NCBI RefSeq assembly: GCF_964030655.1
Contig: NZ_OZ034915.1
Span: 186,001-250,000, forward strand
Source: Spiroplasma endosymbiont of Poecilobothrus nobilitatus
GTDB taxonomy: Bacteria > Bacillota_I > Bacilli_A > Mycoplasmatales > Mycoplasmataceae
DNA: 64,000 nucleotides
Direction: 5' to 3'
The notes under the pieces were generated by a model. The model was given only the letters and a program-made list of their open reading frames with translations. It searched no databases and was not told the DNA's origin. Positions within the stretch are counted from its first letter, which is position 1. Each line of letters starts with the position of its first letter. Positions 1-64,000 of the stretch are shown here, piece after piece. Position numbers and translations under genes: made by a program.

Positions 1-1
1 T

Positions 2-208
2 GATCGAGGAAATAATTCGTTAAATTTTGTTTTAAATTCACCATTACATTTATATTATGTCACTCAATATGCATTAAAAAAACAAATTAAAATTGCTAAA
101 ATTAGTGAAGTTGAATTTTCATTTGATTTTCTATTACAAAAATTAAATATTACGCTACCTCACAATATGACTACTAATCGTAAATTACGAAAGAAACATT
201 TGAAGTAA
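2..208 (+). CDS. C-terminal end of ABC transporter ATP-binding protein (duplicate, cut by window edge)
   Basis: Last 68 codons of an ABC ATPase. The window begins inside the gene. The DNA from 1 onward matches 4812 onward, which is the 3' end of the complete ATPase gene at 4045-5019, so the missing upstream part should be a second copy of that gene. The stretch covers only the variable tail after the nucleotide-binding domain; no catalytic motif is present here. The match continues through the downstream terminator, hairpin repeat and IS3 element. Identity of the family rests entirely on the full-length copy. I infer a tandem duplication; an assembly repeat artefact is the alternative. Confidence 0.8.
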   Translation, partial: DRGNNSLNFVLNSPLHLYYVTQYALKKQIKIAKISEVEFSFDFLLQKLNITLPHNMTTNRKLRKKHLK

Positions 209-400
209 CAGCAACAAAGTTAATTAACCAGAATAAGTTTTAAATGTAATTATGTAACAAAATTAAAGAAAGTAACCTTTAAAAATATTTTAATGGGTAT
301 TAAAGTATTTTTTTATTATAATTAAATTATGTCCAATATTTAAAAAAGGAGCAAATTGTATGGAATTTGATATTTAGGCGTCCTGTACGATGAACCGACA

Positions 401-434
401 AAAAAACAATTCTTGTGAGATTGTTTTTTTATTT
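401..434 (+). terminator. Rho-independent terminator
   Basis: AAAAAACAAT (401-410) pairs with ATTGTTTTTT (420-429), followed by more T. It lies downstream of the ABC ATPase gene. An identical copy is at 5212-5245. Confidence 0.75.
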
Positions 435-459
435 TTCTATTAAAAAAATAAATTTATTT

Positions 460-595
460 GCATTATTCATCGGATAGTATCTTTAAATTTAGAACTTTTA
501 TCATAAAAACAGATGTTATTCTGTTTTCCCTACACAAAATAAATGATATTTTTATAAATTTCCTTTCAATAAAGGTATTATCCGTTGAATAATGC
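460..595. repeat. Inverted-repeat (MITE-like) hairpin element, copy 1
   Basis: Left arm GCATTATTCATCGGATAG (460 on) and right arm ending CCGTTGAATAATGC (to 595) are imperfect inverted repeats of about 25 bp around an AT-rich interior. Related elements occur at 5271-5406, 26307-26466 and 39487-39645. After the right arm all copies share TTAATATTTTGATGCTTAAA. Here the following small ORF has been lost to the IS3 inserted at 639. Function unknown: a phage remnant, MITE or regulatory hairpin are possible. Confidence 0.6.
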
Positions 596-719
596 AACGC
601 TTAAAATTTAATATTTTGATGCTTAAAGATGGATACTCTGGATGGGCTACAATTATTAGGGCCATAATTATATAGACTTCAAAATTAAATAAAATTATTA
701 AGAAAGAAGGAATATAAAA

Positions 720-998
720 ATGGGAAATAAAACTTCATACTCTGAAGAATTTAAAAAACAAATTGTCATGCTATATAAAAATGGTAAAAGTGTTATTAAT
801 CTAGGACAAGAATATAATTTACCAAAACCAACTATTTATAGTTGAGTTAAAAATTATAATAATTCTGGTTCATTTAAAGCAAAAGACAATCGCACACTAG
901 AAGAAAATGAAATAATAACTTTACGAAAAGAACTTAAAGACTTGAAAATGGAAAATGACATTTTAAAGCAAGCCGCACTGATAATGGCCAAAAAATAA
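720..998 (+). CDS. IS3-family transposase OrfA (helix-turn-helix subunit)
   Basis: 92 aa. This is the N-terminal DNA-binding half of an IS3-type transposase: residues 1-50 hold the helix-turn-helix ([19 protein letters not shown], then IYSWVKNY with TGA as Trp), and 60-90 form the leucine-zipper-like helix ([20 protein letters not shown]). It ends GCC AAA AAA TAA, and the OrfB frame is -1 relative to it. A ribosome slipping back on the A-run would continue into OrfB, the usual way IS3 elements make OrfAB. RBS AGAAGG lies about 10 bases upstream. The same OrfA appears intact at five other sites in this window. Confidence 0.88.
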
Positions 999-1831
999 CA
1001 ATAATTAATAACAACAAAACAAAATATTCAGTAAGAAAAATATGTAAGATTTTGGGTTTATCAAAATCAACGTATTATTATCAAACTAATAAATGTATTA
1101 ACAAGCAAGTTAATAATTATTAACAAGAAATTATCAGTGCCTTTAATAAAAGTCGCAAAATTTATGGGGCTCGCAAAATTAAAGTTATTTTAAACAGAAA
1201 AGATATCATCTTATCGCGGCGAAAAATCAGATTCTTTATGATCAAAAATAATTTGGTTTCTAAATACACCAAATTAAAATATCATAATCATAAAACAACA
1301 GTCAATAATGACCAAATTAATAATATTTTAAATCGTCAATTTAACAACAAAAAACCTAATGAAGTTATTGTTAGTGATTTAACATATGTTCAAGTTGACG
1401 CTAAATGACATTATATTTGTTTATTAATTGACTTGTTTAATCGTGAAATAATTGGTTATAGTGCTGGGCCGAATAAAACGGCCGAACTGGTCCAACAAGC
1501 TTTTCATAAAATAACACGACCATTAAATCAAATAACTCTATTTCATACTGATCGTGGTAATGAGTTTAAAAATAAAATCATTGATGAAATTTTAATAACT
1601 TTTAATATTAAAAGATCATTAAGCAATAAAGGCTGCCCTTATGATAATGCTGTGGCTGAAACAACTTACAAAACTTTTAAAACTGAATTTATTAAGGGTA
1701 AAAAATTTAAAAATTTAACACAATTAAAATACGAACTTTTTGATTTTGTGCATTGATATAACAATATTAGAATTCATGGCAGTTTAAATTATTTATCTCC
1801 AGTTACTTTTAGAAAACAAATGTCTATATAA
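995..1831 (+). pseudogene. IS3-family transposase OrfB (DDE catalytic subunit), nonsense-broken
   Basis: The reading frame follows OrfA by a -1 shift at the A6 run and codes for a rve-type integrase core. Recognisable blocks are [19 protein letters not shown], then VSDLTYV (first D), FHTDRGNEF (second D) and [15 protein letters not shown] (final E). TAA at 1121-1123 replaces the GAA found in copies at 16.3 kb and 29.5 kb, so the copy is inactive. The stretch 1433-1756 alone stays open and may look like a small protein, but it is an internal piece. The same TAA occurs in four other copies in this window. Confidence 0.85.
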
Positions 1832-1860
1832 AAAGTGTCCTAAAAAGTGTTGCCATTCCA

Positions 1861-2165
1861 ATATAATTCACATGAATAATATATACAAGATGTTATAAAA
1901 TGAAATACATGATATTCAAATCGTAAAGAAAAAGATATAATTAAAAAAATAGTAAATACTTTTTATTAGTACTTACTAAAATGGGTGCACTCTATTCCGT
2001 TTCTTTTTATGAATATTGTAAATCCGCAATTCAGTTATTCGCCCTAAAAATTAGTTATACTAGTAAAATAAATTAAAAAATGATAAAATACATATTGTAT
2101 AAATACCTTGCTATAAAATTAACAAACATAAATTGAGTAATTTAAGAAAATAGATGGAGAATAAA
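1861..2165. other. Intergenic stretch between IS3 and ABC permease
   Basis: No intact gene. Bases about 1862-1967 read as a possible decayed coding fragment (YIQDVIKW, then RKEKDIIKKIVNTFY before a TAG), with no family recognised. A TATAAA box lies near 2096 and the permease RBS (ATGGAGA) is at about 2153-2159, so the permease promoter is probably within the last 100 bases. Confidence 0.4.
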
Positions 2166-4019
2166 ATGCTTAAAAAAGGTAAATCAAATTCATGATATTC
2201 AATAATATCATTTTCAATTTTTAAAATCCGCCGTTCAATGGCAGTTTGAGTTTTAGTGTTGTTGTCACTTGTTTTATTTGGTGCAATTGCGATTACTCTT
2301 TTTTTATCTTCAACGAATATTTATGATTTTTTAAAAAATTTTCAATACGGAGTTTTTATTTTTAATAATATTTTATTATTATTGTTTGTTTTGTTAGTAA
2401 TCATTAAAATTTTTGGCCGGGAATTTGAAGATGGGACATATTTACTTTTAATTTCAAAACCATATTCTCGATTTACTTTATTTTTCTTAAAATTAATTTC
2501 ACTTTGAATTTTGATTATCTTTTTCTTAGGGACAATTATTTTATTTGCTTTAGGAATTGGCTATATTGGTTATTTAATTAATAATGATTCAGAGTATTTA
2601 CAAGTTTATCAAAATTTATTATTGAAATTATTTTTATATTCTTTAGCATTATCTTTTTTTGCATCAAGTAGTATTTTATTTGCGGTAACTTTTTTAAACT
2701 CACAAGTAGTTTTATTAATTGTTGTTATTTTCTGTAGTTTATTTTTAGTTGGCGGGATGCCATATTCGTTAATTATGAGTTTAGCTAATACAATTGATTT
2801 GTCATTTGTTGACACCGCTATGACTAAGCAACCTTATCCTGTGCATATTATTAAAAGTACAATTAATTTTAAAAGAAATTTAGAAAAAAAATTAATTAAA
2901 TATGATAATTTAACTAGCAAAATTTGAGATTTTTATAATTCGTGAGATTATGATGATTTAGATAAAGTTTTTAAAACGCGAGACTATGAAAATATTATAA
3001 GTGATCCTACTTTGCGAATTAAACGATTAGAGTTTTATCAATCATTAGGTTTAACAAAACCAAAAGAAGCTAGTTATACAATTACCCAACTTAATAAGTG
3101 AGATAAAATAACAAAATATAAATATGATAATAAGGATGAAACCATTTTTGAAATTATTAATAAAGTTGGAGAAAGTAATCTTCAAATGAAAGTAAACTTT
3201 GCGACAAATTTCTTTTTTAAATCACCAGGAGAATTAGATTCAGATAATGAAATTCATCAAGAATTACTTGACTGTATTAACTTTATTGGAAAAAGTGCAA
3301 AATCATGAGACTTGTATCTTATAACAAATGATTTAAATGGAAATTCATTATTTTACTTTAATTTAGATAAATCCTATTATAGTTTAACATCATCTGATAG
3401 TAAGGCAGGAACAGAAGAACGAAAATTATCTGAGCCAAATGGATTTAATCCAGTAAATGTTTTTCGTTCTGAATTTGCTCGAACTGGAATATCACCATTT
3501 GATTCAGAATATGATAATGGTTCTGATTTTCAAGATTGAATTCTTAATTATTTTGGAGCTGAAGATAGAATTGAAGATGGTTTTGAAATTAAAACACTTT
3601 ATGTTTTAAGAGAAATTGAAATTAATATTTTAAAAAAAATAATGGATTATAAATTACTTGAAGCTGTGCCAATTAAAATAAATACAGAATGACAAAAATA
3701 TGATGATTTAATGCAAACTTATGAATTAATTTCTAAAATTAATATTATTGAACATTGAAATCAAATTTGAACAAGTTCTTTATCATATGTTCCATTTTGA
3801 TTTGAACCACTTCAACGAAGTAACATTGATTTTAGTGTTCAAAACAATTATTTAATGAGTTATCAAGATTTACCGATAGCATTACAACAAGATAAAAAGG
3901 TTGACCTTGATGTATCGCCATTTTTAAATATTAATTTATTGTTATATATTTATTTAGGAATATCTGTTTTATTTTTAATTAATGCTTATTTAATTTTATG
4001 TCGCAAAAATATTACTTAA
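2166..4019 (+). CDS. ABC-2-type transporter permease
   Basis: 617 aa, read with TGA as Trp (about ten of them). Start chosen at ATG 2166, with RBS GGAG 7-10 bases upstream. The first 215 residues hold a short cytoplasmic N-terminus and five to six hydrophobic segments (about 28-50, 65-85, 115-140, 155-200), with the charged loop KIFGREFEDGTYLLLISKPYS typical of ABC-2 permeases. A long polar domain follows (about 220-590), probably extracytoplasmic, and one last TM segment lies at about 595-612. The ATPase gene starts 25 bases downstream, so the two probably form one exporter. Substrate unknown. The large polar domain before the final helix is a mollicute-style elaboration. Confidence 0.72.
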
Positions 4020-4044
4020 GGCAGGGGAAAGGAGATGTTAAAGC

Positions 4045-5019
4045 ATGAATAATAATGCATTAGTACTTAGCGATGTTGCAATTGCTTCGCGTAATTTTAG
4101 CAAAAAGTTTAAAAATAGTATTGTTGGTCCATTTAATTTTAATGTTAGTCGTGGAAAATTACATGCCATTTTAGGTGCTTCTGGAAGTGGGAAAACAGTT
4201 TTCATTAAATCTTTAATTGGTGGTTTAAAGGGCTTTCATGGTGATATTACAATTTTTGGCAAAAAAGCAACAAAAATTAGTATGAAAAAAATGATTGGTT
4301 ATGTTCCTGAGTTTGTTACTTTTCCTGAAAACATTAGTTCTTATAATTTTTTAAAATATTTAGGAAAAACAAATAATTTACGAGGAAAATATCTTCGTGA
4401 CCGAATTGAATATTTAATGAAATCATTAGAAATTTGAGAACACCGTGATAAAGATGTTAATTTATTTTCATCAGGAATGAAAAAAAGAGTAATGATTATT
4501 CAAGGTATTATTCATGATCCTGAAATTTTAATTTTGGATGAACCAGAAGCAGGATTAGATATTAATAACCGAAAAAAAATTATTTTTTATTTAAAACAAT
4601 TAACACTTCGTGGTAAAACTGTCTTTTTTTCATCCCATTTACTAGATGAAATTAAAGACTATATTGATGAATTTACAATGGTCATGAATGGGGCGCAAAT
4701 TTATACGGGGCAATTAGCTGCCTTTAATATTAAAAATAGTTATTATCTAGTGACTAATAATCCCCAAGTAATGATTCGTTATTTTAATTTAAACCGAGTA
4801 CCAAACTGATATGATCGAGGAAATAATTCGTTAAATTTTGTTTTAAATTCACCATTACATTTATATTATGTCACTCAATATGCATTAAAAAAACAAATTA
4901 AAATTGCTAAAATTAGTGAAGTTGAATTTTCATTTGATTTTCTATTACAAAAATTAAATATTACGCTACCTCACAATATGACTACTAATCGTAAATTACG
5001 AAAGAAACATTTGAAGTAA
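4045..5019 (+). CDS. ABC transporter ATP-binding protein
   Basis: 324 aa. ATP-hydrolysing subunit expected to power the permease encoded just upstream. Walker A GASGSGKT at 43-50, a degenerate signature FSSGMKKR at about 141-148 in place of LSGGQ, Walker B LILDEP at 162-167, D-loop GLD at 170-172 and H-loop His198. Residues 250-324 form an extra C-terminal region after the nucleotide-binding domain. Start ATG 4045 has RBS AAAGGAG at 10-base spacing. Two internal TGA codons (4435, 4807) are Trp. The 3' 208 bases recur at the window start. The weakened signature motif is notable but is seen in ABC-2 exporters of this type. Confidence 0.85.
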
Positions 5020-5211
5020 CAGCAACAAAGTTAATTAACCAGAATAAGTTTTAAATGTAATTATGTAACAAAATTAAAGAAAGTAACCTTTAAAAATATT
5101 TTAATGGGTATTAAAGTATTTTTTTATTATAATTAAATTATGTCCAATATTTAAAAAAGGAGCAAATTGTATGGAATTTGATATTTAGGCGTCCTGTACG
5201 ATGAACCGACA

Positions 5212-5245
5212 AAAAAACAATTCTTGTGAGATTGTTTTTTTATTT
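5212..5245 (+). terminator. Rho-independent terminator of the ABC operon
   Basis: Same hairpin and T-run as 401-434; it lies about 190 bases after the ATPase stop codon. Confidence 0.75.
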
Positions 5246-5270
5246 TTCTATTAAAAAAATAAATTTATTT

Positions 5271-5406
5271 GCATTATTCATCGGATAGTATCTTTAAATT
5301 TAGAACTTTTATCATAAAAACAGATGTTATTCTGTTTTCCCTACACAAAATAAATGATATTTTTATAAATTTCCTTTCAATAAAGGTATTATCCGTTGAA
5401 TAATGC
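5271..5406. repeat. Inverted-repeat hairpin element, copy 2
   Basis: Identical to the element at 460-595; part of the 1.86-kb direct repeat. Confidence 0.6.
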
Positions 5407-5530
5407 AACGCTTAAAATTTAATATTTTGATGCTTAAAGATGGATACTCTGGATGGGCTACAATTATTAGGGCCATAATTATATAGACTTCAAAATTAAA
5501 TAAAATTATTAAGAAAGAAGGAATATAAAA

Positions 5531-5809
5531 ATGGGAAATAAAACTTCATACTCTGAAGAATTTAAAAAACAAATTGTCATGCTATATAAAAATGGTAAAA
5601 GTGTTATTAATCTAGGACAAGAATATAATTTACCAAAACCAACTATTTATAGTTGAGTTAAAAATTATAATAATTCTGGTTCATTTAAAGCAAAAGACAA
5701 TCGCACACTAGAAGAAAATGAAATAATAACTTTACGAAAAGAACTTAAAGACTTGAAAATGGAAAATGACATTTTAAAGCAAGCCGCACTGATAATGGCC
5801 AAAAAATAA
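5531..5809 (+). CDS. IS3-family transposase OrfA
   Basis: 92 aa, same sequence as the OrfA at 720-998: helix-turn-helix then leucine-zipper-like helix, ending at the A6-TAA slippage site. Alone it would be a DNA-binding partial product. Confidence 0.87.
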
Positions 5810-6642
5810 CAATAATTAATAACAACAAAACAAAATATTCAGTAAGAAAAATATGTAAGATTTTGGGTTTATCAAAATCAACGTATTATTATCAAACTAA
5901 TAAATGTATTAACAAGCAAGTTAATAATTATTAACAAGAAATTATCAGTGCCTTTAATAAAAGTCGCAAAATTTATGGGGCTCGCAAAATTAAAGTTATT
6001 TTAAACAGAAAAGATATCATCTTATCGCGGCGAAAAATCAGATTCTTTATGATCAAAAATAATTTGGTTTCTAAATACACCAAATTAAAATATCATAATC
6101 ATAAAACAACAGTCAATAATGACCAAATTAATAATATTTTAAATCGTCAATTTAACAACAAAAAACCTAATGAAGTTATTGTTAGTGATTTAACATATGT
6201 TCAAGTTGACGCTAAATGACATTATATTTGTTTATTAATTGACTTGTTTAATCGTGAAATAATTGGTTATAGTGCTGGGCCGAATAAAACGGCCGAACTG
6301 GTCCAACAAGCTTTTCATAAAATAACACGACCATTAAATCAAATAACTCTATTTCATACTGATCGTGGTAATGAGTTTAAAAATAAAATCATTGATGAAA
6401 TTTTAATAACTTTTAATATTAAAAGATCATTAAGCAATAAAGGCTGCCCTTATGATAATGCTGTGGCTGAAACAACTTACAAAACTTTTAAAACTGAATT
6501 TATTAAGGGTAAAAAATTTAAAAATTTAACACAATTAAAATACGAACTTTTTGATTTTGTGCATTGATATAACAATATTCGAATTCATGGCAGTTTAAAT
6601 TATTTATCTCCAGTTACTTTTAGAAAACAAATGTCTATATAA
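5806..6642 (+). pseudogene. IS3-family transposase OrfB, nonsense-broken
   Basis: Same rve-type frame and same TAA (5932-5934) as copy A1. The DDE residues are still readable downstream in the open piece 6244-6567. Confidence 0.85.
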
Positions 6643-6671
6643 AAAGTGTCCTAAAAAGTGTTGCCATTCCA

Positions 6672-7440
6672 CACTTTGCATCAACTATTTTTTTAGTATA
6701 TCCATCAATAATTGTTGATTGATAATATCTTTCTCCTTTTCAAATTAAATATGTTACATCAGTATATAGTACTGAAAACCTTGTTTTTATATCATTGAAT
6801 TTACGTTTAATTAAATCAGGATATTGCAATAAGCTTTTTTCTTTATTCTGTTTATACTTTATTTTTCTTCTCATTTTTCTTACATATTCAGGTTGTATTT
6901 GATTATCACGCATAATTCTTAAAACTTTTTTTAAATTATATTTTATACCATAATCTTCTTTTAAATATTTAGTAATTCTTCGATAACCAAATTGTTTTAA
7001 ATTTTCTTCATAGACTTTTACAATATCATTTATTGCTTTTTTATCTTTTTTGCTACTGTCATAATTTTTATATTTATCTCAATAATTACGTTTTAACCCT
7101 GTTACTTCTAGAAATAATTTTATTGAATATTCACGACAATTTTGTTTAATAAAAGAGACGATTATTAGTTTGCTTAATTGTAAAAGTCATGGAGCTTTTT
7201 TAATAATTCATACCTTGTTTTATAATATTCTAAATTTCTTTTGGCAAAAGAAATTTTAGGTCCTTTAGGATTGTTTAATTTTCCTTTTTTATGATTTGCT
7301 CATCAAGATTATACTGTATTTGCATTTATATTATATTGTTTTGCTACTATTCAACAACTTTTTTGTTTAATTTCCTCAATGATTTTTGTTCTAAATTCTG
7401 ATGTATATTTGTTATATTTTTGTCCTTTTTTGCCATATAA
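6672..7440 (-). pseudogene. Remnant of a second IS3-group transposase
   Basis: Reads on the minus strand from an ATG near 7436. Recognisable pieces are KYTSEFRTKIIEEIKQKSCW with a following helix-turn-helix, an ISFAKRNLEYYKTRYELLKK helix, and the catalytic-core block TDVTYLIWKGERYYQSTIID, containing the first D of DDE. The frame is interrupted by a one-base shift near the start and several stops (TAA within the helix-turn-helix). The 3' third, with the other catalytic residues, is missing because IS3 copy A2 ends at 6671. The sequence differs clearly from the IS3 copies elsewhere in the window, so it is a separate older element. Its outer end is probably near 7505. Confidence 0.7.
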
Positions 7441-7518
7441 AAATGCACCCCCTATAAAAATTTAGCAAAATCTTTTTTTATTTTACTTACTTTTTGGGGT
7501 TCAGTCTTCACAAAACTA

Positions 7519-7565
7519 GAAAAAAATAAAAATAAAAGTTAATTATAACTTTTATTTTTATTTTA
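7519..7565. terminator. Bidirectional hairpin terminator
   Basis: A long perfect stem (AAAATAAAAATAAAAGTTA / TAACTTTTATTTTTATTTT) around ATTA, with A-rich and T-rich sides, so it could stop transcription from either direction. It insulates the valS leader from the IS remnant. Confidence 0.6.
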
Positions 7566-7595
7566 GAATAATATTTTTGGAAGAACAAAAAAAGG

Positions 7596-7623
7596 TTGCA
7601 ATTAATTGAAAAATAATTATAAT
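7596..7623 (+). promoter_or_regulatory. Promoter of the valS transcript
   Basis: TTGCAA (7596-7601) and TATAAT (7618-7623) are 16 bases apart. They lie immediately upstream of the T-box leader. Confidence 0.65.
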
Positions 7624-7629
7624 AAAACC

Positions 7630-7836
7630 ATAAATATTAGAGGAGTAATTAAAAATATAGTTCAGAGAGTTAATTGATGGTGTGAAATTAATCTATTGTT
7701 TTAATGAAGGTTGCTAAATATTTTAACTTAATATTTTAATTAAGGTAATAAGTGATACTTATTAAAAAAGGATGGTACCGTAATTATTAGAAAATAATTG
7801 CTCCTATTATTTTATTTAAATAATAGGAGTTTTTAT
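7630..7836 (+). promoter_or_regulatory. T-box riboswitch (valine)
   Basis: Leader RNA that senses uncharged tRNA and switches a terminator. Visible parts: stem I region with CAGAGAGTT and GATGGTGTGAAA (about 7663-7690), a candidate specifier GTT (Val codon) at 7710-7712 preceded by GAAG, the T-box core GGATGGTACCG (7770-7780) whose TGG bulge would pair with the tRNA acceptor end, and a terminator stem CTCCTATTATTT/AAATAATAGGAG at 7801-7829 with a T-run. It precedes valS, which fits a Val specifier. The core motif is unambiguous; the exact specifier is inferred. Confidence 0.88.
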
Positions 7837-7853
7837 TTAGAAAGGAAACAAAA

Positions 7854-10520
7854 ATGGGAAAAGAATTAACAAAGAAATATGATCATGCCTTGGTCGAAAC
7901 AGGAAAATATCAATTTTGAAAGAAAAAAGGTTATTTTACTACAGATGTTAAAAGAAAACAGCCAAAGTTTAGTATTGTTATTCCACCCCCAAATGTGACT
8001 GGGAAATTACATTTAGGTCATGCGTGAGATACAACATTGCAAGACTTGATTATTCGCTATAAAAAATTACTAGGATTTGATACTTTATATTTACCAGGAA
8101 TGGACCATGCGGGAATTGCTACACAGGCAAAAGTAGAAGAACGTTTACGTATAACAAAAAATATTTTACGACATGATTTAGGGCGCGAAAAGTTTATTGA
8201 ACAAGTTTGAACATGAAAGGAAGAATATGCTGAAATTATTCGTGAGCAATGAGCTAAATTAGGATTAGCATTAGATTATTCACGTGAACAATTTACATTA
8301 AATAATAATTTAACATCAGCAGTACAAAAAGTTTTTATTGATTTATACCAAAAAGGATTAATTTATCGTGGTAAACGAATTATTTCTTGAGATCATGTGC
8401 AAAAAACCGCTTTATCAAATATTGAAGTTATTTTTCAAGAGCAACAAGGCAAAATGTATTACTTTAAATATTTTTTAGAAAATAGTACAAGTGAGTTTTT
8501 GACGATTGCAACAACACGCCCAGAAACAATCTTTGCTGATCAATGTGTTATTGTTAACCCAAATGATAATCGTTATCGCAAATATTGAAATAAAAAAGTG
8601 ATAAATCCAGCAAATGGTGAATTGCTTCCTATTATTTGTGATGATTATGTTGACCAAGATTTTGGAACGGGAGCAATGAAATGTACACCAGCACATGATG
8701 CTAATGATTTTGAAATTGCTTTGCGTCATCATTTAGCAATGCCAATTTGTATGAATTTAGATGGGACAATGAACGAATTGGCTGGAAAATATCATCATCA
8801 AGATCGTTTTACTGCCCGTCAAAATTTAGTTAATGATTTAGAACACCAAAAGTTAATTGTTGAAATTAAAGATCATTCTCATAAAGTTGGTTTTTCAGAA
8901 CGAAGTGGTGCTATTGTTGAACCATATTTATCAGACCAATGATTTGTTAAAATGGAATATTTTGCTGAAAAAATTATTAAATTTCAATCATCAACAAATA
9001 AAATTCAATTTTATCCATCTCGATTTAATACAACATTAATTAATTGAATGAAAAATGTTCAAGATTGATGTATTTCACGGCAACTATGATGGGGGCATCA
9101 AATTCCAGCATGATATCATAAAGATGATTCAACAAAAATTCATGTTGGTTTAACTCCACCAGATAATAGTAAAAATTGAATTCAAGATGGAGATGTTTTA
9201 GATACTTGATTTTCATCAGCATTATGACCAATGACAACTTTAGGATGAAATTGAGATAAAACATTATTTCAACGCTATTTTCCAACTAATGTTTTGGTGA
9301 CTGGTTATGATATTATTTTCTTTTGAGTTTCAAGAATGATGTTTGACTCATTAGAGTTTACAAAGAAAAAACCATTTAATGATGTTTTAATTCATGGTTT
9401 AATTCGTGATGAAGAAGGCCGAAAAATGAGTAAGTCATTAGGGAATGGGATTGATCCGATGGATGTTATCAAAGAATATGGTGCAGATACATTACGTTAT
9501 TTTTTAGTTACAAATAGTGCACCAGGACAAGATTTACGTTATTCTTTAGAAAAAGTTAATAGTGCTTGAAATTTTATTAATAAGTTATGAAATGCTGCTC
9601 GTTATGTTGAAATAAATTTAACAAGTAATTTTAAACCATTGGCTAATTTTGAAACAGAAATTAAAAACTTATTATTAAACCATCAAGAAAATGCTATTGA
9701 CCAATGAATTTTAACAGAATTAACAAAAACAATTTCTAAAGTACAAACTAATATGGAAAAATATGAATTTGTTTTAGTTGGCAAAGGTTTGTATGATTTT
9801 GTATGAAATAAGTTTTGTTCATGATATATTGAATTAACAAAAGTTAATTTACAAAGTAATAATGCTACAATCAAGATGGTATCAATTCAAACATTGTTTT
9901 ATGTTTTAAAACAAATTTTAATTATGTTACATCCATTTATTCCATTTGTAACGGAAGAAATTTATCAAAAATTAAATTTGAAAGAGTCAATTATGTTAGA
10001 AGTTTACCCAAAAATTAATTTTAATTATAATGTTGATTATTTAAATTTAGTAACGGAAATTGTCGCTGCAATCCGTGAATTGCGAAGTAATTATCAAATT
10101 AAAAAAGAACATATTATTGAAATTTGATTTGATCAAACAAGTAGTAAAAATAATATTACTACAAATGTTATTGCATTAATTAATGAATTTATTTTAAAAA
10201 TGGTTAATAGTAAAGTTATGGGCGTGCTTCAACAAAAAAATGCAAACCAAAAATATGCAACAATTCCATTAACGAATGTTATTTTAGAAGTTGTATTGAA
10301 TGATATTGTTGATGAAACAGTTGAGCAACAAAAAATCAATGGGGAATTAACTCGCCTCGAACAAGAACTAGAACGAAGCAAAAATATTTTAAACAATCTA
10401 AGTTTTTTAGCAAAAGCAAATCCTGAAAAGATTAAACTTGAACAAGAAAAATATGCCCAATATTTAGAACAATATCAACAATTAAAAAGAAAAATAACAA
10501 ATGGCAATTCCAACAATTAA
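7854..10520 (+). CDS. valS: Valyl-tRNA synthetase
   Basis: 888 aa, the usual length for class I ValRS. It charges tRNA-Val with valine in the cytoplasm. The catalytic Rossmann domain carries [16 protein letters not shown] with HLGH at 53-56, and KMSKS at 524-528 in [29 protein letters not shown] before KMSKS is characteristic of ValRS. The editing domain lies between, the anticodon-binding domain follows, and a C-terminal coiled-coil arm (about 820-885) closes the protein. Many TGA codons fall at conserved Trp sites. Start ATG 7854 has RBS AAAGGA. Controlled by the T-box leader. The last 20 bases overlap the trmFO start. Confidence 0.97.
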
Positions 10521-11838
10521 CATTATTGGGGCTGGATTAGCAGGAACCGAGGCAGCGTATCAATTAGCACGACGAGGTTTTAAGGTTAACTTATATGAAA
10601 GTAAACAATTAATAAAAAATCCAGTACAAAAACAAAATTCATTTGCAGAATTGGTTTGTTCAAATTCGTTACGTAGTGAAAGTTTAACGAATGGTGTTGG
10701 TTTATTAAAACAAGAAATGTTCGCATTTGATTCATTAATTATTAAAGCAGCTTATGCAAGCCGTGTTCCAGCCGGGGGGAGCATTAGCTGTTGAACGGAA
10801 TCAGTTTTCAGAATATATTACAACATGGTTAACAAATAATTCAAATGTCACTTTAATTGACCAAGAGGCAACAACTATTGATGATAAAGCAATTACATTG
10901 ATTGCTTCTGGACCCTTAACAACATCAAAATTTCAAACGACCATTCAAGCATTATTGGGGCAAGAATATTTTTACTTTTATGATGCAGCAGAACCAATTA
11001 TTATAAAAGAAAGTATTGATTTTACTAAGGTATATTATAAATCACGTTATGATCAAGGCGATAGCAAAGATTATATTAATTGCCCAATGAACAAGGATGA
11101 ATTTGAATTATGAGTTCAAGCATTAATTACGGCAGAAACAGTAGCTTTACATGATTTTGAAAAAGAAATTTATTTTGAAGGGTGTATGCCAATTGAGGTA
11201 ATGGCAAAACGGGGGATTAAGTCATTATTGTTTAGACCATTAAAACCAGTTGGTTTAGAAACCACAAATGGTAACCGCCCATATGCTGTTGTGCAATTAC
11301 GTCAAGATGATGCAATTGATACATTATATAATTTATTTAGTTTTCAAACTAATTTAAAGTTTCCTGAGCAAAACAACGCCTTATTAGCATGATTCCAGGT
11401 TTAGCAAATGCTCAGATTTTACGATATGGTGTTATTCATAAGAATAATTTTATTAATTCCCCAATTTTATTAAATCAATTTTTACAAGTAAAAAAACATC
11501 AGAATGTATTTTTTGCTGGTCAAATTATTGGTGTTGAGGGATATGTTGAATCAGCGGCCACAGAAATTATTAGTGCCCTAAATATTGCAAGATTATTAAA
11601 TAATGACCCAATGTTAACATTTCCACCCGAAACAATGATGGGAGCATTAGTGAATTACATTATTAATGCTTCAAAAACTAATTTTCAGCCAATGAAAGCA
11701 AATTTTGGGGTTATTCCTGCCTTTGAGCAGCATTTTAAAAGTAAAAATGAAAAATATTTAGCATATAGTGAACGTACATTAACAACATTAAAACATTTTA
11801 TTATAAACAATAATTTAAATGTGGAAAGTATCTTTTAA
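10501..11838 (+). pseudogene. trmFO: tRNA (uracil-54-C5)-methyltransferase TrmFO, frameshifted
   Basis: Folate- and FAD-dependent enzyme that makes ribothymidine at position 54 of tRNA. About 445 codons, normal length. The FAD-binding [12 protein letters not shown] is at residues 10-21, [12 protein letters not shown] follows, and GQIIGVEGYVESAATE lies near the C-terminus. Two frame changes: an extra base in the G-run at about 10775-10782 inside the conserved [11 protein letters not shown], and a compensating shift at about 11389 just before [17 protein letters not shown]. Each lesion restores clear family sequence on its far side, so the gene is recently broken or these are sequencing errors. 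It overlaps the end of valS by 20 bases and would be co-transcribed with it. Confidence 0.85.
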
Positions 11839-11895
11839 TAATTTTAAAAAAGCATAAAATATAAATATAATAATGCAAAAAAAGAGGCGGTAAAA

Positions 11896-13314
11896 ATGAA
11901 TTTGGAATTGAATGCATTAATTAATGGTGAATTAATCAATAATGGGGATTGATTAGAAATAATTTCACCAATTAATAATAAGCCATATGGCCGTGTTCCA
12001 GCTCTAAAAGAAAAAGAAATAAATGAAGCGTTTAAGTGGGCTCGACAGTCACAAAAAGCATGAGCAAATTTAACTTTATTTGAACGAATTATTTATTTGC
12101 AAAAATGAGCAAAATTATTAGAAAGTCATAAAACAGAGCTCGCGAAGATTATGGCCAATGAAATTGGAAAAAGTTTAAAAGATGGTCAAGTTGAGGTAGA
12201 ACGTAGTATTGAATATATTGATTATACAATTGAAGAAGCAAAACGAGTTTTTCCAGAAACATTAACTGGGGATGGTTGAAATATTAAAAATAAATTAGGG
12301 ATTTTTTCTCGTGTTTCGAAAGGTGTTGTTTTGGCAATTTTACCATTTAATTATCCTGTTAATTTAAGTATTGCAAAAATTGCACCAAGTTTAGTTGTTG
12401 GTAATACTGTTGTTTTTAAACCGGCAACAAATGGCAGTTTAACCGGGTTATATATGGCAAAATTAGCTTCTGAAGTTGGTTTTCCAAAAGGCGTTTTTAA
12501 TGTTGTAACTGGTCGTGGGCGTGATATTGGAGATTTATTAGTTTTAAATCCTGAAATTGATGTTATTTCATTTACTGGGTCAGTTGCTGTTGGCAATCAT
12601 ATTCGCAAATTAGGACACGGAAAAGACTTAGTATTAGAATTAGGGGGAAAAGATCCAGCTTTATTATTAAAAGATGCTGATTTAACAAAAGCGGTAAAAG
12701 AAATTGTTGCTGGTGCTTATGCTTATTCTGGGCAACGTTGTACGGCCGTTAAGCGAGTATTAGTAGATGAAACAATTGCTGATGAACTAGTAAAATTATT
12801 AAAAATAGAAGTTAGCAAGTTAGAAGCAGGTTCGCCATTAGATAATAAAGCTATTATTCCCGTCATTGATTTAAAAGCTGCAGATTTTGTACAAGGTTTA
12901 ATTGATGATGCTTTAGCAAAAAAAGCAACATTAGTACTTGGCAATAAACGAAAAGATAATTTAATTAGTGCAACTTTAATTGACCACGTTACCCCAGAAA
13001 TGCGATTAGCATGAGAAGAGCCATTTGGTCCAGTCTTACCAATTATTCGTTGCAAGAATGTTGAAGAAATGATTACCTTATCAAATAAATCAAATTTTAA
13101 ATTGCAAGCATGTATTTTTACAAAAGATATTAATGCAGCATTTAATATTGCTAATGAATTAGAAACAGGAACGGTTAATATTAATGGTCGTACTCAACGA
13201 GGACCTGATTCATTCCCATTTTTAGGAATTCATGATTCTGGTCAAGGAGTTCAAGGGATTCGTGAAACAATTAATTCAGTGACACGTTTTAAAGGATTAG
13301 TAATTAATTATTAA
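11896..13314 (+). CDS. gapN: Non-phosphorylating NADP-dependent glyceraldehyde-3-phosphate dehydrogenase
   Basis: 472 aa, full length for the aldehyde dehydrogenase superfamily. It oxidises glyceraldehyde-3-phosphate directly to 3-phosphoglycerate and yields NADPH, valuable in an organism without a full pentose-phosphate or respiratory supply. Catalytic residues are visible: Asn152 in LPFNYP, Glu248 in LELGGKDPA and nucleophile Cys282 in SGQRCTA. The substrate loop NINGRTQRGPDSFPF lies near the C-terminus. Assignment to GapN rather than another aldehyde dehydrogenase rests on residue spacing close to streptococcal GapN and on this loop. Start ATG 11896 has RBS AGAGGCGG. A terminator follows. 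Confidence 0.9.
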
Positions 13315-13336
13315 AACTAATCTTTTTTAGTTTTAT
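13311..13336 (+). terminator. Terminator after gapN
   Basis: AAAACTAA pairs with TTAGTTTT across a TCTTTT loop, starting at the gapN stop codon. Confidence 0.6.
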
Positions 13337-13372
13337 GATATATTATAATTATAAGTAGGTGAAAGTAAAAAA

Positions 13373-13705
13373 ATGGAAAATAAAGTAGAGCAAATGTCTT
13401 TGCGTGAAGAAAAAATTGAACAAACTTTGAATGATCTAATGTCAACAATTCAAGCAATTAATTTAGATCTTACTGAATTACAAGAACGATCAAGTTTACA
13501 AACGAATGCTGTTCTTGATTAATATGATACTATTGCTGAGCAAATTGCTAATATTGCTAAGGAAATTAATTATTTAGAATATAAGTTTGATATTACCGAA
13601 ATTTCACTATATTTAATTTTTTTAGATTTAAAATTATCATTTAATATTTTAAAAAATAAGTTAGAAGTAACAAAATATTTAATCCAGCTTTTTCAAAGAC
13701 AGTAA
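13373..13705 (+). pseudogene. Small coiled-coil protein gene with internal stop
   Basis: From ATG 13373 (RBS AGGTGAAAG) a frame runs for 49 codons to TAA 13520-13522, then stays open in the same frame for another 60 codons to 13705. Both halves are amphipathic helices rich in Leu, Ile, Glu and Lys, suggesting one 110-residue coiled-coil protein with a CAA-to-TAA change. Family not recognised. The 49-residue product could still be made. It lies between gapN and the peroxiredoxin remnant. Confidence 0.55.
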
Positions 13706-13756
13706 TTAATTATTATTGTCTTTTATATTATTATTTTTAGTGGAGGTTATTTAAAA

Positions 13757-14372
13757 ATGGATTTAAATCAAGAAAATTTTTTGTTTACAGATGGATAAGA
13801 ACATCTTATTATTGATTTTCAGAAAGAAAAGGGCTATATTTTTTATTTTTTTCCGAAAGCAGCAGCACCAGGCTTCACTTTATAAACAGTTTCTTATAAT
13901 CGTTATTATCAAAAGTTTTTAACTGCTGGTTATAATGTTATTGGTATTAGTAGTGATAATTTTAAAAAAACAAACTAAGTTTCAAAATGATAATAATGTT
14001 AGTTTCCCTAATGCTATGTGATATTGATTCTAAATTATGTGAAATGTTTGGTGTCTTGAAATAAAAGAAAATGTTGATAGCATTACAAAAGTTGAGATTT
14101 TACAAAAAAATATAAATAAAAACAACTAAACAAATTAAATAAATTTACTAAAAACCTAATATTAAGCATTTTTTTGCATTACTTAATTAATAAGTAAATT
14201 TAATTTTGTTTGTTATACTTACAAACCTCAACTTTTTTCTTACTATCATAATGTTTATCTTGGAATTGAACGAAGCACTTTTTTGTTAGACAATGATTTT
14301 AAGATTATTCAAGAATGACGGAAAGTTAAACCAGTTGAACATATTAAAACATTGTTATCAGTAGTAACATAA
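13757..14372 (+). pseudogene. bcp: Bcp-type thiol peroxidase (peroxiredoxin), disrupted by a MITE
   Basis: Remnant of an AhpC/TSA-family peroxiredoxin that would reduce peroxides. Recognisable blocks in order: DFQKEKGYIFYFFPKAAAPG (peroxidatic loop, without the Cys expected after PG), GYNVIGISSDNFKK, NNVSFPMLCDIDSKLCEMFG, and after the inserted repeat YLGIERSTFLLDNDFKIIQE ending at TAA 14370. Stops (TAA in FTDG and after GFTL) and frame changes interrupt the first half. A 172-bp inverted-repeat element (14076-14247) separates codons that are contiguous in the family. RBS GGAGG lies upstream of ATG 13757. Confidence 0.75.
14076..14247. repeat. MITE-like element, GATAG/CTATC family, inserted in bcp
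   Basis: Inverted-repeat ends: GATAGCATTACAAAAGTTGA on the left; the right end reads CTCAACTTTTTTCTTACTATC. The element has an AT-rich interior and no coding capacity. AATGTT occurs immediately left (14070-14075) and, after two bases, right (14250-14255), a possible target duplication. A near-identical copy lies at 60778-60950. The left end resembles the sequence at about 26213-26260. Confidence 0.7.
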
Positions 14373-14485
14373 ACTGATTTAAATAGTAAATCTTAGTGTT
14401 ATATTTATATTATTTTAGTAATAATTAGCATTGTAATGTAAGTTTTTAGGAGACAAAATATTTAAAATTACGAAAGGATTTTAAT

Positions 14486-14614
14486 ATGGTACAAAATTTA
14501 ATAAACTTCTCAACAAATTTTAAATATAATGGTTTATCTAACCAAAAAATTATTGTTAATTATAATAAAGTTTTTAAATATATTAAATTAAACAATAAAA
14601 CATGTATATTGTAA
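14486..14614 (+). CDS. Small hypothetical protein (42 aa), possibly a truncated gene
   Basis: ATG 14486 follows a good RBS (AAAGGA at about 14473-14478) and opens 42 codons rich in Asn, Lys and Ile, ending at TAA 14612. A clear terminator follows at once (14621-14653), so this is a complete small transcription unit. It has no recognisable domain, no signal peptide and no long hydrophobic stretch. It may be a real small protein or a leftover start of a larger gene. Confidence 0.35.
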   Translation: MVQNLINFSTNFKYNGLSNQKIIVNYNKVFKYIKLNNKTCIL

Positions 14615-14620
14615 ACCAAA

Positions 14621-14653
14621 TGCAACACTTTATGAAAAATAAAGTGTTTTTTT
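14621..14653 (+). terminator. Rho-independent terminator
   Basis: AACACTTTAT pairs with ATAAAGTGTT around a short A-rich loop, followed by a T-rich tract. Confidence 0.75.
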
Positions 14654-14663
14654 ATTTTTTTAT

Positions 14664-15570
14664 GTAAATTGTACTATGAAGTGTAGCAGCTTATTTAATA
14701 TCATTATAACACCAATAAAATAAATGTTCAATATAATTTATTTTTGGGCGAGTAAATTTTTTGCGGGTTTTATAAAAACAATAAAAAAATATCCTTAATT
14801 TATTGAACTAAATAACATTTAAAAACAAAAACCCGTATCTTTTTTATTCACCCTATTTTTAAAAAATTTAGTAGTTTTGTCTTAAATTTATCAATTTTGG
14901 CACACTGAAAAATAAAATTATTAAAATTTATGATAACTATCACTTAAAATTTAAACATTTGTATAAAAACTTCTTTTGAAGATAGTCAATGTAAAGATTT
15001 TTTAAGTTTAGAGTTTATTATATTAGCAACTTCTTGATAGTAATTTCTTGAATAAATACTTAAATCAGTACCTTTTAAAAATCAATGTCTAAAATCGCGG
15101 ATTGCTCTTTCAACTTTAGGTTTTTGTGTTGGAGTTCCAGCATCACAAAAATACACTTTAGCATTTGTTATTTTTTCAATTTTTTCTCAATCAGCAAATT
15201 CTTTTCCTTGATCTGTTATTATTCCTTTGCATCTATCTTTGAGAAATCTGTTAGAAAAAATTCGTTTTACTGTGTTTGTAATAACTTCTCTTGTTGTTTT
15301 TTATTTTAATGGTTCAATGATTTTAAATTGGGTTAATTCTTCTATTAAAACTAAACAAGCACTATTATTTTTGCCAACCATAGTATCCATTTGAAATCAA
15401 CCAAATTCATATTTATCATGTTTTGATTGGTCAATAGTTCTAAAATTTCTTATTTTTCCGCGATTATCAATTATGTTTTTCGTTTTATATTTTCTGCCAT
15501 GAAAATATAAATTATACTTATTGAAATTTAAAAATCCCAAATTAATATATTTATATAAAGTTTTAAAAGA
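14664..15570 (-). mobile_element. IS30-family element remnant A (truncated)
   Basis: Shares its outer end (GTAAATTGTACTATGAAGTG) and a 3' transposase region with the remnant at 50720-51467. On the minus strand it encodes the C-terminal part of an IS30-type DDE transposase. Compared with remnant B it carries a 108-bp MITE (14746-14853), a short insertion in the VTNAVKR region (about 15283-15290), and a stop where B reads EPLKEKTT (TTA at about 15301). The 5' half is cut off by the IS3 beginning at 15571. IS30-type transposases occur in SpV1 plectroviruses of Spiroplasma, so this may be prophage debris. Confidence 0.7.
14746..14853. repeat. MITE (GG..CC ends), older copy inside the IS30 remnant
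   Basis: 108 bp. Left end GGGCGAGTAAATTTTTTGCG and right end ACCCGTATCTTTTTTATTCACCC are degenerate inverted repeats; the core shares TTTATTGAACTAAATAACAT with the element at 59245-59355. TATTTTT occurs on both sides (14739-14745 and 14854-14860), and the homologous IS30 remnant at 50790 has this heptamer once with nothing inserted: a direct empty-site comparison. Confidence 0.8.
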
Positions 15571-15599
15571 TGGAATGGCAACACTTTTTAGGACACTTT

Positions 15600-16433
15600 T
15601 TATATAGACATTTGTTTTCTAAAAGTAACTGGAGATAAATAATTTAAACTGCCATGAATTCGAATATTGTTATATCAATGCACAAAATCAAAAAATTCGT
15701 ATTTTAATTGTGTTAAATTTTTAAATTTTTTACCCTTAATAAATTCAGTTTTAAAAGTTTTGTAAGTTGTTTCAGCCACAGCATTATCATAAGGGCAGCC
15801 TTTATTGCTTAATGATCTTTTAAAATTAAAAGTTATTAAAATTTCATCAATGATTTTATTTTTAAACTCATTACCACGATCAGTATGAAATAGAGTTATT
15901 TGATTTAATGGCCGTGTTATTTTATGAAAAGCTTGTTGGACCAGTTCGGCTGTTTTATTCGGCCCAGCACTATAACCAATTATTTCACGATTAAACAAGT
16001 CAATTAATAAACAAATATAATGTCATTTAGCGCCAACTTGAACATATGTTAAATCACTAACAATAACTTCATTAGGTTTTTTGTTGTTAAATTGACGATT
16101 TAAAATATTATTAATTTGGTCATTATTGACTGTTGTTTTATGATTATGATATTTTAATTTGGTGTATTTAGAAACCAAATTATTTTTGATCATAAAGAAT
16201 CTGATTTTTCGCCGCGATAAGATGATATCTTTTCTGTTTAAAATAACTTTAATTTTGCGAGCCCCATAAATTTTGCGGCTTTTATTAAAGGTACTGATAA
16301 TTTCTTGTTCATAATTATTAACTTGCTTGTTAATACATTTATTAGTTTGATAATAATACGTTGATTTTGATAAACCCAAAATCTTACATATTTTTCTTAC
16401 TGAATATTTTGTTTTGTTATTAATTATTGTTAT
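15600..16433 (-). CDS. IS3-family transposase OrfB (catalytic subunit)
   Basis: Open throughout with TGA as Trp. It retains GAA where several other copies carry TAA. The DDE core is complete: [16 protein letters not shown] and [15 protein letters not shown]; it ends RKQMSI. It has no start codon of its own with an RBS, as OrfB is normally reached by -1 shifting from OrfA. Since its OrfA is broken, expression is doubtful. Confidence 0.75.
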
Positions 16434-16708
16434 TTTTTGGCCATTATCATTGCGGCTTGCTTTAAAATGTCATTTTCCATTTTCAAGTCTTTAAGTTCTT
16501 TTCGTAAAGTTATTATTTCATTTTCTTCTAGTGTGCGATTGTCTTTTGCTTTAAATGAACCAGAATTATTATAATTTTTAACTCAACTATAAATAGTTGG
16601 TTTTGGTAAATTATATTCTTGCCCTAGATTAATAACACTTTTACCATTTTTATATAGCATGACAATTTGTTTTTTAAATTCTTAAGAGTATGAAGTTTTA
16701 TTTCCCAT
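16430..16708 (-). pseudogene. IS3-family transposase OrfA with early nonsense codon
   Basis: Starts MGNKTSYS, then TAA (complement of 16683-16685) where other copies have GAA. The rest of the frame, including the zipper helix, is intact up to the A6-TAA slippage site. Confidence 0.82.
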
Positions 16709-16789
16709 TTTTATATTCCTTCTTTCTTAATAATTTTATCTAATTTTGAAGTCTATATAATTATGGTCCTAATAATTATAGCCTATCCA

Positions 16790-17225
16790 GATAGTAATAT
16801 GTTGATCTAGCAAATTTCAATGTTTTACATAAATTAATAATTGGATATTTTGCTTTGTTATTTTTAATGATTGCTATTTTTTGCCGATTATCAGTGTTGC
16901 TTGCTTTAAAATGTCATTTTCCATTTCTAATTGTTTAACTTTTTTACGTAATTGAATTAATTCGTTTTCTTCTGGCGTTCTATTGTCTTTAGCTTTAAAT
17001 GAGCCCGAGTTGCTAAATTGGTGAGCTCATTTCCAAACAGTAGATTTACCAATTTGATAATCATTGACTAATTGTTCAGTAGTTTGACCCATTTTGTAAA
17101 GACCAACAATTTGTTGCTTAAATTCATCAGTATAATGATTCTTTGCCATAATTACACCTCCATTGTAGTTTAATTATAAATATTTACTCTACATTATTGT
17201 TGTCCAATTTATCTTAACCCATCCA
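16790..17225 (-). mobile_element. Truncated IS3-type element, second kind (copy 1)
   Basis: The outer end begins (minus strand) TGGATGGGTTAAGATAAATT. It encodes an OrfA of its own and only the first residues of OrfB (NLCKTLKFARSTYYY); the rest was removed where IS3 copy B1 ends. Its protein is clearly related to, but distinct from, the abundant IS3. The same truncation is present at 29965-30400, so it predates the 13.2-kb duplication. Confidence 0.75.
16874..17149 (-). CDS. OrfA of the second IS3-type element
   Basis: 91 aa: [20 protein letters not shown] with the helix-turn-helix to about residue 45, then [19 protein letters not shown] zipper helix, ending GGC AAA AAA TAG, again an A6 slippage site. 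RBS GGAGG just upstream. With OrfB gone it is an orphan DNA-binding protein that might still bind its element's ends. Confidence 0.75.
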
Positions 17226-17511
17226 GTCAATTCATAATTTTATAGATTATTTTTTAACTAAAAATTATATTTTTAAAAGAAGTTGAATTTTTTATAAATT
17301 TTGTTATCATTTAGTCATAAGCGAAACCTAATTTGTTTCTAATTACTTAATTTTATTAAAAACCTAAGAATAATGAATACTACCACATTTTTAGAGTGAG
17401 GATTGAGTTATTCAAATGTTTATGGAAATTTATTGTATAATTTATTTATACATTAATTAGGAAGGATAATATTGTAAGAGTAAAAAACTACTTTTATGTT
17501 AAATTGAAGGG
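17226..17511. other. Upstream region of the hydrolase gene
   Basis: AT-rich, no gene. A TATAAT box (17437-17442) lies 70 bases before the start codon and is the likely -10 element; no good -35 is apparent at normal spacing. A GGAAGG at about 17461 is followed by no ORF of length. Confidence 0.5.
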
Positions 17512-18456
17512 ATGATGAAAATGAAATTTAGAGAATGGAAACATACCTTACGGGATGGCATTGAATTACATATGTATGAATGGAAACCTGATAATGATAA
17601 AAACATTAAGGGGATTGTTCAGCTAGTTCATGGTAGTGCAGAGCATGCTTTTCGTTATGATGATTTTGCCAAATTTTTAGTAGCAAATGATTATGTTGTC
17701 ATTGCTGAAGACCATCGTGGGCATGGGAAAACAGCTCTGTCTTCCGAAGATCTTGGTTTTTTCGCTGAAGAAGAAGGGTGAGAAAAAATTATTGATGACT
17801 TATATGAAGTAACAACTTATATTAAAAAAAGTTATCCAAACCAACCAATTGTAATGTTTGGTCATTCAATGGGTTCTTTTATGATACGTCATTATGCAAT
17901 AAAATATGGCACAAATATTGCAGCATTAGTTATTTGCGGGACAGCACATTACTCAAAACAATTGTTAAAATTTTCAGTTAAAATGGCTAAAATTGAACAA
18001 AAAATGAAAGGATCAAAATCAAAGGATAATTTTATTTATAAATTTTCTTATGCACCATTAAATGCTCGTTATAAAAAAGAGGGTAATTTAGGAACTGAAT
18101 GATTATCAACAGATAAAACAGTTCAAGAAGCTTTTGTAAATGACCCATTAACAGGGCAAGTTTTTTCAACAAGTGCTTTTAAAGATATGTTTACAGGATT
18201 GTTGTTTATTACAAATAAGAAAAATATTAAAAATACACCAGATAACTTGCCATTACTATTTATTGCAGGCGCTGATGATCCGGTTGGAAAATATGGAAAG
18301 ATGGTTATGAAGACTGTTGATTTATATAAAAAGGCAGGAAAAAAAGTTAAAGTCAAATTATATCCAAATGCTCGTCATGAGATTTTGAATGAGCCAATTA
18401 AAAAAGAGATTTATCAAGATATTTTAAATTTTTATAATAAGAGTCTTTTTGTTTAA
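17512..18456 (+). CDS. Alpha/beta hydrolase, lysophospholipase/monoacylglycerol lipase type (unit 1)
   Basis: 314 aa, full length for the serine aminopeptidase S33/lysophospholipase group. Likely cleaves an ester of a membrane lipid. Oxyanion region VQLVHGSAEHAFRY near 42-55, DHRGHGKT near 73-80, nucleophile elbow GHSMG with Ser119, acid Asp256 in GADDPVG, and His289 in NARHE. No signal peptide or TM segment, so cytoplasmic or peripheral. Three in-frame ATGs (17512, 17515, 17521) follow GAAGGG; the first is given. First gene of the duplicated cassette, followed by its own terminator. Unit 2 copy differs at a few residues (L to P near 83, E to K in the KIEQKM segment). Confidence 0.85.
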
Positions 18457-18475
18457 ATAAAAGCAACTTATTTTT

Positions 18476-18511
18476 TTAAAAAACAAGAGTTAGTATCTTG
18501 TTTTTTCTATT
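18476..18511 (+). terminator. Terminator after the hydrolase gene
   Basis: AAAAAACAAGA pairs with TCTTGTTTTTT across GTTAGTA. Confidence 0.75.
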
Positions 18512-18552
18512 TTTTTGCTTTAATATAGTTAGTAAGCAATGAGGAGAGAAAA

Positions 18553-19455
18553 ATGAATTTATTACACGAATGATCAAGTTTTAATATCCTAAATTCAATT
18601 TCATTTTTCTTTAATCCGTTATTGGAACGTATTGCAATAATTTTTCTTACTAATTTTCTTTTATTCTATCTTGTTTTAAAGATTGTAAAATATTTTTTTA
18701 CTATTCGCGCTAGAAAAAATGAAATAAAATCTTTAGCGACAAGATATTTCTTTAGTGCAACTTTTGCTATTAGTGAGTTTATTGTGCTTTTAATTTTACA
18801 AATTATTCTTTTACAAATTTATGCAAGTAAAAGAGATACCAGTATTTATCTTAGCATTGTTTTAGTTTTACAATTTTTTATTGCAATTATTGTCTTAATA
18901 AATAAACAATTTTTAAACTATACTTTAAAATTAGTTATGTTAGTTTTGTTATCATTGTTGTTTTCATTTTTAATAACAAAACAATTGTGAAATTGTTTTT
19001 ATTATATTAATAATAATCATATTTTAGCATTATGATTAATAAAAAATATTTCAATTATTTTTATTATTACATTTTTTTATTTATTTGATTTAAAAACAAC
19101 ATTTTTACATGATTTTGCTTTCCGAATTTTAACTTTCTTAATTTTAATTAGTAATTTTGAAAATGGCTCAGCAGACTTAAAAATTTTAGATCGTTCATTG
19201 TTTTTTAAAATTATTTTAAAAATAATTAAAGTTTTATGTTTATTAGATTTATTTTTCTTAATAAAAACTGCCAAGAAAACAATGAAAAATTTATGACAAA
19301 TTAATGATGATAATTCAATTCAACTTGTTACACTTTTATTATTGTTAAATAATATTCGTTTTTTTAATATCAGTGAAAAAAATGGTTTAGAAAATTTACC
19401 AAATAAATTCTTAAGAAATGAAATTAATGGTTGAAGAGGGATTCTTCAAGAATAA
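18553..19455 (+). CDS. Polytopic membrane protein of unknown function (unit 1)
   Basis: 300 aa. Start ATG 18553 after RBS GAGGAGAG. Six or seven strongly hydrophobic segments (about 25-49, 68-90, 97-115, 122-140, 158-176, 188-200, 218-232), then a polar C-terminal tail of about 60 residues (KTMKNLWQINDDNSIQLVT onward) ending GWRGILQE. No transporter signature recognised. It stands 75 bases ahead of the lipoprotein gene and is kept intact in both copies of the duplication, which argues for a role together with the lipoprotein and FtsX-type permease. Confidence 0.65.
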
Positions 19456-19530
19456 AATAAGAATTAATTTATTTTACTAATTCAATGATTTAGTTATTTA
19501 TTAATTATAAAAAGAAAAGAGATAATAATA

Positions 19531-21723
19531 ATGCGAAAGTTACTTAATATTTTAGCAGCAGCAACTTTAGTAGCAACGCCAGCTCTTACTGCCAGTTGTA
19601 AAACTAAGACAAAATCAGTAGAAGATAAATATAAAGATTCATTAGTTGAAAATTTACCTAATGAACCATTAAAATCAAAAATTTTACAAACAACATTACT
19701 TACAAAACTAACAATTGCGAATCGACATGAAAATTTAAATACATATACACCTTCAATTTTACAAATGTTAATGCGACTACCTGGTTCATATAAAGATAAA
19801 GATGGTAATATTGTTGATATTGATTACTATCGTGGTAAATATTTAAATAAAAATGATGGGATGCCATTAACAACTTTATCATCAAATTATGATTATATGA
19901 ATTTATTAGATAATGAATTATATAATACAGAAAAACAAACTAAGAAAAAAATTCCTGATTATTCTGATGAAGATCCTTTACCAACAATTCCTAATTTAGC
20001 AGAAAATAGTAATATGTTAAATTATTGATTTGATGGAGGACCAATGTCAAGTTATTCAACTGCAAAGGAAATTTTACCAACTAAATGTGATGATAAAAGA
20101 ATTAATCAAAACATTATTGATGCATGTAATAAAGCAATGTTTGAGATGCCGCGCGCAACTTATTTTTATAATTTAAATATGGATTATAATCCGATGGCAA
20201 CAAAAGATATTAAATTTGATACGAGTACAAATCAAAACCTCCTTATTAATAATCAAAAATTTGCGACAGGAGGACCATTTAAAACGGCCCAAAAATCAGA
20301 AGAACAAAATAAATTAGCAATAATTTTACAGTTAATTTCAATGGCGGATATGTTTACAGACCGTTCGCAATCAAAAGCATATATTAATCAATTGAACAAA
20401 TTTTTATCTTTATCAAAAGATAGTGATGTAACATTTATGGGAAGTATTTTAGGAGCTATTTATTATCAGATTTTTGCTTCTCCTAAATTACCTAATGACC
20501 CAACAAAAGAGAATGAAAATTATATTTTTGCAAAATTTGGGGTAACAAAAGCGTTGCAACTTTTAGGTAAAGATAGTAGTGAAAGACAAGCAATTCAGCA
20601 AAAAATTGATGATTTTTTCGCTAAACAATCACAAGTTTTTAGTGATTTATTAGCAGTAAAACCAATGAAACCGGAACTAGACTTAGCTAATCCAGAAGAT
20701 CAATATAAAAATCGCGATGCAATGTGAAATGGTAAAACACCAAACTTAAAATTAGCTGATTTATTGTTTAAAAAAGATGATTCAACAAAATCTTTAGCTG
20801 AATTATTTACTGATTTTGGTGAATATCTTGATGATTTATATACTAAAGCAGATTTAGAACACCAAGAAGAAGCAAATAATTCAATTAGTAGTTTTTTAAC
20901 ACTTGCTGCTAATAAAGTTACTACTGGATTTAAAGTAGTATTACAATCAATGTCAAAAATGATGTTATCAAAATTAGAAGGCGGCTTAGGAACCTTAAGC
21001 GTTAATGATATTAATCGTTTTGTTGTTGCCTTATCAAAAGGAATTTTACAAAGTGCTAATGCGTTAACGGAAGTTAACAAGTTACCATGATCAGAAGCAA
21101 GTGACCAAGAACAAAATCAAACAAAAATTTCACAATTATTAACAGGCAGTGATGACCCATCGACACCAGCAAAAGATTCATTTATGGATTTAGAATTTAC
21201 ATGGTTTAATGATAGTACGCAACCAGTAAGGGCATTATTAAACAAATTATATTTTGATCCAAATTCAGAAACACGAAAAGATTTATTAGCAATTAATAAT
21301 GCTTTATATGACTATTCAAATACTTTATTATTAGGAGCAAATTGAAATATTAGCAATGGTAAATTAGAAGAAAATAAATTATCGTATGACATTGAATACC
21401 AAGGAACAGGTGATGCTGATGTTGCTGCTAATTTAGATTTACATCAAAAATGATATGTTTCAAAAGCAAACATTAAGACTTATCAAGATTTAAATGCAGC
21501 TTATTTAAATGCATTAGGTAATCATGATTTAGATTGATTTATGAAATATGATGGTCTAGGAAATAATTACCAAAAAGTGCATTATAAATATAAAGTAACT
21601 TGAATGAATATTAATCCTGGTGATGATAGTCATCAATATTGAGTAATTTATAATATTCAATGATTTGCAAAAGACAGTAGCGGGCAATGAAAACGTTATT
21701 ATGATGCAATTGAAAATGATTAA
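19531..21723 (+). CDS. Large surface lipoprotein (unit 1)
   Basis: 730 aa. Signal peptide MRKLLNILAAATLVATPALT with lipobox ending ASC; Cys23 would be lipidated and anchor the protein to the outer membrane face. The remainder is polar, Asn/Lys/Asp-rich, with Trp residues encoded by TGA. No known domain recognised. RBS AAAGAG upstream. Followed after 22 bases by the FtsX-type permease, so probably one operon and one surface complex. The unit 2 copy has a Leu codon where this one has TGA (Trp) at 20026. Confidence 0.78.
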
Positions 21724-21745
21724 AAATGGAATATAAGGGCTAAAC

Positions 21746-24700
21746 ATGAAAAAAATATTGTTAATGAAGCAAGGAATTTTAGGAATAATTAAAGCAAAAG
21801 AGCAATTCATTTCATTGCTTCTTTTGATTTTTATTTGTTCAATTATTACTTCTTGTCTATTTACAACGGTCACTAGTTTACAATCAGCAAATCGACAAAT
21901 GGGTTATGGTAGTTTTGAATATAATTATTCATTTCATTGTTCGGCGATGGATTTTGAAAATTCAAATATGCAAACAATTACTCCAAGTTTTGCTTTTGAT
22001 ACAGAATATGTTTTAGTAGAAAACAATGATAATAAATTAACATATCCAAAAATTACAATTGGTGCAGCAGCGACAGATGTTTTTACTGTATTAAAACCAT
22101 CTGATATTAATTTTAAATTAACTAATGGTAAAATTACTAATTTAACATTAAATTTAACATTACGAACAACTGCGCCAAATTATCAAAACTCATTAATAGC
22201 AAAATTACGAGCAATGGGTTATAATGCTTTAGCTGACCAATATTTTAAACTATTTTATACAACGCAAATATATAAAAACTTTTTAGGAATTATTACTGAC
22301 TATATTAATACTAGTTTTTTAAAAAAGCAAAGTAATGCAACAAATGAAAAAATTAAAGTAAGCATTGCTAATTTTATTAATGGAAAAGCAAATTCCGAAC
22401 AGCAAGCAATTGAACGATGAGATTATAATTTAAAAACAGTTGATAATGATTTTAATAAATTTGATATTCCTGATATTACTTTAACGTTGGGAAAACAAGA
22501 TAATAAAACAGTGGTAACTAATATTTTAGAAAATACTTTATTTGAAAAAGGGCTTCGTGGTAGTTTTGGAGTTGCTACTCGTTTTTATGTAATTGATACA
22601 AGTGGAAACAAGGAAACACGAATTCAGTATTTAGCACAATCACCGTGGCAATATATTGATAAATTAAATCAAACAGGGATTAATGAAGCCAGAATGGTTA
22701 TTGGTGACTTATTTAATAAAGTTACTTTTTTTGGTAATTATAGTGAACGAAGTTCTTTTCTTAATTTTGTACAAACTTATTACACAATGTTGGGAGTTGT
22801 TAGCAATTTTGATATTGCAATTCGGCAAGAAGTTACAACTTGAGATATTGCTAATAATTTAAAATATAAAGTAATTGGTTGACATGATTTATTAAAAGAA
22901 GAACAATTAAAGCTTTTTGATAAAGTTAATGAGTGGCCAGGACCATCATTAAATGAATCAATAATTAGCAATTATTATGCTGTTGTTAGTCCTAATTATC
23001 TAAAAGTACATCATAAAAATTTGCATGATAATATACAAATTGGCGAACGAACATTTACAATTGGAGCAACTGGTGGTGATACTTTAAATATTTATCCAAC
23101 TATTTATGAAACTGATTTTATTCCTGATTTTAAAACGGATGTTGTCATTTATCTATCGTCTTATGGAATGTCTTTATTAGCAGAAGATAATAATAAAGGT
23201 TTAATTAGTTTAAAGGATAATTCACGAGTATTCTTAAAAAGTTTAACAAATAAACCAACCAAAAATTTAGCAATTTTTAAAAAATATTATGCAAATAATC
23301 CTAATCAATTAGATTTTTATGTTCAAATGCTAACCAAAAATTCAACGCCACAGGGCAATGATTCTTCAATTGGTGCTTTTGAACCAAAAGAAGTAACAAG
23401 TTCATTAACGCGGCGCTATGATTTATTAGCAAAAACAATTAATGTTTACATTTATATTGGTTTATTCTTCATTATTATTTTTGCCATAACATTATTTGCT
23501 GTTTCATATATTATTATTAAAGAAATGATTAAACGTGAGTCACCACAAATTGGAATGTTAAAAGCTGCTGGCTATTATTTACGTGAAATTGTACTTTCCT
23601 ATTGAAGCATTTTAATGGTTAGTATTTTAATTGCAGTACCAACCGGTTGGTTAGTTGGAATTACCGCCCAATTATTCGTCGTAAAATTATTTAATATGTT
23701 TTTTATAATCAATTGAAGTTTTACTTGAAACTGAATGATTTTTCTTTTCCTAATTGGTTTTTTTGTTATTTTCTTATCATTAATTACTTTTATTACTTGT
23801 TATTTTTCAATTAATAAAACAGAAGTTTTAAGTTTAATTCATCCAATGCGTGAGTTAAAAGTTAATAATAGTTTAGCCCGTACTGTACGTAGTTTTCATT
23901 TTAAAACTTTTGTGGGTCGTTTCCGGATGGTTGTTTTATCAACATCACTAAAACAAGCATTTACTTATTTAGGAATTTTTGCCTTAGTGACATTTACTTT
24001 GACTGTCTCATTATTAGCGCCAGTCTATGCAAAAAATTTTAATACAAATTATTATAAAAACATTAAATATGGTAGTGAAGTTAAATACAGTAATGTCATA
24101 AGTAATAATCCGTTTTCTTATTATAAAACTTATGCATGAAATGGGATTGATAATGTTCCTAATACAACTGATCCAATTGAACAAGATTTATATCCCATTG
24201 GCGGGATGACACCACTAGCAAATTACTATAGTATTGATGGGGGGGCGACAATTAAACCATTAAAAGCGGTGAAACAAGAGCCGACTGTAGCTGGGATCTT
24301 AAAATATATGTTATCTTATAATTTTGTTACTTTATCAGGGACTAATTTATCATTAGGAATTTTTAATTATTTAAATAATTTAGTAAAAAATTATTCGACT
24401 GGCGATAGTGTTAGAGCTTTAGTATCAGGAATTTTATATACCGTATTACCAAAAGCATTAGGAATTGGGGCAATTCCATACCCACCATTTACTGACAAGG
24501 AAGATTATCCTGCATTATGAAGAACATGTTTTAGTAAAGCGACAAATGGAATTATCCCAGCTGCAGTTAAAGAAGATTGAAATAAAAATCCGGATAGAGC
24601 AAATCATTTTGCATTGGGAATTGGAACAATGAGTTATAATCCAACAACTGATGATGTTTTTACTAGTTTTGATGGAACGTATAATAATAAGCAATTTCCT

Positions 24701-26110
24701 GTTTATGGAATTAATCCAAATACAAAAATGTTAAAATTATCATCCGCTGAGCGTGCTATTTTAGCAAATAATGATAGTAAAGTAATTAACGCAATTTCTA
24801 ATGTCACTGCATTACATCGTTTAAATCTTAATGTTGGGGAAGAAATTGAATTAACTCCCGAAGTAACAACATTGCAATATAATACTGGTCAGCATGAATG
24901 AACAGAATTTACTAACAATAATACAGATTTAAAATATCAAAACTGAAAATATAATTTAAGTGGTAACGCTGTTGGATGAAATGTAAATAATTATCAAAGT
25001 TTGTATTCATTAGATAAAAGTTATTTTACTTATAATACAAGTTCACAAACAAAATATTATGTTACTGATGATCGGAAGAGTGAATATCATAATTTAAATA
25101 ATGTTGAATTATGGATTCCAAGGAATTCGACGATTGAAGCAATTTGAAGTAAAAAAACAATTACATTGAGTAATGGTCTTCAACGGATTTTATTAAAAGA
25201 ATTAACAGTTGACGGAAATAAAATTATTCGAAAAGAACGAATTGATAATAAAGAGTACTGAGTTATTAAACCATATGATTTTAGTTTTGGCGGAGCATAT
25301 AGTGGCGATTTTATTGATGGAATTCCAACAACATGATACCAAGCTGCTGTTGATAATAATTTTATTAAAGCAGCACCATCTTTAACACAAAAGCCAGTTA
25401 AAGTTAAAATTGCTAAAAGCATCGCAACTTATGATACACCACGCCTGTTTATTAGTATCAATAATGCTAATCAAATTAATTCATTTCCAATAAATAACAT
25501 TGATAATAATTTAAATATAATGCAATGATACAATGGAAAATATACAACCGAATTACAACCATCTGATCAAATTAATCATTATTCGTTATCATCAACAAAT
25601 GGTGATTTATCATTAAATAATTTCGCGGCTTCTTATAATTCATCTGTTTTGACAGCTGATTATGTTGGTATTAAAGCCAAAATTATGAGTCGGGTTATTA
25701 TCGTTGCCTTATCAGTTGCTTTAATTTTTATTGTCATTATCATTATGGTTTCTGTTATTACAATATATTTTGCAATTGATCTCTTTATTAAAAAGTTTAT
25801 TAAAATTATTGCAACAATGAAAGTGCAAGGTTATAGTCGTTGAGAAATTAATAATTTAACATTAGGAATTTTTATTCCCTTTGCTGTTGTTGGCTGATTA
25901 CTGGGATATTTTATCACTTGAGGTTTAGCATGGACAATTACCCAGCGGATTTTAATGTTCTTTAATTTCTATGTTCCAATTGGAACAGGACTAATTACAT
26001 TACCAATTATCTTAGGAGGAATTATTATTTTATATGTTATCTCGTACTTTATTTCAATGAAAAAAATTAATCAATTAAATATTCAAGAAATTGTTATGAT
26101 GGAAAGTTAA
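21746..26110 (+). CDS. Giant ABC permease with two FtsX-type domains (unit 1)
   Basis: 1454 aa, read with many TGA Trp codons. Topology: short cytoplasmic start (MKKILLMKQGILGIIKAKEQ), TM1 about 22-45, a large extracytoplasmic domain to about 560, a four-helix FtsX/MacB-like block (about 562-790, with KRESPQIGMLKAAGY between helices), a second extracytoplasmic domain to about 1310, and a final FtsX block (about 1312-1450, containing IIATMKVQGYSRWEIN). This matches long lipoprotein-release or export permeases of the FtsX superfamily. No ATPase gene lies in the cassette, so an ATPase must come from elsewhere. RBS AAGGG; operon with the preceding lipoprotein. The unit 2 copy is a pseudogene. Confidence 0.8.
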
Positions 26111-26119
26111 CAGTATTTA

Positions 26120-26153
26120 ATAAAACTATGGTTCTAAACCATAGTTTTATTTT
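26120..26153 (+). terminator. Terminator after the FtsX-type permease (unit 1)
   Basis: AAAACTATGGTT pairs with AACCATAGTTTT around a CTA loop, then T-rich. The unit 2 copy has the loop as TAG, its reverse complement. Confidence 0.8.
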
Positions 26154-26512
26154 AATTCATTAATAGGTTTTAAAAACAGTAATTTATAATGATAAATTAT
26201 ATTTAGATTTTTGGTAGTAATAAAAAAGTTGAGGTTTTACAAAAATATAAATAAAGTAATTAAATATAAATTAAAGTAATCGCTTATCATAGCGATTTTT
26301 TTATTTGCATTATTCATCAGATAATATCTTTAAAATTAAAAATTAACCTATTTTCCCTAAAAATTAGTTAATATTTATAATTTCCTTTCTGTGATTTATT
26401 ATATTTTTTTCGGTTTAACAACTAATAATATCATTTTTAATAAAGGTACTATCTGATGAATAATGCAATATAAAACTTAATATTTTGATGCTTAAAGATG
26501 GATAACTCATCT
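26154..26512. other. Non-coding gap with terminator-like stem and hairpin repeat
   Basis: No gene. About 26213-26260 resembles the left end of the GATAG/CTATC MITE (AGTAATAAAAAAGTTGAGG). At 26278-26302 AATCGCT/AGCGATT with a T-run forms a terminator. At 26307-26466 is the inverted-repeat hairpin, then the shared TTAATATTTTGATGCTTAAA leading to a small ORF. Confidence 0.6.
26307..26466. repeat. Inverted-repeat hairpin element, copy 3
   Basis: Arms GCATTATTCATCAGATAATA and its near-complement ending CTGATGAATAATGC (to 26466) flank a longer AT-rich interior than copies 1 and 2. It stands 47 bases before the start of the 74-codon ORF. Confidence 0.6.
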
Positions 26513-26737
26513 ATGACACGAAGCCTTAAAGAAAGTGCGAAAGCGATTGGATTTACTATCCTATTTATTTCTTTAATTCTCGACAAGATTAATCACTTGT
26601 GAAATGTCAGAGCGCGTGTTTTTTGGCTTGTTTTCATAAAAAGAGTGCTGTTAAACCGAAAAAAACAATATCGGACACTAAAAAAACAAGATAGTTGGAG
26701 CTCCAAAAGGTTATTTTCTTTATATAAAGTTGTCTAG
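26513..26737 (+). CDS. Small hypothetical protein with one TM segment, possibly phage-derived (unit 1)
   Basis: 74 aa from ATG 26513 to TAG 26735. Residues 10-24 are hydrophobic (KAIGFTILFISLILD), followed by a strongly basic tail (KRVLLNRKKQYRTLKKQ). It uses TGG twice as well as TGA for Trp, unlike most neighbours, hinting at foreign origin. The hairpin element upstream and a GC-rich stem downstream accompany it in both copies. No family recognised with confidence; a plectrovirus origin is a guess. Confidence 0.45.
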
Positions 26738-26823
26738 GGATGGATGAAGCGTAATTAATAACTGGGTAAATTTGTTTTACTTCCGTTGGGGGATAAACTC
26801 TGTTTAAATATAGAATTTTAGTA

Positions 26824-26860
26824 TCGCCATACACCTCACTTTGGAGGTGAGTGGTGGCGA
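26824..26860. other. GC-rich two-step hairpin
   Basis: Outer stem TCGCCA (26824-26829) / TGGCGA (26855-26860) and inner stem CACCTC (26832-26837) / GAGGTG (26844-26849). It is the only strongly GC-rich structure in the vicinity. The unit 2 copy keeps both stems while its loop differs, so the structure looks maintained. No T-run, so not a typical terminator. Confidence 0.5.
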
Positions 26861-26959
26861 ATTAAGCTAATTAAATCAAAATATAAATATTCTTACTAAA
26901 TATCAAAATATTAACCAACAAAGGGATTTTCTGTTTATTTAAAAAAATAAAAAGAAAGG

Positions 26960-27014
26960 TGGAATGGCAACACTTTTTAGGACACTTTTTATATGGACAT
27001 TTGTTTTCTAAAAG
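26960..27014 (-). mobile_element. 55-bp end fragment of an IS3 element
   Basis: Carries the TGGAATGGCAACACTTTTTA end and the first bases of the adjoining transposase end, then stops exactly where another IS3 begins (27015) in the opposite orientation. Confidence 0.8.
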
Positions 27015-27095
27015 TGGATAGGCTCCAATTATTAGGACCATAATTATATAGACTTCAAAATTAGATAAAATTATTAAGAAAGAAGGAATATAAAA

Positions 27096-27374
27096 ATGGG
27101 AAATAAAACTTCATACTCTGAAGAATTTAAAAAACAAATTGTCATGCTATATAAAAATGGTAAAAGTGTTATTAATCTAGGGCAAGAATATAATTTACCA
27201 AAACCAACTATTTATAGTTGAGTTAAAAATTATAATAATTCTGGTTCATTTAAAGCAAAAGACAATCGCACACTAGAAGAAAATGAAATAATAACTTTAC
27301 GAAAAGAACTTAAAGACTTGAAAATGGAAAATGACATTTTAAAGCAAGCCGCACTGATAATGGCCAAAAAATAA
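27096..27374 (+). CDS. IS3-family transposase OrfA (unit 1, nested copy)
   Basis: 92 aa, intact helix-turn-helix and zipper helix, ending at the A6-TAA slippage site; its OrfB is split by an insertion, so only OrfA could be produced. Confidence 0.85.
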
Positions 27375-27404
27375 CAATAATTAATAACAACAAAACAAAA
27401 TATC

Positions 27405-28556
27405 TTTAATTTTGTAGAAAACTCTTGATATTTATAAAATATACCTAAAATTAGGTATATTTTTAATATAAGAGGTGAATAATTAATGGAAAAAATAATT
27501 GAAGAATTAATAAATAGTTTAACAGATGATCAATTTTTATAATTTCATGAAAAAGTCAAAAAAGAAGCAGAATTAATTAAAAAACAAAAACGCTTAAATG
27601 AAATTGATCAAAAATTTAGGGATAAAGGTATTAAATGTCCTAATTGTCAATCTTTTTATTGTGTTAAAAATGGTCATAATCCTGAAGGAAAACAAAAATA
27701 TTTATGCAAAAAATGTCGTCGTGCTAGTTTTGATGCTTTTCGTGATCATTTTACGTATTGAAGTCATTTAAATTATTAAATTATGAACAGTGAAATTTAT
27801 TGATTCAAATTTCATTATTAGGGCAATCTAGTAAAATGATTTCCCACTTTATTAAAACATCACCGAAAACCGCTTGATATAATCGCCAAAAAATAATGAA
27901 ATCAAAACAATTAGAAAACACCCAATTAAAATTTAAAACGTTGAATGGCCAAATTCAAATCGATGAAACATTTATTAAAGAAATCCACAAAGGTAATTTT
28001 AAAGATAAATTTGATAAAAGAAAAATTCATCTTGATTCATTTTCAACCAACACTAAATGTTGTATTCAAATGGCTGTTGATAGCAATAATAATATTTATG
28101 TTAAATCAACCAACACAAAACGATTACAAAAATAGTGAATTATTGAAAATATTAATAAACAATTAATCAAAGAAAATTCAATTATTATTTCTGACATGCA
28201 ACCATTATATTTATTAGTAGCAAAACAAACAAATTATATTTTATTAGCAACTAAAACTAGTACAAATCCTGATGCTAGTTATCGGAAGTTAAATAAAATT
28301 AGTAAATTACAATCAAATCTTAAAGAATCCTTAATTCATTATCATGGCTTATGTTTCACAAACATTCAAAATTATTTAAATCTCTGAAAATGAAAATACC
28401 AGCATAAAGGTTTAACACCAAACCAACAATCATCGGTATTATATTTTAACGTATAAAAAAGTTAAATAACAATATTAAAAGTTTATATAATTTTCTTTTA
28501 AAGTTATCATATTGATGATTTTTTTTATTTCATCAAGAGTTTTCTACAAAATTAAA
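27405..28556 (+). mobile_element. Zinc-ribbon DDE transposase element (IS1595-like), copy 1
   Basis: Inverted-repeat ends: left TTTAATTTTGTAGAAAACTC, right GAGTTTTCTACAAAATTAAA. A small hairpin (ATACCTAA/TTAGGTAT) lies in the left end just ahead of the transposase start. Single-gene element of about 1.15 kb. All four copies in the window have disabled transposase genes. Confidence 0.75.
27486..28456 (+). pseudogene. Zinc-ribbon transposase, multiply disrupted (copy 1)
   Basis: The intact form would be about 319 aa: an N-terminal helix, a zinc ribbon with CPNC and CKKC, then a transposase core with QIDETFIKEI (probable first D) and ENSIIISDMQPLYLL (probable second D). This copy has TAA in DDQFL (27540-27542), an extra CGT in the zinc ribbon, an 8-base insertion near SHLNY, and TAG in RLQK. 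IS1595-like assignment comes from the ribbon-plus-DDE layout and is moderate. Confidence 0.75.
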
Positions 28557-28774
28557 AAAATATTCAGTAAGAAAAATATGTAAGATTTTGGGTTTATTAA
28601 AATCAACGTATTATTATCAAACTAATAAATGTATTAACAAGCAAGTTAATAATTATGAACAAGAAATTATCAGTGCCTTTAATAAAACTCGCAAAATTTA
28701 TGGGGCTCGCAAAATTAAAGTTATTTTAAACAGAAAAGATATCATTGGAATGGCAACACTTTTTAGGACACTTT

Positions 28775-29608
28775 TTATATAGACATTTGTTTTCTAAAAG
28801 TAACTGGAGATAAATAATTTAAACTGCCATGAATTCGAATATTGTTATATCAATGCACAAAATAAAAAAGTTCGTATTTTAATTGTGTTAAATTTTTAAA
28901 TTTTTTACCTTTAATAAATTCAGTTTTAAAAATTTTGTAAGTTGTTTCAGCCACAGCATTATCATAAGGGCAGCCTTTATTGCTTAATGATCTTTTAATA
29001 TTAAAAGTTATTAAAATTTCATCAATGATTTTATTTTTAAACTCATTACCACGATCAGTATGAAATAGAGTTATTTGATTTAATGGTCGTGTTATTTTAT
29101 GAAAAGCTTGTTGGACCAGTTCGGCCGTTTTATTCGGACAAGCACTATAACCAATTATTTCACGATTAAACAAGTCAATTAATAAACAAATATAATGTCA
29201 TTTAGCGCCAACTTGAACATATGTTAAATCACTAACAATAACTTCATTAGGTTTTTTGTTGTTAAATTGACGATTTAAAATATTATTAATTTGGTCATTA
29301 TTGACTGTTGTTTTATGATTATGATATTTTAATTTGGTGTATTTAGAAACCAAATTATTTTTGATTATAAAGAATCTGATTTTTCGCCGCGATAAGATGA
29401 TATCTTTTCTGTTTAAAATAACTTTAATTTTGCGAGCCCCATAAATTTTGCGGCTTTTATTAAAGGCACTGATAATTTCTTGTTCATAATTATTAACTTG
29501 CTTGTTAATACATTTATTAGTTTGATAATAATACGTTGATTTTAATAAACCCAAAATATTACATATTTTTCTTACTGAATATTTTGTTTTGTTATTAATT
29601 ATTGTTAT
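28775..29608 (-). CDS. IS3-family transposase OrfB, intact
   Basis: Rve-type catalytic subunit reached by -1 frameshifting from OrfA. SVRKI(C) and [11 protein letters not shown] at the start, then [16 protein letters not shown] and [10 protein letters not shown] supply D, D and E. Differences from the consensus are missense only: SACPNK for SAGPNK, TYKIFK for TYKTFK, ELFYFVH for ELFDFVH. Ends RKQMSI at 28775. Confidence 0.83.
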
Positions 29609-29883
29609 TTTTTGGCCATTATCAGTGCGGCCTGCTTTAAAATGTCATTTTCCATTTTCAAGTCTTTAAGTTCTTTTCGTAAAGTTATTATTTCATTTTC
29701 TTCTAGTGTGCGATTGTCTTTTACTTTAAATGAACCAGAATTATTATAATTTTTAACTCAACTATAAATAGTTGGTTTTGGTAAATTATATTCTTGCCCT
29801 AGATTAATAACACTTTTACCATTTTTATATAGCATGACAATTTGTTTTTTAAATTCTTCAGAGTATGAAGTTTTATTTCCCAT
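29605..29883 (-). CDS. IS3-family transposase OrfA
   Basis: 92 aa, intact, starting [20 protein letters not shown]. The A6-TAA at its end places OrfB in the -1 frame, so OrfAB would span 29883 to 28775. Confidence 0.85.
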
Positions 29884-29964
29884 TTTTATATTCCTTCTTT
29901 CTTAATAATTTTATCTAATTTTGAAGTCTATATAATTATGGTCCTAATAATTATAGCCTATCCA

Positions 29965-30400
29965 GATAGTAATATGTTGATCTAGCAAATTTCAATGTTT
30001 TACATAAATTAATAATTGGATATTTTGCTTTGTTATTTTTAATGATTGCTATTTTTTGTCGATTATCAGTGTTGCTTGCTTTAAAATGTCATTTTCCATT
30101 TCTAATTGTTTAACTTTTTTACGTAATTGAATTAATTCGTTTTCTTCTGGCGTTCTATTGTCTTTAGCTTTAAATGAGCCCGAGTTGCTAAATTGGTGAG
30201 CTCATTTCCAAACAGTAGATTTACCAATTTGATAATCATTGACTAATTGTTCAGGAGTTTGACCCATTTTGTAAGGACCAACAATTTGTTGCTTAAATTC
30301 ATCAGTATAATGATTCTTTGCCATAATTACACCTCCATTGTAGTTTAATTATAAATATTTACTCTACATTATTGTTGTCCAATTTATCTTAACCCATCCA
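29965..30400 (-). mobile_element. Truncated IS3-type element, second kind (copy 2)
   Basis: Duplicate of 16790-17225, same truncation point. Confidence 0.75.
30049..30324 (-). CDS. OrfA of the second IS3-type element (copy 2)
   Basis: 91 aa, as at 16874-17149 with VGPYKM for VGLYKM and a Ser/Thr-region change near residue 23. Orphan OrfA. Confidence 0.73.
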
Positions 30401-30686
30401 GTCAATTCATAATTTTATAGATTATTTTTTAACTAAAAATTATATTTTTAAAAGAAGTTGAATTTTTTATAAATTTTGTTATCATTTAGTCATAAGCGAA
30501 ACCTAATTTGTTTCTAATTACTTAATTTTATTAAAAACCTAAGAATAATGAATACTGCCACATTTTTAGAGTGAGGATTGAGTTATTCAAATGTTTATGG
30601 AAATTTATTGTATAATTTATTTATACATTAATTAGGAAGGATAATATTGTAAGAGTAAAAAACTACTTTTATGTTAAATTGAAGGG

Positions 30687-31631
30687 ATGATGAAAATGAA
30701 ATTTAGAGAATGGAAACATACCTTACGGGATGGCATTGAATTACATATGTATGAATGGAAACCTGATAATGATAAAAACATTAAGGGGATTGTTCAGCTA
30801 GTTCATGGTAGTGCAGAGCATGCTTTTCGTTATGATGATTTTGCCAAATTTTTAGTAGCAAATGATTATGTTGTCATTGCCGAAGACCATCGTGGGCATG
30901 GGAAAACAGCTCCGTCTTCCGAAGATCTTGGTTTTTTCGCTGAAGAAGAAGGGTGAGAAAAAATTATTGATGACTTATATGAAGTAACAACTTATATTAA
31001 AAAAAGTTATACAAACCAACCAATTGTAATGTTTGGTCATTCAATGGGTTCTTTTATGATACGTCATTATGCAATAAAATATGGCACAAATATTGCAGCA
31101 TTAGTTATTTGTGGGACAGCACATTACTCAAAACAATTGTTAAAATTTTCAGTTAAAATGGCTAAAATTAAACAAAAAATGAAAGGATCAAAATCAAAGG
31201 ATAATTTTATTTATAAATTTTCTTATGCACCATTAAATGCTCGTTATAAAAAAGAGGGTAATTTAGGAACTGAATGATTATCAACAGATAAAACAGTTCA
31301 AGAAGCTTTTGTAAATGACCCATTAACAGGGCAAGTTTTTTCAACAAGTGCTTTTAAAGATATGTTTACAGGATTGTTGTTTATTACAAATAAGAAAAAT
31401 ATTAAAAATACACCAGATAACTTGCCATTACTATTTATTGCAGGCGCTGATGATCCGGTTGGAAAATATGGAAAGATGGTTATGAAGACTGTTGATTTAT
31501 ATAAAAAGGCAGGAAAAAAAGTTAAAGTCAAATTATATCCAAATGCTCGTCATGAGATTTTGAATGAGCCAATTAAAAAAGAGATTTATCAAGATATTTT
31601 AAATTTTTATAATAAGAGTCTTTTTGTTTAA
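30687..31631 (+). CDS. Alpha/beta hydrolase (unit 2)
   Basis: 314 aa duplicate of 17512-18456, intact: Ser119 in GHSMG, Asp256, His289 all present. Substitutions include Pro for Leu in HGKTAPSSED and Lys for Glu in KIKQKM. The same upstream TATAAT and the same terminator (31651-31686) accompany it, so it is probably expressed like the unit 1 gene. Confidence 0.84.
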
Positions 31632-31650
31632 ATAAAAGCAACTTATTTTT

Positions 31651-31686
31651 TTAAAAAACAAGAGTTAGTATCTTGTTTTTTCTATT
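31651..31686 (+). terminator. Terminator after the hydrolase gene (unit 2)
   Basis: Same stem as 18476-18511. Confidence 0.75.
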
Positions 31687-31727
31687 TTTTTGCTTTAATA
31701 TAGTTAGTAAGCAATGAGGAGAGAAAA

Positions 31728-32630
31728 ATGAATTTATTACACGAATGATCAAGTTTTAATATCCTAAATTCAATTTCATTTTTCTTTAATCCGTTATTGG
31801 AACGTATTGCAATAATTTTTCTTACTAATTTTCTTTTATTCTATCTTGTTTTAAAGATTGTAAAATATTTTTTTACTATTCGCGCTAGAAAAAATGAAAT
31901 AAAATCTTTAGCGACAAGATATTTCTTTAGTGCAACTTTTGCTATTAGTGAGTTTATTGTGCTTTTAATTTTACAAATTATTCTTTTACAAATTTATGCA
32001 AGCAAAAGAGATACTAGTATTTATCTTAGCATTGTTTTAGTTTTACAATTTTTTATTGCAATTATTGTCTTAATAAATAAACAATTTTTAAACTATACTT
32101 TAAAATTAGTTATGTTAGTTTTGTTCTCATTGTTGTTTTCATTTTTAATAACAAAACAATTGTGAAATTGTTTTTATTATATTAATAATAATCATATTTT
32201 AGCATTATGATTAATAAAAAATATTTCAATTATTTTTATTATTACATTTTTTTATTTATTTGATTTAAAAACAACATTTTTACATGATTTTGCTTTCCAA
32301 ATTTTAACTTTCTTAATTTTAATTAGTAATTTTGAAAATGGCTCAGCAGACTTAAAAATTTTAGATCGTTCATTGTTTTTTAAAATTATTTTAAAAATAA
32401 TTAAAGTTTTATGTTTATTAGATTTATTTTTCTTAATAAAAACTGCCAAGAAAACAATGAAAAATTTATGACAAATTAATGATGATAATTCAATTCAACT
32501 TGTTACACTTTTATTATTGTTAAATAATATTCGTTTTTTTAATATCAGTGAAAAAAATGGTTTAGAAAATTTACCAAATAAATTCTTAAGAAATGAAATT
32601 AATGGTTGAAGAGGGATTCTTCAAGAATAA
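31728..32630 (+). CDS. Polytopic membrane protein (unit 2)
   Basis: 300 aa duplicate of 18553-19455, intact; substitutions seen are Phe for Leu in a TM helix (LVMLVLFSL) and Gln for Arg in HDFAFQIL. Still six or seven TM segments. Confidence 0.65.
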
Positions 32631-32705
32631 AATAAGAATTAATTTATTTTACTAATTCAATGATTTAGTTATTTATTAATTATAAAAAGAAAAGAGATAA
32701 TAATA

Positions 32706-34898
32706 ATGCGAAAGTTACTTAATATTTTATCAGCAGCAACTTTAGTAGCAACGCCAGCTCTTGCTGCTAGTTGTAAAACTAAGACAAAATCAGTAGAAGA
32801 TAAATATAAAGATTCATTAGTTGAAAATTTACCTAATGAACCATTAAAATCAAAAATTTTACAAACAACATTACTTACAAAACTAACAATTGCGAATCGA
32901 CATGAAAATTTAAATACATATACACCTTCAATTTTACAAATGTTAATGCGACTACCTGGTTCATATAAAGATAAAGATGGTAATATTGTTGATATTGATT
33001 ACTATCGTGGTAAATATTTAAATAAAAATGATGGGATGCCATTAACAACTTTATCATCAAATTATGATTATATGAATTTATTAGATAATGAATTATATAA
33101 TACAGAAAAACAAACTAAGAAAAAAATTCCTGATTATTCTGATGAAGACCCTTTACCAACAATTCCTAATTTAGCAGAAAATAGTAATATGTTAAATTAT
33201 TTATTTGATGGAGGACCAATGTCAAGTTATTCAACTGCAAAGGAAATTTTACCAACTAAATGTGATGATAAAAGAATTAATCAAAACATTATCGATGCAT
33301 GTAATAAAGCAATGTTTGAGATGCCGCGCGCAACTTATTTTTATAATTTAAATATGGATTATAATCCGATGGCAACAAAAGATATTAAATTTGATACGAG
33401 TACAAATCAAAACTTCCTTATTAATAATCAAAAATTTGCGACAGGAGGACCATTTAAAACAGCCCAAAAATCAGAAGAACAAGATAAATTAGCAATAATT
33501 TTACAGTTAATTTCAATGGCGGATATGTTTACAGACCGTTCGCAATCAAAAGCATATATTAATCAATTGAACAAATTTTTAGCTTTATCAAAAGATAGTG
33601 ATGTAACATTTATGGGAAGTATTTTAGGAGCTATTTATTATCAGATTTTTGCTTCTCCTAAATTACCTAATGACCCAACAAAAGAAAATGCAAATTATAT
33701 TTTTGCAAAATTTGGGGTAACAAAAGCGTTGCAACTTTTAGGTAAAGATAGTAGTGAAAGACAAGCAATTCAGCAAAAAATTGATGATTTTTTCGCTAAA
33801 CAATCACAAGTTTTTAGTGATTTATTAGCAGTAAAACCAATGAAACCGGAACTAGACTTAGCTAATCCAGAAGATCAATATAAAAATCGCGATGCAATGT
33901 GAAATGGTAAAACACCAAACTTAAAATTAGCTGATTTATTGTTTAAAAAAGATGATTCAACAAAATCTTTAGCTGAATTATTTACTGATTTTGGTGAATA
34001 TCTTGATGATTTATATACTAAAGCAGATTTAGAACACCAAGAAGAAGCAAATAATTCAATTAGTAGTTTTTTAACACTTGCTGCTAATAAAGTTACTCCT
34101 GGATTTAAAGTATTATTACAATCAATGTCAAAAATGATGTTATCAAAATTAGAAGGTGGCTTAGGAACCTTAAGCGTTAATGATATTAATCGTTTTGTTG
34201 TTGCCTTATCAAAAGGAATTTTACAAAGTGCTAATGCGTTAACGGAAGTTAACAAGTTACCATGATCAGAAGCAAGTGACCAAGAACAAAATCAAACAAA
34301 AATTTCACAATTATTAACAGGCAGCGATGACCCATCGACACCAGCAAAAGATTCATTTATGGATTTAGAATTTACATGGTTTAATGATAGTACGCAACCA
34401 GTAAGGGCATTATTAAACAAATTATATTTTGATCCAAATTCAGAAACACGAAAAGATTTATTAGCAATTAATAATGCTTTATATGACTATTCAAATACTT
34501 TATTATTAGGAGCAAATTGAAATATTAGCAATGGTAAATTAGAAGAAAATAAATTATCGTATGACATTGAATACCAAGGAACGGGTGATGCTGATGTTGC
34601 TGCTAATTTAGATTTACATCAAAAATGATATGTTTCAAAAGCAAACATTAAGACTTATCAAGATTTAAATGCAGCTTATTTAAATGCATTAGGTAATCAT
34701 GATTTAGATTGATTTATGAAATATGATGGTCTAGGAAATAATTACCAAAAAGTGCATTATAAATATAAAGTAACTTGAATGAATATTAATCCTGGTGATG
34801 ATAGTCATCAATATTGAGTAATTTATAATATTCAATGATTTGCAAAAGACAGTAGCGGGCAATGAAAACGTTATTATGATGCAATTGAAAATGATTAA
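32706..34898 (+). CDS. Large surface lipoprotein (unit 2)
   Basis: 730 aa duplicate of 19531-21723 with an intact frame. Lipobox now LAASC (unit 1: LTASC), Cys23 unchanged. Leu replaces the TGA-encoded Trp of unit 1 at about residue 166; other scattered changes include NENY to NANY and FLSL to FLAL. The frame remains open although the permease after it is destroyed, so this paralogue may act with the unit 1 permease or on its own. Confidence 0.78.
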
Positions 34899-34920
34899 AA
34901 ATGGAATATAAGGGCTAAAC

Positions 34921-37900
34921 ATGAAAAAAATATTGTTAATGAAGCAAGGAATTTTAGGAATAATTAAAGCAAAAGAGCAATTCATTTCATTGCTTCTTTT
35001 GATTTTTATTTGTTCAATTATTATTTCTTGTCTATTTACAACGGTCACTAGTTTACAATCAGCAAATCGAAAAATGGGTTATGGTAGTTTTTAATATAAT
35101 TATTCATTTCATTATTCAGCGATGGATTTTGAAAATTCAAATATGCAAACAATTACTCCAAGTTTTGCTTTTGATACAGAATATGTTTTAGTAAAAAACA
35201 ATGATAATAAATTAACATATCCAAAAATTACAATTGGGTGCAGCAGCAACAGATGTTTTTACTGCATTAAAACCATCTGATATTAATTTTAAATTAACTA
35301 ATGGTAAAATTACTAATTTAACATTAAATTTAACATTACGAACAACTGCGCCAAATTATCAAAACTCATTAATAGCAAAATTACGAGCAATGGGTTATAA
35401 TGCTTTAGCTGACCAATATTTTAAAATATTTTATACAACGCAAATATATAAAAACTTTTTAGGAATTATTACTGACTATATTAATACTAGTTTTTTAAAA
35501 AAGCAAAGTAATGCAACAAATGAAAAAATTAAAGTAAGCATTGCTAATTTTATTAATGGAAAAGCAAATTCCGAACAGCAAGCAATTGAACGATGAGATT
35601 ATAATTTAAAAACAGTTGATAATGATTTTAATAAATTTGATATTCCTGATATTACTTTAACGTTGGGAAAACAAGATAATAAAACAGTGGTAACTAATAT
35701 TTTAGAAAATACTTTATTTGAAAAAGGGCTTCGTGGTAGTTTTGGAGTTTCTACTCGTTTTTATGTAATTGATACAAGCGGAAACAAGGAAACACGAATT
35801 CAGTATTTAGCACAATCACCGTGGCAATATATTGATAAATTAAATCAAACAGGGATTAATGAAGCTCGAATGGTTATTGGTGACTTATTTAATAAAGTTA
35901 CTTTTTTTGGTAATTATAGTGAACGAAGTTCTTTTCTTAATTTTGTACAAACTTATTACACAATGTTGGGAGTTGTTAGCAATTTTGATATTGCAATTCG
36001 GCAAGAAGTTACAACTTGAGATATTGCTAATAATTTAAAATATAAAGTAATTGGTTGACATGATTTATTAAAAGAAGAACAATTAAAGCTTTTTGATAAA
36101 GTTAATGAGTGGCCAGGACACCATCATTAAATGAATCAACAATTAGCAATTATTATGCTGTTGTTAGTCCTGATTATCTAAAAGTACATCATAAAAATTT
36201 GCATGATAATATACAAATTGGTGAACGAACATTTACAATTGGAGCAACTGGTGGTGATACTTTAAATATTTATCCAACTATTTATGAAACTGATTTTATT
36301 CCTGATTTTAAAACGGATGTTGTCATTTATCTATCGTCTTATGGAATGTCTTTATTAGCAGAAGATAATAATAAAGGTTTAATTAGTTTAAAGGATAATT
36401 CACGAGTATTATTAAAAAGTTTAACAAATAAACCAACCAAAAATTTAGCAATTTTTAAAAAATATTATGCAAATAATCCTAATCAATTAGATTTTTATGT
36501 TCAAATGCTAACCAAAAATTCAACGCCACAGGGCAATGATCCTTCAATTGGTGCTTTTTAACCAAAAGAAGTAACAAGTTCATTAACGCGGCGCTATGAT
36601 TTATTAGCAAAAACAATTAATGTTTACATTTATATTGGTTTATTCTTCATTATTATTTTTGCCATAACATTATTTGCTGTTTCATATATTATTATTAAAG
36701 AAATGATTAAACGTGAGTCGCCACAAATTGGAATGTTAAAAGCTGCTGGCTATTATTTGCGTGAAATTACACTTTCCTATTGAAGCATTTTAATGGTTAG
36801 TATTTTAATTGCAGTACCAACCGGTTGGTTAGTTGGAATTACCGTCCAATTATTCGTCGTAAAATTATTTAATATGTTTTTTATAATCAATTGAAGTTTT
36901 ACTTGAAACTGAATTATTTTTCTTTTCCTAATTGGGTTATTTGTTATTTTCTTATCATTAATTACTTTTATTACTTGTTATTTTTCAATTAATAAAACAG
37001 AAGTTTTAAGTTTAATTCATCCAATGCGTGAGTTAAAAGTTAATAATAGTTTAGCCCGTACTGTACGTAGTTTTCATTTTAAAACTTTTGTGGGTCGTTT
37101 CCGGATGGTTGTTTTATCAACATCACTAAAACAAGCATTTACTTATTTAGGAATTTTTGCCTTAGTGACATTTACTTTGACTGTCTCATTATTAGCACCA
37201 GTCTATGCAAAAAATTTTAATACAAATTATTATAAAAACATTAAATATGGTAGTGAAGTTAAATACAGTAATGTCATAAGTAATAATCCGTTTTCTTATT
37301 ATAAAACTTATGCATGAAATGGAATTGATAATGTTCCTAAGACAACTGATCCAATTGAACAAGATTTATATCCCATTGGCGGGATGACACCACTATCAAA
37401 TTACTATATTATTGATGGGGGGGGGCGACAATTAAACCATTAAAAGCGGTGAAACAAGAGCCAACTGTAGCTGGGATCTTAAAATATATGTTATCTTATA
37501 ATTTTGTTACTTTATCAGGGACTAATTTATCATTAGGAATTTTTAATTATTTAAATAACTTAGTAAAAAATTATTCGACTGGTGATAGTGTTCGAGCTTT
37601 AGTATCAGGAATTTTATATACCGTATTACCAAAAGCATTAGGAATTGGGGCAATTCCATACCCACCATTTACTGACAAGGAAGATTATCCCGCATTATGA
37701 AGAACATGTTTTAGTAAAGCAACAAATGGAATTATCCCAGCTGCAGTTAAAGAAGATTGAAATAAAAATCCGGATAGAGCAAATCATTTTGCATTGGGAA
37801 TTGGAACAATTAGTTATAATCCAACAACTGATGATGTTTTTACTAGTTTTGATGGAACGTATAATAATAAGCAATTTCATGTTTATGGAATTAATCCAAA

Positions 37901-39290
37901 TACAAAAATGTTAAAATTATCATCCGCTGAGCGTGCTATTTTAGCAAATAATGATAGCAAAGTAATTAACGCAATTTCTAATGTCACTGCATTACATCGT
38001 TTAAATCTTAATGTTGGGGAAGAAATTGAATTAACTCCCGAAGTAACAACATTGCAATATAATACTGGTCAGCATGAATGAACAGAATTTACTAACAATA
38101 ATACAGATTTAAAATATCAAAACTGAAAATATAATTTAAGTGGTAACGCTGTTGGATGAAATGTAAATAATTATCAAAGTTTGTATTCATTAGATAAAAG
38201 TTATTTTACTTATAATACAAGTTCACAAACAAAATATTATGTTACTGATGATCGGAAGAGTGAATATCATAATTTAAATAATGTTGAATTATGGATTCCA
38301 AGGAATTCGACGATTGAAGCAATTTGAAGTAAAAAAACAATTACATTGAGTAATGGTCTTCAACCGATTTTATTAAAAGAATTAACAGTTGACGGAAATA
38401 AAATTATTCGAAAAGAAATAATTGATAATAAAGAGTACTGAGTTATTAAACCATATGATTTTAGTTTTGGTGGAGCATATAGTGGCGATTTTATTGATGG
38501 AATTCCAACAACATGATACCAAGCTGCTGTTGATAATAATTTTATTAAAGCAGCACCATCTTTAACACAAAGGCCAGTTAAAGTTAAAATTGCTAAAAGC
38601 ATTGCAACTTATGATACACCACGCCTGTTTATTAGTATCAATAATGCTAATCAAATTAATTCATTTCCAATAAATAACATTGATAATAATTTAAATATAA
38701 TGCAATGATACAATGGAAAATATACAACCGAATTACAACCATCTGATCAAATTAATCATTATGCGTTATCATCAACAAATGGTGATTTATCATTAAATAA
38801 TTTCACGACTTCTTATAATTCATCTGTTTTGACAGCTGATTATGTTGGTATTAAAGCCAAAATTATGAGTCGGGTTATTATCGTTGCCTTATCAGTTGCT
38901 TTAATTTTTATTGTCATTATCATTATGGTTTCTGTTATTACAATATATTTTGCAATTGATCTCTTTATTAAAAAGTTTATTAAAATTATTGCAACAATGA
39001 AAGTACAAGGTTATAATCGTTGAGAAATTAATAATTTAACATTAGGAATTTTTATTCCCTTTGCTGTTGTTGGCTGATTACTGGGATATTTTATCACTCG
39101 AGGTTTAGCATGGACAATTACCCAGCGGATTTTAATGTTCTTTAATTTCTATGTTCCAATTGGAACAGGACTAATTACATTACCAATTATCTTAGGAGGA
39201 ATTATTATTTTATATGTTATCTCGTACTTTATTTCAATGAAAAAAATTAATCAATTAAATATTCAAGAAATTGTTATGATGGAAAGTTAA
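34921..39290 (+). pseudogene. Giant FtsX-type permease (unit 2), decayed
   Basis: Duplicate of 21746-26110 with at least five disabling changes relative to unit 1: GAA to TAA at 35092-35094, one extra G at about 35237, a two-base CA gain at about 36119, GAA to TAA at 36559-36561, and a G7 to G9 run at about 37417-37425. Long stretches remain readable in each frame, including the last FtsX block at 38829-39290. The loss affects only this gene of the cassette. Confidence 0.88.
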
Positions 39291-39298
39291 CAGTATTT

Positions 39299-39333
39299 AA
39301 TAAAACCATGGTTTAGAACCATAGTTTTATTTT
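39299..39333 (+). terminator. Terminator after the decayed permease (unit 2)
   Basis: Same stem as 26120-26153 apart from one T-to-C change in the left arm; loop TAG rather than CTA. Confidence 0.78.
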
Positions 39334-39486
39334 AATTCATTAATAGGTTTTAAAAACAGTAATTTATAATGATAAATGATATTTAGATTTTTGGTAGTAA
39401 TAAAAAAGTTGAGGTTTTACAAAAATATAAATAAAGTAATTAAATATAAATTAAAGTAATCGCTTATCATAGCGATTTTTTTATTT

Positions 39487-39645
39487 GCATTATTCATCAG
39501 ATAATATCTTTAAAATTAAAAATTAACCTATTTTCCCTAAAAATTAGTTAATATTTATAATTTCCTTTCTGTGATTTATTATATTTTTTCGGTTTAACAA
39601 CTAATAATATCATTTTTAATAAAGGTACTATCTGATGAATAATGC
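39487..39645. repeat. Inverted-repeat hairpin element, copy 4
   Basis: Duplicate of 26307-26466 with one T fewer in the interior. Confidence 0.6.
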
Positions 39646-39691
39646 AATCTAAGACTTAATATTTTGATGCTTAAAGATGGATAACTCATCT

Positions 39692-39916
39692 ATGGCACGA
39701 ATCCTTAAAGAAAGTGTGAAAGCGATTGGATTTACTATCCTATTTATTTCTTTAATTCTCGACAAGATTAATCACTTGTGAAATGTCAGAGCGCGTGTTT
39801 TTTGGCTTGTTTTCATAAAAAGAGTGCTGTTAAACCGAAAAAAACAATATCGGACACTAAAAAAACAAGAGAGTTGGAGCTCCAAAAGGTTATTTTATTT
39901 ATATAAAGTTGTCTAG
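39692..39916 (+). CDS. Small hypothetical protein with one TM segment (unit 2)
   Basis: 74 aa, begins MARILKESVKAIGF where unit 1 has MTRSLKESAKAIGF; Glu for Asp and Tyr for Ser near the C-terminus. Frame conserved in both copies. Followed by the GC-rich two-step hairpin (about 40003-40039). Confidence 0.45.
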
Positions 39917-40138
39917 GGGTGGATGAAGCGTAATTAATAACTGGGTAAATTTGTTTTACTTCCGTTGGGGGATAAACTCTGTTTAAATATAGAATTTTAG
40001 TATCGCCATACACCTCGATTTGGAGGTGGGTGGTGGCGAATTAAGCTAATTAAATCAAAATATAAATATTCTTACTAAATATCAAAATATTAACCAACAA
40101 AGGGATTTTCTGTTTATTTAAAAAAATAAAAAGAAAGG

Positions 40139-40193
40139 TGGAATGGCAACACTTTTTAGGACACTTTTTATATAGACATTTGTTTTCTAAAAG
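40139..40193 (-). mobile_element. 55-bp end fragment of an IS3 element (unit 2)
   Basis: Duplicate of 26960-27014. Confidence 0.78.
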
Positions 40194-40274
40194 TGGATAG
40201 GCTACAATTATTAGGAACATAATTATATAGACTTCAAAATTAGATAAAATTATTAAGAAAGAAGGAATATAAAA

Positions 40275-40504
40275 ATGGGAAATAAAACTTCATACTCTGA
40301 AGTAATCTAGGGCAAGAATATAATTTACCAAAACCAACTATTTATAGTTGAGTTAAAAATTATAATAATTCTGGTTCATTTAAAGCAAAAGACAATCGCA
40401 CACTAGAAGAAAATGAAATAATAACTTTACGAAAAGAACTTAAAGACTTGAAAATGGAAAATGACATTTTAAAGCAAGCCGCACTGATAATGGCCAAAAA
40501 ATAA
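40275..40504 (+). pseudogene. IS3-family transposase OrfA with 49-bp deletion
   Basis: Begins MGNKTSYSE, then the deletion shifts the frame; the zipper-helix region and the A6-TAA end remain in the other frame. Confidence 0.8.
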
Positions 40505-41432
40505 CAATAATTAATAACAACAAAACAAAATATCTTTAATTTTGTAGAAAACTCTTGATATTTATAAAATATACCTAAAATTAGGTATATTTTTAATATA
40601 ATAGGTGAATAATTAATGGAAAAAATAATTGAAGAATTAATAAATAGTTTAACAGATGATTAATTTTTATAATTTCATGAAAAAGTCAAAAAAGAAGCAG
40701 AATTAATTAAAAAACAAAAACGCTTAAATGAAATTGAACAAAAATTTAGGGATAAAGGTATTAAATGTCCTAATTGTCAATCTTTTTATTGTGTTAAAAA
40801 TAGTCATAATCCTGAAGGAAAACAAAAATATTTATGCAAAAAATGTCGTGCTAGTTTTGATGCTTTTCGTGATCATTTTACGTATTGAAGTCATTTAAAT
40901 TATGAACAGTGAAATTTATTGATTCAAATTTCATTATTAGGGCAATCTGGTAAAATGATTTCCCACTTTATTAAAACATCACCGAAAACCGCTTGATATA
41001 ATCGCCAAAAAATAATTAAATCAAAACAATTAGAAAACACCCAATTAAAATTTAAAACGTTAAATAGCCAAATTCAAATCGATGAAACATTTATTAAAGA
41101 AATCCACAAAGGTAATTTTAAAGATAAATTTGATAAAAGAAAAATTCATCTTGATTCATTTTCAACCAACACTAAATGTTGTATTCAAATGGCTGTTGAT
41201 AGCAATAATAATATTTATGTTAAATCAACCAACACAAAACGATTAAAAAAACAGTGAATTATTGAAAATATTAATAAACAATTAATCAAAGAAAATTCAA
41301 TTATTATTTCTGACATGCAACCATTATATTTATTAGTAGCAAAACAAACAATGGATAGGCTACAATTATTAGGACCATAATTATATAGACTTAAAAATTA
41401 GATAAAATTATTAAGAAAGAAGGAATATAAAA

Positions 41433-41711
41433 ATGGGAAATAAAACTTCATACTCTGAAGAATTTAAAAAACAAATTGTCATGCTATATAAAAATGGTAA
41501 AAGTGTTATTAATCTAGGGCAAGAATATAATTTATCAAAACCAACTATTTATAGTTGAGTTAAAAATTATAATAATTCTGGTTCATTTAAAGCAAAAGAC
41601 AATCGCACACTAGAAGAAAATGAAATAATAACTTTACGAAAAGAACTTAAAGACTTGAAAATGGAAAATGACATTTTAAAGCAAGCCGCATTGATAATGG
41701 CCAAAAAATAA
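41433..41711 (+). CDS. IS3-family transposase OrfA (element C)
   Basis: 92 aa, intact; Ser for Pro in the [11 protein letters not shown] segment. A6-TAA slippage site present. Confidence 0.84.
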
Positions 41712-42544
41712 CAATAATTAATAACAACAAAACAAAATATTCAGTAATAAAAATATGTAAGATTTTGGGTTTATCAAAATCAACGTATTATTATCAAACT
41801 AATAAATGTATTAACAAGCAAGTTAATAATTATTAACAAGAAATTATCAGTGCCTTTAATAAAAGTCGCAAAATTTATGGGGCTCGCAAAATTAAAGTTA
41901 TTTTAAACAGAAAAGATATCATCTTATCGCGGCGAAAAATCAGATTCTTTATGATCAAAAATAATTTGGTTTCTAAATACACCAAATTAAAATATCATAA
42001 TCATAAAACAACAGTCAATAATGACCAAATTAATAATATTTTAAATCGTCAATTTAACAACAAAAAACCTAATGAAGTTATTGTTAGTGATTTAACATAT
42101 GTTTAAGTTGGCACTAAATGACATTATATTTGTTTATTAATTGACTTGTTTAATCGTGAAATAATTGGTTATAGTGCTGGGCCGAATAAAACAGCCGAAC
42201 TGGTCCAACAAGCTTTTCATAAAATAACACGACCATTAAATCAAATAACTCTATTTCATAATGATCGTAGTAATGAGTTTAAAAATAAAATCATTGATGA
42301 AATTTTAATAACTTTTAATATTAAAAGATCATTAAGCAATAAAGGCTGCCCTTATGATAATGCTGTGGCTGAAACAACTTACAAAACTTTTAAAACTTAA
42401 TTTATTAAGGGTAAAAAATTTAAAAATTTAACACAATTAAAATACGAACTTTTTGATTTTGTGCATTGATATAACAATATTCGAATTCATGGCAGTTTAA
42501 ATTATTTATCTCCAGTTACTTTTAGAAAACAAATGTCTATATAA
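41708..42544 (+). pseudogene. IS3-family transposase OrfB (element C), multiple stops
   Basis: Stops in SVRKI (TAA), at the shared GAA-to-TAA site, in TYV-QV and in FKT-EF. FHNDRSNEF replaces FHTDRGNEF. Not functional. Confidence 0.83.
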
Positions 42545-43118
42545 AAAGTGTCCTAAAAAGTGTTGCCATTCCACAAATTCTATTTTATTAGCAACTAAAA
42601 CTAGTACAAATCCTGATGCTAGTTATCGGAAGTTAAATAAAATTAGTAAATTACAATCAAATCTTAAAGAATCCTTAATTAATTATCATGGCTTAGGTTT
42701 CACAAACATTCAAAATTATTTAAATCTCTGAAAATGAAAATACCAGCATAAAGGTTTAACGCCAAACCAACAATCATCGGTATTATATTTTAACGTATAA
42801 AAAAGTTAAATAACAATATTAAAAATTTATATAATTTTCTTTTAAAGTTATCATATTGATGATTTTTTTTATTTCATCAAGAGTTTTCTACAAAATTAAA
42901 AAAATATTCAGTAAGAAAAATATGTAAGATTTTGGGTTTATCAAAATCAACGTATTATTATCAAACTAATAAATGTATTAACAAGCAAGTTAATAATTAT
43001 TAACAAGAAATTATCAGTGCCTTTAATAAAAGTCGCAAAATTTATGGGGCTCGCAAAATTAAAGTTATTTTAAACAGAAAAGATATCATTGGAATGGCAA
43101 CACTTTTTAGGACACTTT

Positions 43119-43956
43119 TTATATAGACATTTGTTTTCTAAAAGTAACTGGAGATAAATAATTTAAACTGCCATGAATTCGAATATTGTTATATCAATGC
43201 ACAAAATCAAAAAGTTTGTATTTTAATTGTGTTAAATTTTTAAATTTTTTACCATTAATAAATTCAGTTTTAAAAGTTTTGTAAGTTGTTTCAGCCACAG
43301 CATTATCATAAGGGCAGCCTTTATTGCTTAATGATCTTTTAATATTAAAAGTTATTAAAATTTCATCAATGATTTTATTTTTAAACTCATTACTACGATC
43401 AGTATGAAATAGAGTTATTTGATTTAATGGTCGTGTTATTTTATGAAAAGCTTGTTGGGCCAGTTCGGCTGTTTTATTCGGCCCAGCACTATAACCAATT
43501 ATTTCACGATTAAACAAGTCAATTAATAAACAAATATAATGTCATTTAGTGCCAACTTAAACATATGTTAAATCACTAACAATAACTTCATTATGTTTTT
43601 TTGTTGTTAAATTGACGATTTAAAATATTATTAATTTGGTCATTATTGACTGTTGTTTTATGATTATGATATTTTAATTTGGTGTATTTAGAAACCAAAT
43701 TATTTTTGATCATAAAGAATCTGATTTTTCGCCGCGATAAGATGATATCTTTTCTGTTTAAAATAACTTTAATTTTGCGAGCCCCATAAATTTTGCGACT
43801 TTTATTAAAGGCACTGATAATTTCTTGTTAATAATTATTAACTTGCTTGTTAATACATTTATTAGTTTGATAATAATACGTTGATTTTGATAAACCCAAA
43901 ATCTTACATATTTTTCTTACTGAATATTTTGTTTTGTTGTTATTAATTATTGTTAT
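43119..43956 (-). pseudogene. IS3-family transposase OrfB (copy B3), broken
   Basis: Same rve frame; the piece 43194-43517 is open with LAQQAF for LVQQAF and DRSNEF for DRGNEF. Inactivated by stops and a frameshift. Confidence 0.82.
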
Positions 43957-44231
43957 TTTTTGGCCATTATCAGTGCGGCTTGCTTTAAAATGTCATTTTC
44001 CATTTTCAAGTCTTTAAGTTCTTTTCGTAAAGTTATTATTTCATTTTCTTCTAGTGTGCGATTGTCTTTTGCTTTAAATGAACCAGAATTATTATAATTT
44101 TTAACTCAACTATAAATAGTTGGTTTTGGTAAATTATATTCTTGACCTAGATTGATAACACTTTTACCATTTTTATATAGCATGACAATTTGTTTTTTAA
44201 ATTCTTCAGAGTATGAAGTTTTATTTCCCAT
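43953..44231 (-). CDS. IS3-family transposase OrfA (copy B3)
   Basis: 92 aa, frame intact to the A6-TAA site; a GTT triplet is added just after the stop. Confidence 0.82.
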
Positions 44232-44334
44232 TTTTATATTCCTTCTTTCTTAATAATTTTATCTAATTTTGAAGTCTATATAATTATGGTCCTAATAATT
44301 GTAGCCTATCCACTTTATCATGTTGAATATCTTG

Positions 44335-44505
44335 TTATTGATCTTTTAGCATCAATTGACCACAATATTTGCACGGTGCTTCTTGAAAAAGAACATATTT
44401 ACTATAATCTTTGTGTTCAAAATATTTTTGAACTTTATTCATTGCATATGATTTTCAAATTGAATTTCTTTCATATCTTTCTCATTTATGATTTGTATGT
44501 TTCAT
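44335..44505 (-). CDS. Small hypothetical protein with CxxC, likely truncated
   Basis: 56 aa from ATG 44505 with a strong RBS (GGAGG at 44511-44515) to TAA 44335. Lys/Tyr/Trp-rich, and near its end EAPCKYCGQLML holds one CxxC, half of a zinc ribbon. After the stop the frame stays open (QDIQHDKV) until the IS3 at 44312, so the gene was probably longer, with a second CxxC, before it was cut. Family unknown. Confidence 0.4.
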
Positions 44506-44515
44506 AAAAACCTCC

Positions 44516-45466
44516 ATAATTCTTTTTTTATAAAAAATGTTTATAATTTTTTATTACTTAATAGGTTTCTTAAAAGAAATACGGAAACATGCTTCTTTAA
44601 ATATAAAATTTTATAAATACATAATAATATTCTAATTGCATTTTTGCAATTTAACATAATTAAAGTAACAATTAAGGTAAAAAAAACATTAATTGTTAAA
44701 ATTACATTATTTAAATTATATTTTTACTTTTAAATTGATTTAAATCAATATTAATTAATATAATCGATTTAAATTGATATAAACGATAATTACATCAGAT
44801 ATATATTAATATTATTATTTTTATTATATAACAAAAATAAGCAAACAATCCACTTTAAACAAAAATTTATTAACTTTATCACAAAGGCGGTGCCCGCACT
44901 TTTTGAAAACATTTAGTTTCCTTTATTTTATTAAAAATCCTAATTAAAATTAATTGTTTTAGTTTACTTAATTTTGCTATCAAAATAATAATTAATAGTC
45001 ATATTTTAAAGGCATAGACTGTTTTTGACTCCTAAAATATGATATGTAAATAATAAATTAAGTAATAAAAACAAAATAATAATAAATAATAAAAAAATAA
45101 TTTTTTATAAAACCTAAATGTATGCCCATTCATAAATAAAATATTCCTTCCAATAAATTACTTTTGTAATAAAAAATAATCTAATATCCTATGTTTTAAA
45201 AATACCTTAACATTGTTTAGCAGTAATATTTAAATTAAAAAAAAATAAATTATCTACATTAGTTAATTCCAATTTCTCATTTAAATATAAGTTTACTTAA
45301 AATAAGCATTACATTCGTTCAAACACATAATGTAATAATTGAAATATATAACTTTGGAAATTATAAAACTTGAATTCAAAAAAATGTTATTTCTTTGAAA
45401 TTACTAAAAGATAAACGCATTAATTCTAATTAAAAAAAGTTTTACAATACTAATTGCAAAACGATT
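44516..45466. other. Extremely AT-rich 950-bp gap without genes
   Basis: No ORF of note on either strand. Contains palindromes: ATTGATTTAAATCAAT (44734-44749), a near copy ATCGATTTAAATTGAT (about 44763-44778), and a hairpin CATATTTTA/TAAAATATG (about 45000-45041). One GC-rich patch (AAAGGCGGTGCCCGCAC, about 44884-44900) stands out. No run of DnaA boxes seen, so an origin call is not supported. Confidence 0.5.
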
Positions 45467-46219
45467 TTAATTTTTGCTAACAGAAATTAACGAACTAAAA
45501 ATATTTGGTGGTCTTTTAGGTAATCGTCGTTTATGTTCAGAACTTTGATGTAATTGTTTAATTCGTTGCGCAATAGCTGCTGGAACCGATTTTCCTTGTA
45601 AATAATAATCTAATTGTTGATAGGTAAATCCTAATTCTTTTTCATCAGTTTGATTAGTTCATAATCCCGCTGTTGGTGGGCGTGAAATAATTTGTGATGG
45701 CACACCTATTAGGTGTGCTGCTTGCTGAACTTCAGATTTTAGTAAATGAATAATAGGAACTAAATCAGCAGCACCATCACCATATTTAGTAAAATATCCA
45801 GCATGTCATTCATCAGCATTATCTGTGCCCAAAACCATATAATTATGGCTTTGTGCTAAAGCATATAGGGTTGTCATTCGTAACCGTGGTTTAATATTAG
45901 CGAATGCTAATTGATGTGGTGGTAAAGCTAATGTTGCGATTAAATTATCATATGTTGCTGTTAAATCAACAAGATGATAATTTAATTGATGATTATTAAT
46001 TAATAATTGTGCACATTCTTGATCAAAATAATCAGAATGACAAGGCATGATAACTGCTAAATGATGGTTAGGAAAAGCTTGTTTTGCTAATAAACTAACA
46101 ACAGCCGAATCAATTCCGCCAGATAAACCAACAATAACCCCTTCGCATTTGGATTTTGTTACTTCTGCTTTAATTCATTTTACTAAATAACTTAAATATT
46201 GTTTTAATTCTTTCATCAT
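45467..46219 (-). CDS. nadE: NAD+ synthetase, ammonia-dependent
   Basis: 250 aa, typical of the short NadE without a glutaminase domain. It amidates deamido-NAD to NAD using ATP and ammonia. PP-loop SGGIDS at 33-38, then GTDNADEWHAGYFTKYGDGA containing the conserved substrate-binding and Mg-binding residues, and RPPTAGLW. C-terminal PKRPP motif precedes the end. Start ATG 46219 overlaps the obg stop codon by one base (TAATG), showing translational coupling. A second ATG follows directly. Operon miaA-obg-nadE is possible, though miaA has a terminator-like stem after it. Confidence 0.93.
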
Positions 46220-47523
46220 TATCCATCCCATTCTAATTCATAATCAAAAATGCGAACAATATCTCCTGCTTTTGCTCTTTTTGCTCGTAATATTTCAAAA
46301 ACTTTTAAATCTTGTAATTTTTTATTAAATAATAATAAATTATCATAAGTTGTAATTGGTGTTTTATGATAAGCTTGATAAACTGCTGCCCCCGCTACTT
46401 TTCAAACACCATTGCCAAGATTAACAACTTCCACCTCTTGTTCAATTGGCGTGGTATAATTATATACTTTATAATTTTCTTCCGTTGATGTTACTTCGTC
46501 TAATTGCCATAATGCTTTATTATCCTTAATTTTTGTCAGAGCTGCCCCAATTTTATTTATTAACAATGATAAATTTTGATTTCTTAAACCACTAACTTCA
46601 ATAATTTCTGCAGTTGGAATTTGCGTTTTAAATTTAATTAAATTTTTTGCTGCAATCTCAAGATCCATTTTATTTGCTACAATAATTTCTGGTCGTAATT
46701 CTAATTTATAATTATATTTTTTTAATTCTGTTTTAACGTTTAAATAATTTTGGTAAACATCTTCTGTTCCATAATTCCCTGACATATCTAAGACATGGAC
46801 AATCAATTTACAACGTTCAATATGTCGTAAGAAATCATGTCCTAGCCCCTTACCTGCTGCTGCACCAGCAATTAACCCTGGTAAATCTGTAACAACAAAA
46901 CTATGATGTTTTTGATCTTGAATCACTCCTAATTGCGGGGTTAATGTAGTAAATGGATAATCAGATATTTTCGGTTTAGCTTTTGAAATTTTTGCTAATA
47001 AAGTTGATTTACCAGCATTCGGTAAACCAACTAGACCAACATCAGCTAAAACTTTTAATTCACAACGAATCTCTAATGTCTCACCTAAATCACCAGCTTC
47101 AAAGATAGTCGGTGCTTTATTTTTAGAATTTGCAAAGCGAGCATTGCCACGGCCACCCTGACCACTTTTCGCTAAGACAATTTCTTGCCGATGAGTAGTA
47201 ATATCACTAATAATTTCATTTGTTTGATTATTATAAATTAATGTACCTAACGGAACTTTAATATACTTATTAGCAGCATTTTTACCATGCATATTTTTAA
47301 TACTTCCATTTTCGCCATCAGCTGCTTTAATTTCTCTCTGATATTTTAAATCAAGTAATGTATCCATCCCTTCATCGCCAACAAAAATAATGCTTCCACC
47401 GTTACCACCATCACCGCCTGAAGGACCACCTTTTGGGACATATAATTCACGATGAAAAGCAACGGCACCATCACCGCCTTTTCCTGCAAATAATTTAATT
47501 GTTGCAACATCAATAAATTTCAT
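46219..47523 (-). CDS. obg: GTPase Obg (CgtA), ribosome assembly
   Basis: 434 aa, full length. Essential GTPase acting in late 50S maturation. Glycine-rich Obg fold at 1-155 (GKGGDGAVAFHRE, then PSGGDGGNGGSIIF), G1 GLPNAGKST at 166-174, switch and G3 DLPGLIAGAAAGKGLGHDFL, G4 NKMD, and a C-terminal OCT domain (about 350-434). Start set at ATG 47523 (MKFIDVA), preceded by RBS AAAAGGG; the frame is open 24 codons farther upstream but without family similarity. Stop overlaps the nadE start. Confidence 0.96.
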
Positions 47524-48009
47524 TACGTACCCTTTTCTCGTTATGTTATCATCATTATTTTGTGCACTTAAATTAAAAATAATCACCATTGTCATTACAT
47601 TGCAAACAATTTTTATCTGCTAACAATGTTATCTTTGTTTTTCCTAACTTAATACCTCTAATCGTTTTAAAACTACTTTGTCAATTAAAAGTGAATATTT
47701 TTAATTTTTCGCTTCAATAACTTATTATTAAAAATTATAAAATCAATAAAATTAGAAGATACTTTTAGTATATTAAAATATTTTTTGCACTAATTCTCCT
47801 TATATTAAAAAATTTATTAATTAAGTTATATAAATTTATCTTGATAAGTAAAGAAACTTACTTCAAATTTTTTTCTTTAATTCTTAAATAGTTTTTATAT
47901 TTGGACATATTATATTATAACAAAATTTAAATATTTTAGGAGTTATTTAATCTTTAAAAAAGAAAAAAACAATTTTAATTGTTTTTTAGGCAATGTTATT
48001 AAAAGTAAA
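47524..48009. other. Intergenic region between miaA and obg
   Basis: No gene. A symmetrical stem AAAAAACAATT/AATTGTTTTTT (47964-47987) lies just after the miaA stop and can terminate in either direction. The rest is AT-rich and presumably holds the obg promoter; no confident box pair chosen. Confidence 0.55.
47964..47987 (-). terminator. Terminator after miaA
   Basis: Stem AAAAAACAATT/AATTGTTTTTT with a TT loop, 23 bases after the miaA stop. Confidence 0.7.
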
Positions 48010-48942
48010 TTATGATTTTAAATAGTTACTATTTTTAAATTCAACCATAATTTGTTGACAAAGATCATAAAACTGTGAATAAGAAAATGAATATCAATGA
48101 ACATTTGTTAATTGATATTTAAATCATGTTATTTGTTTTTTAGCATAAACTTTATTAGCTTGAACCATTGCTGCTAATGTTGCATCATATGAAAGCTCAC
48201 CTTTTAAATAACGAATAATCTCTGGACAGCCAATAATTTTCATGCTTTGTTTTGTTGAATCATAATTGCAATATTTATATGCTGCTTCAACTTCAACAAA
48301 TAAACCCCACTCTGTTAATCATAATACCCGCTCAGATAAATATTGATGCAGTTCTGTTTTAACTGGTAATAACCCAATAATATATGGTTCAATATATCAT
48401 TCATTTCGGTGATGATCATTAACTGATTTTAATGTTCCGGTTTGGAAATAATATTCTAATGCCCGCCAAACTCGTTTTCGATTATTAGGATGAACCTTAG
48501 TACTCTCTTGTGGATCAATTGCTGCTAATTTTTCTCACAAAGCATAATTAGAAATATGTTCATATTCTTTTGTCTTTAATAAATCACGACCCTGGTCAGA
48601 AAATTGATAATTTTTTAATAGCGCATTAATATACAACCCACTACCGCCAACTACAATTGGAATCTTATTTTTAGTTCATAATTGGGCTAATATTTTTCGC
48701 CCTTGTTGTTGATACATCTTAATGGAATAATTATCATTTAAATCAATTGTTGATAATAAATGGTGTGGAATACCAACTTGTTCAGATGGTGTTATTTTAT
48801 TTGTTGCAAGATTTAACCCATTAAAAATTTGGGTAGCATCAGCATTAATACATTCCCCATTAAAACGCTGAGCAATCTTAATTGATAAATAAGTTTTACC
48901 ACTTCCTGTTGAGCCAACAATCAAAATAACTTTTTTCTGCAC
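48010..48942 (-). CDS. miaA: tRNA dimethylallyltransferase
   Basis: 310 aa. Transfers an isopentenyl group to A37 of tRNAs that read codons starting with U. P-loop GSTGSGKT at 10-17, [17 protein letters not shown] with the conserved Dxx[25 protein letters not shown], and [13 protein letters not shown] all match MiaA. Start chosen at GTG 48942 because GTGAGG lies eight bases upstream; a TTG two codons earlier would sit too close to that RBS. Follows a candidate structured leader RNA with a terminator. Confidence 0.93.
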
Positions 48943-49001
48943 TATCAAAACCTCACTAATCTCTTTATAAATTTTATCGGATAATTAATTTTTTTCAAAT
49001 T

Positions 49002-49025
49002 AAAAAACTAACATTTAACTGTTAG
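49002..49025 (-). terminator. Terminator between the structured RNA and miaA
   Basis: CTAACA-GTTAAA-TGTTAG followed by T6 on the minus strand; 60 bases before the miaA start, so it may be regulatory. Confidence 0.7.
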
Positions 49026-49165
49026 CCTTTGATTTATTGTAAAAATAACTCTGAACCGCTTTAAGTGCTTGGGTGTAGAGTTACTGATTTATATAGCGGT
49101 TAATAACCCCAAACACACCTTAACGTTATAATAAACGTAGAAAACTGTCCTTGCGGACAATTATA
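49002..49165 (-). ncRNA. Candidate structured RNA or riboswitch-like leader upstream of miaA
   Basis: Read on the minus strand. A TAAAAT box precedes a hairpin TGTCC-GCAA-GGACA with a GNRA tetraloop (about 49159-49146), then ACGTT/AACGT (about 49138-49123). Three further complementary pairs follow in interleaved order: GTGTTTGGG (49116-49108) with CCCAAGCAC (49073-49065), AACCGCT (49101-49095) with AGCGGTT (49060-49054), and TAACTCT (49083-49077) with AGAGTTA (49052-49046). They imply pseudoknots or mutually exclusive folds. The RNA ends in a terminator, CTAACA/TGTTAG (49025-49008) plus T6. No known class recognised. Confidence 0.5.
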
Positions 49166-49210
49166 TTTTATCATATTTTATTTCTTTTTAGAAAAAATGG
49201 TAAACCTAGT

Positions 49211-50227
49211 TTATTCAATTCCTAATAAATTAGAAATTACAAAACTTCCGATTAAATAACTGGAAACTGTTCCATAGATATTTGCAACAACTAATTTAAC
49301 TCCAATTTTTTGTTCAATTGGTAAACTTGGTAAGTTTTCAAAAACATTATCGTTACTATTAACAACAGGATGTCCATCAACAAAATATTTGGTTCATTTT
49401 TCAGGATCTCAGACCGTAAAAGTTAAAGTAATTCCTGCAATATCAGGGCTAATAATATTTAGAATGGTTTCTTTATCCTTTTGGTTGCTATATTCTTTTC
49501 AAATATTTCTTAATTGAACATTATAATGTGTTTGCACTTTTTGCAAGTAAGTGTTAAGTAAAACATAATAAAAAATTCCTTGATCAAATTTTGTGTTTTC
49601 ATTATAATTCGCGCTAGTGGAATTTAAAGTCCATGAATGAGCATCTTTAAATCAATCTTTTACATTTTCACTACGAAGTTGGTCAACATATAATCAACGT
49701 TTTTTGTCATATAAATCTGATTTTTCTGAAATTAGATTATCATAATAATATACTAAAGTTTCTAAATCAGTTACTATTTTATTTTTACTTGTTTGATCTA
49801 AATATCAATTATATTTCTCAACAACCGTTGGTCACGGCTGACTTTTTAAATCTCGCGATGACAGTAAAATTTTTTTCATATATTCTAAACTATCTTTTGC
49901 TAAATTTTCTTCGCTATGAATTTTTTTTAATTGCGGCATATTTAGTTGCATTTGTTTTAAAATATCTTTGTTTTCAATATTAATATTCATAATATTTTCT
50001 TTTGGGAAAAAAGTTGGTTTTACTCATGTATCAAGATTATAATCAAATAATGTGGTAACCTTACTATTTTCATCCAAAACAAGCCTATTAATAGTTTTCT
50101 TAGTATTTTCTGAAATTTGATTATCTGAAATATAAGGTAAATCAGGGATTGGATTACATCCAATTGTGTATTTTACCGGAGCAGCTAAGATGCTAATTTC
50201 AGCAAAGACACTGAACAATTTTTTCAT
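49211..50227 (-). CDS. Surface lipoprotein
   Basis: 338 aa. Signal peptide MKKLFSVFAEISILAAPVKY with lipobox TIGC (Cys24), typical Spiroplasma lipoprotein start; the mature protein is polar, with several TGA-encoded Trp. A hydrophobic segment near the C-terminus (IGVKLVVANIYGTVSSYLIG, about 312-331) could be a beta strand or membrane contact. No domain recognised. RBS AGGAG upstream of ATG 50227. Not similar by eye to the 730-aa lipoproteins. Monocistronic or upstream of the structured RNA. Confidence 0.8.
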
Positions 50228-50318
50228 TCCTATTTATCTCCTTTACCAAGAATTTCACATTTGGTATTGTGTAATTGCAAATAATAATATATCATTTTTA
50301 TTAAAAAACAAGATTAAA

Positions 50319-50719
50319 TTATCTTTTTTCTCAAATTGGGTGAACTTCGCGAACTTTCATCATTGTTGTTTTAATAATTTTATCACTTTTAATATTAATT
50401 GGTTTTTGAAACTCTTTTTTATTGTCTGTTTTGGTAACGCATTGGACTGCTTGCTTTTCAATCATTTAATGTTCTTCCTCGCCGAGCTTTTGCATTTTTT
50501 CAATGCATTGCTAAGCAATTATTAACTTCTAATTTGCAACCTTTTTATAGTGACATTAATGGTTCAATCACTCATCCAAATTTTGTTTCTTGATTTAATT
50601 CTCCCATTTTAATAAAAGCTCCTGCAATATCACGACGATAAAGTAAATTATTACAACCACCACCACGAGCAGTATTATCTCAAATTGCACGAATTTCTGG
50701 TTCTGATAATTTTGAAAGT
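50319..50719 (-). pseudogene. HNH-endonuclease-like gene remnant
   Basis: Minus-strand sequence reads KLSEPEIRAIWDNTARGGG, then YRRDIAGAFIKMGELNQ, FGWVIEPLMSL, a TAA, and VNNCLAMHWKNAKARRGRT, which follows the layout of small HNH nucleases (...YGWEIDHI...NLQPLHWKNN...). The catalytic DH position reads EP. After a frameshift it ends KTTMMKVREVHPIWEKR at 50319. The 5' end is replaced by the IS30 remnant at 50720. Most similar to uncharacterised HNH proteins; function lost. Confidence 0.55.
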
Positions 50720-51467
50720 GTAAATTGTACTATGAAGTGTAGCAGTTTATTTGATATCATTATAACACCAATAAAATAAATATTCAATATAATTTATTTT
50801 TAAAAAATTTAGTAGTTTTGTCTTAAATTTATGAATTTTGGCACACTGAAAAATAAAATGATTAAAATTTATGATAACTATCACTTAAAATTTAAACATT
50901 TGTATAAAAACTTCTTTTGAAGATAGTAAATGTAAAGATTTTTTAAGTTTAGAGTTTATTATATTAGCAACTTCTTGATAGTAATTTCTTGAATAAATAC
51001 TTAAATCAGTACCTTTTAAAAATCAATGTCTAAAATCGCGGATTGCTCTTTCAAATTTGGGTTTTTGTGTTGGAGTTCCAGCATCACAAAAATACACTTT
51101 AGCATTTGTTATTTTTTCAATTTTTTCTCAATCAGCAAATTCTTTTCCTTGATCTGTTATTATTCCTTTGCATCTATCTTTGAAAAATCTGTTAGAAAAA
51201 ATTCGTTTTACTGCGTTTGTAACTTCTATTGTTGTTTTTTCTTTTAATGGTTCAATGATTTTAAATTGGGTTAATTCTTCTATTAAAACTAAACAAACAC
51301 TATTATTTTTACCAACCATAGTATCCATTTGAAATCAACCAAATTCATATTTATCATGTTTTGCTTGGTCAATAGTTCTAAAATTTCTTATTTTTCCGCG
51401 ATTATCAATTCTGTTTTTCGTTTTATATTTTCTGCCATGAAAATACAAATTATACTTATTGAAATTT
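50720..51467 (-). mobile_element. IS30-family element remnant B
   Basis: Outer end GTAAATTGTACTATGAAGTG at 50720. Contains the C-terminal part of the transposase and is cut on the other side by the zinc-ribbon element at 51468. It lacks the MITE present in remnant A (empty site at about 50790-50796). Confidence 0.72.
50885..51467 (-). pseudogene. IS30-family transposase, C-terminal part
   Basis: Open from 51467 to TAA 50885 but without the N-terminus. GWFQMDTMVGKNNSVCLVLI holds the first catalytic D, GIITDQGKEFADWEKIE the second, and DAGTPTQKPKFERAIRDFRH the final E region, with the block NSKLKKSLHLLSSKEVF closing. The lost N-terminal third would hold the DNA-binding part. IS30-type DDE transposases are also carried by SpV1 plectroviruses. 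Confidence 0.78.
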
Positions 51468-52609
51468 TTTAATTTTGTAGAAAAATCTTGATGAAATAAA
51501 AAAAATCATCAATATGATAACTTTAAAAGAAAATTATATAAACTTTTAATATTGTTATTTAACTTTTTTATACGTTAAAATATAATACCGATGATTGTTG
51601 GTTTGGCGTTAAACCTTTATGCTGGTATTTTCATTTTCAGAGATTTAAATAATTTTGAATGTTCGTGAAACCTAAGCCATGATAATGAATTAAGGATTCT
51701 TTAATATTTGATTGTAATTTACTAATTTTATTTAACTTCCGATAACTAGCATCAGGATTTGTACTAGTTTTAGTTGCTAATAAAATAGAATTTGTTTGTT
51801 TTGCTACTAATAAATATAATGGTTGCATGTCAGAAATAATAATTGAATTTTCTTTGATTAATTGTTTATTAATATTTTCAATAATTCACTGTTTTTGTAA
51901 TCGTTTTGTGTTGGTTGATTTAACATAAATATTATTATTGCTATCAACAGCCATTTGAACACAACATTTAGTGTTGGTTGAAAATGAATCAAGATGAATT
52001 TTTCTTTTATCAAATTTATCTTTAAAATTACCTTTGTGGATTTCTTTAATAAATGTTTCATCGATTTTAATTTGGCCATTCAACGTTTTAAATTTTAATT
52101 GGGTGTTTTCTAATTGTTTTGATTTCATTATTTTTTGGCGATTATATCAAGCGGTTTTCGGTGATGTTTTAATAAAGTGGGAAATCATTTTACTAGATTG
52201 CCCTAATAATTAAATTTGAATCAATAAATTTCACTGTTCATAATTTAAATGACTTCAATACGTAAAATGATCACGAAAAGCATCAAAACTAGCACGACAT
52301 TTTTTGCATAAATATTTTTGTTTTCCTTCAGGATTATGACCATTTTTAACACAATAAAAAGATTGACAATTAGGACATTTAATACCTTTATCCCTAAATT
52401 TTTGATCAATTTCATTTAAGCATTTTTGTTTTTTAATTAATTCTGCTTCTTTTTTGACTTTTTCATGAAATTCTAAAAATTGATCATCTGTTAAACTATT
52501 TATTAATTCTTCAATTATTTTTTCCATTAATTATTCACCTCTTATATTAAAAATATACCTAATTTTAGGTATATTTTATAAATATCAAGAGTTTTCTACA
52601 AAATTAAAG
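51468..52609 (-). mobile_element. Zinc-ribbon transposase element copy 3
   Basis: Both inverted-repeat ends present (TTTAATTTTGTAG left; CTACAAAATTAAAG right). Separates the IS30 remnant from the ABC fusion gene. Transposase has a single stop. Confidence 0.78.
51568..52527 (-). pseudogene. Zinc-ribbon transposase (copy 3), one nonsense codon
   Basis: 319 codons, the best-preserved copy. Zinc ribbon CPNC (51-54) and CKKC (74-77); IKIDETFIKEI, then ENSIIISDMQPLYLL, and HKGLTPNQQSSVLYFNV at the end. One TAA in LLIQI-LLGQSS (about 52210) where copies 1, 2 and 4 read TCA (Ser). A single reversion would restore it. Confidence 0.8.
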
Positions 52610-52671
52610 AAATATTCTGAGCGTATTTATTAATTAAAACTGAATAAATATAGCTAGGAAAGGGGCAACCT

Positions 52672-54018
52672 ATGAAACAAGTAGTTATAAAGGAACACAA
52701 AGTAATTGATTCAACAAAACCACTAGTAGAAGTAGTTGATGTTACAAAAAAATATAAAAATAAGGTTGCTTTGAATAACGTTAATTTAGTGATTAATTCA
52801 GGTGATCGCATTGGGGTAATTGGAGCCAACGGAAGCGGCAAATCAACATTAAATGAAATTATTGGTGGAATTCGACAACCAACAAGTGGTAAAGTACATC
52901 GACAAGAAAATTTAACAATTGGTTTACAGTTCCAAGAATCAAAATATCCAATTGGGATTTCAGTAATGAATATGATTAAATACTATTTAAATACCTTTAA
53001 TATTTCAAAGAAAGATGGGCATTTACGTGAATTGTTACGAACATATCAATTAATTGGAATGGAAAATAAATTTGTTGAAGGTCTTTCTAGAGGCCAACAA
53101 CAACGATTAAATATTTTATTGTCAGTAATCCATGATCCAGACTTAGTTATTTTAGATGAAATTTCAACTGGATTAGATATTGAAGTTCGATCAGAAATTT
53201 TTCACTTTTTACAAGAAAACATTGTTGATAAAAGAAAAGCGATGTTTTTAGTAACACATATGATGAGTGAAGTTGAAGAGTTTTGTGAAAAATATATTTA
53301 TGTTCAGAATGGTCAAATTAAAGAAGCTGGTCAAGTCAAAGACATTGTCGCAAAATATGGCTCAGTGCATAATTTTACGTGACAAATGTTTGAGAAAAAT
53401 AAAAAAGCTGATTTAGAACAACAATATCAAGATGTAGTTAAAAAAACAAAAAAAAATCCACGGGTTAATAAAGTTGATAAATGGATTTGCGATGGCCGTT
53501 TACGCGGTAAAAATAAACCATTAATTGATTTAATGTTAAAATACTATTACAAAGGTTTTTTTGTGCAATTCTTTTTAATTGTTTATCCAATTTTATTATT
53601 ATTTTTAAATAGATTTTCTTTTAAACAATTAAATAATAATCCAGGGCAAAACATTCATACCTTAGTTGGCTCAATCGCAATGGTTCAAGCAATGTCAGTT
53701 GGAATTTTTATTATTCCGCAGACAATTTTAGAATTTAAGAATAGTGTCTTAATGAAACAAATTGGGGCTGCAAATATTAAACCAGTCTTTTTTGTTTTTT
53801 CAGTAATGATTGTTGGAATGATTTTTATTGTGTTATCATTCTTATGAACAACTATTTATAGTTGAGTTAAAAATTATAATAATTCTGGTTCATTTAAATC
53901 AAAAGACAATCGCACACTAGAAGAAAATGAAATAATAACTTTACGAAAAGAACTTAAAGACTTGAAAATGGAAAATGACATTTTAAAGCAAGCCGCACTG
54001 ATAATGGCCAAAAAATAA
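52672..54018 (+). pseudogene. ABC transporter ATPase-permease fusion, truncated by IS3 and fused in frame to OrfA
   Basis: Residues 1-235 form an ABC ATPase: Walker A GANGSGKST at 51-59, signature LSRGQQQRL, Walker B LVILDEIS and H-loop VTHMMSE. A TGA (Trp) at 53383 joins it to residues 239-391, the start of an ABC-2 permease with TM segments (FFVQFFLIVYPILLLFL, VGSIAMVQAMSVGIF, FFVFSVMIVGMIFIVLSFL). At about 53848 an IS3 fragment follows in the same frame, adding [14 protein letters not shown] to the OrfA end at 54018: a 448-residue chimera. The remaining permease half is absent. RBS AAAGGGG. A transporter function is unlikely. Confidence 0.8.
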
Positions 54019-54880
54019 CAATAATTAATAACAACAAAACAAAATATTCAGCAAGAAAAATATGTAAGATTTTGGGTTTATCAAAATCAACGTATTATTA
54101 TCAAACTAATAAATGTATTAACAAGCAAGTTAATAATTATGAACAATAAATTATCAGTGCCTTTAATAAAAGTCGCAAAATTTATGGGGCTCGCAAAATT
54201 AAAGTTATTTTAAACAGAAAAGATATCATCTTATCGCGGCGAAAAATCAGATTCTTTATGATCAAAAATAATTTGGTTTCTAAATACACCAAATTAAAAT
54301 ATCATAATCATAAAACAACAGTCAATAATGACCAAATTAATAATATTTTAAATCGTCAATTTAACAACAAAAAACCTAATGAAGTTATTGTTAGTGATTT
54401 AACATATGTTCAAGTTGGCGCTAAATGACATTATATTTGTTTATTAATTGACTTGTTTAATCGTGAAATAATTGGTTATAGTGCTGGGCCGAATAAAACG
54501 GCCGAACTGGTCCAACAAGCTTTTCATAAAATAACACGACCATTAAATCAAATAACTCTATTTCATACTGATCGTGGTAATGAGTTTAAAAATAAAATCA
54601 TTGATGAAATTTTAATAACTTTTAATATTAAAAGATCATTAAGCAATAAAGGCTGCCCTTATGATAATGCTGTGGCTGAAACAACTTACAAAACTTTTAA
54701 AACTGAATTTATTAAGGGTAAAAAATTTAAAAATTTAACACAATTAAAATACGAACTTTTTGATTTTGTGCATTGATATAACAATATTCGGATTCATGGC
54801 AGTTTAAATTATTTATCTCCAGTTACTTTTAGAAAACAAATGTCTATATAAAAAGTGTCCTAAAAAGTGTTGCCATTCCA
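53848..54880 (+). mobile_element. IS3 element lacking its left end
   Basis: Starts inside OrfA (at ACTATTTATAGTTGAG) and runs to the normal right end CCATTCCA at 54880. OrfB has TAA at about 54148 (EQ-LSAF) but is otherwise close to consensus. Both neighbours are truncated genes, so a deletion ending in the element removed the DNA between them. Confidence 0.82.
54015..54851 (+). pseudogene. IS3-family transposase OrfB, nonsense-broken (53.8-kb copy)
   Basis: GAA is kept at the site mutated in other copies, but the second codon after it (GAA CAA TAA) is a stop. DDE core readable in the open piece 54453-54776. Confidence 0.82.
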
Positions 54881-55195
54881 GTTGATTTAACGGAAAAATC
54901 AATACACTTATGCAGGATATCATCCTCGTAAAATTCGTGAAATTTATCGGCGTCAATTAGAACAACTTCATCAACGTTTATTAAAAGAAAAATTAATTCA
55001 AAAAAATATGCGTAAAGAACGGCGTTATCAAAAAAACTTAATAATAAAAAAGTAAAACCTAAACCATTACCACAAATTTTAATTGAAAAATATCGTGCTG
55101 AAGGAAAAAAGGTTGTTGATGGCTTTTTAATTGAAAACTCTAATAATGAAAAGAGTGAAACAATAAGTACTAACAATAAAGTGGTGAAGAATTAA
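54881..55195 (+). pseudogene. 3' fragment of an unknown gene, frameshifted
   Basis: From the IS3 boundary a basic helical segment is open (YHPRKIREIYRRQLEQLHQR, then KNMRKERRYQK), followed after a one-base loss in an A-run at about 55027-55033 by KPLPQILIEKYRAEGKKVVD and a stop at 55193-55195. It lies three bases before the next ATG, so it was probably the first gene of the run leading to nusB. Family unknown. Confidence 0.5.
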
Positions 55196-55197
55196 CA

Positions 55198-55794
55198 ATG
55201 AGAAATAAAAAAATTTCAACAGCCGAATTAATTAGTAAATATTTTGATGAAGTTGTGACATCAAGTGGCATTGGTCCTCATAAAAGACCTGATGTGGCTT
55301 TACAATGAGCGAGAGAGAAAGAATTATGAACGCAAGAGGCAGATGTTATTGTTCAAAAACAATTATTACAAGCATTAGCAAATAATAATAAAATTCAAAT
55401 ACACCAAGTACAACGTCAACAAGAGTTAGCACTTCGTGATTTACAACAAATTAGATTAAATAAATTAAAAAAACGAGAAGAATATTTAGCTACATTATCA
55501 AAATCAGTTAAATTACCAAAGATAAATAAAAAAATATTAAATAGTGAAGTTGCTGGATTAGAATTACAAGCAAAGCCAGTGTTTAAAAATAGGAATGACA
55601 TTAATAATGTTTCAACAGCAGAAGATAATTATGGCTCTATTTTTATGCGAGAAATTGGTCGTGCATTGTTAGACGAATATAATATGTATCATCAACCACA
55701 AGAACAAGAATCTTCGCTGCTTTCAACTGAAAAATCAATAAAAAGTAAAAGGCAGCGTTATCTTCATAAAAAAGGCCCAAAATCACGCTGATAA
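55198..55794 (+). CDS. Hypothetical coiled-coil protein
   Basis: 198 aa from ATG 55198, ending Arg-Trp (TGA) before TAA 55792. Residues 50-105 form a likely coiled coil (QKQLLQALANNNKIQIHQV, RQQELALRDLQQIRLNKLKK); the C-terminus is strongly basic. No signal peptide or TM. No clear RBS; it follows the preceding fragment closely and may be translationally coupled. Not recognised. Part of a set with the next three genes. Confidence 0.6.
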
Positions 55795-55889
55795 TCTTTA
55801 AATTAAAAAAAATGTACATCATTATAAATAATTTATTAAAAAAAGCAAGGTTTTTAGTAAAAAAACTTTAAAAAAGTGCAAAAATTTTA

Positions 55890-55895
55890 TATAAT
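55890..55895 (+). promoter_or_regulatory. Putative promoter -10 box of the coiled-coil gene
   Basis: TATAAT at 55890-55895 with TTTAAA 17 bases upstream, 50 bases before the start codon at 55945. Confidence 0.5.
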
Positions 55896-55944
55896 GTATG
55901 TAAGTATCAAAAAAACGAGAAAATAGATAAAAGAGGAATAGAAA

Positions 55945-57591
55945 ATGGCAAAAGAAAAAGACTCAGAATATGTCGTAACTTCTCGTGTCAATTATGGAAA
56001 CATTATTGATTCTGATATAGATACAACAGAAATAATGGATAAAAAATTAACGCCAGCAACAATCAAGATTTTATTGGGGCAATTAGATGAAAATAGTGCC
56101 GAATACCAAGCGTTAAAACAAAAAAATGTTAACGAAGTTGTTGGAACTAAAAAAACAGGTGTTATTCGTTTAAGGGATAAAAAAAGAAATACTTGAGAAG
56201 AGCAAAGAGCTAAAAGTAAATTTATTGATTATAGTTATCGGGTTGAAAAAGAAATTCCTGTTTTGCAAAGATTAAAGAATCATAAAGCAAAACAAGCAGT
56301 TAGTAAGAAAACGGGGCTAAAATCAAAGCATTTCTTGCCAAAATTTTCACCAGTAATGTCATTATCAGAAGAAATAACAACTATTACCGAGCAAACAAGT
56401 ATGCCGAAGAAAATGTCTGTTAAAAATGCCAATTCTAAAACAGAAAATTTAATGAAACCGCCATCAAAAGATAGTGAGCACATTAATGGCCAGTTTACTA
56501 CTTTCTCAACCTGAAATCATTTTGATGCTAATCAGGTTAAAAATAAATTAGAATTATCAAACTCTTTTGAAGACGAGCCTAAAACAATTATTCGTCGAAA
56601 AGAAACAGAAGAAGTAACAACAATTCGTCGTGATTTACGACCAATCTTGGCACAACAAATTTATCAAATTAGACGAAATGGTTTATCAATTGTTGATTTT
56701 GTTGTTGATCCAAATGATAAAATTGAAATTGAAAAAGGAGATGAAGAAATTCTTGTTCGTTTAATTAAACAATCACCAGTTGAAATTAGTTTAAATGAAT
56801 TTGCTGAAAAAGATATTACTCCGCCAAAACCAAAGCCAGTTAAAATAATTCGGACAGCAGAAGATCCATTATCAATTGAAGAACGATTAATTTTATGATT
56901 AGAAAATAAAAGTCGTTTTCAGAAATTGACTGATGCAGAGCAAACGCAATTAGAACAATTAAAAGCAACTTTTGCAGCAAAACTAAACTATAAACAAAGA
57001 AAAAAAAATCGAGAAACTGCAAAAGCAAAGAAAGCAATTAATAATCAATCAAACGAAGTAATAACTGATGGACAAGAATTATTGTTTGATGAAGATCTTT
57101 ACAAAAAAACAAATTATAATCATCGTTATGATGAAACAAAACGGCCAAATATTGAAGAACGATTAGTTTATGATCAAAAAATGACGGAATATTTATTTGA
57201 AGTTCGACATCAATATGAACAAGGATATAATCGTCAAATTTCTCAAGAATTAGCTGATTTTAATCGAGCTATTAACTTATCACGAGCAATTAAAACTAAT
57301 GTTGAAGAATTAAACGATGCAATTTTTAAAAACCGTAGTGAATCAATTTCCCTTTTACGTAAGCATGTTATGCTATTAAACCAAAAGCAATATGCTGAAA
57401 TTAAATTGTTAAATAAACAAGTGCTTAAATATAAAGATACAAAAGGAAACCTTGAAGATTTTATTAAACGTCAAAAGGAATTCCGACGGTTATTAAGAAT
57501 TCGCGATGAAGTTAAAGAAAATCGACAAGCTTTAATTGAATCATTACGAGCGCAAGCAAAACTAATGCAAGACGCACGTAGTAGAAAATAG
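55945..57591 (+). CDS. Large hypothetical charged coiled-coil protein
   Basis: 548 aa from ATG 55945 (RBS AGAGGAA) to 57591. N-terminal half polar and low in hydrophobics (RVNYGNIIDSDIDTTEIMDK); the middle has proline/lysine linkers (PPKPKPVKI); the last 200 residues are helical and heavily charged (RHQYEQGYNRQISQELADFN, then KVNR-like KRQKEFRRLLRIRDEVKENR), consistent with a coiled-coil rod. No TM, no signal. No family recognised. Size and composition suggest a structural or scaffolding protein in the cytoplasm; a cytoskeletal role in a helical, wall-less cell is a speculation. Confidence 0.65.
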
Positions 57592-57671
57592 TGTATTAAT
57601 TATTAATTATCAACCTAATTAAGTATTAACCAAATATTTATAAACCTTAAGGAGAAAGGAGGCAACGAGAA

Positions 57672-58169
57672 ATGATAAGAGATATAAAAACAGGACATCT
57701 TTACTTTTTGCGCAATGGAAAAATCATTTGCATTGATCGGATGGACCACAATGAAATGTTTTTTGCAGGTAATGCACAAGATAAAAATCATTTTCTTAGT
57801 TATAATGTTTATACTGAAGATAATGTTACAGAAGCATGTAATAAAAAGGAATATATCTTATTAAGAAATGCTAAATTACATGGGAAATTACTGTATTTAC
57901 ATGCAAAAGAAATTATATTTTTAAAGTTGGCAGAAATTAAAGCCCCATTACTAGTAGATGGGATTCATGTTCGGGTACAAGAAAAAATCTTTGATTATCA
58001 AGAAACTTTAGCACGTCGATATAATGAAGAATTAGTTGAAAAATTAACAGAAGAAGATGAAATTCAATATCTATATTCGCATCAAAAACGAACTAATCAT
58101 TTTTTGCATAGTAAGAAACCATGGGTTTCTTTTTTACTTAATTTAAAGAAGGAAAAAATAACATGTTAA
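57672..58169 (+). CDS. Hypothetical protein, 165 aa
   Basis: ATG 57672 with strong RBS AAAGGAGG. Mixed alpha/beta composition, begins MIRDIKTGHLYFLRNGKI with apparent beta strands, ends in a basic tail. No TM or signal. Its last seven bases overlap the start of the next gene, so translation is coupled. Not recognised. Confidence 0.65.
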   Translation: MIRDIKTGHLYFLRNGKIICIDRMDHNEMFFAGNAQDKNHFLSYNVYTEDNVTEACNKKEYILLRNAKLHGKLLYLHAKEIIFLKLAEIKAPLLVDGIHVRVQEKIFDYQETLARRYNEELVEKLTEEDEIQYLYSHQKRTNHFLHSKKPWVSFLLNLKKEKITC

Positions 58170-58828
58170 CATTTAAAAAACGACGTTATTTAATTAAAAT
58201 TCGGCAGGAGCTTGGTTTACCACCGTTGAATTGAAAACAAGAGTTATATTATGAGCAATATCATGGATTTGATAAGATTATTGAGCGATATGTTCGTACT
58301 GTTAATTATATGTGATATTTTAAAAATGTTGCTTTTTATGATGATTTTAGCCATATTACATATTATTTTCCACGATTAATTTTAACGCGAAAAAATCTTT
58401 ATTTTTTAAAAATCAGAACATTATCTGAACCAGTAACAACAACATTAACAACTCCAGTGTGAGAGCAAAGGAAGGGTTTAATTACTTCGCCAATTGTAAC
58501 ACAACAATTTATGATTAATCGGATGGTCAAATTACTTGATGCAAAACAATTTTTACGTACTGCTATAATTAATTTGATTGTTATTAATAGTAAAGAACCA
58601 TTTATTGTTAGTGATTTAGTGCCTTATAATAATATTCAAATAATTAATCAGCAAGAAATGCATTGAAGTGATATAATAAAACATATTGAAAAAAACGATG
58701 ATTTAACGATTGATCTTTTTGCCGATGAAACAATTTTAATGTTACATCATTTATTAAGCGAGCATAGTCATCATCATAATTATCGGTTACAAAAAAGTAG
58801 TTTATTTTGTTTATATCATTATATTTAA
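58163..58828 (+). CDS. Hypothetical protein, 221 aa
   Basis: ATG 58163 overlaps the stop of the preceding gene; RBS AAGAAGGAA. Contains KIRQELGLPPLNW near the start, many aromatic residues, and HHLLSEHSHHHNYR near the end, a possible metal site. No TM, no signal. Ends 13 bases before nusB, with nusB's RBS in between, so all of 55198-59222 may be one transcription unit. Confidence 0.65.
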
Positions 58829-58841
58829 AGGAGTATGTCAC

Positions 58842-59222
58842 GTGTCAAAACGCCAAGAACGCATTAATATTATTAATTTGTTATATCGTCACTTTGTTTT
58901 ACAACATGATGTTTTAACAACAAAACAAGAAGCATATGATTTCTCGCAAATGGTAACAACTTCTGTGGAAACAATTCAAGTTGAGGAAATATTAGCAAAT
59001 CTATCAGATATTATTGCGAAGATTAATCAACATTTAAAACCAGGATGAAATTTTGCTCGCTTAAGTAATTATCATAAAGCTGTTTTAGTATATGGAGTTT
59101 ATGAAATTTGTTATCAACAATTAGCAAAGGCAATTGTCATTAATGAAAGTTTAGAAATTTTAAAATTATATGGCGAAGATACTGATTTTAGTTATATTAA
59201 TTCAGTCTTAGATCAAGTTTAA
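58842..59222 (+). CDS. nusB: Transcription antitermination factor NusB
   Basis: 126 aa, usual NusB size. Helical RNA-binding protein that with NusE (S10) binds boxA and supports rRNA antitermination. Start GTG 58842 with RBS AAAGGAG. N-terminal SKRQERINIINLLYRHF matches the first helix; C-terminal LSNYHKAVLVYGVYEICYQQ, then INESLEILKLYGEDTDFSYI and NSVLDQV match the conserved NusB end (INEAVELAK.YG...FINGVL). Recognisable despite low identity. Confidence 0.85.
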
Positions 59223-59244
59223 TTTCTAAAATATAAGAATTAGT

Positions 59245-59355
59245 GGTCGTATAAAGAAAATAAGGGTTTTAGACAAATAAGAAAAAAAATACCTTTTTAA
59301 TTTATTGAACTAAATAACATTTAAAAATAAAAACCCTTATTTTCTTTATACGACC
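59245..59355. repeat. MITE with perfect 26-bp inverted repeats and 8-bp target duplication
   Basis: 111 bp. Ends GGTCGTATAAAGAAAATAAG and the exact complement ending TTTATACGACC; GAATTAGT flanks on both sides (59237-59244, 59356-59363). Interior shares TTTATTGAACTAAATAACAT with the older element at 14746-14853. The 8-bp duplication and GG..CC ends resemble IS1595/IS1016-type elements, but no parent with these ends is in the window. It lies 22 bases after the nusB stop and may act as its terminator. Confidence 0.88.
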
Positions 59356-59388
59356 GAATTAGTTATTACAAATAAAAATGGATATTTA

Positions 59389-59480
59389 CTTTAATTTTGT
59401 AGAAAACTCTTGATATTTATAAAATATACCTAAAATTAGGTATATTTTATAAATATCAAGAGTTTTCTACAAAATTAAAG
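59389..59480. repeat. Perfect 92-bp palindrome built from zinc-ribbon element ends
   Basis: Two exact 45-base complementary arms around AA. The left arm begins CTTTAATTTTGTAGAAAACT and equals the outer end of the zinc-ribbon element including its ATACCTAA stem; the right arm is its exact mirror. No coding content. It truncates the aldo/keto reductase gene. Likely a non-autonomous derivative of that element. Confidence 0.88.
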
Positions 59481-60230
59481 GCAAGATTTGAATTGTTTTT
59501 TTAGTTAGTCTAATCTTTTCACTCTGCTTGTTTTCTTGGATATGACGCAATAGTTCTGCCTTAGCAATTGGTTGAATACTAAAATATTGGATTCAAGCCA
59601 AAACCAATTGAGCAACAGTACAATTATATTTTTTAGCTTCGGCAACTAGAATTTGATTTTCCAATGTATTAGCAATTGGTGAATATGCTTGTACTAAAAT
59701 ATTTTTATTTTGACAATATTGCACACGATCTCATCTTTGGTTAAAAGGATTAAATTCAATTTGGTTTAAATTTGGATAAATACCCGTTTCTTCAAACAAA
59801 ATTTCAATCATATCCTTATAAAAATTACTTACACCAACAACATTAATTAACCTTTTCGCTTTGCATTGTATCAATTCGGTATAGGCTTTGATAGTTTTAT
59901 AAAAATTTAAATTTGGGCGATGAATTAAAACAATATCTAAATAAGTATAACATTTAATCGTTTTAACGACTCTAGCACAGCATTAGTAGTATTCTCTGCC
60001 TCAATATCATAACATCAAATTTTTGTTTCAATAGTAATATCTTCTCGCCTTTGGTTATTAGAATTTAAATATTTTTTAATTGCTCGTCCAACAATTTCTT
60101 CATTTTGATAAACCTTAGCGGTATCAATAATTTTAATAATTTTATAACCATTTTGTAAAGCATTAATAATCGCCTCTTCTTTTTTTAAAAATAAAGTTCC
60201 AAATGCAATTTTCTCTAAGCGAAATGGCAT
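59481..60230 (-). pseudogene. Aldo/keto reductase, frameshifted and 3'-truncated
   Basis: About 250 codons of a usual 270-280. NADPH-dependent carbonyl reductase family. Start MPFRLEKIAFGTLFL; catalytic residues visible: Asp and Tyr in IDTAKVYQNEEIVG, Lys in ETKIW, and His in DIVLIHRPN. GVSNFYKD and NQIEFNPFNQR also match. A one-base loss at about 59946-59953 shifts the frame between SLKRLNV and YLDIVLIH. The last residues are replaced by the palindrome at 59389-59480. Lies 20 bases after the glpX remnant. Confidence 0.82.
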
Positions 60231-60250
60231 TGTTCTAACCTCCTCTAAAA

Positions 60251-60777
60251 TTATTTACTATATTGTTTTAATAACTCTTCAACATTATCTGTTATTGGAT
60301 ATTTTGATATAATTTGATGATAAATATTATTATAACCAATAAAAGAATGGACAACATATTCTTTATCAATAATTTGTAATGGTTTTAAAACTGTTCCAAC
60401 TGTTAAACTAGCGGCAAAAAACATTGCTTGTTTATCAGCAAGTAAATCTTGTTCAGAAAAAATTGTGTTGTAACTAATTTTTTTCTGTTCTAAACCTTGC
60501 TGTTCAATTTTCATTCGTAATGCTGTTTCTTTTTCATTTGGGCAAATTTGCTCATACCGAATTAAACGTGCAAACATTTTATAATTAGTTGCAATTGCTA
60601 ATGCACTCATTAGAACTCCTTCTGGTGCACCACCACAATTCCATACAAAAAATCAGTCTTCTTTAAAACAACATCAATTGTTCCTAATACATCTCCTTCA
60701 TTAATTAATTCAACCTTAATGCCTAATTGACGAATTGTTTTTATTATTTTTTGATGACGAGGTTTATTTAAAATAAT
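60251..60777 (-). pseudogene. glpX: Fructose-1,6-bisphosphatase class II, C-terminal remnant
   Basis: Only the last 175 or so codons remain. NKPRHQKIIKTIRQLGI, then INEGDVLGTIDVVL, a frame change near 60650, and FFVWNCGGAPEGVLMSALAI (the substrate-binding GGAPEG block), DKQAMFFAASLTVGTVLKPL and HSFIGY. The N-terminal half with the metal-binding site is missing; the gene stops where the GATAG/CTATC MITE begins (60778). Its loss implies no gluconeogenic FBPase from this locus. Confidence 0.8.
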
Positions 60778-60950
60778 GATAGCATTACAAAAGTTGAGAT
60801 TTTACAAAAAAATATAAATAAAAACAACTAAACAAATTAAATAAATTTACTAAAAACCTAATATTAAGCATTTTTTTTGCATTACTTAATTAATAAGTAA
60901 ATTTAATTTTGTTTGTTATACTTACAAACCTCAACTTTTTTCTTACTATC
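60778..60950. repeat. MITE-like element, GATAG/CTATC family, copy 2
   Basis: 173 bp, near-identical to 14076-14247, with the same ends. Truncates glpX on its left and stands nine bases before the start of the secreted-protein remnant on its right. No convincing target duplication, so adjoining DNA has probably been lost. Confidence 0.7.
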
Positions 60951-60959
60951 AAAAATTAT

Positions 60960-61500
60960 ATGAAAAAAATATTAAGTATCTTAACAATGTCAACAGCTAT
61001 TTTAAATGGAATAAGCGAAATTACTGCCATTAAACCTAATAATAATGAAATTTTAACAAACTTTATTAAAAATGAAAATAAATATGCTAAATTAATAAAA
61101 ATTAATACATAAACAGTACAATTTATTGCTTTTGATGATAAAGGTGATAGTTTTATGGGTACTAAAAATGAACTTTATTATTTACAATATAAGAAAAAAA
61201 AAACAAAAGATTAATGGAATTAATGAATTGGTTAAAACAATTACTTTTCATAAAAATATTACTTACATCGGAACTGAGAAAGGCGCTTATATCTTAAAAA
61301 AAATGGGGAAACAACCACTATCAAAATAAATAAAATTAATAATATAAAAATTAATACAATTAATGTTCTTAACAAGAATGTTTATTTTGGAAGTGATAAT
61401 GGTGCTTGCATCTTAAAAGATGGCGAAACAACAGCGACTAAGATAGAAAATATTAATACTCAATATGTTCATGGGATAACAGTTAACAATCAGATTTATT
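60960..61500 (+). pseudogene. Secreted repeat protein, broken and truncated
   Basis: Begins MKKILSILTMSTAILNGISE, a Sec-type signal peptide without a lipobox Cys. Further on, two similar repeats, YIGTEKGAYILK and YFGSDNGACILKDGE, suggest beta-propeller-like repeats. TAA interrupts at 61110, and frame changes in A-runs occur near 61190-61210 and 61295-61303. The 3' end is cut by the zinc-ribbon element at 61501. Family not recognised; intact, it would be a surface or secreted protein. Confidence 0.6.
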
Positions 61501-62661
61501 CTTTAATTTTGTAGAAAACTCTTGATATTTAATATTTATATTTATAAAATATACCTAAAATTAGGTATATTTTTAATATAAGAGGTGAATAATTAATGGA
61601 AAAAATAATTGAAGAATTAATAAATAGTTTAACAGATGATCAATTTTTAGAATTTCATGAAAAAGTCAAAAAAGAAGCAGAATTAATTAAAAAACAAAAA
61701 CGCTTAAATGAAATTGATCAAAAATTTAGGGATAAAGGTATTAAATGTCCTAATTGTCAATCTTTTTATTGTGTTAAAAATAGTCATAATCCTGAAGGAA
61801 AACAAAAATATTTATGCAAAAAATGTCGTGCTAGTTTTGATGCTTTTCGTGATCATTTTACGTATTGAAGTCATTTAAATTATGAACAGTGAAATTTATT
61901 GATTCAAATTTCATTATTAGGGCAATATAGTAAAATGATTTCCCACTTTATTAAAACATCACCGAAAACCGCTTGATATAATCGCCAAAAAATAATGAAA
62001 TAAAAACAATTAGAAAACACCAAATTAAAATTTAAAACGTTAAATGGCCAAATTCAAATCGATGAAACATTTATTAAAGAAATCCACAAAGGTAATTTTA
62101 AAGATAAATTTGATAAAAGAAAAATTCATCTTGATTCAATTCATTTTCAACCAACACTAAATGTTGTATTCAAATGGCTGTTGATAGCAATAATAATATT
62201 TATGTTAAATCAACCAACACAAAATGATTACAAAAACAGTGAATTATTGAAAATATTAATAAACAATTAATCAAAGAAAATTCAATTATTATTTCTGACA
62301 TACAACCATTATATTTATTAGTAGCAAAACAAACAAATTCTATTTTATTAGCAACTAAAACTAGTACAAATCCTGATGCTAGTTATCGGAAGTTAAATAA
62401 AATTAGTAAATTACAATCAAATCTTAAAGAATCCTTAATTCATTATCATGGCTTAGGTTTCACGAACATTCAAAATTATTTAAATCTCTGAAAATGAAAA
62501 TACCAGCATAAAGGTTTAACACCAAACCAACAATCATCGGTATTATATTTTAACGTATAAAAAAGTTAAATAACAATATTAAAATTTTATATAATTTTCT
62601 TTTAAAGTTATCATATTGATGATTTTTTTTATTTCATCAAGAGTTTTCTACAAAATTAAAA
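61501..62661 (+). mobile_element. Zinc-ribbon transposase element copy 4
   Basis: Both ends present (CTTTAATTTTGTAG; CTACAAAATTAAA). The left end carries a short extra TTAATATTTATA segment compared with other copies. Confidence 0.8.
61596..62560 (+). pseudogene. Zinc-ribbon transposase (copy 4), broken
   Basis: N-terminal 90 codons intact with CPNC and CKKC. TCA to TAA in KIMKSKQ (about 61999-62001) and a five-base duplication in LDSF (about 62138) disable it. Rest readable to SVLYFNV. Confidence 0.78.
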
Positions 62662-62928
62662 AAAAATAATTTAAAATAATTATTAAAATGTGCATCTAAA
62701 AAAGTTAGTATCCTTAAAAAACTTTACGAACTTTTTAAAAGAGATGCATTTTTATTTGGGGAAAATTGATTACAATAATAATTTGATTATATTAATGTTA
62801 CTTATTAAATTTATATAAAAAAAGTTAAAAAAGTTAAACTTTTTTTATGTTTAGTGTAAGATATAACTAATAGTTTTTAAAGAAAAACAATATTATAGTA
62901 AAAAAGAATGGAATAGAAAAGTATAAAT
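62662..62928. other. Intergenic region with hairpins before the transporter gene
   Basis: Two stems: TGCATCT/AGATGCA (about 62693-62748) followed by T-rich sequence, and AAAAAAAGTT/AACTTTTTTT (about 62819-62847), a likely terminator. The promoter of the following gene is probably just after it; no confident boxes. Confidence 0.5.
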
Positions 62929-64000
62929 ATGGCAGATCAGGTTACCGCAGATCAACAATTACTACAAAAAGAAAAAATTGTAAAAAATGAATTAGATACT
63001 ATTCGCGCAAAACGCCGCATTATTCTGGGAATTATGTATGGATTAATTTCTGCAGTTGGGTATTCTATTGTCCCATTAATGCTATATATTATTCCAAAAC
63101 AAGGACCATATGGTAATTTAGCAGCGCCAATTAATGCCACTTTTTATGTGACAGTTCAAGAAATAATGGCAACTTTTGTGATGTTTATTTTTTATAAGCC
63201 AAAAAATTTTATTAATTTTTTAAAATTACTTCGCCACAAAGAAACTTGACTAATTGTATTATATGGTTTTTTAGGTGGCCCCGTTGCAATGGTATTTTTT
63301 CAATTATCAGTTTTATTAACAATTAATAATCAAGGTGGCACAGATGGAACTGTTCCAGGATTATTGTTAAATTTAAATGTTATTTTAGCGGCAATTGGAA
63401 GTGCTATTTTCTTTCGTACTCGTCAAAGTAAATATGCCTTAACTGCTTTAGCAATTTCTACATGTTTAATTTTAGGAATGTCAATTCATTTTGCAATTGA
63501 AGAAGGATTAGCTTGATTATCGATTGGAGGGATGTGTTTAGCGTTAGTGACCGCTGGCTTTTATGCAATGGAAGCATTAGGAATGTCCCATTTAATGAGT
63601 TCTTCAAAAATTAAATTTACAAATCATGAAACAGTATCAATTAAAACAAGTTCTTCAGCGATATTAATGTTATTATTAGGAACACCAATTGCTGCAGTTT
63701 TTTCCCATCAAAGTTTCTTAGATGGTTATAAAATTTTTGCTAATTTTCAATATTATGATTATGCATTAATTGTTCTTACTGGAGGAATTATTATGGGTAG
63801 TTCTCGAATGCTATATTATGCATGTTTAGCAATGTCTGGACCAACCTATACAACTTCAACCCAATTATTAATGTTTTTTTGAACCCCAATTTTTCAATAT
63901 ATTTTTATTGCAGTAAATGTTCCAAATAAAATTTCAGAACCAACATGATATTATTGAGTTTGTGTTATTCCAATTGTCTTTTGTACTTTTATTATTTCCA
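62929..64000 (+). CDS. Multi-TM transporter-like protein (runs off the window)
   Basis: At least 357 aa, no stop before the window end. Start ATG 62929 with a weak GGAATAG upstream. About 35 charged residues, then a series of hydrophobic helices (GIMYGLISAVGYSIVPLML, VQEIMATFVMFIFY, LIVLYGFLGGPVAMVFFQL, VILAAIGSAIFF and so on), nine or ten in all so far. The two-half arrangement of short helices and the GFLGGPVAM segment recall DMT/EamA-type exporters, but this is a guess. No ATPase neighbour in view. Confidence 0.6.

What the first reader, a model, noticed from the sequence alone, without database searches (positions are those of the whole stretch)
17512..26110. Uncharacterised cassette: lipase-like hydrolase, polytopic protein, 730-aa lipoprotein, 1454-aa double-FtsX permease, no ATPase
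Four genes in fixed order with short spacing between the last three. A lipoprotein directly followed by an FtsX-superfamily permease suggests a surface machine for lipoprotein or lipid handling, and a lipid-acting hydrolase next door fits. No ABC ATPase is encoded with it, so it must borrow one or work without. The whole cassette has been duplicated, suggesting dosage once mattered.
Basis: partly seen in the sequence, partly recalled or inferred. Interest (0 to 1): 0.65.

Follow-up and report, generated by a model that had tools for sequence, protein, structure and literature searches.

The report
Membrane machine sharing one distant ATPase
A wall-less bacterium (Spiroplasma) carries several surface machines, each built around a giant membrane protein, usually with a lipoprotein and a small membrane protein, and all of them appear to be driven by one engine protein encoded elsewhere in the genome, which explains the missing engine gene and gives a simple test of what these unstudied machines do.

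Summary
The four genes are real. The functional unit is a three-gene operon, polytopic protein – lipoprotein – 1454-aa tandem FtsX permease, closed by a terminator-like hairpin. The hydrolase is a separate, dispensable transcription unit. The permease is a Type VII (MacB/LolC/FtsX) permease, apparently fused 4+4 TM. The puzzle 'no ATPase' is probably solved: five FtsX-permease loci in this genome (one of them duplicated, with a broken copy) have no ATPase beside them, but the genome has exactly one MacB/LolD/BceA-type ATPase, alone between hslO and dusB-lysS. In sister genomes that same ATPase gene is flanked by FtsX permeases of two different classes. Across Mollicutes there is nearly always one such ATPase, against 3–12 permeases in this family. 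So one shared ATPase most likely powers them all, as MceG does for Mce transporters. An unexpected signature links the polytopic subunits: families that cannot be aligned end in ING[WY][KRM]-x5-COOH at exactly the same distance from the C-terminus; elsewhere in this genome no protein of 100 aa or more was found with it. The duplication is real, unique to this genome and IS-associated; its second permease is broken, so a dosage role is not supported. Substrate is unknown; models were low-confidence.

The parts
17512..18456 (+). alpha/beta hydrolase (Hydrolase_4, monoglyceride-lipase-like, GHSMG at residue 117, no signal peptide); neighbour, not part of the operon
18478..18506 (+). terminator-like hairpin with T tail between hydrolase and operon
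   Evidence: z -4.3; similar hairpin in relatives
18553..19455 (+). polytopic protein (about 6 TM by hydropathy), first gene of the operon
19423..19452 (+). C-terminal tag INGWRGILQE, shared in position with otherwise unalignable polytopic subunits
19531..21723 (+). 730-aa lipoprotein (MRKLLNILAAATLVATPALTASC signal); first ~175 aa homologous to the module-B lipoprotein
21746..26110 (+). 1454-aa tandem FtsX (Type VII ABC) permease, about 8 TM (4+4), two large extracytoplasmic domains
23465..23812 (+). first FtsX domain of the permease (coupling-loop motif QIGMLKAAGY)
25724..26080 (+). second FtsX domain of the permease (coupling-loop motif KIIATMKVQGYSRWEIN)
26119..26151 (+). terminator-like hairpin closing the operon
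   Evidence: z -8.1
15571..27126 (+). first unit of the tandem duplication (IS3-flanked)
28746..40306 (+). second unit of the tandem duplication, 98.9% identical
30687..31631 (+). hydrolase, copy 2 (intact)
31728..32630 (+). polytopic protein, copy 2 (intact)
32706..34898 (+). lipoprotein, copy 2 (intact)
34921..39290 (+). permease, copy 2: pseudogene, indels near 35236, 36118, 37417 and a stop at 35092

Best explanation
The operon encodes the membrane and surface parts of a Type VII ABC (mechanotransmission) machine. The permease is a single chain that fuses two MacB/LolC-type half-permeases; each has one TM, a large extracytoplasmic domain and three TM. It should bind two copies of one ATPase at its two cytoplasmic coupling loops. 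That ATPase is most likely the genome's only MacB/LolD/BceA-type ATPase (G000:C1:19684-20622, 313 aa), which serves all five FtsX permease loci. ATP binding and hydrolysis move the extracytoplasmic domains, and the adjacent lipoprotein, anchored in the outer leaflet, is the dedicated surface partner that sets what the machine does (extracting or presenting a lipid, lipoprotein or peptide). The polytopic subunit accompanies the permease and carries a fixed C-terminal peptide, perhaps a docking tag. Shown: gene structure, FtsX identity, conservation of the triad, uniqueness of the ATPase, its linkage to permeases in relatives, purifying selection, the tag. Inferred: physical pairing, mechanotransmission, lipoprotein as partner. 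Unknown: substrate.
For: Two FtsX domains. The permease-half model, although poor, has MacB and YbbAP as its only PDB fold matches below E 0.001, followed by YtrEF, LolCDE, HrtBA and BceAB. All ABC ATPase places of the genome were read and only one is MacB/LolD/BceA type. It is solitary here. In G001 and G013 it sits in an array with one permease of class C upstream and one of class D-like downstream; in G003, G006, G010 and G011 a permease follows it (tree). Order-wide, 117 of 119 genomes have this ATPase, usually one copy; in family f1, 28 of 31 genomes have exactly one against 6-25 FtsX domains. In 13 of 16 single-permease mollicutes that could be checked, the permease lies within 3.5 kb of the ATPase. 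The ATPase is conserved even where no permease is left beside it (91-97% identity; dN/dS about 0.06-0.18 in most pairs, 0.23 and 0.39 in two very close ones). Triad in the same order in 7 other genomes. The module-B triad (30% permease) has the same gene order in this genome and in most relatives read.
Against: No physical or genetic data. Permease and ATPase genes are about 186 kb apart in this genome. The models of lipoprotein (pLDDT 40) and permease half (pLDDT 50) are poor. The lipoprotein could have an independent function. Other ABC ATPases cannot be excluded as partners by sequence alone.
Confidence: 0.68

Rival explanations
1. The permease works without any ATPase, as a structural or sensory surface protein, and its FtsX domains are relics.
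For: No ATPase gene next to any of the five permease loci of this genome.
Against: Residues of both coupling-loop motifs are invariant across the aligned class A and B permeases and relatives (G603, L605, K606, A607, G609; A1356, G1362, Y1363, E1367). Permease dN/dS 0.17-0.28. An orthologous ATPase sits between permeases in sister genomes.
Confidence: 0.1
2. YbbAP-TesA-like lipid hydrolase complex: the permease extracts lipids and the neighbouring hydrolase cleaves them.
For: Hydrolase is lipase-like and sits beside a fused two-domain Type VII permease; YbbAP-TesA is a precedent (PMC12646458).
Against: TesA is periplasmic, whereas this hydrolase has no signal peptide and would be cytosolic. 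A conserved terminator-like hairpin separates it from the operon. It is decayed or truncated in G002, G004 and G009 although the triad is intact. Modules B and C have no hydrolase.
Confidence: 0.08
3. LolCDE-like lipoprotein release machine whose client is the adjacent lipoprotein itself, shedding or relocating it at the cell surface.
For: Lipoprotein gene lies 22 nt upstream of the permease, with a class-specific lipoprotein in modules A and B; Type VII members extract lipoproteins (PMC5985334).
Against: No outer membrane; no LolA-like acceptor was sought or found. A dedicated lipoprotein per permease fits a partner at least as well as a client.
Confidence: 0.2
4. Each permease uses a different resident ATPase (ECF, PotA, ABC-2 or MsbA-like) by cross-talk.
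For: An MsbA-like ABC exporter lies upstream of the cassette in six of the seven relatives.
Against: That exporter carries its own TM domain, and its orthologue lies at about 851 kb in this genome. The other ATPases examined are assigned to other families or have their own permeases. None is MacB/LolD type.
Confidence: 0.06

Closest known systems
Type VII ABC transporters in general (MacB, LolCDE, FtsEX, BceAB, YbbAP; PMC5985334)
   Same: FtsX domains, TM1-large extracytoplasmic domain-TM2-4 pattern, fold matches, MacB/LolD-type ATPase in the genome
   Different: ATPase not encoded with the permease and apparently shared by several permeases; two half-permeases fused with no interceding TM pair visible by hydropathy; accompanied by a large lipoprotein and a tagged polytopic protein
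E. coli YbbAP-TesA (PMC12646458; 9GE6-9GE8)
   Same: Two permease units and two extracytoplasmic domains in one chain; Foldseek match E 1.8e-4
   Different: YbbP has 10 TM and a periplasmic GDSL esterase; here about 8 TM, and the neighbouring hydrolase looks cytosolic, is S33-type and dispensable
MceG, shared ATPase of Mce1 and Mce4 (PMC9947336)
   Same: One unlinked ATPase serves several multi-subunit transporters encoded elsewhere
   Different: Different ABC type (Mce lipid importers), no relation to FtsX permeases; sharing shown there by experiment, inferred here
FtsX-like permeases of the minimal cell JCVI-syn3.0 (MMSYN1_0034, 0399, 0531, 0639; PMC6629657)
   Same: Several uncharacterised FtsX-like permeases in a mollicute
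   Different: Only classed as FtsX-like there; no shared ATPase or tag in the passages read

Membership tests
Type VII ABC transporter (FtsX/MacB superfamily) | FtsX permease domain(s) | tested here: met
   PF02687 52.6 bits vs cut-off 25.5, two stretches; both domains over the cut-off in the genome scan
Type VII ABC transporter (FtsX/MacB superfamily) | TM1 - large extracytoplasmic domain - three further TM, per half | tested here: met
   Hydropathy: TM at 21 | 573, 622, 665 and 742 | 1317, 1372, 1414, with weak extra peaks at 892 and 1337; same pattern in classes B-E. Hydropathy only
Type VII ABC transporter (FtsX/MacB superfamily) | Porter-type extracytoplasmic fold | tested here: inconclusive
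   Matches isolated MacB, LolE and YknZ domains at Z 8.2-8.6, but on a model of mean pLDDT 50
Type VII ABC transporter (FtsX/MacB superfamily) | Partner ATPase of MacB/LolD/BceA type | tested here: inconclusive
   Exactly one in the genome, linked to FtsX permeases in relatives; physical pairing not testable here
LolCDE | LolD equivalog ATPase, separate LolC and LolE chains | tested here: not met
   TIGR02211 206 bits vs cut-off 308; the permease is one fused chain
YbbAP-TesA | 10 TM with two linking TM between halves | tested here: inconclusive
   Hydropathy gives 8 TM in classes B-E; class A shows 10 peaks, two of them weak; no topology predictor available
YbbAP-TesA | Extracytoplasmic hydrolase partner | tested here: not met
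   Hydrolase has no signal peptide, is a separate unit and is lost in relatives
BceAB | One extracytoplasmic domain only, linked to a two-component system | tested here: not met
   Two large extracytoplasmic domains; no kinase gene seen next to the loci
FtsEX | FtsE equivalog and short FtsX | tested here: not met
   TIGR02673 183 bits vs cut-off 265; permease 1454 aa
MacAB | ATPase fused to the permease, with a MacA adaptor | tested here: not met
   Permease has no NBD; no adaptor gene adjacent

The most novel reading that the evidence does not exclude
A one-engine, many-heads surface system: one Type VII ATPase powers a set of interchangeable permease-lipoprotein heads, and the polytopic subunit recruits or holds the shared ATPase (or the permease) through a C-terminal decapeptide tag, ING[WY][KRM]-x5, kept at an exact distance from the C-terminus in families that otherwise share no alignable sequence.
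Probability: 0.3. Interest if true: 0.78.

Novelty: new variant of a known kind. Interest (0 to 1): 0.57.

Why it matters
FtsX-like permeases are among the largest uncharacterised proteins of Mollicutes, and four were kept in the minimal cell JCVI-syn3.0 (PMC6629657), so what powers them and what they do is an open question. If a single ATPase energises them all, one depletion experiment would reveal the clients and the function of the whole set. A shared ATPase is established for Mce transporters but, in the literature I could search, not for Type VII systems. The C-terminal tag gives a sequence handle for finding components that homology misses; a family-wide search with it pointed to two further polytopic-lipoprotein gene pairs in a sister genome.

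Tried and rejected
Structure of the lipoprotein: AlphaFold with 5 sequences gave pLDDT 40 and no Foldseek match, not used. A whole-permease model was impossible (length limit); half 1 reached pLDDT 50. Sequence search of PDB with the permease: none; profile only LolF at E 0.28. Lipoprotein profile vs PDB: nothing. A weak Pfam MHB haemophore match to the lipoprotein (19.9 bits, below its cut-off) was rejected as chance. Whole-length homology between polytopic families A, B and D: not detected by hhalign; only the C-terminus lines up. Labels in the output are shifted by a script error ('FTSX_A' there is lipoprotein A, 'LPP_B' is permease B, 'LPPdn_C' is permease C); read accordingly. S. citri lipoprotein expression paper (PMC4804543): the main text could not be matched to these genes. 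Hydrolase as functional partner and duplication for dosage: rejected for the reasons given.
Full report
WHAT IS THERE. The window is bases 186001-250000 of a 1.434-Mb single-contig genome that uses code 4. Close relatives of the cassette are in named Spiroplasma records: S. phoeniceum 93%, S. poulsonii 76% for the permease. Gene 1 is an alpha/beta hydrolase of the Hydrolase_4/S33 type, closest among solved proteins to alpha/beta hydrolases and monoglyceride lipases, with GHSMG at residue 117 and no signal peptide. Gene 2 is a 300-aa polytopic protein with no family match. Gene 3 is a 730-aa lipoprotein with no family above cut-off. Gene 4 is a 1454-aa permease with two FtsX domains.

THE UNIT IS THREE GENES, NOT FOUR. 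A hairpin with a T tail follows the hydrolase (18478-18506, z -4.3). A similar hairpin lies at the same place in most relatives that have the locus, with changed stem sequence in G010 and G011, and it is weak in G007. A strong hairpin closes the operon after the permease (26119-26151, z -8.1), with hairpins in similar positions in relatives. The order polytopic-lipoprotein-permease is kept in all seven other genomes with an orthologous permease (G002, G004, G005, G007, G009, G010, G011). The hydrolase is a 70-aa remnant in G004, short fragments in G002 and truncated in G009. In six of these seven relatives an MsbA-like ABC exporter lies upstream; in this genome its orthologue (91%) lies at about 851 kb, so the neighbourhood has been rearranged, with IS3 copies now next to the cassette.

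THE PERMEASE IS A TYPE VII PERMEASE. Hydropathy gives TM1, a ~530-aa extracytoplasmic stretch, TM2-4, a basic ~55-aa linker, TM5, a ~550-aa stretch, TM6-8; classes B, C, D and E of the same genome give 8 TM each. The script also counts two weaker peaks in class A (892, 1337), so 8 rather than 10 is a judgement. A low-confidence model of the first half (pLDDT 50) nevertheless has MacB, YbbAP, YtrEF, LolCDE, HrtBA and BceAB as its top Foldseek matches (three with E below 0.001, all MacB or YbbAP), and its extracytoplasmic part aligns with isolated MacB, LolE and YknZ domains at Z 8.2-8.6. The review of the family describes fused permeases with two interceding TM helices (PMC5985334); an 8-TM direct fusion would be a further arrangement.

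FIVE PERMEASE LOCI, NO ADJACENT ATPASE. Besides this cassette (A), the genome has: module B at 1367.6-1375 kb next to rplL and rplJ, again polytopic-lipoprotein-permease (286, 777, 1415 aa); module C at 475.6-483 kb, lipoprotein-polytopic-permease-lipoprotein (537, 248, 1363, 319 aa); D, 1066 aa, near pheS-pheT; and E, 1165 aa, at 1389.7-1393.2 kb. None has an ABC ATPase beside it. Lipoproteins A and B are homologous over their first ~175 residues (hhalign probability 99.5, E 3e-23).

THE PROBABLE ATPASE. All places matching the ABC ATPase family were listed and read. They include PotA, PstB, SufC (scored) and, by reading, ECF, sugar-type, ABC-F, UvrA, exporters with their own TM domains, ABC-2 types, and fragments. 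Only one, at C1:19684-20622, is of MacB/LolD/BceA type (best PDB relatives BceA, MJ0796, MacB, YbbA, LolD; it matches LolD, MacB and DevA models below their cut-offs). Its catalytic motifs look intact and it has a ~75-residue N-terminal extension. It stands alone between hslO and dusB-lysS. In all 14 genomes of the genus there is one orthologue (86-100% identity), next to hslO/ftsH or lysS wherever it was read. In G001 and G013 the order is hslO - small polytopic - class C permease - lipoprotein - ATPase - class D-like permease - one gene - lysS; in G010, G011, G006 and G003 the ATPase is followed by a polytopic protein and a permease; in G009 that permease is split and an IS lies between. In the group of this genome no permease is left there, yet the ATPase is kept (91-97%, low dN/dS). 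A tree of 41 permeases separates the classes, and the two permeases flanking the ATPase in G001 and G013 belong to different classes, so the same ATPase is linked to two classes at once.

ORDER-WIDE PATTERN. 117 of 119 genomes have the ATPase at E 1e-42 or better, usually once. In the family of this genome 28 of 31 sampled genomes have exactly one, against 6-25 FtsX domains (median 12). In other families two FtsX domains, meaning one permease, are common, and in 13 of the 16 such genomes whose hits were printed the domain lies within 3.5 kb of the ATPase (the printed list was truncated by E-value). The simplest reading is an ancestral ATPase-permease pair, with permeases multiplied and the ATPase left single.

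THE TAG. Polytopic families A, B and the one beside the ATPase cannot be aligned over their length. Yet among 709 distinct proteins in the fetched loci, 24 have NG[WYF][KRQM] within the last 20 residues, and all 24 are these polytopic proteins, with the tag ending five residues before the C-terminus. Many of the 24 are orthologues of each other; they represent about four families. In the 1.43-Mb genome the coded pattern ING[WY][KR] near the end of a protein of 100 aa or more occurs only in polytopic A (both copies) and B. Over 60 genomes of the family, in-frame tags in real proteins among the loci checked were again only such proteins, each followed by a lipoprotein or permease gene. Two loci found this way in G003 are a polytopic-lipoprotein pair just upstream of a second one, and a pair at 612-615.2 kb with no permease after it. 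Class C polytopic proteins lack the tag, so it is not universal. A fixed distance from the C-terminus suggests a docking peptide; that is inference.

THE DUPLICATION. 15571-27126 and 28746-40306 are 98.9% identical, bordered by IS3 copies. Substitutions are spread over both copies (33 derived in A, 49 in B), and all three indels are derived in copy B and lie in the permease. Orthologues in the other genomes are single. This looks like IS-associated amplification followed by decay of one permease, not a selected dosage increase.

MECHANISM AND LIMITS. Type VII systems turn cytoplasmic ATP hydrolysis into movement outside the membrane and are defined by their extracytoplasmic partner (PMC5985334; PMC12646458). 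The lipoprotein 22 nt upstream of the permease is the natural candidate for that partner. MceG shows that one unlinked ATPase can serve and stabilise several transporters (PMC9947336). Pairing, mechanism and substrate were not tested experimentally.

Noticed in passing
L136:6048-9177 (G003:C1 about 612.0-615.2 kb): A tagged polytopic gene and a 767-aa lipoprotein gene with no permease gene after them: an orphan polytopic-lipoprotein pair, possibly an extra head for a permease elsewhere.
   Followed up: partly
window 1-1860 and 4812-6671: A 99.9% identical repeat with an IS3-type transposase flanks an ABC-2-like permease-ATPase gene pair (2154-5019); the same ATPase appears again upstream of the window at C1:185321, so that pair is tandemly duplicated too.
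   Followed up: no
window 52672-54018: An ABC ATPase followed by a truncated membrane part whose last ~30 residues look like an IS3 transposase OrfA end: probably an IS-generated fusion.
   Followed up: no
window 10501-11838: Three overlapping ORFs in different frames that read like pieces of one gene (TrmFO-like by eye) between valS and an aldehyde dehydrogenase: probably a frameshifted gene.
   Followed up: no
L034:7173-9643 (C1 about 1379.2-1381.6 kb): A 423-aa polytopic protein next to a 394-aa lipoprotein a few kb from module B: possibly a further surface module.
   Followed up: no
L033:7685-8626 (C1:19684-20625): The shared-ATPase candidate has a ~75-residue charged N-terminal extension, partly conserved across several Mollicute families (matches from query residue ~20-40 on): a possible docking element.
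   Followed up: partly
L140 (G007:C1 about 1731.8 kb): Only a 50-aa end of the module-B polytopic gene with its tag was found in frame in S. phoeniceum P40, suggesting module B has decayed there.
   Followed up: no
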